A DNA stretch of 64,000 bases from Fulvia fulva. Its lineage: Eukaryota; Ascomycota; Dothideomycetes; Mycosphaerellales; Mycosphaerellaceae. Location of the stretch: NCBI RefSeq assembly GCF_020509005.1, contig NC_063019.1:2232001-2296000 (forward strand), in the 5' to 3' direction. The notes below the pieces were generated by a model. That model was given only the letters and a program-made list of their open reading frames with translations. It was not told the origin of the DNA and made no database searches. Shown here one piece after another: positions 1 through 64,000 of the stretch; positions within the stretch are counted from its first letter, which is position 1, and the number at the start of each line of letters is the position of its first letter. Position numbers and translations under genes: made by a program.

Positions 1-225
1 TACGTAGAAAGAAGAGGGACTCGCTCCCGACACGAGTACACGCTCGTCGGATAGTTTTTATACCCGTTTTACTAGTAGTCCTCTATTCGCCGCGGCTTCG
101 CCTACGTTACGCGCCCGTCGCGCCTACGACGCTCTAGCGTGAGAATACTTAGCTCTCTCGTAGCTAGACGAGAGGTTCGTAGCCGACACTACGTATAGGT
201 GATTCTCGTCGTCGACCTATAGTAA
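1..225 (-). repeat. RIP-mutated copy of a 5'-terminal module
   Basis: The block matches 61095-61309 almost base for base apart from CA/TG to TA changes, and both copies stop at the same point (gtcgacct). At 61309 that point is the 5' end of a minus-strand retro-insertion with a target-site duplication. By inference this is the 5' end of a second insertion of the same kind, whose body lies left of the window. It abuts the 3' tail of the LINE that follows. Confidence 0.75.
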
Positions 226-3200
226 TATATATATTATCTATTAAGCTGTTATAGTGCCTCCTAGCCTATATAGCTATTCTACGTACTTCTGTCTTTATTA
301 GGGGAAACCGCTCGCGGTGAAAACTCCTCTCCTCTCCTATACTACTATTATCCGTTATTTGCCTTCCCGCTTTCCTTATAGAGGGTATACTAGTGTTATA
401 GGCCTACCCTAATGACTACCTTATCTACATCTCCTTAGTCTCCCTCCTCTTCTCTATCTACTCCTCCGTCTCGTTAGCTAGTTTAAACTAGGTAAGGTAT
501 CCTTATCTTAGGACCTAACGTACTATCCTCTATACGTCGCTCTTATTCGTAACGATCGACTAGTAGTCGCGTCTAGCTACTCTCGCTCTCTATATACTCC
601 GCCCTTCTACCTACTATAGGCACCGTTCGACTATATATTCCGGATTCTACGACGGGTAGCTATACTCGTACGCTAGGTTATCTATATCTAGGACGTTCCT
701 TCTATATAAGTAAGCCCGAAGCCCGATATATTCGGACCGGATTAGATTATTACGCTTACTTCTACCCTTATAAGGTCGCGGTATAGGAGGTAGTTATGTC
801 TCTAGAAGGTTCGTAGGGCTAGGGGGCCTATTCTCGCTAGCGGGTTACTGTTCTATTCCTATTCCTATAGGTAGCCGGCTACCTACTCTACGAGGCTCTA
901 GGACTTTCCCTTGTTCCCCTTCCTTTCCCGGGTTCTTCGTCCCTACTCCTCCCTCGCTAGCTACTCTAGCGTTCCTTATATTTTCCTAAAAACCTATAAG
1001 TCGTCCCGCTTCTAATACCTCCTTACGTACGGTCCTATATATAGCCGGCTATATCTCTATACGATTCGTACTGTCTTATCGTAGATAGTTTACTATACTA
1101 GGTACTCTATCGTCTTCGCCGTATATTAGATTCTTATCCCTTAGATATAGTAACGGATAGGTAGTGTCCCGGTCTCTATCTCGGCTACTCTCGTCGGTAT
1201 AGTCTTATACGCTCTAAGAATTCTTCTTAAGTTACCTACTTAGGTTCGATTAAGAGGCTGTTCGATCCGTCGCGGTACTAGCTTATTAACTCCCCCCGTA
1301 CCCTAGATTTATACCCCGTAAAGTATCGCTAGTCGAACGATTACTTTGTATATTATTCTTACTTTGTTAGAGGTCGCTCCCTACGTTAACTTAGTAAGAC
1401 GTGTTATTAATGCCTCGTTTACTTATACTCTATTCTAGGCCTTCTTAACCTATAGGTTCTAGCTTAGCTTCGGGTCTAGCTAGATTCCTAGTACTCGGAG
1501 TTCGGGGGAGGGCTTCGTCTCGTATCCCTAGATTGTTATAGTTGCCTATATATTGTAGTAGGTCCTCGCTTTACTAAAGTGGATCAGCTAGTATTTCTCT
1601 AGGGCAAAACGGACGCCGTAGCGTCTAGCCTAGTCCTCGTATACTCTATATCTCTCCGTAAGTAGTCTATAGTTTTCCTCCGTTATTACGGACTAGGCTA
1701 GGATATTTATATCGTCTACGAAGCCTAACGCTAAAGTCTAAGGGGACGTAAGTAAGGGGATAAGGTCGGCTATAAAGATTAGGAATAGGATTGGGGATAG
1801 CGTAGATCCTTAGGGGATTCCGGTCTCTATATATATCCTATCGGATTTATACCTCCCGAGGACTATTCTCGTAGTCCTCTCTTTAAGGAAGGAGTGTATA
1901 AATTTCGTGGCCTATACGGGGACTCCCTTCTATCGGAGTATATAGAGTAGTCTTTCGTAGGAGACGTTGTCGAATGCTCCGGAGATGTCTAGGGAGAGTA
2001 GCGATGCTATTCTATTCCGTCTATAGTACTAGAGGTTTTAGATCTATTCGGTTATTAGTTCTATTACCGTAAGGGTTAAGCGGTTGCTTCTCCCTCCTAT
2101 CTATGTCTCCGGGAGGATGTTGTTCTCCTCGACTAGTTTTATAAGTCTCTAGGCTACTACCTTCTCTAGGATCTTCCCTACTATATTTGGGAGCGTAATC
2201 GGTCTATATAACTTGAGCCTATTATAGTCTTCCTTCTATAGCTTCCGGATAACTACTATTAGGGAGTCTCTATACGGCTTTAGATAGTAGCCTTTCCGTA
2301 GATAAGTAGTAAAGAGCTTAGCTAGGCTCGGGGCGATTTCCTCTTTATATTCCTTTAGTAGGAGGTTTAGGATTTTGTCGGGCCCTAGGGCCTTTCTTCC
2401 CCTAAGCTATCCTATTACGGCCTTAACCTCGCCTAGCTAGACTGTCTAGTACATATCTTGTAGTTCCGGGTACGACGTGCCTACTATATCCGTTAGGTCC
2501 GCGTCGACTTATATTAAGAAGAAGTGGTCCGTAAACGCCTTCGCTTTTATCTCCGGCGTTAACCTTAGCGTCCCCGTTATATCGACTATAGGCGGGAAGT
2601 AAGGCGTCTTCTCTATCCCTCTAGCTCTCGCCTACCTCGCTAGTCGCTATATCTAGTTAGGATTCTCTATTACGAGCCCGACTATCGTTCTCTAGTCTAG
2701 CTATTTGTCCCGACGTATCTAGGCTTTCTTAGCTTAGCTAGCCCTTTAGTATACGTCCTATATTACTTATATATACTCCTTCGTCTACTCTCGTCTAGCC
2801 CTCCTCGCCTCCTTTACCCTTTCCGCGTACGCCGGGGTCTAGAATAGCTTCTGTCTTTAAGAAGGTCGAATATAGGGTATATACTAACGAGATACCTCCT
2901 ATACGACTGTCGTTATCCGTTTGGCTTCTTTGTCGAGCTCGGCTTCTTATTCTACTTCTGTTCCTACTTCTAGTCCCGTATTTGCTCTATTATCGTATAG
3001 TCGTACCGCTAGTTCACCTCGGATTTCTTCCTACGAGGCCTTCTTCTAGTTTAGGCGTAGCTCCGCTATAGGTTCCTCCTCGACTCCTACCTCGATTGTT
3101 ATCTAGATCGGGATATAGTCTAATCCTACTTCGAGTAAGAGGTTCGGGCGGTACTTATCTAGTCTCGTTACTAGCTCTCTCGAGAGGAAGTATAGGTTTA

Positions 3201-5520
3201 TCGTACTTACGCTTAATCTCGCCTTCTACGTCTCTATACCCTTTAGGGTCGCTAGTTCTATATCGCGGCTCGCGGTGATTTCTAGTAACTTGCCTCCTAG
3301 GTATACGTATAGGGGGGTGAAGTCTAGACCCTATTACGGGTAGTAAAGGTTGAAGTCGCCTACTAGTACTTAGTATATATCCCCTTGTTCGAGTATCCGG
3401 TCTAGCGTAGCTAGGGTTCCTAGTCTCTACTCGTTCGTCCTTATAGGGGAGGGTTATAGACGTTATAGATTCGGACGGTTCCCTAGCCTATTACTATTTC
3501 GATTGTCGTTATGTCCCCCTAGTAGCCCTCCGGCTATAGCACGACCTTCTATACTTCTATACTAATAGCCTTACTTACGTAGGTATATATTCTTAGGGTG
3601 TGTCCTATACCCCTACCGATTACTATATAGTATCGTTAGTCGTTATAGGTTACCGGTTTGCTTATATATAGGTTAGTCTAAGATTCCTATAGCGCTACGA
3701 CGTAGTACTTTTAGTAGTCGAGTTCTTATAGGAAGTAGAGTTAGACCTTATCTTTACTTTTATTAACGTTATACTATATAATAGTAAGGTTGTCCTATAC
3801 TACTATTACGGGCTAGCTAGGATAATGTCTATAGGGGTGCTCTAGGCTTAGGTAGTACCTACGGTTATTATATCTTCCTCTTAGGTTAGTAGGCCTTCGG
3901 CCGGTAGGGGTGTTCTAAAAATCCGTATCTATTCTATCTCGTTTACTGCCCTATTTAGCCCCCTTAGCCGTCCTAGCGGCGGGTACGTACTCGGTAGGAT
4001 ACCCCTTATTACCTCCTCCGTTCTCTTTCTTTTTGCCGCCTTAAAGCCTTTATATTAAGCGCTACCTTACTACGGGGTAGGGTACCTCGCTAGGGTCGTT
4101 ATTTATGCTTAGTTAGCCTTCCCTTTCGCGGCGATCCGGGTTAGGTATTAACTCGAGTACGCCGGGTGTTTCCGGCTATAGTATACGTACCTTACTTCTT
4201 CTCGTAGGCATTACTTTCCCTAGTATAGGCCTACGTAGTATAGGTACTTCGGGGTCTTCTCTGTACATTTCGGGGCGATATGTCCGTACTATTAGTAGTT
4301 AAAGCATTAGAGTACTCTATAGCTACTCTAGTAGATTTCCGTATTAAGACGTTTATAGTTCTAGTATAGTCCTTTGTCTAGGACTAGGTTTGCTTATTCC
4401 GTATTTACTATCTAGACGATTAACGAGGAGTATGTCTTTATTAGTTCGACGCTTCTATATAGCTAGACGGCCTTAGAGAAGCGTACTCCTAGGGATGTGC
4501 TCTAGTTCTATATTTATAGCTAGGGGAGGTCGTTTTCGACCTTAAAGGTTCTAGGGACCCCGTAGGCTATTACTATAAATTGTTAGTAGGAGACCTTCGC
4601 TAACTTTACTACTTTAGTTGTCTATTCCTTATACGTCTCGAGTCTTTGTCGGTCTGTCTCCTATACGGTAAAAAGCCTTACTATCCCCCTTAGCTCTACC
4701 TTCGCTCCTACGATCTCCTTCCGGCCGATTCTATCTACGAGCTCCTTACTCGTAAGGCCCTCGAGTTCCCTTTTCTCCTCCGGGTCGGTAACGTAGACTC
4801 GGATCGCGTTATTAGTCCTCTAGGGCTAGGCCGGGTAGTGTCCCGCGGCGATTATAGCCTATATAGGGTTCTTCTATTATATTACGTACTATATAGTCTA
4901 GTAGATCGTTCTTAGGGTCTAGTGTTCGAGTGCCTTAAGTATACTAAGGAGCTACGCGATTATATTTTTTATATACTCGGGCTAGGTGTTTGTCTTCGTC
5001 TAGTATTACCTAGGCTTCTTTATATAATTCTATCTACGCGGAGGGGCCGGGGGCGGCTAGGTTCCGTTATACTTTTCCTAGGCCCTTAGCTTGTTGTCGT
5101 TAGCCGTTGTCTTACTATTACTAGGTTAGTTATTAGCTTAGCTATTAATAGGTTAGTTACTACTAGCTAGGTTCCTATATCGCGTCCCCGTTTATAGAGA
5201 TTTAGGTGTCCCTCGTAAGCTACCTAATGCTCGCGAGTTAGGCTTAGGATCTAGTCTCTATGTCGCTACCCTTTAGCTACGGCTAAGGTTAGAAGTTACC
5301 TAAATAGGCAATTCACCTCTACGGCTCCGTAATCTTAGGGTCCTATCGGATAGGAGGTAGATTCCTGTTTTCTAGTCGCTTTCCGTAGCAATTACGCGGC
5401 CGCTAGTATAGGCGCGCTACTCTTGTTCTCGTTAGGTAATAGCCTTAATAGGCGCTTTCGAATAGTACGTCGTACGAGGCCCTTAGACCGTACCGTTATC
5501 TTTTGTTCGTCTACGCTCCC
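226..5520 (-). mobile_element. RIP-degraded Tad-like LINE (LINE1 family)
   Basis: This aligns along its length with the better preserved LINE1 at 30880-36014. The 3' end with its gggaaaccg..gtgaaaactcc block is near 226-420. The RT region lies near 1600-2400, the endonuclease near 2600-3800 (the GDFN motif reads on the minus strand near 3350), and the ORF1 zinc knuckles near 4180-4330. The 5' end is placed near 5520 by matching the LINE1 leader. CA dinucleotides are almost gone and TAG stops fill every frame, so nothing is translatable. The element is inserted in the gag start of a minus-strand gypsy element. Endpoints are approximate by tens of bases. Confidence 0.85.
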
Positions 5521-6067
5521 GAAGGAATTAGCTTAGTAGGCTAACGCGTTAACTACTCCGCTAAAGTCTTTCTATAGTAATAGTAAGACGGCTAAATAAG
5601 GCTACTATCGCATCCGGACTATAGGGCATTCCTAACGTTATAGTGCCCTTATATAAGTTATCTTCTTCTTAGTTATTTCGTCGTACTCTTTCCTTACCCT
5701 TATTAGAGCTTAAAGTCTCCGGAGTATTGTCTTCGTTACTATCTAAGTCTTCTATCCCTTCTAGGATTATAGCCTCTCTATAAGGCCTATATACCTTCGT
5801 TAGACTCTCTAGTAACTCTTAGCTAGCTCTAATACTAGTAAACGACTCGAACCTCGATAAAGATATAACTAAAACTTATAACCTTATTTGTAACCGTAAC
5901 CTTACTCGTAACGTTATACTTACTTTACTTAATACTAAGAACCTTAACCTTAGGTGCCTTAATACCTTAAGATTTCGACTTCAAGTCGACCTTAACCTTA
6001 ATTTTACTAAAATGTACTAGTAATACTACCGGGTATATACTTGAACCCCCCTTATTAACTATTAAAA
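5521..6067 (-). pseudogene. Gag N-terminus and leader of Ty3/gypsy (degenerate)
   Basis: Read on the minus strand with TAG taken as a mutated Gln or Trp codon, about 5540-5870 gives an extended frame rich in Glu and Ser. It lies directly downstream of the LTR at 6068-7528, which is where a gag start belongs. The leader at about 5870-6060 carries short iterations of aaccttaacctta on the plus strand. The rest of this gypsy element is cut off by the LINE to its left. The gag assignment rests on position, because no zinc knuckle falls in this part. Confidence 0.5.
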
Positions 6068-6172
6068 TATAGACGACTAACTACCCTAGTAAGTAAGGGC
6101 TCGCCTAGTGACCTTAGGATAGCTTATACGTAGGTGTATATACTTACTAGTCTACGGGCCGTAAAATATATA

Positions 6173-7305
6173 ACGTACTTTACTACCGAGCGGGCTATAC
6201 TACCGAGCGGCCTACTTTTACTAAGAACTATACTACTTCCACTTTAATTCCGACGGTATCTTAACACGACGACATCCTATAGAATCGTTACTAGGAGGAC
6301 AATTCCTCTTTAGATTCTTCGCTATCTAGCGAGTCTACTTAATAGGTACGTACGTTATATCTAAACTTACTATATCGCTTATAGCGTCGTAGCCTTAGCA
6401 CTAGCTAAACACTATCTAGCGACTTACTACTCACTTCCTACCTTCTAGTATCCTCTAGAGGTATTAATTATAACGCCTTATCGAAGGTTAGAGACCCTCT
6501 AGACTAAATACACTTACGCTTTCGTGCTTTCCGCTATATAAGGGCCTCGTTAGACTTACGTAGCTTACTAATCTCGCTTCGTATAAGAGCTATCTAATAC
6601 GCTATCTCTCTACTCCCTCTCTATTGCCCTATTAAACGACCTTCCTCTTTCTACTACGCCTTTCTAAACCCGTAACGACGCTCTAAGACGTAATGACACC
6701 TATTATAAACTCTATCTCGTCGAAGTTATAGGAGTCCTAGTTAAGGGTGCTATACTTCTCCTTTATATTACGTATAAGTAAGAACTACTTCTTAATAACG
6801 TCTAGATCTTCTATTAGGGCTCGCTAACGATCGTATCTACGTGTTATACGAACCTTTTGCTTACGATGCCGCCTAATAAACCTATCTATCTAATTAAGAC
6901 TAGCGGGCTTAAGACCCTTCTCTAATAGTAATAAATTGGCTATTGCTTATATACTAGCCTTTAATAGCGGCTAATAGCCAAGACCTAGCTCGAGTATATA
7001 CTCAAGTATTACCCTCTCTTATAGCTCTATAAGCTTCTTCGAATTAGGCTCGTAGTTACCCCGAGGAGGTCGTTTATTCAATCGATACCCTAGTATAGTT
7101 TAAGACGCGTCGTATACCTTTATAGTAAGTCGATTTGTAATTATCGCGTCGCGTTTCGTAGCCTAGACAGCTAAGGTCAGTTTGGCCTCCTTTGAAGATA
7201 ATATACGCTATAATAGTAGTTGTATAGCTATATCTATAGAAGTAGTACAGTTCTTAGCAAAAGTGGCCCGCTCGGTAGTATAGCCCGCTCGGTAGTAAAG
7301 CACGT
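6173..7305 (-). mobile_element. Fot1/pogo DNA transposon, internally deleted
   Basis: The ends are inverted repeats of about 67 bp (6173-6240 and 7238-7305) starting ACGTRCTTTACTACC. Each carries two direct copies of taccgagcgg. Comparison with the uninterrupted gypsy LTR shows one extra TA at the junction, the target duplication expected of Tc1/mariner-pogo elements. The element is 1133 bp, well short of the roughly 1.9 kb of Fot1, and it carries a broken transposase. Confidence 0.85.
6260..7190 (-). pseudogene. Fot1/pogo-type transposase remnant
   Basis: On the minus strand, reading through TAG, the N-terminal DNA-binding part resembles the psq and CENP-B-type helix-turn-helix of Fot1 transposases (YDASQTILGYRLN near 7080). 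A NFDE.EF..G segment near 6720 corresponds to the first catalytic block of the DDE_1 family, and a GNRE block follows. The sequence then passes straight into the C-terminal coiled region (I..LRKSNEALIQRKARKRK), so the remaining catalytic core is missing. Many TAG stops from RIP are present. It is non-functional, and the family assignment is firm from motif order. Confidence 0.82.
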
Positions 7306-7528
7306 TATAGTGATCTTAAAAGATAATAAATCTGAAATTTTTAGATTCCTAAGTTTTCGCCTTATAGAGAGATTCTTTATAAATCCTACCTTCCTACTAA
7401 GGTCGCCTCCTAACTATATATATCGTAGTAGTACCCCTATACACCCCCGCTACGTAATTAACCGTTAAAGGTTAACGAGATTCGACGCGTAAATTTTAGG
7501 GTCTAAAGGGGCCCTTAGCTCGTTTATA

Positions 7529-8529
7529 GTAGTTAGGTAGTAGTAAGCTTAAGAGCTAGGTCATCCTTATATTAGCTTTTCTGTAATACTAACCCTCTAG
7601 GTCAATATTAGTAATCCTTTTTCTAAGAGAAACTAGGTGTGTCTATATAGATCTAATAGTAAACTCTTTACTTATCTTAAAGGTTATATATTGCTTTATA
7701 AGCTTATATATATAGGTTAGTAGCACCTAGCCATACTTGTTCTAGAGATGTACCTACTTCTTAGTAGCTCTTCTAGATTTATATAAGCCCTTAAGCTCAA
7801 ATTCATCTTCTTCTTTTATACTACTAAGGATACTAAAGTTATATAATACATTTTGTCTTGTCTATATTAGCGTATTAAGGATCTCTTTAGTTATAGCCTC
7901 CTCTTAGAGATTTAAAGTCTTGCCCTTAATGTTATTAAAAGACACTTCTAATAGGTCATCAATTATAAAGGATACTAATTAGCTCTCTATCTTATAGTTA
8001 TCTCTAAAGGTTAAACTATCTCTTCTAATTATCCCTCCTAAGAATTAGGATTTTGCCTCCCTTCTCCTCTATCTTCTCTTAGTATAAATCTGTAATAGAT
8101 TAGATATAATAAAACAAGGTGTATATATTCTAAAGTAGTAGCTTAGATCTTACTAAGGCTTCTAGTATAGAATAGGAAAGTTTGTAGGTATAGATACTAA
8201 GGCCTACTTAGTAAAGTAAAGAAGGAGCGGTATAAGGTCTCGTTACTAGGACATAGGTCTGTCTCTCCTAGTAGAGCTTTGAATGACTTACTTAAAGTCC
8301 TTCTTAATAGTATCTCGATATAGTTCTACCTATAGAGTATCTACAAGGTATTAGCTTTAAGTAAGCCGTATAGAGTCCTTGTCTAGGTTACCTATTACTT
8401 AGTAGCGAACCAAGCTCCTTAATAGGATAGACGGGGTAGACTTCTAATTCCTAGATGTTTTCTACTACGATAGTAAGGGATATAAGTAACCTATACTAAT
8501 ATAGGTTACTCTTATTTCTATACAAACCC
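7529..8529 (-). other. Degenerate LTR-retroelement interior, unidentified
   Basis: This lies between the gypsy LTR and a copia-type primer-binding site and LTR, so it is most likely the leader and start of a minus-strand LTR element. About 7600-8330 reads as broken segments rich in Leu, Ile, Lys and Tyr (for example KKKMNLSLRAYINLEELL near 7780). I recognise no gag, protease or RT motif. The base pattern shows RIP but less than in the LINEs. A perfect 10-bp-stem hairpin sits at 8485-8510. Confidence 0.4.
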
Positions 8530-8541
8530 GGGCTTATAACC
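8530..8541 (-). promoter_or_regulatory. Primer-binding site, copia type (initiator tRNA-Met)
   Basis: On the minus strand GGTTATAAGCCC follows directly on the LTR end TTTAACA. Except for one G-to-A change of the RIP kind, it is complementary to the anticodon stem-loop of initiator tRNA-Met. Copia elements are known to prime from a half-tRNA cut at that place. The same 12 bases in the same setting occur at 36170-36181. Confidence 0.7.
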
Positions 8542-8776
8542 TGTTAAACAGGTACGGATTGATAGTAGCGGAGTAGAGTAAGAGATTTATCTTGAACTAA
8601 CTAATAGTACGAGTATATAGTAATATATTAGCAACTATTATATTAATTGTATTAGATGTCTATCTAAGCTAAAGGGGAGAGAAGGTATCTCCCTACAAGC
8701 TGACTCATCGTAGATGTCTTAGGCTACTAGATCACTTCCTAATTATTGACTCCCTTTAAGGTACTATATCTTAATA
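8542..8776 (-). mobile_element. Copia-type LTR (minus)
   Basis: This is the reverse complement of a family also present as solo LTRs at 26805-27024 and, at its end, 23124-23341. On the minus strand it runs from TATTAAGATATAG (originally TG, by inference) to CCTGTTTAACA, and then the primer-binding site follows. The body from aagggagtcaa to ctactatc is shared closely with 26805-27024. The right flank gives no clear target duplication. Confidence 0.75.
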
Positions 8777-9597
8777 GATATCGCGATTAGCGCCTACGAG
8801 CGCTAAGTAAAGTATCGCTTAACCTCCTAATTAGCTATACGGCCTCCGCGGCGATATCGCTCGGTAGGGGTAGGTATTGTAGTAGGTAAATAGGTTATAA
8901 GAACGAATAAGTTATTAACTTATTAAGTTAATAAAAGTAAGTAAATAGCTTATAATACGCGTATTAACTAATATTAAAGAATTAATTATATGACGTCGAA
9001 ATCCGGCTAGCGTAAGCGTCTAACTAATGAAATCATTAGGATCTGCGCTACCGCGCCAAGGATCATGATGCACTGTCAACAATACTCAATATGTCGTCAG
9101 TTTGCCATCCCTAACGCGACCTGGTCTCAGAATAGCATCACACCCCCGCTTTGAGTCTTGGCACACTCCCGAGGCTGGCTATCCGAGACCAGACGCGACC
9201 TTCCCAGGAACATTCACCTCTTCTCAACACCACCATCACAGTCTACAACATGTGTCTTTACTTCACCCCCCGAGAGTAGTACGGAGAGCACGCTATGGAT
9301 CGACTGCGTCGGTGAAGCATCATCGAAGCATTCACCGACGGGATGAGAACATTTGGACGCGTCTCACGAATGCCGACTGGAAAGCCACTAGGTGAAGTCC
9401 TACAGCAACAGTAGATGGACTGCACGACCTATGGCCCATGGGGAAAAATGACACTGACGTGGCTATAGACTGACCTATGCTAGCATCAAATATCCTGGCC
9501 AATCCGCTACCATGGCAACGTTTCGAGTAACACGCACTCACAACCTAGCTCTTGTCAGCATTAGTTTCGCCACTTGCAATTCTCATCTCGTCTTCAC
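8777..9597. other. Repeat-to-island boundary, no gene recognised
   Basis: To about 8990 the sequence has the CA-poor, TA-rich look of RIP-mutated repeats. From about 9010 CA and TG dinucleotides become normal, and this marks the start of the genic island. Short open frames exist at 9102-9395 and on the other strand, but they lack recognisable motifs and overlap one another. I support no gene here. Confidence 0.5.
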
Positions 9598-10152
9598 TCA
9601 CTTTGACTTCGCAGTGTACACCGCAATCAGGTCCATCAATGTCGGGCTCAAACAGTCATACGACTCCAACCCCACCGACTTCAGCTTGCCTCGGATCTCT
9701 CCCATCTTCTCCGGAGCATATCCTTGCTCGATAATGCTGCTTACGAATGCAGCGAATTGTGGCTCTTGCCATCCTTGCTCATCGCTCAGCTCGGCGTGAA
9801 CGAAGTCGAGGCCCTTGAACGGGTGGGCTTGCTCAATGCGTCCATAAAGGTGCACGCCGCACTCTTTGCATGCGTTTCGCTGAATCGCGGCATTGCGGTC
9901 GATAACGTGGAGCTTCTGCTTGTTCGCTACCACGGACACGTTCTCCTTGGGGACGACACCGACAACTGAGACAAGGGCGCCAGAAGGCTTCCAGCACTTA
10001 GAGCAGCCGCATGCGTGGTTGTGGGCAACGTTGCCGTTGATCTTGACCTGGACACGGTTGTTCAGGCAGTGACATTCGAGAGTTCCGCCACTGAAGTTCG
10101 GATCGCCCTTCGTCAGGCCGTTATCGATGAGTGGGTGGAGGCCGGTAACCAT
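9598..10152 (-). CDS. GFA/CENP-V family formaldehyde-activating enzyme
   Basis: This is an uninterrupted 184-residue protein of the family of glutathione-dependent formaldehyde-activating enzymes, S-(hydroxymethyl)glutathione synthase-like, normally about 190 residues. The family's zinc-binding cysteines are all present: C27 and C29 (ECHC), C48, C50 and C53 (ACGCSKC), and C95 and C98 (CKEC), followed by GVHLYGR. Such proteins condense formaldehyde with glutathione in the cytosol, feeding formaldehyde dehydrogenase. Biochemical proof is thin for many members, and some may be plain zinc-fold proteins. The start is the ATG at 10150-10152, just before the conserved N-terminal segment, and no intron is needed. 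No signal peptide is seen. It is the left-most gene of the island and faces the repeats. Confidence 0.92.
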
Positions 10153-11539
10153 TTTTGCTGATCCCGGTTGCAGTACTTTGGAGATATTGCGAAGGAGCTG
10201 GCAAAAGTGACTGGAAACTTCCAGCAGCAGCTCAGCAGATATTATGGGAGCTGGACCTATCTATGGCATTCAAGCGGGGCAGCATTCGTGCTCGAAAACA
10301 AATCGGTATGATACCCGCCATCGTCACCACATGCCTGTAACATCAACAGTTCCCCTCGTGCGGTGTTGACATGGGTATAGTGGGGTTCTGAGGATTCCGC
10401 GATGCAGTGCGTCGTAGCTGTATTCCGAAAGCAGAGGTACGTTCCTGGGCTTTCCTCGCTTCGGCAGCCAATCCGTGGTATCGGGAAACACAAAACACCA
10501 TTTGAAGACCCTTTCGACCCTCAAACGCTGCTGATATGTCGATACGGCTTCGCAGTGGCGTGCTCGGTGACCAGTAGTCCGGATTGAAGTGCCGATACCT
10601 TCGGTGCTGTTGTCCAGATGCCGCTACGGGAGACCCTGCCGAGCGGAAAGGTCCACCAAGTTGATGACTCTAGGCAATTCTACTTCGCAGCATCGCATGC
10701 CTCATGGCGCATGCCTTGGACTTGCTGGTATGAGCAGAAGGTGCTGCAGTGCTGATTCAGAATTCCGAACAGGAGCTGCAGATGCCTGGCGCCACCGTAG
10801 AGGACTATAGTAAACGGCTTTGCCATAGGGACCTTGAGGTATTCAGCGCTGAGACCAGTCTGCGGCAGTGAGATCGCGAGATCATTCCGGACCAAGACAC
10901 GTAAGTTGAAAGGAAAGAATCATGCGGAGACGTGAGGTTGATATACTCCGCTTCCACTGCTGTCACCTTAATGGACGACAGCGGATATACCCGATTACTG
11001 AACGTGACATCTATATCGTCACCACAGCCTTGATTACCTGTTGCGGCTAACACATCTGCCGGTCTGCTCCAACATATGTTCTTGCAACATCGCTACGTCC
11101 TGGCCACGTTGCGCATCGAAGCTTCGATAACAGCGTCTGGCGACAAGACAAGTGTGCAAAAGTCTCCGGGCTACTGTGCCATACGCTCAACAGTGAGCCT
11201 CTTGACCATCTAGAGCGTTATCTAAACGCCATGTTCGCTCTTCTCCTTGACATACCGGGAGCTTCCTAATGGCTCCAGGATCGTCACGAGGTACAATTCG
11301 CGCCTGCTTGAGCACGACGCACGAAATCTTTGTGGCAGGCCAATCTTAAAGCTTGATTATCGATATAGCGAAGCCGTCAGTGGACCCGCGGAACAAGCTT
11401 GCTTACAGAGCACAACTTAGCTCTTGAGAGCCCACGAGGCGTCGAAATATCTTGGTGCAGCACGACCCTCCCCTCAAAAGTGGTGACCACACTCACTTCC
11501 CACGATCAACATTGCACGCAAGACCGAGCGATTGACGAT
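10153..11539. other. Intergenic, no gene recognised
   Basis: This is 1.4 kb of normal-composition DNA between the GFA gene and the first paralog of the unknown family. Small open frames on both strands overlap each other, lack motifs and do not join through plausible introns. It probably holds the divergent promoters of its two flanking genes, which point away from each other. Confidence 0.5.
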
Positions 11540-12400
11540 ATGGATTCCGCAGCCGGTGCTGAACAGCCGCCTGTAGGACAAGCAGCAGCGACAACCCAAG
11601 GTACGTCAAATGTTGCGAAAGAAGTTGCGTGCCCATGCTAACCACACATGTTCAGATGACGATTCGGCACCCGCGGCCATTTCTGCTGAGCCTCCAGTGG
11701 AGCAAGCAGCAGCGACAACCCAAAGTCGTCAAAAACCGCGAAGAAGAAGAAGAAGTTGTCCGCCAATGCTAACCACACATTTGAACAATGGCGATTTGGC
11801 GTCCGCGGCCATTTATGCTCAGCCGCCTGTGGAGGTAGTAGCAGCGACAAAGCAAAGTGCGTCAAGTGTGCGAGGATCATGTTGTGTGCCCTACTAACCA
11901 TGAATTTCAAAGCTGGCGATCTGAAGAACAGACCCGTACCTGTCATAATGAAGTGGCACGAATTTGGCGGCCCAAACAAGGAAGAAGAACTTAACTCCTT
12001 CGCCGGCAAGGCACTCTTCACAGAACGATATGTAGTCATGCTCACCTCAACAACAACGCACACGGAGTTCGTTACAGATGTAATGGAGACTCTGAGGGTG
12101 GGCGATCTCGGTCGTTCAACTCCTGGAAGAGTCTGCAGACAATTCTTCATCATAGATCCTACTGAGCTTCGAAAAGCGCGGAACGGCACGAAATTGGACA
12201 AGATTACCAATAGATTCAGGAAACCTGAACCGTTCGAGCCAGTAACGAGAATCGTGAGCAACGGCAAGAACTGGGAGGCAAGTCGAGAACTGCTACTGCA
12301 GCATGATGACTATTCGTTGTACTGCCGCGCTTGGCCGCTGCCGGACGACTGGTCTTGGCATCAATATGTCTACAACTCGAATTGCAGGAGGCGTCGTTAG
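11540..12400 (+). CDS. Uncharacterised small protein, paralog 1 (three exons)
   Basis: The model joins 11540-11600, 11656-11856 and 11913-12400 to give 249 residues. Both introns are phase 1: 55 bp (gtacgt..gctaac..ttcag) and 56 bp (gtgcgt..actaac..aaag). The N-terminal third is low-complexity Ala/Gln/Pro with an Arg-rich stretch, and it is built from tandem copies of an exon-plus-intron unit. The C-terminal half, from about residue 90, is globular. It shares the pattern V(V/I)ML..(S/T)TT..E, then F..I, then NW.A...LL and a W.W ending with the next gene. I do not recognise the family. No signal peptide or membrane segment is seen. An in-frame TAG at 12398 may be a recent nonsense change, because coding potential continues past it into a spliceable intron. 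The alternative is a single uninterrupted frame from 11756, which would ignore the splice signals. Confidence 0.65.
11565..11912 (+). repeat. Three tandem exon-intron units inside paralog 1
   Basis: The anchor gcagcgacaa occurs at 11585, 11709 and 11841, spacings of 124 and 132 bp. Each unit carries the coding piece encoding PPVEQAAATTQ-like residues, then an intron-like piece with a ctaac branch site. Units 1 and 3 keep gt and ag ends. In unit 2 the acceptor ag is gone (ttgaacaatgg where unit 1 has ttcagatgac) and the piece reads as coding. Confidence 0.8.
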
Positions 12401-12655
12401 GTGGTGCAGAGACTGGCTAAATGGCTCGGCATCAAGATACAATCGCTGACCCAAGACCCTGGTATGTCGGAATGCATTCTAAAGTTTGGCGCAAAAGCTA
12501 ACGACCCGGTATAGATCAGGTATGACCAGTGGGAAATGGTTACACTAAAGCTTCGCATTGCCGCGATCTTGCAACTCAGATAGGATCACTCCCCTCCGCC
12601 CTCCTGCCTCATTTTCCTTTCCTAACGACAATTCGCAATACAAATTAACACATAA
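12401..12655 (+). other. 3' region of paralog 1 with a candidate intron (12462-12514)
   Basis: Directly after the TAG the same frame stays open for 20 codons (VVQRLAKWLGIKIQSLTQDP). It then reaches a textbook intron: gtatgt donor, gctaac branch site, tatag acceptor, 53 bp, phase 1 like every other intron of the pair. Four codons later it meets TGA. It is either a 3'-UTR intron or the original C-terminus beyond a nonsense mutation. The following stretch to 12655 is probably the promoter of paralog 2. Confidence 0.5.
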
Positions 12656-13224
12656 ATGATGGAGAACGCCGTGGAAGCCTGCATCAGTATCCCACCGCCT
12701 TATTCAGACGCAGAAGTGGCAACCACGGGCAGTAAGTGCTACCATCGATCATGATTCACCTACGTGGCGCTAACGTTTTGCCGGCAGTCAGCGAACAAAG
12801 AGCAGTCCATGTTATACTTAAGTCTTGGGAATACAAAAGCGCGGCAGAACACCCGGGGCATACGACTTTCGGCAAATGCACTCGTTCAGAAAGCGATGTG
12901 ATCATGTTGCGTGGCTCAACAACATACGCAGAAATCTATAACATGGTTCAGTTCGAGTTGCGCTTGCGAAAGTTCTCCGATCCTACCAGATTCAACTTCA
13001 TAGCCATCCATGTCAGCGACAAGACGTTTTCGAAAAAGTTGGTGGAAGTGACGACGAGGAATTGGCAAGCTTGTTATAACCTCCTGATGGAGAACAGGGC
13101 CCTAACGCTGAGAGTAGAGAGTAGCGTTGCGCCGCTTTACTGGAACTGGGAATCTGCCAGAAAGGCAGAGCAGGAAGAGAGGGTGGCGAAGGAGGCTAAG
13201 AGACCCAAATGTGTGGTGCAATAA
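12656..13224 (+). CDS. Uncharacterised small protein, paralog 2 (two exons)
   Basis: Exons 12656-12731 and 12788-13224 give 170 residues. The 56-bp intron (gtaagt..gctaac..ggcag) is phase 1, like those of the gene before it. The protein starts with a short Pro-containing segment. It then follows the core of its neighbour: VIMLRGSTTYAEI aligns with VVMLTSTTTHTEF, and NWQACYNLL with NWEASRELL. A Lys/Glu/Ala-rich tail ends it. It lacks the repeated Ala/Gln N-terminus of paralog 1. No signal peptide, membrane span or known domain is evident. Two ATGs stand in tandem at 12656 and 12659, and the first is used here. The two genes are a head-to-tail duplication of an unknown family. Confidence 0.72.
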
Positions 13225-13563
13225 TTGTATAAGTTTTGGTAGCGGGATCCTAGTGCTCTGGTAGCTGGAGAGCTATCGTACCAGTTGGAGCACAGCTATT
13301 AGTAAGCTGGTACAAGTTGGCGACTCGGCTGGGCTTCATGAGGAGGATGTAATATCGCTTTGAAGTCAATCCGATTTATTTCATATCGTGTTCCAGAAGC
13401 CACATGTCCACACGTCCACACGTCCACATGCAACATGGCGTGGCTTATCACGCGCTAGTGAAACTCTAATGACGCAACTTTGACGACTTCCATCTATCTT
13501 CATACCTCACCTCCTTCGTCTGGTTTATGATAACATCAACATTCACGCAAGCAGATCAACAGT

Positions 13564-13887
13564 ATGCTCCTATCAAAAGCTGTACGATTATATCGCCCGA
13601 GCGCCCGAGCGTCCTTGCCATTTTCCAGAGGCTTGGCAACTTCGAAAGACACAACATCCACTTTAGCATCAAAGGACGATCAAGACCTAGCAAAGAAGGC
13701 ACAAGATGCAGCAGAGTCTCCGAAGACCACACAATCTCACAAGACTATTGCTGAGCAGGATCGAGAGCTGATGGAGAAGCTCGCTGGCCATTCGGATGAA
13801 GGCGGCGCTGCAGGAGTAGAGTACGAGGATGGCAAGCCTGTGGCGCAGAAGCGGAGTGTTAAGAACAATATGTTCAGGTTGATATAA
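13564..13887 (+). CDS. Small mitochondrial-type conserved protein
   Basis: This is an intron-free frame of 107 residues. The first ~25 residues (MLLSKAVRLYRPSARASL) are Arg/Ser/Leu-rich without acidic residues, as in a mitochondrial presequence, followed by FSRGLATS, a plausible cleavage region. The middle is Lys/Asp/Ala/Ser-rich and probably disordered. The C-terminus (DRELMEKLAGHSDEGGAAG, then VEYEDGKPVAQKRSVKNNMFRLI read in two parts) looks like a conserved acidic helix and tail of small fungal proteins whose function I cannot name. The start is the first ATG of the frame. Upstream at about 13396-13430 lies a short direct repeat of cacacgtc that could belong to its promoter. Confidence 0.65.
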   Translation: MLLSKAVRLYRPSARASLPFSRGLATSKDTTSTLASKDDQDLAKKAQDAAESPKTTQSHKTIAEQDRELMEKLAGHSDEGGAAGVEYEDGKPVAQKRSVKNNMFRLI

Positions 13888-14546
13888 GACGATTTTGATA
13901 TGGCTAGAATGCTTGAGAAGAATGTTCTGGTACCATGAAGATGTCCCCGGCATGTCAAGTTTGCACAGCACGCCACCGACTACGACCAAACCGGGGGCGG
14001 TTGATGATTGATGCATAATGCGCACATTCAGGAAGAGACCTTCGTACAGATCTGCTCTTCTCTGAGATGTGTGATAGGAGGTCACATGACAAAGTGCATC
14101 TTTGGAGTTGCTGGCACGCTACATTACCTGTCGAAGCAGAACAGGCGTCCAGTCACTCGGCCGCTAGCAGATGTTGGCAGGCAAACAGATTCTGTCCAGC
14201 TGTTTGGGTCATTATGGACGGTGCTATGGACGAGCCATATGGTCTGTAGCGTTGACACGCTTCTCTGCAGGTCATGACCATAGCAGGCTCAGCACTGGGC
14301 AGCCGATATCTATATTCGCATGCACAGCTGGCGTATGAAGTGGCAGCAGCGCAGGTCGCTAGCAGACGCAGACGGCTGATGATATATTCTGGCTACAAGT
14401 TTCACGTCTTCCATCTTCTACTTTCACAACTACCTTTTCACTACTGATCATCTGAGCAAGGACCTCATCGACACCCGAAGCTCGCCAGTCCCTCTCAATC
14501 CCGCAGAGCCTCTCGCAAAGCAGCAGTTATCATAGTGCCTGTTGGT
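13888..14546. other. Intergenic, no gene recognised
   Basis: This lies between the mitochondrial-type gene and the zincin gene. Short frames such as 14008-14277 lack motifs and intron support. The last 150 bp are probably promoter and 5' leader of the zincin gene (pyrimidine-rich stretch near 14400-14440). Confidence 0.45.
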
Positions 14547-15901
14547 ATGGTCTTCCTTACGCTTGCACTCCCGTCCGCCGTCCTGGCTGTCAAGGCGCCA
14601 GATTCTAAGAAAGGCATGACGTTCGAGATCGAGAAGGTGTTCGAAGTTGATTTCTCTACCGACGCGCAAGGTGGCTGCAAGTCATATAAAGAGCTGCTGA
14701 CGAACTCTTACTACGATGCGATCGTTGCTCTAACTGGCGCCCTCAACGCGATCGAATCTGTCTCGCAAGTGACCAAGAAGTCTAAGGATCATGATCCCAT
14801 TGCGAAGAAAGAATGGCTCAGGGTGAGACAGACCTATGAAAAGGTCTTCGGCGTCGACCCGTGGACCCCTGCCGGTGGTCTGACGAAGGACGTCAGTCCT
14901 ATCAGGAGTACGTTCCGTGACGGCCCGTTGTCGTCGCTGCAAATGCTTATTAGCCTCCAGAGACTTACGATGAGTATCTCGCCAGCCTCCAGACTCCAGA
15001 GAAAGACAGCGAGAAAGAGCCCCCGAAGTTCACCCTACGCTGCGAAGACGATTGGCTAGAGTGGCTAGAGCCTACAGATCCTGATCCAAGGGAGGCCGGC
15101 AAACCGGACGCAAAGAAGTTTACCCTCGAGAAACGTGAGTCCACCAGACCATTCTCTCGCACCGTAGCCATTACTGAACTCGCCCGTAGCTCGTGAAGGC
15201 CAGAAAGCATTCCCCAAAGGCGCTTTCCAGGGCACAAATCTAGAGCCATCACGCAGCCTAATGATCCGCAAAGAATGGGTCACACTCAAGAACAAAAAGA
15301 AGCCTATCTGCGGACATGATTACGCAGGTCTCGGACCGACCGGCGCCATGGTCGATCCGCCTACCGGTCTCATAGTCTTTTGCAAGACACCGCTCGTTAA
15401 CAAGGGTGTCGTAGCTACGCTCTCCGACCTCACGTCCCAAATCAAGGTCGGTGCGGCCATTGATCTCGCCCGCTTTGCCGGGAACCCAATTTGGCTACAT
15501 GAGTTCGGCCACCTCCTCAAAAACCGTAAGTCTGTCCACCGAGCGTTAGCGAAGACCCCCTTCGCGCCGCATCCACTGACTAACATTATGCCCTAGTCCG
15601 AGATCAAAGAGCCCTCGACAAGGACGGCATCAAGATCAAACATCCACTGGGAGGGTACGAGAATGTTTATCACTGGGAGATGACGGTGAATCTTGCCAAG
15701 TGTAGGGTTGACGATGTGCCAGAAAATCCGGAGTGCTACAGGATGTTTGCTGTGGCGATGTATTGGAATGAGTGGTTCTGGGCCACGGGAAAGGCGAAGA
15801 AGGAACCTGAGGCGGAGGGTGGGATGGCAGGGCCGTCAAGGATGAAGCGGGGCAGTAGGATGCTGAGGGATTTGGTTGAGCCGGGCGTTATAGAGCATTG
15901 A
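14547..15901 (+). CDS. Secreted zincin-like metalloprotease-family protein (four exons)
   Basis: Exons 14547-14907, 14961-15134, 15190-15525 and 15597-15901 give 391 residues. All three introns are phase 1, of 53, 55 and 71 bp. Residues 1-17 (MVFLTLALPSAVLAVKA) form a signal peptide, so the protein is probably secreted. The zinc-protease motif HEFGH lies at residues 282-286. It is followed by a region (NVYHWE, then NPECYRMFAVA) that recalls the Tyr- and Asn-containing tail of aspzincins (M35/lysine-specific metalloendopeptidase-like). I infer that fold and cannot place the third zinc ligand with certainty. The N-terminal half (VDFSTDA.GGCKS, then WLRVRQTYEKVFG) has no domain I know but is shared with the downstream paralog. 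The start is the ATG at 14547, because it begins the hydrophobic leader. The role could be digestion of external protein or an effector-like function. Confidence 0.8.
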
Positions 15902-16723
15902 ATGTTTCGATTGCGTGCCTGGTGTGAGCCGGGTGGGTGAGACTGCCTGGACGAGCGGAATCCGTGGTTCGATGGGGGCTGGAACTTTTGCTTGATATTG
16001 CTTTTGAGAGACATTGGGGATGATATCGACCTGACTATGTCAAGGATGTCGACCCGAACCAAGGGCAACAAAGTGTGCACATTCTTCGACTCAGCTGCCA
16101 CGAGATTCCTAGCGAAGTGTTAAACGCGCGGTCTGCACTGCTACTTCTGCATGCCTAGGGCGATCCGAAGCATGCGTCTTGACTGTAGCGGAGTGAACTT
16201 TGGTCATCGTTGGAGAGTTAGCGCAGAGTGACCAGTCGCTCGCGGAGATCACGAAGCGAAGTCGCCGAAGGATATTTATCAACATGCTGCCATGCCAAGC
16301 TGGGCGATGGAGGTCTGCCACCTCACTAATCAATGTGCCAGCAGACCTATTTGATCGTTTCGCGGTCAGCGAGAGGGAGCAGGACGCTTGAATCAGCGGA
16401 CTGCCACGATGAGGCCCTTAGGCCAACGAAAATTTGTGCTTACCACCGCTCTCAGCACTACAACGCCGCCACAAGACTGCCAGCAGTGTCCTCCAGCACA
16501 AAGAACATCATCAGCACTAGGTCCCCATGTACGCTGCTAGATTCAGGCGGCAAGATCATGTGTCGGACCTTTCGTGGACACCGGCGTATATCGTGCCTCA
16601 TGTTGCACGCAGAGTACTTTACTCTCCGTGCCTCAACTAGAGACCAAAGATCTGAATCTTACTTCTCAGACCAGAGTGTACCAAGCACTGGCCAGTATCG
16701 ATACTGCGCTATCCTCACCCACG
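15902..16723. other. Intergenic, no gene recognised
   Basis: This is 0.8 kb between the zincin gene and its truncated paralog. Open frames such as the start of 16333-16911 overlap the paralog in another frame and show no domain. The last part is presumably the promoter of the paralog. Confidence 0.45.
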
Positions 16724-17393
16724 ATGAGGCCTCGTACTGCTGCTGGACTGGTGGTGGGACTAGTAGCTCAAGTCCTAGCGACTGCAAAGCTCCCGCCCGC
16801 CAACGAGGGACAGACCTTCGCCTTCGACACCGTGTTCGGTGTCGACTTCTCCACCGATGCAAACGGCGGCTGCAAGTCCCACAAAGACAAACTGCAGACA
16901 TCCCATGTTGAAGCAATATCGACTCTGACAGCCGCTAAAGGCTCGATAGACTGGTTGTCCCAGCACAAGAAAGCACCTTCATCAAGCAACAAGGAGCTGT
17001 ACAACAATTGGCTTCGAGTCCGACAGACTTACCAGAAAGTGCTTGGTACTGATCCTTGGACTGCAGCAGGCGGTCTAGCTCAGGAGGTGAATGCCGTTAG
17101 ACGTACATTGTCTCGCGAAGGCATCTCAAAGTGCAGGCTGATGAAATGCAGAAACTTTCGAGAAGTACCTGAGCCGGCTGCAAGTACCAGAGAAGACGAC
17201 TACACCGAAATACCACATCCGCTGCCGGGACGACTGGATCAAGTTCCTCAAACCCACAGACCCAGACCCACGAGAAGCTGGCAAGCCAGACGCCAAACAA
17301 TACACTCTCGCAAAGCGCATGATTAGCAAAGTGAACCATTTCCTGAAGCTACGTTCGAACGTTAGTCGTACCGAAGGGAGCTTGCGACCGTAG
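16724..17393 (+). CDS. Truncated paralog of the zincin-like protein
   Basis: Exons 16724-17102 and 17152-17393, with one phase-1 intron of 49 bp, give 206 residues. A signal-like leader (MRPRTAAGLVVGLVAQVLAT) is followed by FGVDFSTDANGGCKSHKD and WLRVRQTYQKVLGTDPWTAA, close to the same parts of the upstream gene. Exon 2 matches its exon 2 (CRDDWIKFLKPTDPDPREAG). The match ends exactly where the upstream gene has its second splice donor. Here the donor gtgagt is absent and the frame runs 25 more codons of unrelated sequence to TAG at 17391. The HExxH half is therefore missing, so it cannot be a protease. It may be a secreted non-catalytic protein or a decaying duplicate. Confidence 0.68.
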
Positions 17394-18090
17394 GTCTACG
17401 ACGTAGTTCGAGCAGTAGTGCTGAAGGCCATGGTGAGCGTGCTATATTCAGGTGAGGGAAGTGCCAAGCCGTCTTCTCATTGGTCGTTAATCAATCCGAA
17501 TAGAGCCTGAGGCTTCAACGACCTCACGCTTCATCTCAAGCTTGCAGTATTGTAGATGCGATAGCACCGCGCAACTTCGCGCCGTAACAATGTGCGAGCT
17601 TGCGAGCACTCGAGTGAGGTTGGCGAAGTATGTGCAGCCTGCTGCAGGCAGCCCGGCTGGCAAGCCAGAAGCCCGACTGGCAAGTCAGTATTCTATCAAC
17701 AGACGGGCAATAACCATCTCATAGGCTACGACACCATCGATAAGCGCGACGTGTACGACTCAAAGCGGTATGAGGGGTTCGAGCTGGCATAAAAGAGGTG
17801 ATGTTGCTCAAAAGAGGTGGTGTTGCGTGTTGCGTAAAACAGGTAGTGTTGCGTGGATAATGTTAGCGGCAAGTTGTGAAAGCATTCACCTCACAGTGGG
17901 CCTTGAATGCGGGCAGTGAGTCATGAATAATGACGTGTAGCGCGTTCTTTTCGTGTTTGCCGGAAACAAAGAACGCGTCTCCTACCGTAGGTACCCGTCC
18001 ACCGCAAATTTTGTAGTTAAACCTCATTTCTTTAGGCAACCTGTTCCTTCTTCCTACATCACCTTCGCACTGCAACTCGCGACCCGTCTC
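17394..18090. other. Intergenic with short tandem repeats, no gene
   Basis: The stretch holds two copies of a ~20-bp unit (cccgRctggcaagYcag) near 17650-17692. Three diverged copies of aaaagaggtgRtgttgc lie near 17792-17850. No coding frame with support is present. It marks the right edge of the un-mutated island: CA dinucleotides thin out from about 18090. Confidence 0.5.
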
Positions 18091-18489
18091 GTGTCGTCTT
18101 ATAGCACATCTCATCTCTTAGAACAGCGCGCACATTATGGCGGACTAGATAGATCAGACGGACTAGCCTCCTGTCCCTTAGGGCATGACTATTCCGCCCG
18201 GTACGTACAAGTGTAGTAGACAGTATAGGCAGACACGTAGTAACGAGTACTTTATTGACTACCGGAGCAAGAAGAACTACAAGCAGGCTAACAAGTGCTA
18301 GCTATATCGTAGTAAGCCTGTTCCTACTACGAAGCCGAATACCGCTCGACTAAATAACACACGGCCTACTACTCAAGGTCCCGCTACTTAGCAATCAACA
18401 CATAACTATCGTACCCGGATAGCTAGCGGTGCTCTCGAAACGAAGCCTCCTACTCTTCTAGCCCTCGCTCCGAAGGGCCCTATCTACTT

Positions 18490-18522
<33 letters not shown>

Positions 18523-19196
18523 GTATCCTCGACACCGCGACTTTCGTAAAAAGGATGTCAAGGCTTAAGAAGATCTCTATATATTCTATAAGGACGGCAT
18601 TATAGACCTAACTCGGGCAATAGAGCACTAGTAGTGTATCGTAGGAAGTCATCAAGCCGTACGTACGAGTTTCGGCTATAATAGGGTCGAGAATACTACT
18701 ACTTATCTTAGCTACCGAATTATTACTAGCCTAACCGGTAGAGGTGTTAGTAGCAATGAATTGGACAACGAGGAAGACACTAGCGGCCGCGCTATATAAC
18801 TATAACGTCGTAGTTAGCGTTTCGATCCTACCTCTATAGGTTAACTCGTAGATCTTATAGAGTATACTAAGCCTACCTTAATAGACGACCTTAATAGTAT
18901 AGCGCTAGGTAATATAGACTACGGTCGCTAATAAGCTATATACGAACGCCTTTACTTAGAAGAAGAAAAGATAAAGCTATATATACGCTACTATAAGTAC
19001 TAGTTTTATCTTAATATTAATAGCTACGGAGTATATAGCCGGTACATCTCTATAGACAGAGCTAAGATACTAGACCTACTATATCTTATGTCCTCGGACA
19101 ATAATATAGACCCTAGACCTAGACCTACTATAGACGGTCTTCCGGAGCTTACGCCTATTAAGAAGAAGCTTATTGTATAAGTATATATATTCATTA
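18091..19196 (+). other. RIP-mutated region, probably retroelement coding, unidentified
   Basis: The plus strand reads in one main frame through TAG stops from about 18180 to 19170, with Ser/Thr/Pro- and Tyr-rich parts and an acidic C-terminal part ending near IKKKLIV. It lies directly upstream of a sequence that looks like an LTR start (TGTCACGG at 19197), which suggests the end of an LTR element interior. No protease, RT or integrase motif is visible. Confidence 0.35.
18488..18523 (+). repeat. (TAC)n trinucleotide repeat
   Basis: About eleven perfect tac/cta units lie within the degenerate frame, where they read as a Tyr run. Because CAC to TAC is a RIP change, it may have begun as a His-coding repeat. 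Confidence 0.85.
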
Positions 19197-19370
19197 TGTC
19201 ACGGCCCTAGGCCTAGTAAATAGATAGCTAGTACGTAGGTCACGTGACCGCGCGCACTAGCGTGACACCTCGGCTTATATACAGCCTCGGCGTACCTCGC
19301 GCTACTCTTTCCTACGTACCTAGCTACTTTATATTGACACGACTATAAACCGCTACATATTAATATATAG
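19197..19370 (+). mobile_element. LTR-like 5' segment truncated by LINE2
   Basis: It begins TGTCACGGCC, a typical LTR start, and contains the palindromic gtcacgtgac and a TATA-like ggcttatatacagcc about 90 bp in. It is cut after about 175 bp by the 3' tail of LINE2. No partner LTR was found in the window, so the call rests on its start, its promoter-like content and its position behind a degenerate frame. Confidence 0.4.
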
Positions 19371-22300
19371 ATAGATAGATAGATTTGTTATTCCACTGTT
19401 CTAGGACCCTATCCGGCCTATATAGGTATATATCTATTGTTATATACAAAGGAATAGGTGAAAACCCTTCCCGCCCCCGACTACTCCTTGTCTAGATTAG
19501 CTTTCCCCCTAAACGTACGTAGTCTATATCACTACCCCGTTAGCCCCCGCTCCTAGCCGGTCTTCTCGCGCTACGTCGTGCCCTCTCTTCCTATACTACT
19601 CCTACTAGGCGGTACTGTTCTAGCTAGCCCTTCTCTAGTATCTAGTTCGTAATACGTCGTAGGTCCTTAGCGTTATTAAGAAGTGCCCTAATCGTCCGGT
19701 TCCTCGCCTTTGCTATCTACTCCCCCCTTCCTAGCGACTACCTCGGACAGACGAGGAGTACGTACCGTACGTTCTAGGAGCGATAGCCGTAGGGGTAGCT
19801 AGTATTCGTGTATCCTAGAACCTTCCTCTATAATAGGTACCCCTAGAGGCCGATGTGTTCGCTTCGTAGTTAGGTTGCTATACTACTCTATACCCTCGTA
19901 AGGCGGTAGTAGATAAGCTTCGGGGGGTACTTGACCGCGGATTTTGTAGCTAACTATTCCTTAGGTTGTCCCGCTAGCTAAGGGCGTCTACTATGCCCTA
20001 CACCCTAGTTGTTCCACCTCTCTTTCTATAGTTGCTCTATAAACGGCTTCTTACCTTCCTACCGTATTACTAGCTATTCGTCCCTTACCCGGTAGTTCGG
20101 CTCGTTTCCGGGTCGAATGCCCTTATACGCTAGTACTAATTCGCGGGCCCTTACGACTATACTAGCGATAACCTTCTATACTAGGTACTGTGCCGACTTG
20201 CCTAAGTAGGAGGTCCGTAGTCCCTAGATATATAGGTTGATCGGCGGTATAGCGGTCTCGTGCTTAAGCATCCTTATTAGCGTCGACTTGTATATCCCGG
20301 TGACCTTCCTTAGGCATTGGTTTTAGATCTTCGCTAGCGGCGCGACGAGTCCCTTCGATAGGCAGGCCCTCTCGCCTAAGGACTACACTTGGCTACTATA
20401 GGTAAGGACTGGCCGTATTATAGCCGTATATAGGAGTCGTAACTACCGGAAGTCCGCGCCCTATATAGACGTAGTAAGCCTCTAGTATAATACTATATTC
20501 TGTTTAGCTTTCCGTAATATTGCCTATACGTACTTCCTCTACCGTAGCGCCGGGTTCTACCTATAGTCTATAAGCTAATCTACCGGGTTAGTCGTATGCC
20601 CCTATATCTAGATAGAAGCTTATATATTATAGAATCGTGGCCGGCGCGTAAAGTGTATTAGATTGTACTTTTCTAGGGCAAACCGAGCCCCGTGCCTCCT
20701 AGCCTAGTCCTCGTAGATCTTGTACTTCTCTTCTAGTAGCCTATAGTTCTCCTTAGTCGAGGAAGACTACGCTAGGATGTTCGTGTCGTCTACGAAGCCG
20801 CTCGTAGCGGTGTTCTAGGATTCTAGGGCTAGGAGTAGCGTCGCTATAAAGAAGAGGAATAGAATAGGTACTAGCGTTAAGCCTTACGGGATTCTAGTAT
20901 AGACTACTTAAAATAGGCTTCTGTACTAGCCGACTAGGATCGACGTGCTACGGTTTTAGAGGTAGGACCGTACGAAGTTAATAAGCCACTTAGGGAGTCC
21001 TTTCGACCTTAGGATATAGAGTAGCCGCGGGTATAACACGTGGTCGAAGGCTCCCGATATGTCTAGGCTAAGCAAGGAAGCTACCTTGTCCCTATTCTTA
21101 TACTAGATAGCCTTTACCTAAGAGGTGATAAGTTCTATCGCGGATAGCGTCGATCGCTATAGGCGCGTACCTATCTAGGTGTCCGGGAGTAGGGAGTATT
21201 CCTCTACCGCCTCGGAGAGTCTCGTTATAACTAGCTTCTTAAGCGCCTTCCTAAGAGTATTAAGGAGCGCAATTAGGCGGTACGACTTTACCTACGTATA
21301 GTCTTCCTTTTACGGCTTACGTAGGACCACTGTCGTCGATTGTTTAAATGCTATCGGGTAGTATCCGGTCTATAGGCAGGCGTTAAAGATCGCTATAACT
21401 ACTAGGGCTAGTTGATCTCTACACTTCTTTAGTAGCTCGTTTAGGATCCTATCCGGCCCCGGGGCTTTCTTCGCCGGTAACTTCCTAAGTATAGCGGCAA
21501 CTTCTCCCTCGGACACCTCCTATTAGACCGCGATACTAGGGGCTAGGGGAGTAGAGCTATTTATGTTGCTTAGATTAGCCTCGACTAGGGGCGGGAAGAA
21601 CTTGCTAGCTAGTAGACGCGCCTTGGCCTCGGGGTCGCTAACCGGGCTACTAGGCGATTATAGCGCTAGGATAGAGAAGGAGGGGCCCTATATAGGGTCC
21701 TATCGGGCCTATTTCGCTAGCTTCTACATCCTCTCTAGCTTGCCGGCCATTTCTTCTACTAAAGCCCTCTAGCCGACTACTTTCTCCCTCCGTATTATAG
21801 CTTTCTTCTATTAGTATGCCTCCCTATATACGTTCTAGGCCTCCTCGCTATAGCTACTCGTCTACACCCGGCGGGCTCTCCTTGCTTCTCTTACTACCGT
21901 AGCGCACTTCGGCGTCTAGTATAGTTTAGACTATGTCGTTAGTTAGGTAAGCGGAACGTGAAGTAAGGTCGCTTTTCTTATCTCGTCTATTAACCCTTAG
22001 ACTGCCTCGTCTATCTCGTCTTTACTAATATATTACTACTACGCGATCTAGACTAGCCTCTCGGAATTATCGAGGCACGCCTAGATATTAGCCTAGTAGG
22101 CCTTTCCCTAGTTTAGCTTAGGGGTTCTCGCTAGTATACGTTATATCTATATCGTAATAGAGGTCCTGACTAGCATATAGTCTAATAACGCCTCGAGTAT
22201 ATATTCGATCCTATAGTAGGTTACTATATAGTAGTAGCTATCTAAGATCTAGGAGAGGTCGATCGTGCCTTAGAGTCCCCCTCTCTTCTAGGTGCCTAGG

Positions 22301-24310
22301 TCCTTCGGGGTATTAAGGGCAATTACGTTACTCGCTATCAAGTCGAGTACTTCGTTAGCTATAGAGTACGGCTAGACCTCGAGGCTAGCGGTTATATATA
22401 TAGGTTGTATATCTAGATACTACCTACGTAGAGGGAGGTAATATTGCCCCCGCCTTCTTCGTCTACGTAGTACACTACCTCCTAGTCGGATTCTAGTATG
22501 TCCTTGCTAATATAGAAGCATATACGGGGTCTGCCGTCGCCTCGTAGGCATGTCGTATAGCCTAGTAACTTATAGGTCGTTAGTCTCTTATAGTACGGGT
22601 TAATCTATAGCTCCTAGATTACTAGGACGTAGTAGACTACGGGTCCGCCTCGTGTAGGAAATGGTTCTAGACTATATCCTTGCTATAGTTGACGTTATAC
22701 TAGATAATACTAAGCGTGTCGAGGCTAGTTATCGGTATCGACAATTATTTCCTCTATAGCGTCCTATGTCCTACTACCTTATACGTCCTAGTCTACGCCT
22801 ATCGGCTATGTACTAAAGGGGAGCCGGGCCTAGTTAGACTCCCTCGCCGTAGCTAGTAGGGCACGTAGCCTCCCGTACGCCCTAGGTTACGTATCCTTTA
22901 TATCGTTCTCGGCCCTAGGGCGCTTATACCCGACCGCCGCTAACTAGTTCCGGTGTAGGCTAGCCTTACGGTCGCCGTAGAATCTTAGGGCGACGGTTCT
23001 GTTCGTGATTGCCTTGTTTTTCGCTAGTTTCCGCTATAGGCATTCCGCGCTATACGATAGGTAGTACCCCGGACAGTTCGCGTACGGTCTCGTAGCCGAT
23101 ATACAGTCCCTAGATATATAGTCTGTTAAACAGGTACGAGTTGCGCAGCAGTGGAAGACGGCGGATCACACCAAAGACGAAGAAGGACCCAATGGGATAG
23201 CGTGTATCTACATACAGTATCGCCGGTGTTGGTATAGGTGTTTCAGGAGGGACAGCTGTACTCAGGACTTGACTAGCAAGCCCTGATTACTAATCCCCCT
23301 AAGCACTCAATGTTGACCCTATGACCTGCATATTCTCAACATAGTCTCCTATATAGTTCGAGTAGGCCTACTTGTTTATACACGTATAGGTTTGGTGTCT
23401 ATACTGTTAGCATTTAAAGCATTAGAGGACACGAAAGAGTAAGGAGTGCTTTTCTACTATCTTAAGGCTATATTGCTATATTAGGCCTTGTTCTATCGCT
23501 AGATCCGCCGCTTTCGCGTCTTATAGCTATACTATTAGCGCCGAGGCCTTCTTACCTTCTAGCCATTTCCTATAGAGCCAAGTCGCCTTCTAGATTAGAG
23601 AGTTAAGAGTGACCGGGTTGTCCTCTTAGAGAGCCCGTAGGTCACCTTAGTTAGTTAGGTCGAACTCCTTAGGCATGTCGTAGACTAGGATCGTGAATTG
23701 CTTCGTTAAGACCTTCGCTAATACCGTAACCTTAGATGTCTACTATAGCTATGCCTCTAGGTACCTCCTAGTAGTAGTAGAGCTAGTATAGATCTATAGA
23801 GTACCGTTAGACTATTAGTTCACTACGACCAACCCTAGTTAGTTAATTCGTTAGGCGAGCTCCTTGTTCGATAGCTTCGTAACTTCGGCCTAGTCTTCCT
23901 TTACTACAATGCGGATCGTGACTATATCGTACGTTAGGCGGGGGCCTAGTACCGATGCCGCGACCGATACCTAGCTATAGGGGTGTTAATTCCGGGTGGC
24001 CTTGCTAATCGCCTAGGACGTCGTCCTTATTTCTTATTGCCCTCTATAATACGACAGTATAAGCGCCGTACGTAGCTAAGTGATCATTACCTATAGAGAC
24101 CGGTATAGGAGCTGATCGTTAGTTTCTATACTTTTTGCGTCCTCTATAAGTTGCTACTAGTTGTCTTAGGGGAGCTTCGCCTATAGAGCCGTAGGCGCCG
24201 TCCGTACCGTAGCCTAGGCTACTATTACCTAGGAGCTACCTAATGTAGCTAGGCACCTCCGCGGCGTTTAGAGCTAAAGAAACAGGGTGAAGAAAACTTC
24301 AAGCTGTCCA
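19371..24310 (-). mobile_element. RIP-degraded Tad-like LINE2 copy
   Basis: The 3' tail (atag)n and the block gaaaacccttcccgcccccg match 59022-59140. The RT region lies near 20600-21500 and the endonuclease near 22000-22740. ORF1 with its cysteine-rich part lies near 22750-24290, and the 5' end is near 24310, where homology to 57515-57620 stops. TAG stops abound. A 218-bp solo LTR sits in ORF1 at 23124-23341. Confidence 0.85.
23124..23341 (-). mobile_element. Solo LTR, copia type, with 5-bp target duplication
   Basis: It runs from TGTTAAACAGG to TTCTCAACA (plus strand) and is flanked by tagtc at 23119-23123 and 23342-23346. Removing it rejoins LINE2 ORF1 as in the uninterrupted copy at 58560-58590. 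The end matches the LTR ends at 8542 and 36182. It is rich in CA and TG, so it looks unmutated although the LINE around it is heavily RIP-mutated. Confidence 0.88.
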
Positions 24311-25109
24311 CCCTAATAGTAGGATATGGCCTCGAAGATAGGTACCTTTAGTAGTAGAATAGGCGACTTCCTCGGTCGCGCCGTCGTCGTCTTGACGCGT
24401 AATAATAGGAATACTTATTAATATATATTAAGTACGTAGCGTCTAGTATAAGTTCAAGGGTTATATCTATTACTTCTCTCGGGACTAAGGCTCTCTCTTT
24501 AAGGAGCTACTACTACTACTAGAAGATCTTCGAATAGTTATAATTAGACTAAGTAATGCTACTAACGATTATACTTAACGTCAATTCGAGAATAGCTTTA
24601 AGGTCTATCGGGCTATTATCCTTTAGTAGCTTCTCTTCTTAAAAGAGAATTATCTAGGCTATTATAATATTACGATTAGCTAGTATAACCTCGATCGTCT
24701 TTCTAATAGTAAGGACGGCGAGGATGTCTCTAATTGTGTTACTATACTTTAGTATAAGCTTAGTAATGTCATAGCCGTACCCGCCGGTTAGGTTATATTA
24801 GGACTAGAAAGCGTAATAGTACTAGACTTAACTATAGATATTATAGGCTTCGAGTAGCTTTAAGCCCGCGTTTAAGGAGGTATAGCTACTAATATAGATA
24901 GCGTTAATCCTCGTATAGGACCTATATACTTTATTACCTACCCTCTTCTTAGTAGTACCCCGGTCTTAGAGTATAAGAGAAAGCTAATACTATCTCTCTC
25001 GTATCTATAGCTATTCTATTAAGGTTAAGCGGAGTATAACGTAAATAGTCGATAGCGTAGGGTCACCTTCCTATAGTAGATATAGTAGATACTCCTTAAT
25101 AAAGACACC
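24311..25109 (+). other. Probable Helitron 5' part, not resolved
   Basis: This lies between the LINE2 5' end and the first recognisable Helitron replication-protein sequence. It is RIP-mutated with no frame I can follow confidently. Candidate Helitron termini (5' TC, 3' hairpin plus CTRR) were not located. Confidence 0.35.
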
Positions 25110-28100
25110 CGCTTTATATCTGATCCGACCTTCCGCTTCGCTTACTTTAATATATAGATAAGGAAATAGGCCCGTAGCTATTTAATATACTACGTTAAGT
25201 AATATCTATAGTAAGCTTCCCTAACTAGCGCTTAACTTTAAGCTATATTTACTATATAGTCTAATCTAATAGCGCAATCTATTATCTAGTCTATCGTCCG
25301 CTAGTCTACTACACTTCGTACTATACGCGCCTATTAGAAGGGTATACTTTATTAGCTTAAGGCTTTCTACTATACGCTAGGTATACTATTACTCTTCTTA
25401 ACACACTCCGCGGCTAATATATACTAGGAATCCCTAATATAATACTACCCGAACTACTAGGAGTAGTTAAATAGTACTCTAGCGGACAAAGCGCGTATCG
25501 CCCGTAATAACCTACGCGACCTTCCCTATATCGTAGATTACTATATTATACGCTACTTCGAGATCTTCTTCGAGGCCTATATTAAGCTAAAGTCTAACGT
25601 TATCGACTATTAGTTTCGCGTTAAGTAGTAGGAGCGAGGTAGTATATATATCTACGGCTTCGTTTAGACTAATAGCCTTCTAGTATTCGATATAGAAGAT
25701 CTAGCTAACCCTAAGTAATTTATATAGTTATAGGCTTAATACGTTCAAGCTATTAATCCTAAGCCCGGACGTACTTTAGTATTAGCTACTAAGAGTACTG
25801 CTTTAGCTATAAATAGATTGAGCCTAGAGAATACCTAAGCTAACCTTTCGAATATTCTTAACCGGGTATAGCGATACGTAGATTATACTATATTATACTG
25901 TCTTAAGTAAAAGACTAGTAGCCCTAACGGGCCTCGTAAGTACCGGTTTAAATAACCTAAGCCGGAGTATAAGGAGGCGGTTATGTCGAAGAACCGTAAT
26001 AGTAAGTACTAGATATTCGAGCCGCGTAATAACTTCGAGACCGTCTACCCTAATACTAATAATAATGACTTGCTCGACATTCTACCTTCTTACGATCCGC
26101 GTATAAACAACTATAACCGCGGTTTAACGTTCACTTAGATATGAAATATAGACATTTAAGCTATTATAGTCTAGCTCGTAATGTACGCTACGAAGTATAA
26201 GGTTCCTACATAATTATATAAGGATATAATAAAGGAGCTAATAGATACTTTAAAAGACGATCTATAAGTACCGCTACTGTCTGTTATTTAGCGAGCTATA
26301 AATAAGTTTATCGGAGAGCGAGACTTCTTATAGTAGGAGGTATACTATATCTTACTATCGTAGCTATTAGTTATTAACTCGCGAACTATTATCACCCTTA
26401 ACTATCGTCTACTAGAAGAATAGAGCTCGCTTATTAATATTAGCGATAGTGCTTAAGAGATTGTTAAGAGGGGCAAGTTATAGCTTAAGAAGTATATGTC
26501 TCGGTATAATAATAGTTAGGATCACCTAAAGGACGAGACTATATTTATACTATTAATACGCTATAACCTAGATAACATAAGAGAGATCTAACTACTCCTT
26601 AAAGATATACTAGATCGTATTATTAACTATTTCCCTCGCTACCGCTAATACGGTCCGGAGTAAGTAGAGCAATATACGTAAGTATACCTAGCCCGATATT
26701 ACCCGTTCACGATATATCCCTCGCTACCGTTTCGGTTTAAAGATTAGCTAGGCGATCTACCTCCCTTTACTAACTTCGTTAGCGCTCTTGAATAGTATAA
26801 GAACTATTAAGATGTACTATCTTAAAGGGAGTCAACAATTAGGAAGTGATCTAGTAGCCTAAGGTATCTACGATAACTTAGCTTATAGGGAGATACCTTC
26901 TCTCCCCTTTAGCTTAGATAGACATCTAACACAATCAATATATTGCTATATACTCGTACTATTAGTTAGTTAAAGATTGATCTCTTACTCTACTCCGCTA
27001 CTATCTACCCGTACCTATTGAATAAGAACAATTATAGTTATCTATTCGACTACTACGATCCCCTTCTAGTTACTAATACTACTCTAGCGTATAAAGAGGA
27101 AGATAAGCCTAAAGAACGCGATAAGGTTTATTAGAACAATCTTACGAAGGAGCTTCTAAACATTCTTCGTAGTATACGTACCGAAGATACTAACGATTTA
27201 GGAGTACGCGACATCGACAAGTCTTATAACTAGACTAAACACGTTAGTAAATATAGTAGCTTAGACATCTATACCCTCGGTTAAGATTAGTAGGCTAATA
27301 AGATCGCGAAATACCCTATAGAGCTCGCTATTTAGGTATAATTATAAGCTTAATACGATAAGCTAAATTACGAGCAAAAGATACTATATAAAGTAGTCCT
27401 CGGCTACTACTAGAAGGTTTGTCAGAATAAGAAGCCTATACCTTTATAGATTAACGTCGATAGCCGTTCTAGTACGGGTAAGTCTTACGTTATTTAGATA
27501 ATCTCGGCGTACCTCTAGCGTAAAGCTATATAGGCTAGCTACCCTAACCTAGGGTTAGTTATCTTAAGATATACCCCTATAGGTGTCGTAGCTTTTAGTA
27601 TCGATAGCTAGAATATATACCGCCTATCTAAGATTCCTATTCGGGGCGCGTTTACTAGACTGTCTAAAGCAAAGTTAGCGGAGCTAGTAAAGTTCTTCGA
27701 GTATATTTAGTATATCGTAATTAATAAGAAGTCTATACTTAGCGTAAAGATGCTTAGTTATATTGACAAACGCTTAAAGGAGATCAAAGCCCGTATATCG
27801 CTACTATTTAGTAGCTTAACAGTCCTTCTATTTAGAGACTTTTAGTAACTACTACCGGTTAATAAGAGAGTACTATTTAGTAGTAAGGTGTCGATATAGG
27901 CCGAAGTAGACGGGCGGAATATATATCGATCGTTTGATTATTTTCTAGATTTAAAATAGCTTGTTCGATAGTAAGGCGACGTTAAGTTCTTATAGATACT
28001 AGAAGGTATACGTTATTACGCTATAACTAATAATTAGTAGAAGAGACTACTTATATATAATCGGTACTATAAGGACATACTACCGTTATACCCTAGTATA

Positions 28101-28255
28101 TTTAATAACGCTACCCGGGTATTCAGACGTAAGGACGAAGTTAAGCTCTATAACTATATTAGAATACGAGAGTCTAGTAAAGCGATTAAGCTATTATAGG
28201 TAGACTATACCGGGTCTAGCGCGAAGAACGCTATATTCGAGTAAGGAACAACTTA
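25110..28255 (+). pseudogene. Helitron Rep/helicase, RIP-mutated and interrupted
   Basis: Reading through TAG, the frame starts with DPTFRFAYFNIQIRKQ, the F-N-M-x-R-Q block that opens Helitron proteins. The rolling-circle replication motif follows near 25640 as RGSIYIYGF, where the family has two His residues (HUH). Both have become Tyr, a CAY to TAY change. A Pif1-type helicase follows: Walker A near 27460-27490 reads SRSSTGKSYVI, with G mutated to S. Further motifs are PIGVVAFSID, VINKKSIL and LLFRDFQQLLPV. A solo LTR at 26805-27024 splits it, and removing it restores one frame. The frame ends against the copia interior near 28255. Confidence 0.85.
26805..27024 (+). mobile_element. Solo LTR in the Helitron, 5-bp target duplication
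   Basis: 220 bp from TATTAAGATG to CCTATTGAATA, flanked by agaac at 26800-26804 and 27025-27029. The body is nearly the reverse complement of 8542-8776. The terminal TG..CA has become TA..TA, as RIP predicts. Excising it rejoins the Helitron frame across EQYKN and NYSYLFDYYD. Confidence 0.88.
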
Positions 28256-30879
28256 AAAGACTCGGTATCTAGTCTACCGGGAAGTTGGATATAGAGCGGT
28301 CTTAAGACAGTTAGTCCTTTGTCCTTAGCCGTAGCGGGTTCGGTCTCTACGTAGGGAGCGGGGATTAGCTAGGTCGGTTCTTCTATAGAGGACTCGGCTA
28401 CTTTAGTAGTAGAAAGTTAGGGTATTATACTACCCGAGGATCGTAAGATTGCTATCGGGGCATCCGCTAGTTACTGAACTAGTAGTAGTCGCGAGACCGC
28501 CGGTAGTCGACCGACTAGCCTTCGTTTAGGTACCCTACTAGGTTAGTTTATAAAGGAGACACCTAAGTCTAGATCTCCCCCCTTTTCGTTTTCGAACTAA
28601 TCTACTTAGCTATACTGCCTAATAGCTCGTATATCTAGCTCCTAGAACAACTATTACTTAGTCGATTGACTATATCTAATAAAAATAGCTTCCTTACCCC
28701 GGTTTATTAACTTATTCTATCGTAGCTCTTTTAGATATAATTTTGGTTCTACGTAAACTACTGCCCTATAACCCTATACTCTTAGGTAATCTACCGTCGG
28801 TACTTTGCTAGTAAATACTTCTTCCGGCAAAAGTTAGACGCCGTTAAGTAACGGTCCGTTCGGTAGTAGGTTATATATAACCGCCTATACCTCTAGCGCT
28901 TTAGGCTAGAATTCTACCGGCATCCCCGATTCCTCGAGTATTACGCGGATCGCGTTCTCCGATACCTAGATTGACCTTTCTACTACTCCGTTTTGTATAG
29001 AGTAATAAGTATCCGTCGTATCGTACTAAATACCCGATTCTTTCTCCTATTCTTTAGAACTATTAGTAGCTTAGGTATATTGTTACTCTATACTACTCTT
29101 ACGTAGTATTTGGATACTTTCTCTATAGTAAGCCGCTATTATCGTAGTACTTACGGTACGTCGGATTTGTTCTTAAGCGGGAATACCTACTTCTTTCTAA
29201 AGAAGTTATCTACGATCTCTAGCTAGTATTTAAAACCTAGCCTAGATGTCGCATTTTCGAAGGGTCCGTAGATATCGATAGATATAAGCGTAAGTCTTTC
29301 GTTCTTTCGTTCTACGATAGCGCCTTTAAACTTCTATATTTTCGCGATAGAGTATACCTTATAGTTATACTCGTCCGGGATAGGAATCGGGTCCTTCTTA
29401 TTACTTACCCTATAGACGTTCCGGAGTAATCCTTTACCTAGGTATACGATCCTTCTATACTAAAGCTCCTACTAATCCTCGGTAGTTACCGCGGCTAGAG
29501 CTTCCTCGTATAGCATCTCCGGGGGTCTATTATCTATCTAGTTTAGGGAGTCGGATATTAAAGATACTACCGGTACCCCCCCTCGTAGTACTGTTCGTAC
29601 GATAGGCTTTCCGCTATTATACTTAAGTATAAAGTTTAGAGGTTCGATATCGAATTACTTACTAAACTACCTCTATAAAACTAGATTAACTCCGAGGTTA
29701 GGAACAAATAAGACTTTCTCTAGCGTAATTTGTTTCCCCGTTAGGCCTCCTATAGTTACTATTCCTTTATAGAATATATCTAGGTACCCCCTACCAACTT
29801 TATTTACTTTCCTTCTCGCTAGTTTCCTAAGCGATCTAAATAGAGACTTATTATCAGTTATATATAAGGAGGTATAGGAGTCTAGTAACTATTCGGAGGT
29901 AGGAAACTTACCTTTTACTTCGGTAGTAGAATAGACGACTTCGTCGTCGTATATTTCCTCGGTATCGCTTTCTCGTAAGGTATAGGCTCGTATCGCCTTT
30001 ACCTTTGTCTTATTATCGGATTGGCTTCTCCTATCCTTCTACTATTTCCTAGACTTCTTAAGGGCGTTTTAGGCCTTCTCTAGATCCCGGACTAGCTCTT
30101 CGTAGGACTTCTTCTCCGGTTACTTCTAGGTATTCTTCTTTTTAATAAACTCCTTTACGGAATCTAGTTCCGGGCACGATATAACGAGGTAGTTACTATC
30201 GTAGATAAAGTAGCCGCTCTTGCCCCCTTGCCTCTAGGAGTATAGAGCGGTCTCGCTCTTACTCTCTTAGATCCGTAATTCGTAGGATTTAAGCAAGGTT
30301 ATAGCGGATTCTTAGCCTAGTATTAGCTAGGCTAGGATAGTGTCCCTAGTACTAGCGTAGACGTCCGGGAGGCTACTTAGTAGGTGCTTAAACCTCCGGA
30401 TAGGGTCCTTATAGTAGGTCTCTTTACTATCTGTTTTGGTAATCTATATAGATTAGTTACCTAGATATATCTACCCTTATCTAATTGTCTAATCGTCGGG
30501 TAGCTTAAACAATACTAGCTATTTTATAAGCGCTACTACGTATACCTTATAGACCTTACTATACTTCTTCTATAGAAGTTTCTAGATCTCTTTCGTATCT
30601 CGTATATCTAAGATTTCTTAGTTGTTCTCCTTAGACAAATATACTAAGATAGTATATCTCGCTATACCGTTCGCCTTCGAAGTGATCTTAGGCGTAACAG
30701 ATTCTAGGAGATTAGCTAACGAGTCGTTAATAACTAAGAATACCTCCCGGCTTTCGAGATAGTCTCGTAGTATAACAAACTAGCGCTTCTAGTTCTTACG
30801 AGTAAGGGTAGGGCCGACCTTCTAGGGGCCCTCGTAACTCGTTAAGTCTTCTATAGCAAAGGTAGCCTTAGATATATAG
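28256..30879 (-). pseudogene. Copia gag-protease-integrase, RIP-mutated
   Basis: On the minus strand from about 30870: a Gag frame beginning near SKATFAIEDLTSYEG, a degenerate zinc-knuckle part near 30220 (GGKSGYFIYDSNYLVISC), and a protease-like block (ITDNKSLFRSL) near 29850. The integrase follows, with GPFENATSRLGFKY near 29250 and QNGVVERS near 28990. The RT and RNase H expected downstream are absent: the sequence meets the Helitron near 28255. TAG stops throughout. The element's start lies at 36029-36181, beyond a LINE1 inserted in it. Confidence 0.82.
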
Positions 30880-31072
30880 ATAGATAGATATTTCATTAAG
30901 CTGTTGTAGTGCCCTTTGGCCTATGCAGCTATGCTATCTTGTTTTTGTATATATAGAGGGGAAACCGTGTTGGTGAAAACCCCTCCTCCTTCCCGCCTGT
31001 CTTTTCCTCCTCGTTGTCGTCTTAAATTTCCCTTGTTAGGGGTACGCTAGTGTCATGGGCCTGCCCTGATGA

Positions 31073-34000
31073 CTACCCTATCTGCAACCCCCCTCGCTTC
31101 CGCCTCTTGTCTATCCACTCCTCCGTCTCGCTCGCGAGGCTAAACTGCTGGAGGTATCCCTGCTGTAGTATCCACCGAGAGATTCGGCGAATGTTGCCTT
31201 TGTCCCTAATAATTGACTTGTAGTCTCTCCTTCCCGCTTGGTGCCTCCAATTTCCCCTGCCTCTCGCCCACTGCGGGCATCGTAGTAGCATATGTTCTGG
31301 GTTTTGCGATGGGTAGCCACACTGGCAGGCTGGGCTATAGATGTCTAGTGCGCGTCTTCTGAACAGGTAGGCCCTTAATCCAATGTGTTCGGACCTGATT
31401 TGGATCGCTATGCTTGCTTCGGCCCTTGTCAGGTCCCTATATAGCTGGTAATTGTGTCTCTGGAAGGCTCGGAGCGCTATCGGGCCTGTTGTCTTAGGGG
31501 GCTTCCTTTTCCAGTCCTGCTCCCATAGGCAGCTCGCTATCTGTTCCGCTAGGTTTTGGGTCTTAGCCTTGCTCCCGCCGGCCTGGCGAGTCCTACGCTC
31601 CTCCTCCTTTCGTGCTAGCCATTCGGTGCTTGTCTGTACGGCCGTAAAGGTCGTAAGGTCATCCTCTTTTTTGCTTGTCCTATATCCTGCCCCTCTCCGG
31701 TAGCGGCTTTCTATCTTATTCTTTGCCTCCTGGATCGTGGTTTGTGCTAGGTAACCTGTCGTCTTTGCCGCGTATTGAATTCTCATTCCCCGGATGTACT
31801 GGCCGATTGGTGGTATTCCTGTCTCCATTTCTACCGTGCTTGTTGACGTTGTCTTGTATGCGCCTAGTACCCTACGTAGGTTGCCTGCCTGTGTCCTGTT
31901 TAGGGGTTGCTCTATCCGTTTCGGGATCGGCTTGCCTGCGCCTCCTGTTCCCCAAATCTGTGCCCCGTACAACATAGCTGGTCTGACGATCGCCTTATAC
32001 ATTACTCTTGCCTTGTCGAATGTTGCTCCCTATGTAGATGCCGTAAGCCTCTTTATCGAGGCTTCATTGACTTGCGCTCGACTCTGGGCTTTCTTAATCT
32101 GTACATTCTAGCTTAGCTTCGGGTCGAGCCAGATCCCTAGTACTCGTAGCTCCGCTGATGGCTTGGTCTCGTAGCCTTGGATTCTTACCGCCGCCTTCAT
32201 ATTATGGTGTGTTCTCGCTTTACTGAAGTGTATAAGTTGGTACTTTTCAGGGGCGAACCGGGCACCATGCTTCTTTGCCCACTCCTCGCATTTCTTGTGC
32301 CTATCTTCAAGGAGGCGACAGTTCTCTTCTGTCGAGTCTGACCAGGCTAGGATGTTTGTATCGTCTACGAACCCCGATGCTGAGGTTTGCGGAGAGGTGA
32401 GTAGGGGGATTAGATCCGACATTAATATTAGAAACAGGATAGGGGAGAGAGTAGATCCCTGAGGTATTCCAGTCTCTGCCTTCACCGGGTCGGACGTGTA
32501 CCTTCCTAGGACTAGGTATGTCGTCCGTTCCTGGAGAAAGGAGAAGACGAACGACGTTGCCCACTGGGGGATGCCTTTCTGCTGTAGGATATGTATTAGC
32601 CTTTGGTGTGAGACGTTGTCGAAGGCCCCTGCGATGTCGAGGGATAGTAAGGACGCCGCTCGGTTCCTGCCGTAGTGCCAGAGGGTCTGGATTTGCTCCG
32701 TAATTAGCTCCATTGCTGTTAGTGTCGATCGCTGGCTTCTTCCCCCCATCTGTGTTGCTGGGAGTACGTGGTTGTCCTCGGCAAGCTGCGTAAGTCTCTG
32801 GGCTACTATCTTTTCTAGGACCTTCCCTATCGTATTTAGAAGTGCTATTGGTCTGTACGACTTGGGCTGAGTATAGTCTTCCTTCTGTGGCTTGCGTAGC
32901 ACTACTGTCATAGACTCTCTGTACGGCTTCGGGTGATACCCTAGCCGTAGGCACGCGGTAAATAGGTTTGCAAGGCTCGGCGCGATCTCTTCTCTACACT
33001 CTTTTAGCAGTACGTTTGGTATCCTGTCTGGGCCTGGGGCTTTTCGTCCCTTTAGCTTACTTATGACTCCTGTTACTGTGTTAGGGCTAACCGCCCAATC
33101 CATGTCCAGGGGTTCCGGGTATGTGCTCGGGTCGATGTCCGTAAGGTCTGCCTCTACTTGCGTCGAAAAGAAATGGTCGGCTAACGCTTTTGCCTTGCCC
33201 CGGGGCGTAGCCTGGGCAATCCCTTCGCGGTCGACGATTGGGGGGAAGTGAGGGGCTTGTTGCTCTTCAGGTAGTCGTGCCTATTTAGCAAGTCTCCACA
33301 TCTGTTCCGGGTTTTCTGTAACGAGCCCGATCGTCGCTCTCCAGTCCTGCAGCTTATCGCGTCTTATCTGTGCCTTCTTCTCTTGTGTCGCGTGGCAGTA
33401 TTGCTCCCACGTCTCTTGGGTGTGCTCCTTCGTCCACTGTCGCCTTGCCCTTCTAGCCTCCCTTACCTTCGTAGAGCATTCAGGGGTCCAGAAGGCCTTC
33501 TGCTGCGTTGAGGGCCGGAGTAACGGCGTGTATTGTTCCGCTGCTTGCCATATGACCGAGGTAATCTGTTCCGCTGCTTGATCTAGCTGAGCTGTCGTCT
33601 CGAGTTCTCTATGCTGTGGTAGGTTCGCTATTAGGAAGCCTCTTATGTCGTCCCAGCGTGCCTTCTTCCAGTTACGGCGTGGTTCGTTTGCTGGCTCCTC
33701 TATCGCCTTCACCCCTAGCGTCGTTTGGATAGGGATATGGTCTGAGGAGGCTTCTAGCGCGTAGTTCGGTCGGCATTGGACTAGTCTCTCTTCAAGTTCT
33801 CGTGATAGAAAGCATAGGTCGATCGTGCTTGTACTAGTACGGGCCTTCCACGTCTCTGTTCCCTTTGGTGTTACTAAGGCCATTCCGTAGCGTGCGGTTA
33901 TGTCCAGTAGCTTCCCCCCTAGAAATGCGTGCGGGGGAGTGAATTCGAGTCCCCACTGTGGGTGGTAGAGGTTGAAGTCGCCGAGGAGTACTTGCTTCGT

Positions 34001-34426
34001 GTCTTGGCTTAGGGTCCGCTCTAGGTGGGCGAGGGTTCCTAGTTCCCTACTCGTCCGACCCCGCGGTGGCGGGTTGTAAACGTTATGGATCTGGATAGGG
34101 CCTTGTGTCGTGTCGATCTGGATTGATGTTATGTCTCCTAGGTTGCCCTGCTGCGGTAGTATAACCTTCCACGACTCAAGGTCTATAGTCTTGCTTACGT
34201 ATATACATGTCCTCGGGATGACGCCTCGTTGGCCCGCGATTACGGTGTGGTATCTCCGGTCATTACAAGTGGCTGGGAGTCCTACGTAGGGGTTGATCCA
34301 TGGTTCCTGTACCGCAATAACGTGGTGCCGTAGCGGGTCTAGCTCTTGTAGAAAGTGGCGCTGGACCTTGTCCCTACTTTTGTTTACGTTGTACTGTACG
34401 ATAGTGATGTCGTCGTATAGTATCAT
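31073..34426 (-). pseudogene. LINE1 ORF2 endonuclease-reverse transcriptase, three TAGs
   Basis: 1117 codons remain in one frame, with TAG at 33281-33283, at 32108-32110 and near 32030. The N-terminal APE-type endonuclease has its catalytic blocks (QYNVNKS, VQEPWI, LLGDFNLYHPQW, STIDLCF, SSDHIPI). The RT follows with KAPGPDRIPN, SYRPIALLNTIGK, LSLDIAGAFDNV and the catalytic FVDDTN near 32360. The C-terminal part holds IQIRSEHIGLRAYL and the knuckle CQCGYPSQNPEHMLLRC. I see no RNase H motif. Each TAG stands where the A or B copies have Trp. The ORF could be restored in evolution by few changes, but this copy is non-functional as it stands. Confidence 0.9.
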
Positions 34427-35772
34427 TCGTTATCCGTGAGGTCCATTTCCGTGCTGACCTGCTGTGTCTCCTGAGCCTGTATCTCGCTGTCCGGCTGGCC
34501 CTGGGGCCGCTGGGGCGCCCCAAAGATTCGCATTTGGCCTAGTTCGTTGGCTGCCCGGTTAAGGTGTCGAGGCCGACCGGGAGGTGGATGCGTTTGCGGT
34601 TGGGTTCCCTTGTTCGTCTCTTCTGCCCTCTTCCTTTTGCTCGGCTCGAAGCCCTTGTACACGGTAGGTCCCTCCTGTTGTCGTTGGGGGTACCTAGCTG
34701 GTGTAGAGATCCTTGCTTGTCTCGCTCGTTCTTGTGCTGCTATTCTAGCCGGGCATTGGCTTGAATACGCTGGGTGCCTTCTGCCGCAGCATGCGCACCT
34801 GCTCTCCTTTTTTGGGCATTCCCTTCCCTGGTGTGGGCCTGCGCAGTGAGGACACCTTGGGGTCTTCTCCCCGCATTTTGAGGCTATGTGACCGTACTGT
34901 TGGCATTGGAAGCATTGTAGTACCCTGTGGCTGCTCTGATGGATCTCCGTGTCCATTCTCTCGCAGTTCCAGAATAGCCCATTGTCTAATATCTGGTTAG
35001 CTTGTTCCGCTGTCTCTACCCAAATAATAAGCGATGAATGCGTCTTTTCTCGGTCTACTGTCTTGTGCAGCCATGCCGCCTTCGTTAGTCGTACTCCTGG
35101 GGAGGTGTTCTGGTTCTGTACTTGGAGGTGGGGAAGGTCTTCGACCTTGAATGTCCTAGGGACCCCGTGGGCGATGACGGTATACTGTTGGTGGGAGACT
35201 CGTGCCGACTTCGCGACTTTAGTAGTCCACTCCTTATAGGTCTCCAGCTTTCGTCTATCAGACTCTTGTGCGGTAAAGAGTCTTACTACGCCTGTTGCTT
35301 CTACCCTCGCCCCAACTACCTCCTTTTGGCCGATTCTGTCGACAATCTCCTTGCTTGTTAGGGCTGCGATTTCTTGTTTCTCCGCCGGATCAGTAATGTA
35401 TAGGCGTACCGCCTTACTTTCCTTCGGAGGGGGTTGATTCTTGCCTGCTGCTACTGTTGCCTATGTAGTTGGTTTCTGGGCTGCCTTCTGTGTTACTTGT
35501 TGGATTGTCTTCGGGATTTGGTATGATAGCGCTTTTAGCGCTCCTAGTAGCTGTGCTATGGTGTTCTTATATGCCCGGGCTGGGTGTTCGTCATCCCCTA
35601 GTAAGTTCTCCGCCTCCGTATATAGGGTCGTCCACGCTATGTTGTTTGTCGTTGGCCTCTGCTTTCTGTATAGTGGGCCTTGGCTTGTGCCCTGGGTTTT
35701 TTCTTGGTTTGTTCCCCGGTTTGACTCTTGGTGCAGAATGTTCGCAAGGCTATGGCTCTCGTTGGTTGCCAT
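34423..35772 (-). pseudogene. LINE1 ORF1 (Gag-like, zinc knuckles), one TAG
   Basis: The frame is 449 codons from the ATG at 35772, with a single in-frame TAG at 35461-35463. The C-terminal half has three CCHC-type knuckles (CFQCQQYGHIASKC, CPHCAGPHQGREC, CACCGRRHPAYSSQC), typical of LINE ORF1 RNA-binding proteins, and a basic Pro/Gln-rich tail. Upstream is a region ending in ARVSHQQYTVIAHGVP, conserved in the A and B copies. Its TGA overlaps the ATG of ORF2 as ATGA. Confidence 0.88.
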
Positions 35773-36028
35773 CCTTCGCTGTTGTTCGGGGTCGCGCTTC
35801 CTAATTGGGCAGTTGTCCTCCGCAACTCCGCAATTCTAGGGTCTGCCTTCAGGGGAAGGGGACCTCGGTTTTGGGGTTTTTTTTTGTATCACAATTGCGC
35901 CGCCGCCAGCGCAGGCGGGTCGCTACTGCTTGAGTAGATTGCTCGTCTTGATAAGGGCTATCGATTGAATGGTCCTCGTCCTAGTACCCGAAAGAGTGCT
36001 CTACCGCTAGTATCCCTTAGATATATAG

Positions 36029-36181
36029 TAAGCTCTACTTGACTACGGTGGTTAAAATAAGCTTAGACTCCCCGAGTCTATTAGTACGTTACCGTATAAA
36101 TTCCGGGTATAGGGTATAGTATCCTACGTCGTACTTCCTTAGTATATCGATATCCTATTAAGTAAACTCGGGCTTATAACC
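36029..36181 (-). mobile_element. Copia leader and primer-binding site (36170-36181)
   Basis: This is the continuation of the copia element at 28256-30879 on the far side of LINE1, joined by the LINE1 target duplication. GGTTATAAGCCC (minus strand) next to the LTR end is the initiator-tRNA-Met-type primer site also seen at 8530-8541. Confidence 0.7.
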
Positions 36182-36584
36182 TGTTAAATAGGTATAGTAT
36201 ATATATATACGGAAGTCAGGACGCGTAATAGGGAAGGAGGAAGGACTAATATAGTATACGAAGGTATATAGTAGAACGGTATTTAGTACTAAAGGTGTCT
36301 CTACTATTAGTATAGAGACTACGTCTCTTATACCTATATAGAAGGATATTGCTCTAGTCCTAGTTCTGTTTCACTACGCCTTATCGGTTTTACCTATATC
36401 TTATCCTACGACGGCAGTTCCTCCGACAGTCTTATACTAACTAGCTAAGCGACTTTAGGTCCTCTAAGTCGCTTCTACTATTTGTACGGTGTCTCGGTAG
36501 TATTACCGTACTATTGTCTCGACTAGCTTAGTGTATACTAAGTTAGTCTTAGTACCGTACGATATGCCTACTGACCTATATTTG
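36182..36584 (-). mobile_element. Copia 5' LTR start and undefined flank
   Basis: The LTR end TGTTAAATAGG (plus strand) follows the primer-binding site. Its other end and target duplication were not found. The stretch to 36584 is RIP-mutated and holds no frame I can support. LINE2 homology begins near 36585. Confidence 0.45.
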
Positions 36585-37600
36585 TAATAAAAGCCCTTAT
36601 TAAGGCTATTCTAACGATCTTTAAAGGAGGCTATTACCCCTAGATTTAAGGAAGTTCTACGTTATTTGATTTAGATAGCTTAAAGTTCTCTTTACCCTAT
36701 TTCTTTAGCTCTAAACGCCGCGGAGGTACCTAGCTATATTAGGTAACTCCTAGGTAATATTAGCCTAGACTACGGTACTACCGGCGCCTACGGCTCTATA
36801 GGCGAAGCTCCCCTAAGACAACTAGTAGCAACTTATAGAGGACGTAAAAAGTATAGAAACTAACGATTAGCTCCTAAACCGGTCTCTATAGGTAATAATT
36901 ACTTAGCTACGTACAGCGCTAGTATTATCGTATTACCGAGGGTAATAAGAAATAAGGACGACGTCTTAGGTAATTAATAAGGCCACCCGGAATCAATACC
37001 TCTATAGCTAGGTATCGGTCGCGGTATCGATACTAGGCCCCTACCTAACGCACGATATAGTTACGATCCGTATTATAGTAAAGGAAGACTTGGCCGAAGT
37101 TACGAAGCTATTAAAGAAGGAGCTCGCCTAGCGATTAATTAACTAGGGGTAGTCGTAGTGAACTAATAGTCTAACGGTACTCTATAGATCTATACTAGCT
37201 CTACTACTACTAGGAGGTACCTAGAGGCATAGCTATAGTAGACATCTAAGGTTACGGTATTAGCGAAGGTCTTAACGAAGCAATTCACGATCCTAGTCTA
37301 CGACATGCCTAAGGAGTTCGACCTAACTAACTAAGGTGACCTACGGGCTCTCTAAGAGGACAACCCGGTCACTCTTAACTCTCTAATCTAGAAGGCGACT
37401 TGGCTCTATAGGAAATGGCTAGAAGGTAAGAAGGCCTCGGCGCTAATTATATAGCTATAAGACGCGAAAGCGGCGGATCTAGTAATAGAACAAGGCCTAA
37501 TCTAGTAATATAGCCTTAAGATAGTCGAAAAGTACTCCTTATCCTTTCGTGTCCTCTAATACTTTAAATGCTAATAGTGTAGACACCAAACCTATATATT
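36585..37600 (+). mobile_element. LINE2 ORF1 part, RIP-mutated, interrupted
   Basis: It aligns with 57515-58530 (block aaacgccgcggagg through ctcgccta and gactatagatct) and stops where LINE copy A begins. The rest of the same LINE2 copy probably resumes at 53874. About 350 bp of ORF1 that would lie between is not present in the window. Confidence 0.78.
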
Positions 37601-37665
37601 TATAAAAGCTAACTTCGTAACTATATAAGTATTAGGGAGCTCGGTATATGACAACGGATTGAAAA

Positions 37666-38958
37666 ATGGCGACGACGACGGCAGTAGACGACCGAGAGCA
37701 AGGGGGAGACGAGTGGAGGACGCTCTGCAAGAAGGCGGAAGAGATGGTAGCGGCAGAAGAAGGGAGGTTTCCGGAGAGAGCACTAAAAGGAGTAATAAGC
37801 GAACTGCTCGGGGGACTAAAGGCGCTTAAACGACAAACAAGCACTACGATCAATATAGCAATCGAGGCAGCAACACGAAACGCAAGAAACAACCCTTAAA
37901 GAGACCCGAGACAGACCTAGGGCCTAACGACCTAGGCAATAATCGCGAGCCAACCTACCCCCCCTTAAAGCATAGTACTACGAGTCTATATTACGGACTA
38001 GAAAGAGAAGGAAGAGATAGGAAAGATGACCGGGAGGGAGATAGTCGAGAAGATCGGAGTAAAGGGAATAGTAGGGGCAAGGGTAGACAACAAAGGGGTC
38101 AAGCTGTTTATAGCATACGTATAGGACAAGAAGGCCCTCGAAATAAATAAGGAGTGGACACTAAAGATCGGGAGCACAGCGAAAGTCTCCCATCAATAGT
38201 ACATAGTAATTGCGTATAGGGTCCTACGAACCTTTGATACACAAAGGGATATACCAAACCTCTAGAGGCAAAACTAGGTAACAGTACTAGGACTATAGAT
38301 CATAAAGACAGCGTAGGTCAAGAAGAAGATAGAGGAGGGCAAGAGGGCCTCCTCGCTGATCTTATAGGTTGTAACACTAGAGTAAGCGAACAAGGTCTTA
38401 GACCAAGGGTTGTACTAGGACTTTGAAAGGCTAGATGTAGAAATCCATTAGAGTAACCACAGAATCCTTCAATGTTTCAACTGTTAACAGTACGGACATA
38501 TTGCCCCAAAGTGTAGCAAAGCTACACTAGTCTGCTCATACTGTGCTGGTGATCACGCGACCTAAGAGTGCCAAAAACGGAAGGAGGACACAAGATGCGT
38601 AGCATATAGGAGAAAACACCCGGCATAGTCAAACCAATACCTAGTTAGACTATTAGCCTAGTGGAGAGCGCGGGAAGCAAGGGTAACAACACTAACTAGG
38701 TTCCTAGTAGGTGAACAGAAACAACTAGAGAGAACCACCCACCCGAATAAGAGACCCCGGCTATAAGAGGAGCCATAAATAGTGCTAGCAATAGGGAGAC
38801 CAACGTTCTTGTACAAGGCAGCGTAGAGCAATAGACAAATAAGAATCAACTAAATGATAGGGAGCCAACCCCAAAGGGAAGAACAGGAGGAGGGACGGGA
38901 AAACCAATAGCAAGACTAACAGCAAGACCAAACGGACCTAGACACAAACATGTCCTAA
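37666..38958 (+). pseudogene. LINE copy A ORF1 (Gag-like)
   Basis: 430 codons from the ATG at 37666. The first 77 codons are open, then TAA and several TAG stops follow. Zinc knuckles lie near 38470-38640 (CFNC.QYGHIAPKC, CSYCAGDHATQEC). A later knuckle Cys has become Tyr (CVAYRRKHP). The terminal TAA overlaps the ORF2 start as TAATG. The order of parts matches LINE1 ORF1. Confidence 0.82.
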
Positions 38959-41900
38959 TGCCTTATACTAACAGACTATCAATCATTCAGTATAATGTGA
39001 ACAGAAGCAAAGACAAGGTCTAAAGGAGCTTTCTACAAGCCTTAGACCCGGAGGAACACTACATTATAGCAATATAGGAACTATAGATCAACCCATACTC
39101 TAGGATTCCATCAACTATACGAGACCCGAGATACCACGTAGTAATAAATAGAACCGAGGGAGTCCCACGAACTTGTATCTATGTCAGTAAGAAGGTACTA
39201 GCAGAGGACTAGCAGGCCTGGCCGAGTACCGACAGGGATATCACTATAGTGCAGCTCAAAACAACTTAAGGCCAAGTCCTGATCTATAGCGTATACAACC
39301 CACCTCTAGAGTCTAGAAGCAGCACACAACTACATACGCTAGGAAGGCTCCCGGAAGCAATGAACCAACAAAACCACAATATCGTGATAGGAGATTTCAA
39401 CCTCTACTACCTAAAGTAGGGATCGGACTTCACCCTAGTACACCACTTCTTAGCAGGGAGGCTTATTGGTCAGATGGAAACAGCCCAAATGGACTTGATC
39501 ACGCCAAAGGGAACAGAAACTTGGGCTAGAAACAACAGTTCTAGCACGCTAGACCTATGCTTTATGTCCTACGCCTTAACACGACGGGTAGAAAGCTACA
39601 TAGTCAATGACCAACTAGAGTCCTCATTAGACCACTATCCAATCCAAACCGACATCCAACTCATAGTTAAGGAGGAGAGGGAACCTAAGAGGAGGCTCTA
39701 CTAGAAGCAGGCCGAGTGGACACTAGTACAGCAGCGGCTAGAAGGCGAACTAGAACAGGTGAATATTGACAACATACACATAACGGAGGGGATTGACCAA
39801 GCAGTGGAGCAGCTGATAGAAGCTATACAAAGGGCAGCCCAGGCCTATATACCTAAGAAGAGATGGTCGCTATACCAGAAGCTATACTAGACACCAGAGT
39901 GCATAGCCAAAGTCAAGGAGGCAAGGAGAGCAAGAAGGAGATGGGAGTAACGACGTACCTAAGCAAACTGGGAAGCCTATAACAACGCGTACAAAGCAAA
40001 GAAGGCGCAGATCAGAAGAGACAAGACGTAGGAGTGGAGGTCAACTGTAGGGATGATCACAGAACACCCGGAACAAATCTAGAGACTAGCAGAATGGGCT
40101 AGGAAACTAGACGAGGAACGAAACTCCCCGCCCTAGTTTCCCTCAATATAGGACTAAGACGGGGAAACGCAAACCACTCCGATAGGGAAAGCGAAAGCAT
40201 TCGTAGACCACTTCTTCGGGACTTAGGTAGAGGCAGACCTAAGCAACATCCTAGGAACACACATTCCTCTACTAAGGGAGGCTAACTGGCAAGTGTCTGC
40301 TATAGAGATCGGAAATATTATTAAGAAACTGAAGGGCAACAAAGCCCTAGGCCTAGACAAGATCCCTAACTGTTACCTAAAAGCTAGCAGTAGCCTTATC
40401 ACTCCAGTGCTTGCGCCAATCTTTACCTAGTACATAAAGCAGGGGTATTGCCTAAAGGCCTTTAGGCAATCACTGACTTACGTCCTAAGGAAACCCTAAA
40501 AGGAAGACTATACCAAGTTGAAGTCATATAGACCAATTGCGTTGCTGAACACACTAGGGAAGCTCCTAGAGAAGGTCGTAGCTATAAGGCTCACCGGAAT
40601 AGTAGAAGAACACAACCTCCTCCCGGTAACGCAAATGGGGGGGAGACAAAAGAGATCTACCCTCACAGCAGTCGAACTGATCACAGAGCAAATCAGACAC
40701 ATCTGGCACTATAGCAACAATAAGGTAGCCTCACTGCTTTCACTAGACATATCAGGGGCTTTCGACAATGTGTCCTACGTAAGGCTCCTACACATCCTCA
40801 GAATGAAAAGCATCCTAGCCTGGATAGTACACTTTGTGCAGTCATTCCTTAAGGACAGAACAACCCAGATCCTCCTAGGGTCCTTCAAAGCCCCGTAGAC
40901 CCTAATTGCGAACACGGGCATCCCACAGGGCTCTACACTCTCCCCAATTCTGTTCCTCCTCTTTATGGCCGACCTGACCCCACTCCTAGAAACAGCAAAC
41001 ACCTTAGCATCGGGGTTCGTGGATGACACAAATATCCTAGCGTAGTCGGGGTCCACAGAGGAAAACTGCGTACTCCTAGAGGAGAGACATAGACAATGCG
41101 AAAAGTGGGCAAGAGAGCATGGGGCAAAATTTGCACCGGACAAGTACCAACTTATCCATTTTAGTAAGGCAAAGACAAAACACAACTTGGCAGCACCAGT
41201 AAAAATCCAGGGGTTCGAGACCCATCCTACAAGGGAACTCAGAGTCCTTGGGATATGGCTAGACCCGAAACTCAGCTGGGGACCATAAGTGAAGAAGGCG
41301 CAAGCGAGAGCGGACACCAACAGACAATCAATCGAGAGACTCACTACGTCAACCTGGGGGGCGACCTTCACAAAGGCCCAGACTATGTACAAGGCCATTG
41401 TCAAGCCCGCAATGCTATATGGAGCAGCAATTTGGGCAGCGGAAAAACACATCCCGAAGAGAATTGAGGACCCCCTCAACAGAGCGCAGGCAGCCTGCCT
41501 AAAGAGAGTACTAGGGGCATACAAGTCAACCCCTCACAGGACAATAGAAATGGAATCAGGTACAGCCCCCATTAGGGAGTACCTCTAGGGCATGAGGTGT
41601 CAATACGTAGAGAAGACATCAGCATACCCAGCCTAGGGAACCATCCAAGCAGCTACTCAAAGGATAAGAACCTAGTGGGAGAGGAGGAGAAGACCCAACC
41701 GGCCACACATGATCCCACAGAAGGAAGCAGACCTAAAAACATCACAGGAAATCCTAGCAGCCCTTGAACAGAGAGAAGCTCTGAGGGAGCAAGCTAACAC
41801 AGGGGACAAAGGGAAAAAGAAGCAAAGCCAAGCAGAAAGGATCGCAGGTCACCTATAGGAAACGCGTTGGAACCAAAAACCGGTGAGGCCAGGAGCCCCA

Positions 41901-42359
41901 CCAGCGGCCAGGACCTTCGGGAGGTATAACTACCTTATCTATAAAGACCTGAAGAGGGCGGAAGCAAGCATAGCTATCCAGATTCGCTCTGAGCACATTG
42001 GGCTGAGAGCATACTTGCACCAAAGAAGAGTCCCAGGATACGATTCCAAACGTTGCCCCTGTGGCTACCTATCCCAAAACCCGGAGCACATAGTGCTGAA
42101 CTGTACTAAGTGGGGAAAAGGGAGAAGCCAGTGGAGGGCGAAGGCAAGAGACAGGCAATACCAGGCCATCATCCAGGACAGACAAGATATAAGGAGAGTG
42201 ACAAGATGGATCCTTAACGAGGACTACCTAGAGCAATTCTCCCTAGCAGTAGAAACGGAAAGGTGGATAGAGAGGAGGGAGAGAGAGAGAAGAGCCGGGG
42301 AAACAGAAGGGAGAAAGGGAATCGAGAGGAGGACATCACTAGGGTTACGGGCAAGGTAG
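38958..42359 (+). pseudogene. LINE copy A ORF2 (endonuclease-RT)
   Basis: 1133 codons in one frame with multiple TAG stops. Endonuclease: IIQYNVNRSKDK, IGDFNLYY near 39390, STLDLCFMSY, SSLDHYPI; the last has Leu where SSDH is usual in shape. RT: SYRPIALLNTLGK at 40525, LSLDISGAFDNV near 40735, FVDDTN near 41020. C-terminal: SEHIGLRAYLHQ and CPCGYLSQNPEHIVLNC near 42050-42100. No RNase H is seen. Confidence 0.85.
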
Positions 42360-42600
42360 TCATAGGGTAACAACCATGACACTAGCGTACCCTGAAGGAA
42401 GGAGAACGAAAGGACAAGACAGGAAAGAACGAGGAGGGCAAAGACGAGGAGGTTTTCATCCGTTAATCGGGTTTCCTACCTACACAAATAGACCTAAATA
42501 GCGAGAGACCTGCATAGGCCATAGGGCACTAAAACAGGCGAATGAATAATCTATCTATCTATCTATCTATCTATATATTTATAAAAACGGAAGGGACACG

Positions 42601-43860
42601 ATGATAGCGATCGTAGGAAACGACCAGGAGCAGGAGAGTAACGAGTGGAAGGAGGTCTGCAGGAAGGCAGAAACAATGGCAATGGCAGGAGATGGCGAGC
42701 ACCCAGAAAGAGCACTTAAGGGGATGATTTTGGAGCTCCTTGGAGGGCTAAAGGCACTAAGGAGCCAAACAGGACAGATCATTAACAGGACAGTAGCAGC
42801 AGCAGCAAAGAAGAGGACACAGGAAGGCCAGAAACCAAGCTAACCAACCTGGGCAGCAATTGCATCCCAAAACCCTCCCCCCCAGAAAACAGCTATCAAG
42901 GTCTACATTTCCGACCAGCAAGAGCAGAAAGAGATTGAGGGCCTGTCAGGCAAGGAGATCATACAGAAGATTGGGATACAAGGCATCATTGGAGCCAGGA
43001 AAGAGAAGGGAGGTGTCCTTAAGCTGTTCACAGCACAGGAGCAAGACAGGAAGAGGCTAGAGACACAGAAGGAGTGGACAGTCAAACTAGGCAAGACGGC
43101 TAAGGTCTCACACCAACAAAATATGGTTATTGCCTATAGGATGACCACAAAGTTTGACATTGAAGGAGACCTTAAGAGGCTACAGGACCAGAACCAGCCT
43201 ATATGCCCAGGGCTACAGATCACAAAAGCAGCATAGGTCAACAGAAAGACAAAGGACACAAAGAGAGAGTCTTCTCTAGTGCTCTAGATAGGCACTGTAG
43301 AACAGGCAAACACCGTGCTTGACAAGGGCATCTTCTGGGAATATGAAAGAATGGACACAGAAATCTATAGAAGCACCCACAGACTACTGCAATGCTTCAA
43401 GTGCCAACAGTATGGTCATATCTCTACTAGATGCCCAAGCCAAAAGGACACTTGTTCCCACTGTGCTGGTAGCCACAAAGTACAGAATTGCACAGCCCCA
43501 AAGAGTGAAGCCAGATGTGCATGCTGTGGAAAGAAACACCCTTCCTGGTCCCAAGACTGCACAGCTAGGATTGAGGCAAAGAGGAGGGCAAGAGAAGCCA
43601 GGATCAACACCCCTATCAGATTCCAGACAGGGACAATCACCCAAGAACCCCTAAGGACTGTCTACAACCCTCTGAAAAGAGGCAGAACAGAAGAGACCAC
43701 ACAGGCCCAAGGCCACCCTGCTATGGGTAGACCAAAATCAATTGTGGTTGCAGGAAGAGACCCGTCACAAAGCAGGCTCAACCTTACCACAATCCCAAAT
43801 AGCAGCCAGCAGCAGGAAGCACGAGAAGACCAGCAGGAGACCAGCATGGATGAGTCATGA
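42601..43860 (+). pseudogene. LINE copy B ORF1 (Gag-like)
   Basis: 419 codons in frame, with TAA at 42841 and two later TAG stops near 43236 and 43287. Three zinc knuckles lie near 43390-43560 (CFKCQQYGHISTRC, CSHCAGSHKVQNC, CACCGKKHPSWSQDC). The TGA at 43858 overlaps the ATG of ORF2 (ATGA). The start could be the ATG at 42601, giving a shorter leader than in copy A. Confidence 0.85.
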
Positions 43861-46800
43861 TTGAGACACCTAATCTTACCACTATCCAGTACAATGTCAA
43901 CAAAAGCCAGCACAAGGTCTAGAGAAGCTTTCTCCAAGCACTCGACCCAAAGAAACACCTAGTCATTGCAGTCCAGGAACCTTTGATCAACAGCAAATCT
44001 AACAGACCATCTACTACTAACGACCCAAGGTATCACACACTCCTAGCCAAACAAGGCACCCCTAGAACATGCATGTACATGAGCAAAGAGATGGCAACAG
44101 ACAGCTAGGAACAAATCCAACAGGAAGGGGGAGACATCACCTCAGTCAGACTCAACACTAACCAAGGCAGCATCCACATCCACAGTGTATACAACCCACC
44201 CCCCAGCTCCAGAAGCAGCACCTAGCTAGGCACACTACAACAGCTGCCAGACATCTTGCAGAGTGACTCCCAACACATCGTGCTGGGAGACTTCAACTTG
44301 CACCATCCTACATGGGGATCAGACTTTGCACCTGCCCATCACTTCCTAGCTAACAGACTCCTCTCCACTACCCAAAGCAACAACATGCACCTAGTTACCC
44401 CAAAGGGCCTAACTACCTGGTCACAGAGAGCAAGCTCAAGCACCATTGACCTGTGCTTTGCATCACATGACCTGCAGCAGAAGGTCACCAGATGCTGGGT
44501 TAACCAGGACTTGGAGTCCTCATCAGATCACCTCCCAATTTAGGTGGAGTTTGAAACACAGACACAGCAGGAAGGAGACCTAGAACCTCAGCTGGCCTAT
44601 AAGGCAGCCAACTGGGAACAGATCAGACAAGACCTGGAACAGAAGCTAGCTGGACTAGAGACCAGGAGACTGGAAACAGCCTTAGACATAGACCAAGCAG
44701 TGGCAGAACTGGTTAGAACAATGCAGGAAACTGCAGCAGCTCACACCAGAGAAAAGAAACAGTCACTGTACCAGAAGCCATTCTGGACAAAGGAATGCTC
44801 AGAGAAGGTCAAGGCAGCCAGGCAGGCCAGGAGAGCCCTTACCCAGAGCCACTCCCAGGAAGCATGGGACAGATACAACCAGGCAACCAGAGACAAGAAG
44901 GCCCAGATCAAGAGGGACAAGATGCTAGAGTGGAGGTCAACAGTTGGATCCATTACCCAGAATCCTGAGAAGATGTGGAAACTAGCAAAGTGGGCAAGAC
45001 AACCCACATAGGACAGAAACATGCTGCCCCAGTTTCCAAACATTGAAGACCAGGAAGGAGTAATCTAACACACTCTCCTAGGAAAGGCACAGGCATTGGG
45101 GAAACATTTCTTTGGCACACAGGTAGAAGCTGACCTGCAGGATCTAGAGGGCAGTGTGTATCCAACACCACTAGAGCAATCCTGCATAGTGGGAGAGGGA
45201 GAGATCAAGAGCATCATTAAGAGACTCTCAGGAAACAAGGCCCCAGGACCAGATGGGATTCCAAACTTGTTCATCAAGACATGTAAGGACTAGATCTCCC
45301 CTGCACTGTCAAACATCTTTTCACAGTGCATGGCCCAAGGACACTGCCCTAAACACTTTAAGGAGTCACTGACTGTGGTCTTGAGAAAACCACAGAAAGA
45401 GGACTACACAAAGCTAAAGGCATACAGACCTATTGCCTTGCTCAATACACTAGGCAAACTCCTGGAAAAGATCATAGCAGAAAAGCTGACAAACCTAGCT
45501 GAAGAACATAGAATCCTTCCTAGAGAACAGATGGGAGGCAGGAAACAAAGATCAACACTAACAGCTGTAGAACTTATCACAGAGCAGATCAAGACCCTGT
45601 GGCACTTTGGGAACAACAAAGCAGCCACACTCCTCTTACTGGACATATCAGGAGCCTTTGACAATGTCTTATACCAGAGGCTGATCCACATCCTGAAACA
45701 GAAGGCTATCCCCAACTAGACAGTCCAGTTCATCTAGTCCTTCCTCAGAGGCAGAACCACAAGACTAAGACTAGGCAGATACAAATCTGACAGCATGCCT
45801 ACAGAGACAGGAATCCCACAGGGATCAACAATGTCTCTAATCCTGTTTCTCCTCTTTATAGCAGACCTGCCAGCAAAGCTAAACTCTAGAAACACATCAG
45901 CCTCAGGGTTTGTGGATGACATAAACATCCTAGCCTGGTCAGACAGCACAGAAGAGAACTGTAGAATCTTGCAGAAGAAACACAAGGAATGTGAGGAATA
46001 GGCCAGGAAACATGGAGCCAGATTTGCCCTAGAGAAGTATCAACTCATCCACTTCAGTAGAGCCAGAAACAGACACAATATGCAAGCCCCAATCACTATT
46101 TAGGGACACACAACAGAACCCTCAAGTGAATTAAGGGTGCTAGGAATATGGCTGGATCCAAAGCTTAGCTGGGGACCACAGGTCAAGAAAGCACAGGCAA
46201 GAGCAGACAACAACAGGCAATCAATTGACAGGCTTACAGCCTCCACATAGGGAGCCACATTTGCGAAAGCAAAGGTTATGTACAAGGCCATTGTGAAGCC
46301 AGCCATGCTATATGGAGCCCAGATCTGGTCAGCCTAAGACAAGATCCCAAAGAGAATTGCAGATCCTATCAGCAGAGCCCAAGCCTCCTGTCTGAAAAAG
46401 GTGCTTGGAGCATATAAGTCAACTCCAACAAGGGTAGTCGAAATGGAGTCTGGCTCCCCACCAGCCAAGCTCTACCTTCAAGGGTTGAGATACCAGTATG
46501 CAGGAAAGACGTCTGCATACCCAGCCTAGCTAGTAATCCAGAAGGCAGTCAACAAAATCAGGAGCCAGTGCACAAGAAGGCACAGACAAGCAAGACCCAA
46601 TCCAGCCCCACAGAAGCAGCAGGACCTGCAGAAGTTCAAAGAACTAACAGAACAGCTGCACCTAGCCCAGCAGGAACAGGACAGAAGGGCTCAAGGGAGA
46701 GGATCAGCAGCCAGCCAAGGGAAGAAGCAACAGTCTCTAGCTGAAAGGATGGCAGGACTCCTCTGGAAGACTGAATGGACAAGAACCCCACAGAGGCCAG

Positions 46801-47243
46801 GAACCCCAAAGGCACTCCAACAGTTTGGTAGCCACAACTACCTACTGTACTCAGACCTGACCAGGTCAGAAGCAAGCATAGCAATACAAATCCGCTCTGA
46901 ACACATCGGAGTCAGGGCATACCTGCATCAGAGAAAAGTCCTAGGTATCGAAGACAAGAGTTGCCTATGCGGCTACCTGTCCCAGAATGTCGAACATAGA
47001 CTTCTGGTTTGCAAAGAATGGAGTACAGGGAGAGGTGAATGGAGGGCAAGGGCAAGGAACAGAAACTTCTAAGCCATGATCAGCAATAAGGGAGACCTCC
47101 AGAGAATTACAAGGTGGATCATCCACCAAGGATTTTTGGAGCAGTTCTCTCTTACTAGGGAAACAGAGAGATGGATTGAAGAGAGAAAGAAGGAGGAGGA
47201 GAGCAGGAAGAGGGGGACAACTCTAGGGTTGCAGACAAGGTAG
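43857..47243 (+). pseudogene. LINE copy B ORF2 (endonuclease-RT)
   Basis: 1128 codons in one uninterrupted phase, broken by TAG stops and one TAA near 47070. Endonuclease: TIQYNVNKSQHK, VLGDFNLHHPTW near 44285, STIDLCFAS, SSDHLPI followed directly by TAG. RT: KAPGPDGIPN near 45245, AYRPIALLNTLGK, LLDISGAFDNV, FVDDINILAW near 45910. C-terminal: IQIRSEHIGVRAYL and CLCGYLSQNVEHRLLVC near 46970-47020. Stops replace both Gln and Trp codons, so RIP acted on both strands. Confidence 0.87.
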
Positions 47244-47479
47244 TCAGAGGCTAACCACCATGACACTAGTGCACCCTAATGGAAGGAAAACTGAGAACTC
47301 ATGGCAAGGAAGCTATTAGAGAAGGAGAGGAGGTTTTTACCTAGGAACAGGTTTCCTACCTTATGCAGCAATATATATAGACATAAACCCGCATAGGCCG
47401 AAGGGCACCACAACGGGTAAATGAATCATCTATCTATCTATCTATATATTACTATAGAAAATGTAGGACCTCGCTTCCC

Positions 47480-49545
47480 TACTCTAGGGAGTCCGGAAAA
47501 CCCGCTCTTTAATAGTAGGGACGCTACTAAGTTCTAGGAGAAGTTTAATAATCTTATAGACTAGTATCTACTAAGGCTATTAGTTAAGAAAGACAACTTC
47601 TAGGGTCGTTTCGAGCGTAACTACGAGACTACTATCCGACGTTTAGGAATAAGGTTAGAGGGATAGTAAGTAAGGCGGAGCACCTTTAGGAGGTCCTTCT
47701 TAGCTAAATTTTCGAGATTTGATACCTATTCGATATTAGGAAGTCGAGAATATCTAGAAGAGATAGTCCGGGCCGAGTAAGGGAAAAGCCCTAAGGAATA
47801 GGATATAAAGGAGTTTATCCGTCTCTTCGTAGCCTCTAGTAACCTAATTAATCCCGAAGACCTCGATAATAGCTCCCGTAGCCGTCTTCTACTTTAGGGG
47901 CTCCTAGAGTTAGTTACTAAGGTAGTTTATAAGAAATGTAGGCTCTATCCGAAGTAGCCTAAGAAGTTTCGGCGCTTTTAAAAGATACTAGACAAGGCGA
48001 CAAGTATCGCTAATAGTAAAGAAGGATAGAAGGCCGTATATACGGACTTTCTACTTACTTTACCGTAGCTCTATCGGTTAGTTATAAAGCAGATACCGCG
48101 CTTAATCCCTAAGATTAATATACTTAACAAACTAGCTATTTCCGCTACTATCGACAATGACCTTATTTAGAAAATAGTAGAAATAAGTATTCGGGCTTAC
48201 TAACGAGGTCGCGCGGTAGAGGTTAGATCCTTTAACCCTAGTGAAAATCAAAGGTCTATGTAACTAGAGAACCCCGATCGCGTGCCTAAACCGTAGGTTT
48301 ACTTAATATAGCGCCCGTAGTTATAGAACTGCGAGCAGTCTAAAGCGCTTAATAGGTGCTATTATAACTATAGTAGTACGGAATATTAGGCTAATAGGTG
48401 CCCCGCGATACTATTCCTTATCTTATAAGGGTATGTCTTTTTAGCGACGAATAACTAGTAGTACCTAGGAAAGAAGACCGATCGAAATCCCCCTAAGTTT
48501 AACTTCCGACGGGACTATAGTAAACCGAAGCTCCTTTTTATACTTCCGTAGCTTAAGGAACACTATAGCCCGATTCTATTTAATAAGGACATAAAAATCC
48601 CTACGCTTTAGAAACAATAGATAGGTCGAGATTATACTAGTGTCTTAAGCGTAAAGCTTCCTAACTACTCTAAACCTCTACCTAATAACCGATACCTTAT
48701 AGAATACGGCCCTTATGATACTAGATCTAGATAGTAACCGACGGCCGCTAGTAGTTACTAGATCTAGTTTGAGGAAGAAGAAGAACCGGCTCTATAAGGG
48801 TATAGGATTATAAACTACGACGAGGTTAAGGTTAAGGCCTACCTAATCTAGAGTAACAAATCTCGAGGTAAAGCTCTAGTAGGAATTATAAAGAACCCGA
48901 ATCCTCGAACTAGGTCTAGTATATAGGTGTTAAGGGAATGAGCCGAGGCCGCTAAAGCTATACGATAAGAACTCGAAGAGGAGATCCGGTAGGAAGAACT
49001 CGGTTAGTAGGAGGTAGAGATAATTAGAGACGCCGGTTCTAGGGCTAGTAGAAGCTAGTTAACGGTAGCGTTAGAGGAGACTCTTAGAAGAAGGGCACCT
49101 AAGCCTCGAGCTAAGTCAAGGCCTACGCCCTCGGTACAGCCGGTAGGGCCTATTAATACCCTATTTGTATAGCGTAAACGGCTATTGTTAGGGCGAGAGC
49201 CTAGCCTATAAGATATAAGAGTAAAAGCGAGAATATAGGTACGAAGTACAGATATAAAGGGTATAGTATAATTGCTATACAAAACGAAAGACGAAGAAAG
49301 TAAGAGAGGCCTAGGGAAGGCTAGATATTTATACGCGACCCTCGCGAGTACGTGTCCCCGTATTAATAGGGCTAACCCGTGCGAAGCCGCGCTTAGTAGC
49401 TTTGCTCAAAACCTTATTCTAACCTGCCCTACGTTCCGAGTCTTCTACGTACTTCTTCTAGGGTCTAGCGTAGTCGCGGGTACTCGCGGGAGTGCCGTAA
49501 GTCATATAGTTACGAGCCGAAGTAAATCTATTAAGGTTCGGTAGA
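47480..49545 (+). pseudogene. Gypsy Gag with zinc knuckle
   Basis: Reading through TAG gives one long frame. The capsid-like part has EFIRLFVASSNLINPEDL near 47810. The zinc knuckle lies near 48350-48410 (CYYNYSSTEYQANRC, where CCHC would be expected; the second Cys and the His are lost). A basic Arg/Pro-rich tail follows near 48960-49200. The last ~90 codons (49272-49544) stay open, with more Cys than usual. The protease should follow, but I could not place it. Confidence 0.7.
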
Positions 49546-51369
49546 GTAGTAAATTTGGAGGGCTAGGTCCCGTAGTAACTATTACGGGGCATATGATTCT
49601 TAGCGCTTATACACTAAGCTAGACTTTCACTTCTTAACGACTTCTAAGCACTCTAAGGCTCTTCTGTCCCTACCTTCTATACACTCTATAGGGAGACTAT
49701 AATAGCTATAGAATATAAAGACGATAAGGATTAATAAGTACGTCCGATAGTACGGTATAGGAGATAGGCCCGTTACTAAGGAGGAGGGAGTGACCTATTA
49801 GATTAATTCAATCGTTTAGACTACGTTTCTAAACGTTAATACCCGGGACTAGTTTTAGTATAGTCGCTAGTTTAAGACTACCTTATTTAGGAGAGTAGTA
49901 AATACCCCTAATCTATAGTCTAAGCTTACTACCGTCCGTAAGTTAGCTAGCTAAGAAGGGACTAAAGTCCGTACGAGTTATGTCGCTACCTATAGAAACG
50001 AGGAAGAGGAGGCTAACGAAGAAGTCTTTCGGGATAATTATTAAGCTCGCTTTATAGGTATGTTCTTAACGATATTATATAGTAAGGGTACTGTCCCTAC
50101 CGCCGAGTTATACGAGAACATTAAAAAGATCAGTCGCTCTAGTATACTAGACGATTTTGTAATAGTACCTAGCCCTTAGGTAGTTACCGAGCTTAGGACT
50201 AGTAAAGGTTAGACTCGAGCCCTACTTAGCGAGGGATCTAAAGTCAACATTATTAGCCTAAGGATAGTACATAAGTTTAGCTTACCTATCGTACCTAGCG
50301 CCTACTTGTCCTTTTAAGGACCGGGTAGAAGAGCGAAGTTTAAGGAGGTAATTTCAAAGCTTAATACTTAGGTATTTAGTATGTACTACTAGATCGACAT
50401 ATTTGTCTCCGCTAATCTAGATTCGCCTACGATCCTTAGCCGCCCTTAGTATAGGAAGGTACGACTAACAGGCCGTAACTACGACGATAAATTATAGGAG
50501 GAAACAATCGCTAGTAGAAAAGGTAAAAGTATAATATTTACGGCTATTATAGGTACTAACAAGTATAAAACTCTTTAAGAACTTCTATAGTCCTCGAAAA
50601 ATACGAACGCGGGTTGATTCACGGTAGTTAACCCGCTATAAGCATTAGAAGTCCGGTTTTAAAACAAGTCCGCTTTTCGACTCTAGTCGGGGAGACCTTA
50701 CTAAATATATTAGGGGCGGAGTATTCTAATAATACGGCGTATCGATATCGATAAGAAGGTATAACGAAGCTAAAATCTAAGCCTATAGACACGACTGTCT
50801 TCGACTACTTTAAGAACTACCGCGGCTCTATATTATAACAAAGAGAAAATGTTCTCGACCTTAGCCCGTATTCAAAGAAATTGCTAGGACTACTCGGGAA
50901 CCGCTAATACTTAAGCGCTAAGGTGACTAGTAACGCTCTAGGAGAGTAGGTTATTATAAATATGTACTCCGTATAGGGCGACTAGTGTATAGAGATCCTA
51001 AAATAGGGCCAGATTAATAGGTAGGCTTAGAAACGAGACGTAGGGTTATATAGACCCGGTATTAGGATACCGTACATATTTACTATATATAAGCGTAAAG
51101 CTAACAAGAAAAGACCTATTAATACGAGCGTTTACGAGAGGCCTTAGTCGAAAGTAGATAGTAATATAGATTAGAAGCGGAAGGCCCTTTACTAGGAATC
51201 TCTAATACTAGTAGGGTAAGGCCCGTTCGATAGGGGATATATTATTAAAAAGTTCTCTAGTATTAAGCGCGGCTCGAGGATCACACCTAAAAGGCTCGCT
51301 AGTATTAAGGTTAGTATCGCTCTCTCGGCTAAGGAAAGACAGATGTTTAATAAAATGCTCTTTAACCGA

Positions 51370-52200
51370 GAAGGTGTCCTAGCGTAGGATTTTAGCTATA
51401 TACGGCAGATCAGATATAATGTTATACCTCCTTAGAAGATTATAACGATTGCGTATAGACCGTAGTAGGCGCGGAACATTCGGTTATACCTAAGCTTACG
51501 AGCAATTATAGAATAGATAATCCGCGCTCGAATTAAGAATAGAATTCTTAAGTATAGTTAAGGTACTTATACGAATACTTAGTTCTTAGTAGCGAAGAAG
51601 GTCGAGCTAAATAGCAAAGCTATACTATATAGGTTGATTAACTCCGCTATACTCTTAAACGAGGTGACGATAAGGGATACGAACATTCCTCTAGATACGG
51701 ACGGGTTCTCGGAAGACTTTACTAGGTATAGAGTAGCCTATTTAGTAGACTTGTTTTTAGGATACGACTAGATTACGCTTAACGAAAGTAGCCGAGATTT
51801 AACGGCCTTTATAACGCTTCTTAGGCTTATACGGTATATAACGTTACTATAGAGTACGACGAACTTAGTTACTTAGTTCGTACGGGTAGTAACTAAGGTG
51901 TTAATAGACTACATTTCTTACCGAGCAAAACTATTTCTTAATAATATCGGCGTGAAAGGTCCTACTAAGGACTATAGTAACGCTAAGGTAGAGCCTAGCC
52001 TTCGATAATAGGGCGTAGAACATATTATGTCCCTTAATCTTATTCTTACGGACCTAGAAAGGGCCGGAGCGGTAGTTGTAGAGGAGAAGTCGTAGTGGCT
52101 TTATAAGACCCTAAAGATCGTAGGCTATATTACTAGCCCGAGCGGCCGCTATCTAGATTTCAAGGTAGTGGCCAAGATCTTAGACTAGCTAGATTAAGGC
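51370..52200 (+). pseudogene. Gypsy reverse transcriptase
   Basis: The blocks in order are NIPLDTDGFSEDFTRYRVA, LVDLFLGYD.ITLNESSRDL and TAFITLLRLIRY, then TTNLVT.FVRVV and FLNNIGVKGPT near 51930. The last corresponds to the catalytic FLDDI of Ty3/gypsy RT with both Asp changed to Asn (GA to AA), so this copy is dead even without its stops. The thumb region ends near 52195. Confidence 0.85.
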
Positions 52201-52214
52201 GAAGGTCGTACGGA

Positions 52215-52990
52215 AGCCTCTAAATTCGCGGGCAATTACTAAGTTCCTATACGAGATAGTGTTTAGCCGGTATAGATACTACTATAAGATTATGCTTAAT
52301 AACGCTAGTGTTAACGAAGGGGAGGTAGAGAGGATGCTTATTAGTATAGGTATTAAGTACATCCGGATCTTACCCTACTATCCGTAGTTAAATATAACTA
52401 TAGAAGTAGGATATCGACCTGTTCTAGCTACTTTAGCTAAGCTTACTAAGAACACCTATAAGTCCTAGGGAGGATAGATTACTACGCTACTTTAGGCTAA
52501 TAGAACTACGGTATCTAGAATCACGGGTATAACTCTAGCGGAGGTCCTATATAGCTATCGTACTATTCTCCCGATCGAGGTAGAATACCCGATATAGGCG
52601 AATTATAAAAAGGGATCTATTAGATCAACGGAGGAGCTATTAGCTATTCGGGCGAGTTAGTTATAGATACGGGACATAAGTCTTTAGGAGTTATAGTTAT
52701 TAAGAGTAAGGCTTCGTACCCTAAGTAAGGAATACTTCGCTACTAAACGTAGTATTAACTTCTAGGGGTTCTAGGTCGGAGATCTTATAGTCAAGTTCGA
52801 CAAGCCGTATAAGGATGACCTATCTAGAAAGATTAGTTACCGCTAGCTTAGGCCGTATTATATAGCTAAGGTATACTCGGGGTTTAGTATATACGTCCTC
52901 GAAGAGCTTAATAGTACGAGGTTAAAGGGTATATAAGCCCGAGAGAACCTAAAGCTGATCCTATAGTTAAGACCGGACCCGGAGCTTGAT
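52215..52990 (+). pseudogene. Gypsy integrase, C-terminal half
   Basis: It begins inside the catalytic core (SRAITKFLYEIVFSRYR), with ASVNEGEVERMLISIGIKYI and LPYYP following. ITGITLAEVLYSYRTILPIE and a GPY/F-type module near 52800-52880 (GDLIVKFDKPYKDDLSRK) come next. The HHCC zinc part and the first Asp of the core are absent, because the RT thumb is joined directly to this point. Confidence 0.8.
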
Positions 52991-53542
52991 CTTCCTAAAG
53001 CTAAAGACATTATAGCGCTAGAGGATAGGGTTAATGTCGCGAATATCGAAAAAGGCGATCTTCCGAACAAGAATAGACCTACTACGTCCGAATCTAACGA
53101 CGAAGAGGATGACGATATACTTCTAATAGGCATTAATAGAGTTACTATACTTCCGGAACTAGAATCTAAGCTAACGAGACTATAGGTACGGCCTTATAAC
53201 CTTACTACGGAGGAGATGGCCAAATTTACTAGGATTTAGGTTAAAGGAGAGATAGGACTTTATTATTTCTTTTTTTTCAGGCTACCTAGTTTCTAGCGTG
53301 CTTAACTAATTTCTAGGCTATATTCTTAATTTAAGAGTAGGCTTACTACGAAGACTAGACTTTGACTTAGCCTCCTTTACCCCTTATAGAATAAACTTAC
53401 GATCTCCTTAGTATCTCTAGACTAACTACTTGACTAGACGCCGGATCCGCCTTCCTTACGTATAACTTATAGGTATAGTTTCTTAGTTTATATTAGCGTA
53501 GCGGAGGTGAAACTAGGGACAGATTCGTAATAGTTAAGGATA

Positions 53543-53873
53543 TATTAACGAGCTAAGGGCCTCCTTTAGACCCTGAAATTTGCGCGTCGAATCTCGTTAA
53601 CCTTTAACGTTTAATTGCGTAGTAGGAGTGTATAGGGGTACTACTAAGATGTATATAGTTAGGAGGCGACCTTAGTAGGAAGCTAGGATTTACGAGGAAT
53701 CTCTCTATAAGGCGAAGATACGGAAATCTAAAAATTTCAGATTTATTATCTTTTTTTCAAGATCACTATATATACTTTACGGCCCGCGGACCGATAAGTA
53801 TATATACCTACGCGTAAGCCATCTCAAGGTTACTAGGCGCGCCCTTACTTACTAGAGTAGTTAGTCGTCTATA
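53543..53873 (+). mobile_element. Gypsy 3' LTR
   Basis: 331 bp from TATTAACGAGC to GTCGTCTATA. It matches 6068-7528 in reverse after removal of the pogo element. Its right edge joins LINE2 at gtatatagccg. Confidence 0.8.
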
Positions 53874-56523
53874 GTATATAGCCGATAGGCGTAGACTAAG
53901 ACGCGCTAGATAGTAGGATATAGGATATTATAGAGGAAATAATTATTGATAACGATAACTAGCCTCGATACGCTAAGTATTATCTAGTATAACGTTAACT
54001 ATAGTAAGGATATAGTATAAAGCTATTTCCTATACAAGGCGGACCCTTACGTCTACTATGTCCTAGTAATCTAGGAGCTATAGATTAACCCGTACTATAA
54101 GAGACTAACGAAGCGACGGTCGACCCCGTACGTACTTCTATATTAGTAAGGATATACTAGAATCCGACTAGGAGGTAGTATACTACGTAGACGAAGAAGG
54201 CGGGGGAGACATTACCTCCCTCTACGTAGGTAGTACTTAGATACACAATATATATGTATATAACCGCTAGCCTCGAGGTCTAGCCGCGACCTTAGGGTCT
54301 ATAGATACCTAGATAGTACGCTTAAGAGACAAGGGTACTATATCGTAGTAGGAGACTTTAATATATACTACCCTTCCTAGGAAAGCCTTATATAGCCGTA
54401 CCCTATAGCCGACGAAGTAATCGACTTAATAGCGAGCAACGTAATTGCCCTTAATACCCTAAAGGACCTAGGTACCTAGAAGAGAGGGGGACTCTAAGGT
54501 ACAATCGACCTCTTCTAGATCTTAGATAGCTACTACTATATCGATAGATAGATATTTCATTAAGCTGTTATAGTGCCCTTTGGCCTATATAGCTATACTA
54601 TCTTGTTTTCGTATATATAGAGGGGAAACCGTATTAGTGAAAACCCCTCCTCCTTCCCGCCTATCTTTTCCTCCTAGTTGTCGTCTTAAATTTCCCTTAT
54701 TAGGGGTACGCTAGTGTTATAGGCCTGCCTTAATGACTACCCTATCTACAACCCCCCTAGCTTCCGCCTCTTGTCTATCTACTCCTCCGTCTCGCTAGCT
54801 AGGCTAAACTACTAGAGGTATTCCTACTATAATATCTACCGAGAGATTCGGTAAATGTTACCTTTATCTCTAATAACTGACTTATAGTCTCTCCTCTCCG
54901 CTTAGTACTTCCTATTTCCCCTACTACTCGCCTACTATAGGCATCGTAGTAGTATATATTCTAGGTTTTACGATAGATAACTATACTAGTAGGCTAGGCT
55001 TTAGATGTCTAGTACGTGTCTTCTAAATAGATAGGCTCTTAATCTAATATATTCGGACCTTCTTTAGATCGCTATACTTACTTCGGCCCTTATTAGGTCC
55101 CTATATAGCTAGTAGTTATGTCTCTAGAAGGCTCGGAGTACTATCGGGCCTATTGTCTTAGGGGGCTTCCTCGCTACTACTATAACGTAACCTACTATAG
55201 GATCGAATATAAACTCGAGGCGTCGTTAGACTATATACTAGTTAGGACCTCTATTACGACATAGATATAATATATACTAGCGAGAACCTCTAAGCTAAAC
55301 TAGGGAAAGGCCTACTAGGCTAATATCTAGGTATACCTCGACGACTCCGAGAGGCTAGTCTAGATCGCGTAGTAGTAATATAATAGTAAAGACGAGATAG
55401 ACGAGGTAGTCTAAGGGTTAATAGACGAAATAAGAAAAGCGACCTTACTTTACGTTCCGCTTACCTAACTAATAATATAGTCTAAACTATACTAGACGCC
55501 GGAGTATACTATAGTTATAAGAAAAGTAAGGAGAGCCCGCCGGTTATAGACGAGTAGCTATAGCGAGGAGGCCTAGAACGTATATAGGGAGGTATACTAA
55601 TAGAAGAAAGCTACGATACGGAGAGAGAAAGTAGTCGGCTAGAGAGCTATAGTAGAAGAAATTGCCGGTAAGCTAGCGAGGATATAGAAGCTAGCAAAAT
55701 AGGCCCTAGGACCCTATATAGGGCCCCTCCTTCTCTATCCTAGCGCTATAATTGCCTAGTAGCCCGGTTAGCGACCCCGAGGCTAAGGCGCGTCTACTAG
55801 TTAGTAAGTTCTTCCCGCCCCTATTCGAGGCTAATCTAAGCGATATAAATAGCTCTACTCCCCTAGCCCCTAGTATCGTAGTCTAATAGGATATGTCCGA
55901 GAGAGATATTACCGCTATACTTAGGAAGTTACCGGCGAAGAAAGCCCCGGGGCCGGATAGGATCCTAAACGAGCTACTAAAGAAGTGTAGAGATTAACTA
56001 GCCCTAGTAGTCGTAGCGATCTTTAACGCCTACCTATAGACCGGATACTACCCGATAGTATTTAAACAATCGACGATAGTAGTCCTACGTAAGCCGTAAA
56101 AGAAAGACTATACGTAGGTAAAGTCGTACCGCCTAATTGAGCTCCTTAACACTCTTAGGAAGGCGCTTAAGAAGCTAGTTATAACGAGACTCTCCGAGGC
56201 GGTAGAGGAGTACTCTCTACTTCCGGACACCTAGATAGGTACGCGTCTATAACAATCGACGCTATCCGCGATAGAACTTATTACCTCTTAGGTAAAGGCT
56301 ATCTAGTATAGAAATAGGGATAAGCTAGTATCCTTACTTAGTCTAGATATATCGGAAGCCTTCGACTACGTATTATACCCGCGCCTACTCTATATCCTAA
56401 GGTCGAAAGGACTCTCTAAGTAGCTTATGAACTTCGTACGGTTCTACCTCTAAAACCGTAGTACGTCAATCCTAATTAGTTAGTACAAAAGCCTATTTTA
56501 AGTAGTCTATACTAGAATCCCGT
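53874..56523 (+). mobile_element. LINE2 ORF2 part, split by a LINE1 fragment
   Basis: 53874-54540 and 55185-56523 align with LINE2 58877-59021 plus 61324-63210 (end of ORF1, endonuclease, RT up to about RIP in the palm). The 3' third is missing at 56523, where a gypsy end begins. Heavily RIP-mutated. It is probably the same LINE2 copy as 36585-37600. Confidence 0.8.
54541..55172 (-). mobile_element. 5'-truncated LINE1 fragment
   Basis: 632 bp matching the 3' end of LINE1 (30880-31500), with the (atag)n tail at 54543. It is flanked by the 12-bp duplication gctactactata (54529-54540 and 55173-55184). The 5' truncation is what target-primed reverse transcription typically leaves. It is RIP-mutated. 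Confidence 0.92.
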
Positions 56524-57514
56524 TCCTACGGCTAGTGATCTATAAGACGATAATATAGGGTTACCGTAAAATAAGCGTTATTTAGTAAGGCTACGAAAGA
56601 GAAGCGTAAAGCACGCGAGATATATAAGGAAGCGCCAAGGCGCTAGTACGCGGGGTAGAGCCGCGGCGCGACGTTACGGTAGTAGTGAACCGTAATAGTA
56701 CTCCCCCCTTTAGATCGCTATTCGTCCTCGGACGGCTCTATCTCTATAGTAGTATATCTACGAAAACTATATTATCCTCTAGTCTACCTTGTTTAGCTTA
56801 AGCATCCTCTAAACCCTTAATATCCTCCTTACTATCAATTACTATATCCGTCGGGCGGCTAAGCTAGTACGGCTATATAGAGGCTTAGGGTACGTTACGA
56901 TAAGATACTAACGGCGACTCCTTAGAGAAGCCCGTATAAGTTAAAGCTACAGTATAGCTACCTATAGAAGAGCTATAAAGCCTAGTACTACTAAATAGCG
57001 GTGCTTTTATAGTTACTAAGACGTATATAGCGACATCCTTATTCTAACACTTATTATAGAGACTTCTATCCGCTATTATCCTTATAGAAGTAGGTATACG
57101 CGGTTCTCTAGTAGCCCTAGCGTATCGTACTCGTATTAAGTCTTATCGAGCGGCGTAACGTCCTTACTTATAGCTTAGACGCCGTTACGGGCGTATTAGT
57201 TTACGGTATAACTACCGGTATAGACGTACTCGCGTTCTCCGTAGGCACCTAGCTAGACTTAGTATAAGATTGTAGTATACTAGTAACTCGGTCCTTATTA
57301 GGTACCTAGTCGTACGGCGGCTTAAAGTCGGCGGGTATAGACTTTAATAGAAAGTTATAGTAGAAGTCTATAATAGAGGCGGCTACTCCTACTAATACTT
57401 CTAGTAGCTCCTAGCTCGGCTCGCGGTATCCTTTCTACTTCACTAGGTACTTATACTCGTCTTACTTCGGTAGTAAGTATTTTAGTAGTCTATCGATCTC
57501 TGCGCCAAAACACG
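56524..57514 (-). mobile_element. 3' end of a chromodomain gypsy element
   Basis: On the minus strand near 57400-57510, the frame reads KYLLPKQDEYKYLVK then KGYREPS, the middle of a chromodomain with the usual Trp codons turned to TAG. A long Pro/Thr/Ser-rich tail and non-coding sequence follow, to a CG-rich part near 56640-56710 that may be its LTR. Only this end is present; LINE2 copies flank both sides. Confidence 0.6.
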
Positions 57515-57619
57515 ACACATTCGAAAGCTCTTATCAAGGCCATTCTAACGATATAAAAAGCAGGCCACTGCCCCTAGGACTAAGGGAGTTCTACCTTATT
57601 CAATCTGGACAGCTTGAAG

Positions 57620-58970
57620 CTCTCTTCACCCTATTTCTTCAGCTCCAAACGCCGCGGAGGTGCCTAGCTACATTAGGCAACTCCTAGGCAATAGTAGCCT
57701 AGGCTACGGTACTAACGGCGCCTACGGCCCTATAGGCGAAGCCCCCCTAAGACAACTAGTAGCAACTTATAGAGGACGCAAAAAGTATAGAAACTAACGA
57801 TCAGCTCCCTTACCGGTCTCTATAGGTAATGATCACTTAGCTACGTACGGCGCTTGTACTGTCGTATCACCGAGGGCAATAAGAAATGAGGACGACGTCC
57901 TAGGCGATTAGTAAGGCCACCCGGAATCAACACCCCTATAGCTAGGTATCGGTCGCGGTATCGATACTAGGCCCCCGCCTAACGTACGATGCAGTTACGA
58001 TCCGTATTATAGCAAAGGAAGACTAGGCCGAAGTTACGAAGCTATCGAACAAGGAGCTCGCCTAACGAATTAACCAACTAGGGGTAGTCGTAGTGAACTA
58101 ACAGTCCAACAGCACTCTATAGATCTATACTAGCTCTACTACTGCTAGGAGGCACCTAGAGGCATAGCTATAGTAGGCATCTAAGGTTGCGGCATTAGCG
58201 AAGGTCTTAACGAAACAATTTACGATCCTAGTCCACGATATGCCTAAGGAGTTTGACCTAACTAACTAGGGTCACCTACGCGCTCTCTAAGAGGACAACC
58301 CGGTCACTCTTAACTCTCTAATCCAGAAGGCGACTTGGCTCTATAGGAAATGGCTAGAAGGCAAGAAGGCCTCGGCGCTAATAGTATAGCTATAAGACGC
58401 GAAAGCGGCGGATCTAGCGATAGAACAAGGCCTAGTCTAGCAATATAGCCTCAAGATAGTAGAAAAGCACTCCTTATCCTTTCGTGTCCTCTAATGCTTC
58501 AAATACTAATAGTATAGACACTAAACCTACACGTACACAAACAAGTAGGCCTGCTCGAACTGTGTAGAAGACTATATATCTAGGGACTATACATCGACTA
58601 CGAGACGGTACGCGAACTGTCCGGGGCACCACCTATCGTATAGTGCGGAATGCCTATAGCGGAAACTAGCGAAAAACAAGGCAATTATAAACAGAACCGT
58701 CGCCCTAAGATTCTACGGCGACCGTAAGGCTAGCCTATACCGGAACTAACTAGCGGCGGTCGGGCACAAGCGCCCTAGGGCCGAGAACGATGTAAAGGAT
58801 ACGTAGCCTAGGGCGTACGGGAGGCCACGTGCTCTGCTAGCTGCGGCGAGGGAATCTAACTAGGCCCGGCTCCCCTTTAGTATATAGCCGATAGGCGTAG
58901 ACTAGGACGTATAGGGCAGTAGGACATAGGACGATATAGAGGAAATGATTGTCGATGCCGATGACTAGCC
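57620..58970 (+). pseudogene. LINE2 ORF1 (Gag-like)
   Basis: Broken by TAG stops. Near 58490-58650 it has a cysteine/histidine part (ACSNCVEDYISRDY, then CPGHHLSYSAEC) of zinc-knuckle type. The tail is Arg/Pro-rich, then acidic (EEMIVDADD). Its TAG at 58968 overlaps the ORF2 ATG at 58962, the same close ORF1-ORF2 coupling seen in the other LINEs. Confidence 0.7.
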
Positions 58971-59198
58971 TCGACACGCTTAGTATCATCTAGTATAACG
59001 TCAACTATAGCAAGGATATAGATAGATAGATAGATTTGTCATTCCCCTGTTCTAGGACCCTATCCGGCCTATGCAGGTATATATCTATTGTTATGTACAA
59101 AGGGAAACCCGAATAGGTGAAAACCCTTCCCGCCCCCGACTACTCCTTGTCTAGATTAGCTTTCCCTCTGAACGTACGTAGTCCATGTCACTACCCCG

Positions 59199-60218
59199 TT
59201 AGCCCCCGCTCCTAGCCGGTCTCGTCGCGCTGCGTCGTGTCCTCTCTTCCTGCACTGCTCCTACTAGGCGGTACTGTTCTAGCCAGCCCTTCTCTAGTAT
59301 CCAGTTCGTAATGCGCCGTAGGTCTTCAGCGTTGTTAAGAAGTGCCCCAATCGTCCGGTTCCTCGCCTTTGCCATCCACTCCCCCCTTCCTAGCGACCAC
59401 CTCGGACAGACGAGGAGTGCGTGCCGTACGTTCTGGGAGCGATAGCCGCAGGGGCAGCTAGTATTCGTGTATCCTGGAACCTTCCTCCATGATAGGTACC
59501 CCTGGAGGCCGATGTGTTCGCTTCGCAGTTGGGTTGCTATGCTACTCTGTGCCCTCGTAAGGCGGTAGTGGATGAGCTTCGGAGGGTGCTTGACCGCGGA
59601 TTTTGTAGCTGACCATTCCTTAGGTTGTCCCGCTGGCTGAGGGCGTCCACTATGCCCTACAACCTGGTTGTTCCACCTCTCTTTCCATAGTTGCTCTACA
59701 AACGATTTCTCACCTTCCCATTGTGTTGCTAGCTGTTCGTCCCTTGCCCGGTAGTTCGGCTCGTTTCCGGGTCGAATGCCCTTGTGCGCTGGTACTGATT
59801 CGCGGGCCCTTGCGACTGCACTGGCGATGACCTTCTGTACTGGGTACTGTGCCGACTTGCCTAAGTAGGAGGTCCGTAGTCCCTGGATGTATAGGTCGAT
59901 CGGCGGTATAGCGGTCTCGTGCTCAAGCATCCTCGTTGGTGTCGACTTATATGCCCCGGTGACCTTCCTTAGGCATTGGTTTTGGATCTTCGCTAGCGGC
60001 GCGACGAGTCCCTTCGATGGGCAGGCCCTCTCGCCTAAGGACCACACTTGGCTGCCATAGGTAAGGACTGGCCGTACAATAGCCGTATATAGAAGTCGTG
60101 ACTGCCGGAAGTCCGCCCCCCATGTGGACGCAGTGAGCCTCTGGCATGATGCCATATTCTGTTCAGCTTTCCGTAATATTGCCTGTACGTGCTTCCTCCA
60201 CCGTAGCGCCGGGTCCAC
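59199..60218 (-). CDS. LINE2 ORF2 C-terminal part, open
   Basis: 339 codons without a stop, from MDPALRWRKHVQ to the natural end. It covers the end of the RT and the C-terminal domain, with TAIVRPVLTYGSQVWS, the conserved LRSEHIGLQGYLSWRK, and the knuckle CPCGYRSQNVRHALLVC. It lacks endonuclease and RT catalytic residues, so on its own it cannot reverse-transcribe. Whether it is translated from the chimera is unknown. It shows what this domain looks like before RIP. Confidence 0.75.
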   Translation of the reverse strand: MDPALRWRKHVQAILRKAEQNMASCQRLTASTWGADFRQSRLLYTAIVRPVLTYGSQVWSLGERACPSKGLVAPLAKIQNQCLRKVTGAYKSTPTRMLEHETAIPPIDLYIQGLRTSYLGKSAQYPVQKVIASAVARARESVPAHKGIRPGNEPNYRARDEQLATQWEGEKSFVEQLWKERWNNQVVGHSGRPQPAGQPKEWSATKSAVKHPPKLIHYRLTRAQSSIATQLRSEHIGLQGYLSWRKVPGYTNTSCPCGYRSQNVRHALLVCPRWSLGRGEWMAKARNRTIGALLNNAEDLRRITNWILEKGWLEQYRLVGAVQEERTRRSATRPARSGG

Positions 60219-60225
60219 CCATAGT

Positions 60226-61094
60226 CCGAGGCGAGGAAGGAATCGTATTTAGCAAGCTAGCTACGAGATAAGGTGACAAGTCTTAACCGCGCTTTCCCAC
60301 TCATCTAGCACCACCGTGTAGCCTCGTTTCGAGAGGTTAGCCCGGAGCAAAAGCTTCCCTCTACGCCCTCCCTCCCTGTTTGCTCCTTAAGCCAATATCC
60401 ACCTCCATAGGCCTAAGCCCTTTAGTGCTCTCTATTGACCGACATGCGCATCCGTCCTCTCGGGCTGTACAGACAGTGTCAGCCGTCGCTGCCAGTGTAC
60501 ACCACGCCCCAGGTTTTGACGCCCTTCGCGTTACCGCAGCCTATCTCTAGAAAGCGGCCGTCCATGCCTCGCAGGTTTGCTCGGGGCACACACCACGCCG
60601 GGCAGCGTACTCCTTGCGTTTCCACCTACTAACCAATATGAAGTTCCTTATCACCCTGCCCTCGATCCTCCCCGATCACAGAACTAATCCACTTGCATTG
60701 TACGTCTTTTCCCCGTCCTAACAGCCGTCTTTTCCTTGCTCAGGCTATCGTCTTTTCCTCGTCGCAATCTACCATGTCAGACTAGGTGCGTTGTGTAGCG
60801 GGACAGGCAGTGCCTTAGGCAAAACCCTCGTTCCCATACCGGGTGTTCAACAGGCCCTTATAGGCTTCGTCGCGTGTCCACCTACCCACCGCATTGCCCG
60901 CTGGCAAACACCAGATTGTTTCGTAGTCCGCTCGACGCCGTTGCATAGTCCGCTCAGTTGTTGTTCTGTCGTCCGCTCGTCCAATGTTCGTCGCTCAGCC
61001 CGCTCGGTTTGCGGTCTCCGGAGGTGAAAATTCTGCACTCATACCAGAGGTGTCCTGTCGAGCGTATAGGCCACGGTTCCGCGCCCTTCTTACA
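60226..61094 (-). other. Non-LINE 5' body of the chimera
   Basis: Normal-composition DNA without a convincing frame on either strand. It contains three copies of cgtcttttcc at 60703, 60726 and 60749, and four copies of a g(t/c)ccgctc(g/a) motif at 60926, 60948, 60971 and 60998. The origin is unknown: a host transcript joined by template switching, or a separate small element. Confidence 0.55.
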
Positions 61095-61309
61095 CGTAGA
61101 AAGAAGAGGGACTCGCTCCCGACACGAGTACACGCTCGTCGGATGGTTTTCATACCCGTTTTGCTGGTAGTCCTCTGTTCGCCGCGGCTTCGCCTACGTT
61201 GCGCGCCCGCCGCGCCCACGACGCTCCAGCGTGAGAATACTTGGCTCTCTCGTAGCTAGACGAGAGGTTCGTAGCCGACACCACGTACAGGTGATTCTCG
61301 TCGTCGACC
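61095..61309 (-). repeat. 5'-terminal module of the chimera, unmutated copy
   Basis: 215 bp ending at the insertion edge. It is repeated, RIP-mutated, at 1-225, ending at the same base. On the minus strand it starts AGGTCGACGACGAG. Inverted ctcgtagctagacgag at 61253-61268 could fold as a hairpin. Confidence 0.8.
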
Positions 61310-61323
61310 TAGCAAGGATATAG

Positions 61324-64000
61324 TCTAGAACCATTTCCTACACGAGGCGGACCCGCGCGTCTACTACGTCCTTGCAATCTAGGAGCTATAGATTAACCCG
61401 CACTATAAGAGACTAACGACCTACAAGTTACTAGGCTATACGACATGCCTACGAGGCGACGGCAGACCCCGCACGTGCTTCTATGTCAGCAAGGACATAC
61501 TAGAATCCGACTAGGAGGTAGTGTACTACGTAGACGAAGAAGGCGGGGGCGATATTACCTCCCTCTACGTAGGTAGCACCTAGATACACAACCTATACAT
61601 ACAACCGCTAGCCTCGAGGTCTAGCCGCGACCTAGGGGTCTATAGACACCTAGACAGTGCGCTCAAGAGACAAGGGTGCCACATCGTAGTAGGAGACTTC
61701 AACATACACCACCCTTCCTAGGAAAGCCTTATGTAGCCGCACCCTATAGCCGACGAAGTACTCGACTTGATGGCGAGCAACGCAATTGCCCTCAATACCC
61801 CGAAGGACCTAGACACCTAGAAGAGAGGGGGACTCTAAGGCACGATCGACCTCTCCTAGATCTCAGATAGCCACTACTACACGGTAACCTACTATAGGAT
61901 CGAACATAAACTCGAGGCGTCGTCAGACTATATGCCAGTCAGGACCTCTGTTACGACACAGATACAACGTATACTAGCGAGAACCCCTAAGCTAAACTGG
62001 GGAAAGGCCTACTAGGCCAACATCTAGGCGTACCTCGATGACTCTAAGAGGCTAGTCCAGATCGCGTAGTAGCAATACAATAGTAAAGACGAGATAGACG
62101 AAGCAGTCTTGGGGTTGACAGACGAAATAAGAAAAGCGACCTCACTTCACGTTCCGCTTGCCTAACTAACGACATAGTCTAAACTATACTAGACGCCGGA
62201 GTGCACTGCGGTAGTAAGAGAAGCAAGGAGAGCCCGCCGGGTATAGACGAGCAGCTATAGCGAGGAGGCCTGGAACGTATATAGGGAGGCATGCCAACAG
62301 AAGAAAGCTATAATACGGAGGGAGAAAGCAGTCGGCTAGAGGGCTATAGTGGAAGAAATCGCCGGCAAGCTAGAGAGGATGTGGAAGCTAGCGAAATGGG
62401 CCCGATAGGACCCTACATAGGGCCCCTCCTTCTCTATCCTAGCGCTACAATCGCCTAGTGGCCCGGTTAGCGACCCCGAGGCTAAGGCGCGTCTACTGGC
62501 TAGCAAGTTCTTCCCACCCCTAGTCGAGGCTAATCTAAGCGACATAAACAGCTCTACTCCCCTAGCCCCTAGCATCGCGGTCTAATAGGAGGTGTCCGAG
62601 GGAGAAGTTACCGCTGTGCTAAGGAAGTTGCCGGCGAAGAAAGCCCCGGGGCCGGATAGGATCCTAAACGAGCTACTAAAGAAGTGTAGAGATCAACTAG
62701 CCCTAGCAGTTACAGCGATCTTTAACGCCTACCTACAGACCGGATACTACCCGATAGCTTTTAAACAATCGACGACAGTGGTCCTACGTAAGCCGCAGAA
62801 GGAAGACTATACGTAGGTGAAGTCGTACCGCCCAATTGCGCTCCTTAACACTCTTAGGAAGGCGCTTAAGAAGCTGGTTATAACGAGACTCTCCGAGGCG
62901 GTAGAGGAACACTCCCTACTCCCGGACACCTAGATAGGTGCGCGCCTATAGCGATCGACGCTATCCGCGATAGAACTTATCACCTCTTAGGTAAAGGCCA
63001 TCTGGTATAAGAATAGGGACAAGGTGGCTTCCTTACTTAGCCTAGACATATCGGGAGCCTTCGACTACGTGTCACACCCGCGGCTTCTCTACATCCTAAG
63101 GTCGAAAGGACTCCCTAAGTGGCTTGTCAACTTCGTACGGTCCTACCTCCAAAACCGCAGTACGTCGATCCTAGTCGGCTAGTACAGAAGCCCATTTCAA
63201 GCAGTCTACACTAGAATCCCGTAAGGCTTAACGCTAGCACCTATTCTGTTCCTCTTCTTTATAGCGACGCTGCTCCTAGCCCTAGAATCCTAGAACACCG
63301 CTACGAGCGGCTTCGTAGACGACACAAACATCCTAGCGTAGTCTTCCTCGACTAAGGAGAACTGTAGGCTACTAGAAGAGAAGCACAAGATCTGCGAGGA
63401 CTAGGCTAGGAGGCACGGGGCTCGGTTTGCCCCAGAAAAGTACAATCTGATACACTTTACGCGCCGGCCACGGTTCCATAATATACAAGCTTCTATCTAG
63501 ATATAGGGGCACACGACTAACCCGGCAACTCAGCTCAGGATCCTCGGACTATAGGTGGACCCGGCGCTACGGTAGAGGAAGCACGTATAGGCAATATTAC
63601 GGAAAGCTAAACAGAATATAGCATCATGCTAGAGGCTTACTGCGTCTATATAGGGGGCGGACTTCCGGCAGTCACGACTTCTATATACGGCTATTGTACG
63701 GCTAGTCCTTACCTATAGTAGCCAAGTGTGGTCCTTAGGCGAGAGGGCCTGCCTATCGAAGGGACTCGTCGCGCCGCTAGCGAAGATCCAAAACCAATGC
63801 CTAAGGAAGGTCACCGGGGTATATAAGTCGACACTAACGAGGATGCTTAAGTACGAGACCGCTATACCGCCGATCGACCTATACATCTAGGGACTACGGA
63901 CCTCCTACTTAGGCAAGTCGGCACAGTACCTAGTATAGAAGGTCATCGCCAGTACAGTCGCAAGGGCCCGCGAATTAGTACTAGCGCATAAGGGCATTCG
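61324..64000 (+). pseudogene. LINE2 ORF2 (endonuclease-RT), 3' part outside
   Basis: The first codons lie at 58962-59021. Endonuclease: VVGDFNIHHPS near 61690, GTIDLS, ASSDYMPV (His of SDH now Tyr). RT: KKAPGPDRILNELL at 62640, SYRPIALLNTLRK, LSLDISGAFDYV near 63045, FVDDTNILA near 63310. The thumb and first C-terminal part follow to the window end. TAG stops occur throughout; 62592-62816 is the longest open piece. Confidence 0.82.

Follow-up and report, generated by a model that had tools for sequence, protein, structure and literature searches.

The locus considered here raises the question of how one retroelement insertion can be a LINE in its 3' half and something else in its 5' half. It lies in a window of 64,000 nucleotides (C8:2232001-2296000) of a genome that was searched over 67,169,167 bases in 14 contigs; the element occupies positions 59022-61309 of the window (2288 bp, minus strand), and its (ATCT)n tail adjoins the left copy of a target-site duplication (TSD; Table 1). 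The analysis confirmed that a 1.1-kb noncoding module has been joined repeatedly, by one end, to the broken fronts of several LINE families, and that the element in the window is one case of this.

Table 1. Features of the window that bear on the chimeric element (positions are those of the window)
Feature	Position	Strand	Remarks
Left TSD copy	59008..59021		14-bp perfect direct repeat TAGCAAGGATATAG
Right TSD copy	61310..61323		perfect repeat TAGCAAGGATATAG
LINE 3' tail, (ATCT)n	59022..59037	-	tetranucleotide run 59018-59035 overlaps the TSD
5'-truncated LINE A (C-terminal end of ORF2, 3' UTR, tail)	59022..60231	-	from LINE A site 3790 (L018 coordinates)
Module, 1078-nt noncoding 5' part	60232..61309	-	fixed ends GGTCGACGACGAG...CCTTG (window copy: CCTCG)
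Fusion point	60231..60232	-	native LINE A across it: CAGGAT|CCTCGG
Host, older RIP-mutated LINE A split by the element	57492..64000	+	pieces 57492-59021 and 61310-64000
Second module copy, 5' end (locus L027)	2..217	-	remainder left of the window, enters LINE A at site 1618
Nearly complete LINE B, native 5' end, without module	30876..35957	-	used as reference

The preliminary description of this stretch had proposed a single insertion bracketed by a perfect 14-bp duplication, in which the 3' half alone belongs to a LINE (LINE2 there, LINE A here). The 14 bases, TAGCAAGGATATAG, are present once (22672-22685) in an uninterrupted LINE A copy of the same window and the flanks of the element are those of one interrupted LINE A copy; the repeat is therefore a real TSD. 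The LINE part is 99.6% identical to the LINE part of locus L018, which upholds the assignment of the 3' half, and comparison within the window agrees with the claim that the 5' half has no LINE homology. Two details had to be adjusted. The boundary between the module and the LINE is at 60231/60232, five bases off the formerly noted 60226, and the sequence at 1-225, described as a recurrence of a module at the end of the 5' half, does recur but is the 5' end of a RIP-mutated second copy of the whole 5' half (2-217).

The index (CA+TG)/(AC+GT), by which RIP was followed, is 0.81 in the module and 0.90 in the LINE part; the host LINE A gives 0.58-0.59 and the gene island 1.28. Over 61324-64000, comparison of the host LINE A with L018 shows 132 C>T/G>A changes and 4 of other types, and the module body of L027 differs from the L018 module by 84 C>T/G>A changes and 1 other substitution. 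The element itself has 11 differences over 2288 bp from its sister chimera L015, meaning that it is young and nearly free of RIP, in keeping with the recent activity that the preliminary description had suggested from the near absence of RIP. Window positions 9001-17000 and 61324-64000 also display a sharp RIP contrast, an unmutated gene island versus flanks in which the index is as low as about 0.1-0.3.

The first 20 bases of the module occur exactly 332 times in the genome and the 19 bases of its 3' end 266 times, with 0 occurrences of the reversed control patterns; among the LINE 3' ends, 533 unmutated ones belong to LINE A and 428 to LINE B, C and D together. The module is 1078 nucleotides long in 37 of the 38 contig C1 copies that have both exact ends. 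A protein-coding module was rejected, the longest sense ORF being 74 amino acids, and so was a known RNA family, as no Rfam family matched in 59000-61400 up to an E value of 5; a BLAST search with C collapsed to T gave many weak matches, which were taken as compositional noise. When 20 modules, those of the window and of 19 loci selected for resembling it, with L027 excluded, were aligned over 1079 columns, three shared and nine private variants were found, i.e., few haplotypes. By the exact 53-base core, 12 copies belong to haplotype 1 and 80 to haplotype 2; both core variants are of RIP type and are also found in RIP-mutated copies (e.g., L027 and L160), and the third variant, at position 99, is not RIP-like and is known from those copies alone for which the 5' half of the module was read.

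What the module is joined to was read at 164 junctions, of which 21 come from 20 loci, 1 from the window and 142 from shorter stretches, a sample in which contigs C1-C3 and little-mutated copies are over-represented, out of a genome total of 332 exact 5' ends; L102, where the module borders LINE B, is outside the 164 because its module end mismatched the search string. The module is left at the same base in 164/164 junctions, after ...CCTTG (CCTTA where RIP-mutated and CCTCG in the window). Five of the junctions go into a second module and the remaining 159 into a LINE (54 into LINE A, 62 into B, 16 into C and 27 into D), at 86 distinct sites when the entry points are placed on family coordinates. 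Both parts have the same (sense) orientation, and the 3' part is a 5'-truncated LINE with many truncation points. No bases are added in 151/159 LINE junctions, the LINE beginning with its exact native sequence if RIP-type differences are permitted; of the others, 4 differ by some other base from the best native copy, one (L165) has an unreliable native match and 3 have no native copy for comparison. On contig C1, 9/92 LINE A and 25/84 LINE B, C and D 3' ends are preceded on the same strand by an exact module end no more than 7.5 kb away. Conversely, a LINE 3' end lies downstream of 29/49 exact module 3' ends of this contig (upstream control, 2/49), and the other 20 all border LINE sequence when read; 17 exact module 5' ends of C1 are without a nearby exact 3' end, and the 7 that were read all border a LINE as well.

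Several copies joined to this LINE at different points, the outcome that the preliminary description had named as support for serial template switching, were found, 54 of the 159 LINE junctions being in LINE A itself. They bear directly on the idea that the chimera as a whole is a single fixed element spreading by itself. Such an element would account for the recurrent junctions, since by an earlier count of 139 junctions B2860 and B3328 were used 10 times each and the site of the window element 4 times, and for the tandem-like loci L052, L099 and L100; it does not account for 86 distinct LINE sites, and the site of the window element is used by 4 of the 164 junctions (the window, L015, L123 and L130). 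Moreover, copies that share a site need not share a module. Position 99 separates the window from L015 and L014 from L019, two pairs of copies at recurrent sites, and in both pairs every variant known to distinguish the haplotypes is different. LINE sites of haplotype 1 are also used by haplotype 2 in 7 of 11 cases. Among 89 loci, a site is shared by 12/924 pairs between haplotypes, close to the 56/2926 pairs within haplotype 2, where 0.74 pairs are expected by chance over RYC sites; permutation of the labels gives 16.3 between-haplotype pairs against the 12 seen (P 0.23). We therefore regard the fixed element as very improbable and as refuted as a general explanation, though it may hold for some recurrent junctions. 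Barring gene conversion that mixes haplotypes, the module sequences argue firmly for repeated fusion at the two hot spots named above, and repeated fusion is probable at five further sites. Neither codon phase (P 0.76) nor predicted single-strandedness (P 0.45) explains the hot spots in families A-C. The three tandem-like loci (C1:8826063, 8830730 and 8835401) are module-LINE C chimeras that follow one another on one strand at intervals of about 4.67 kb and have an identical junction, which looks like a tandem duplication.

A different possibility is that the module is the true 5' UTR of these LINEs and that the short copies arose by internal deletions. It draws on L018, L022 and L025, in which the module is ahead of two open ORFs (ORF2 of these LINEs has endonuclease and reverse transcriptase domains), and on L183 (LINE B) and L186 (LINE A), in which it is at the very front. 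However, the module is absent from 20/20 other native 5' ends that were read, 10 fronts of LINE A and 10 of LINE B. When a 346-base query from the LINE A front of L018 was used, one of the best 40 of 1072 candidates was L018 itself and the 39 others start at query base 8-37, which is the native LINE A end; of these 39, at least one (L186) has a module ahead. In addition, one and the same module is common to four LINE families and 86 entry sites. For families A and B, whose native ends were read, the module is thus refuted as a 5' UTR, an explanation that now seems scarcely credible, and the native 5' end of LINE A is different from the module, as the preliminary description had supposed. The five loci with a module at the front of a LINE (L018, L022, L025, L183 and L186) are taken as one extreme of the range of entry points.

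The entry points are not random with respect to sequence. At the 83 sites where another copy supplies the native LINE sequence across the junction, the motif R-Y|C is found in 71. The base at -1 is a pyrimidine in 83/83, that at -2 a purine in 75/83 (A 47, G 28), that at +1 is C in 76, T in 6 and A in 1, and at +2 there are 60 C and 1 G. An earlier count gave RY|C at 64/72 sites versus 6.3% of LINE positions (P 9e-68). Given a C at +1, R-Y is still present at 64/67 sites where 23.8% would be expected, and the motif is therefore not explained by the single base in common with the end of the module. Twelve of the 83 sites violate it, one of these (L165) on an unreliable native match. The top LINE D site, D3060 (L026, L089, L090, L093, L096, L101, L167 and L169), is a violator, with CTC|TCACTG in the native sequence and TTG|T in the fused copies, which implies that the module ends with TTG and that C at +1 is not required. 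A fixed 3' end of the module combined with many acceptors is also what one would expect if splicing or trans-splicing added the module to LINE RNAs as a leader exon. A spliced-leader-type exon was rejected, as the acceptor AG precedes the junction at 0/72 sites and the invariable pyrimidine at -1 is at odds with it; we give this explanation practically no weight.

The likeness to the MINE elements of Magnaporthe, pointed out in the preliminary description, holds both in anatomy and in the junction motif. According to the available text on MINE (WEIRD-MGL) of Magnaporthe grisea, the 5' part is a full-length copy of WEIRD, a noncoding RNA of 1113 nt, 33 chimeras with MGL or Mg-SINE were found, no solo copy of WEIRD was reported, for which incomplete sequencing was blamed, and a junction motif GCC|A/U was proposed (PMC2104539). 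Set beside this description, the module (1078 nt) is likewise a noncoding 5' part of about 1.1 kb, with no solo copy found, joined to a same-orientation 5'-truncated LINE with TSDs at many entry points, some of them reused; among the 'representative' sites of Table 3 of that paper, 15 of the 18 rows (10 of the 13 distinct ones) conform to R-Y-C and 17 of the 18 to R-Y-Y. The two systems differ in scale, presumably in their LINEs, in numbers (33 chimeras there, 164 junctions and four LINE families here) and in the presence here of module-module-LINE triples. The strict published form GCC|A/U is not kept at our 83 sites, A being more frequent than G at -2 and +2 being mostly C. Mammalian U6 snRNA/LINE-1 chimeras are also alike, in that a noncoding RNA of full length precedes a 5'-truncated LINE in sense orientation and TSDs are present, and either switching or ligation has been proposed for them in the portion of the literature consulted (PMC13174262); U6, however, is a known snRNA with known genes, whereas the module is 1.1 kb long, matches nothing in Rfam and has no solo copy that was found.

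In the tomato leaf-mould fungus Cladosporium fulvum, LINE Tad1 makes up 16.3% of the genome and RIP-affected sequence 39.2% (PMC9453070, available text). The four LINE families are presumably this annotated Tad1, for which the accessible accounts describe neither a shared 5' module nor chimeras (PMC9453070, PMC10823647), and within the open-licence literature we recognised fungal chimeras of such a kind in the Magnaporthe work alone. What is new relative to MINE is the scale, the four LINE families, the triples, the shared motif and a search of a chromosome-scale assembly in which no solo source was found. The recurrence of this architecture in a fungus from a different class, with hundreds of module copies and a matching motif, speaks for a general mechanism rather than an oddity of Magnaporthe.

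That the element is a chimeric retro-insertion as such we consider very likely. Our full explanation, for which a probability of about 0.8 seems appropriate, is that module RNA was joined to a 5'-truncated LINE A and that the product was inserted by target-primed reverse transcription. A full-length copy of the 1078-nt noncoding module RNA would be joined by its fixed 3' end to the truncated LINE, and the chimera would be inserted by the target-primed reverse transcription of the LINE. In the switching route, the LINE reverse transcriptase would copy LINE RNA from the 3' end, halt just past the C (rarely U) that follows R-Y, continue onto the 3' end of the module RNA and proceed to its 5' end; a second such jump would yield module-module-LINE. 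Insertion by target-primed reverse transcription is well supported: a TSD is present in 19/21 module copies with enough sequence (20 loci and the window) and starts with (C)TATA, and there is the tail. All four LINE families have the TSD start (C)TATA and the tail (ATCT)n, so that target and tail have CTAT in common. A plain 5'-truncated LINE with a TSD and without a module lies on the plus strand of L012 (tail near 3566), near the hot spot B2860. A matching TSD was not found in the two other copies of the 21, L013 and L016, and this, together with the 12/83 sites that break RY|C and with the lack of any solo gene among the copies covered, counts against the retro-insertion and switching reading.

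The preliminary description attributed the joining to template switching during target-primed reverse transcription. The priming part of this claim stands; as to switching, within the chimeric retro-insertion we lean slightly towards it, since a reverse transcriptase is present, double joining comes naturally and MINE has been read as switching. The alternative is that RNA ligation comes first: a module RNA ending with UUG would be ligated to a fragment of LINE RNA cleaved at R-Y|C, and the resulting chimera would be copied by the LINE machinery. The enzyme that joins the two would probably be the fungal tRNA ligase Trl1. The 151/159 junctions without added bases suit ligation and are a difficulty for switching, as template jumping by the R2 reverse transcriptase in vitro requires added bases in the work available to us in part (PMC8857657), and none are seen at the junctions here. 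The motif and the hot spots are at the LINE cut, as if made by a nuclease. In the same partial source, human LINE-1 chimeras obtained in mobility assays, U6/LINE-1 ones included, are traced to pre-ligated RNAs and not to switching (PMC8857657), and the accessible text of PMC13174262 names both routes. In addition, the rebuilt sequence UUG|C, with G at +2 in 1/83, is similar to the UG|C site of fission-yeast Ire1, which is biased against G at +2 (PMC3470409, as far as its available text goes). The LINE cut itself, on the other hand, is not an Ire1 motif, since the base at -1 is a pyrimidine at 83/83, and the codon-phase signal expected of co-translational cleavage is not seen. Ligation thus fits too, as a serious but less probable route than switching, and the number of junctions is large enough for the two to be tested against each other.

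Where the module comes from is the remaining part of the question. Of the 92 copies whose 53-base core is unmutated, none is a solo module: all 92 are fused, with their 3' ends covered, in a census that would miss a source gene whose core is mutated or holds an intron, or one that lies in an unassembled stretch; 89 of them were assigned to LINE sites and 3 (L156-L158) are joined to a second module. As the assembly is chromosome-scale, this brings the nature of WEIRD-like RNAs into question again. There are five module-module-LINE triples (L156-L160), in which the second module starts at 168, 168, 165, 297 and 371, respectively; the entries at 165, 168 and 297 match RY|C and that at 371 does not. 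Three of the triples, L156, L157 and L158, have in common A111G (unit 1) as well as A733G and T895C (both unit 2), variants that are absent from the single copies compared, and they enter LINEs at A122, B3884 and B2860. Shared variants at three LINE sites mean that the double module acted as one acceptor. The simplest source of it is a chimera whose transcript ended at the end of the module, and recombination between chimeras could also have produced double modules.

A bolder interpretation, drawn from sequence comparison and in our estimate rather unlikely, is that the module is a parasite of LINEs that has no gene of its own and lives only at LINE fronts. It would supply the promoter of the chimera, its RNA would be freed from chimeric transcripts at UUG|C by an Ire1-like RNase and would be attached to any LINE RNA or cDNA at its broken 5' end, rebuilding UUG|C, and it would thus enter retrotransposition at the 5' side as SINEs enter at the 3' side. 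This idea is suggested by the absence of solo modules (0/92), by the few haplotypes in the 20 aligned copies, by the double module that behaves as if released whole and by the G at +2 in 1/83. If the module does carry a promoter, the fusion would supply broken LINE copies with a new front end. Native LINE fronts have short variable leaders too, of which one of 23 bases is common to three LINE B copies (L081, L082 and L086) and one of 17 bases to two LINE A copies (L074 and L075). These short leaders may be smaller joins of the same kind, and three modules (L018, L186 and L177) are joined upstream of such extra leader bases.
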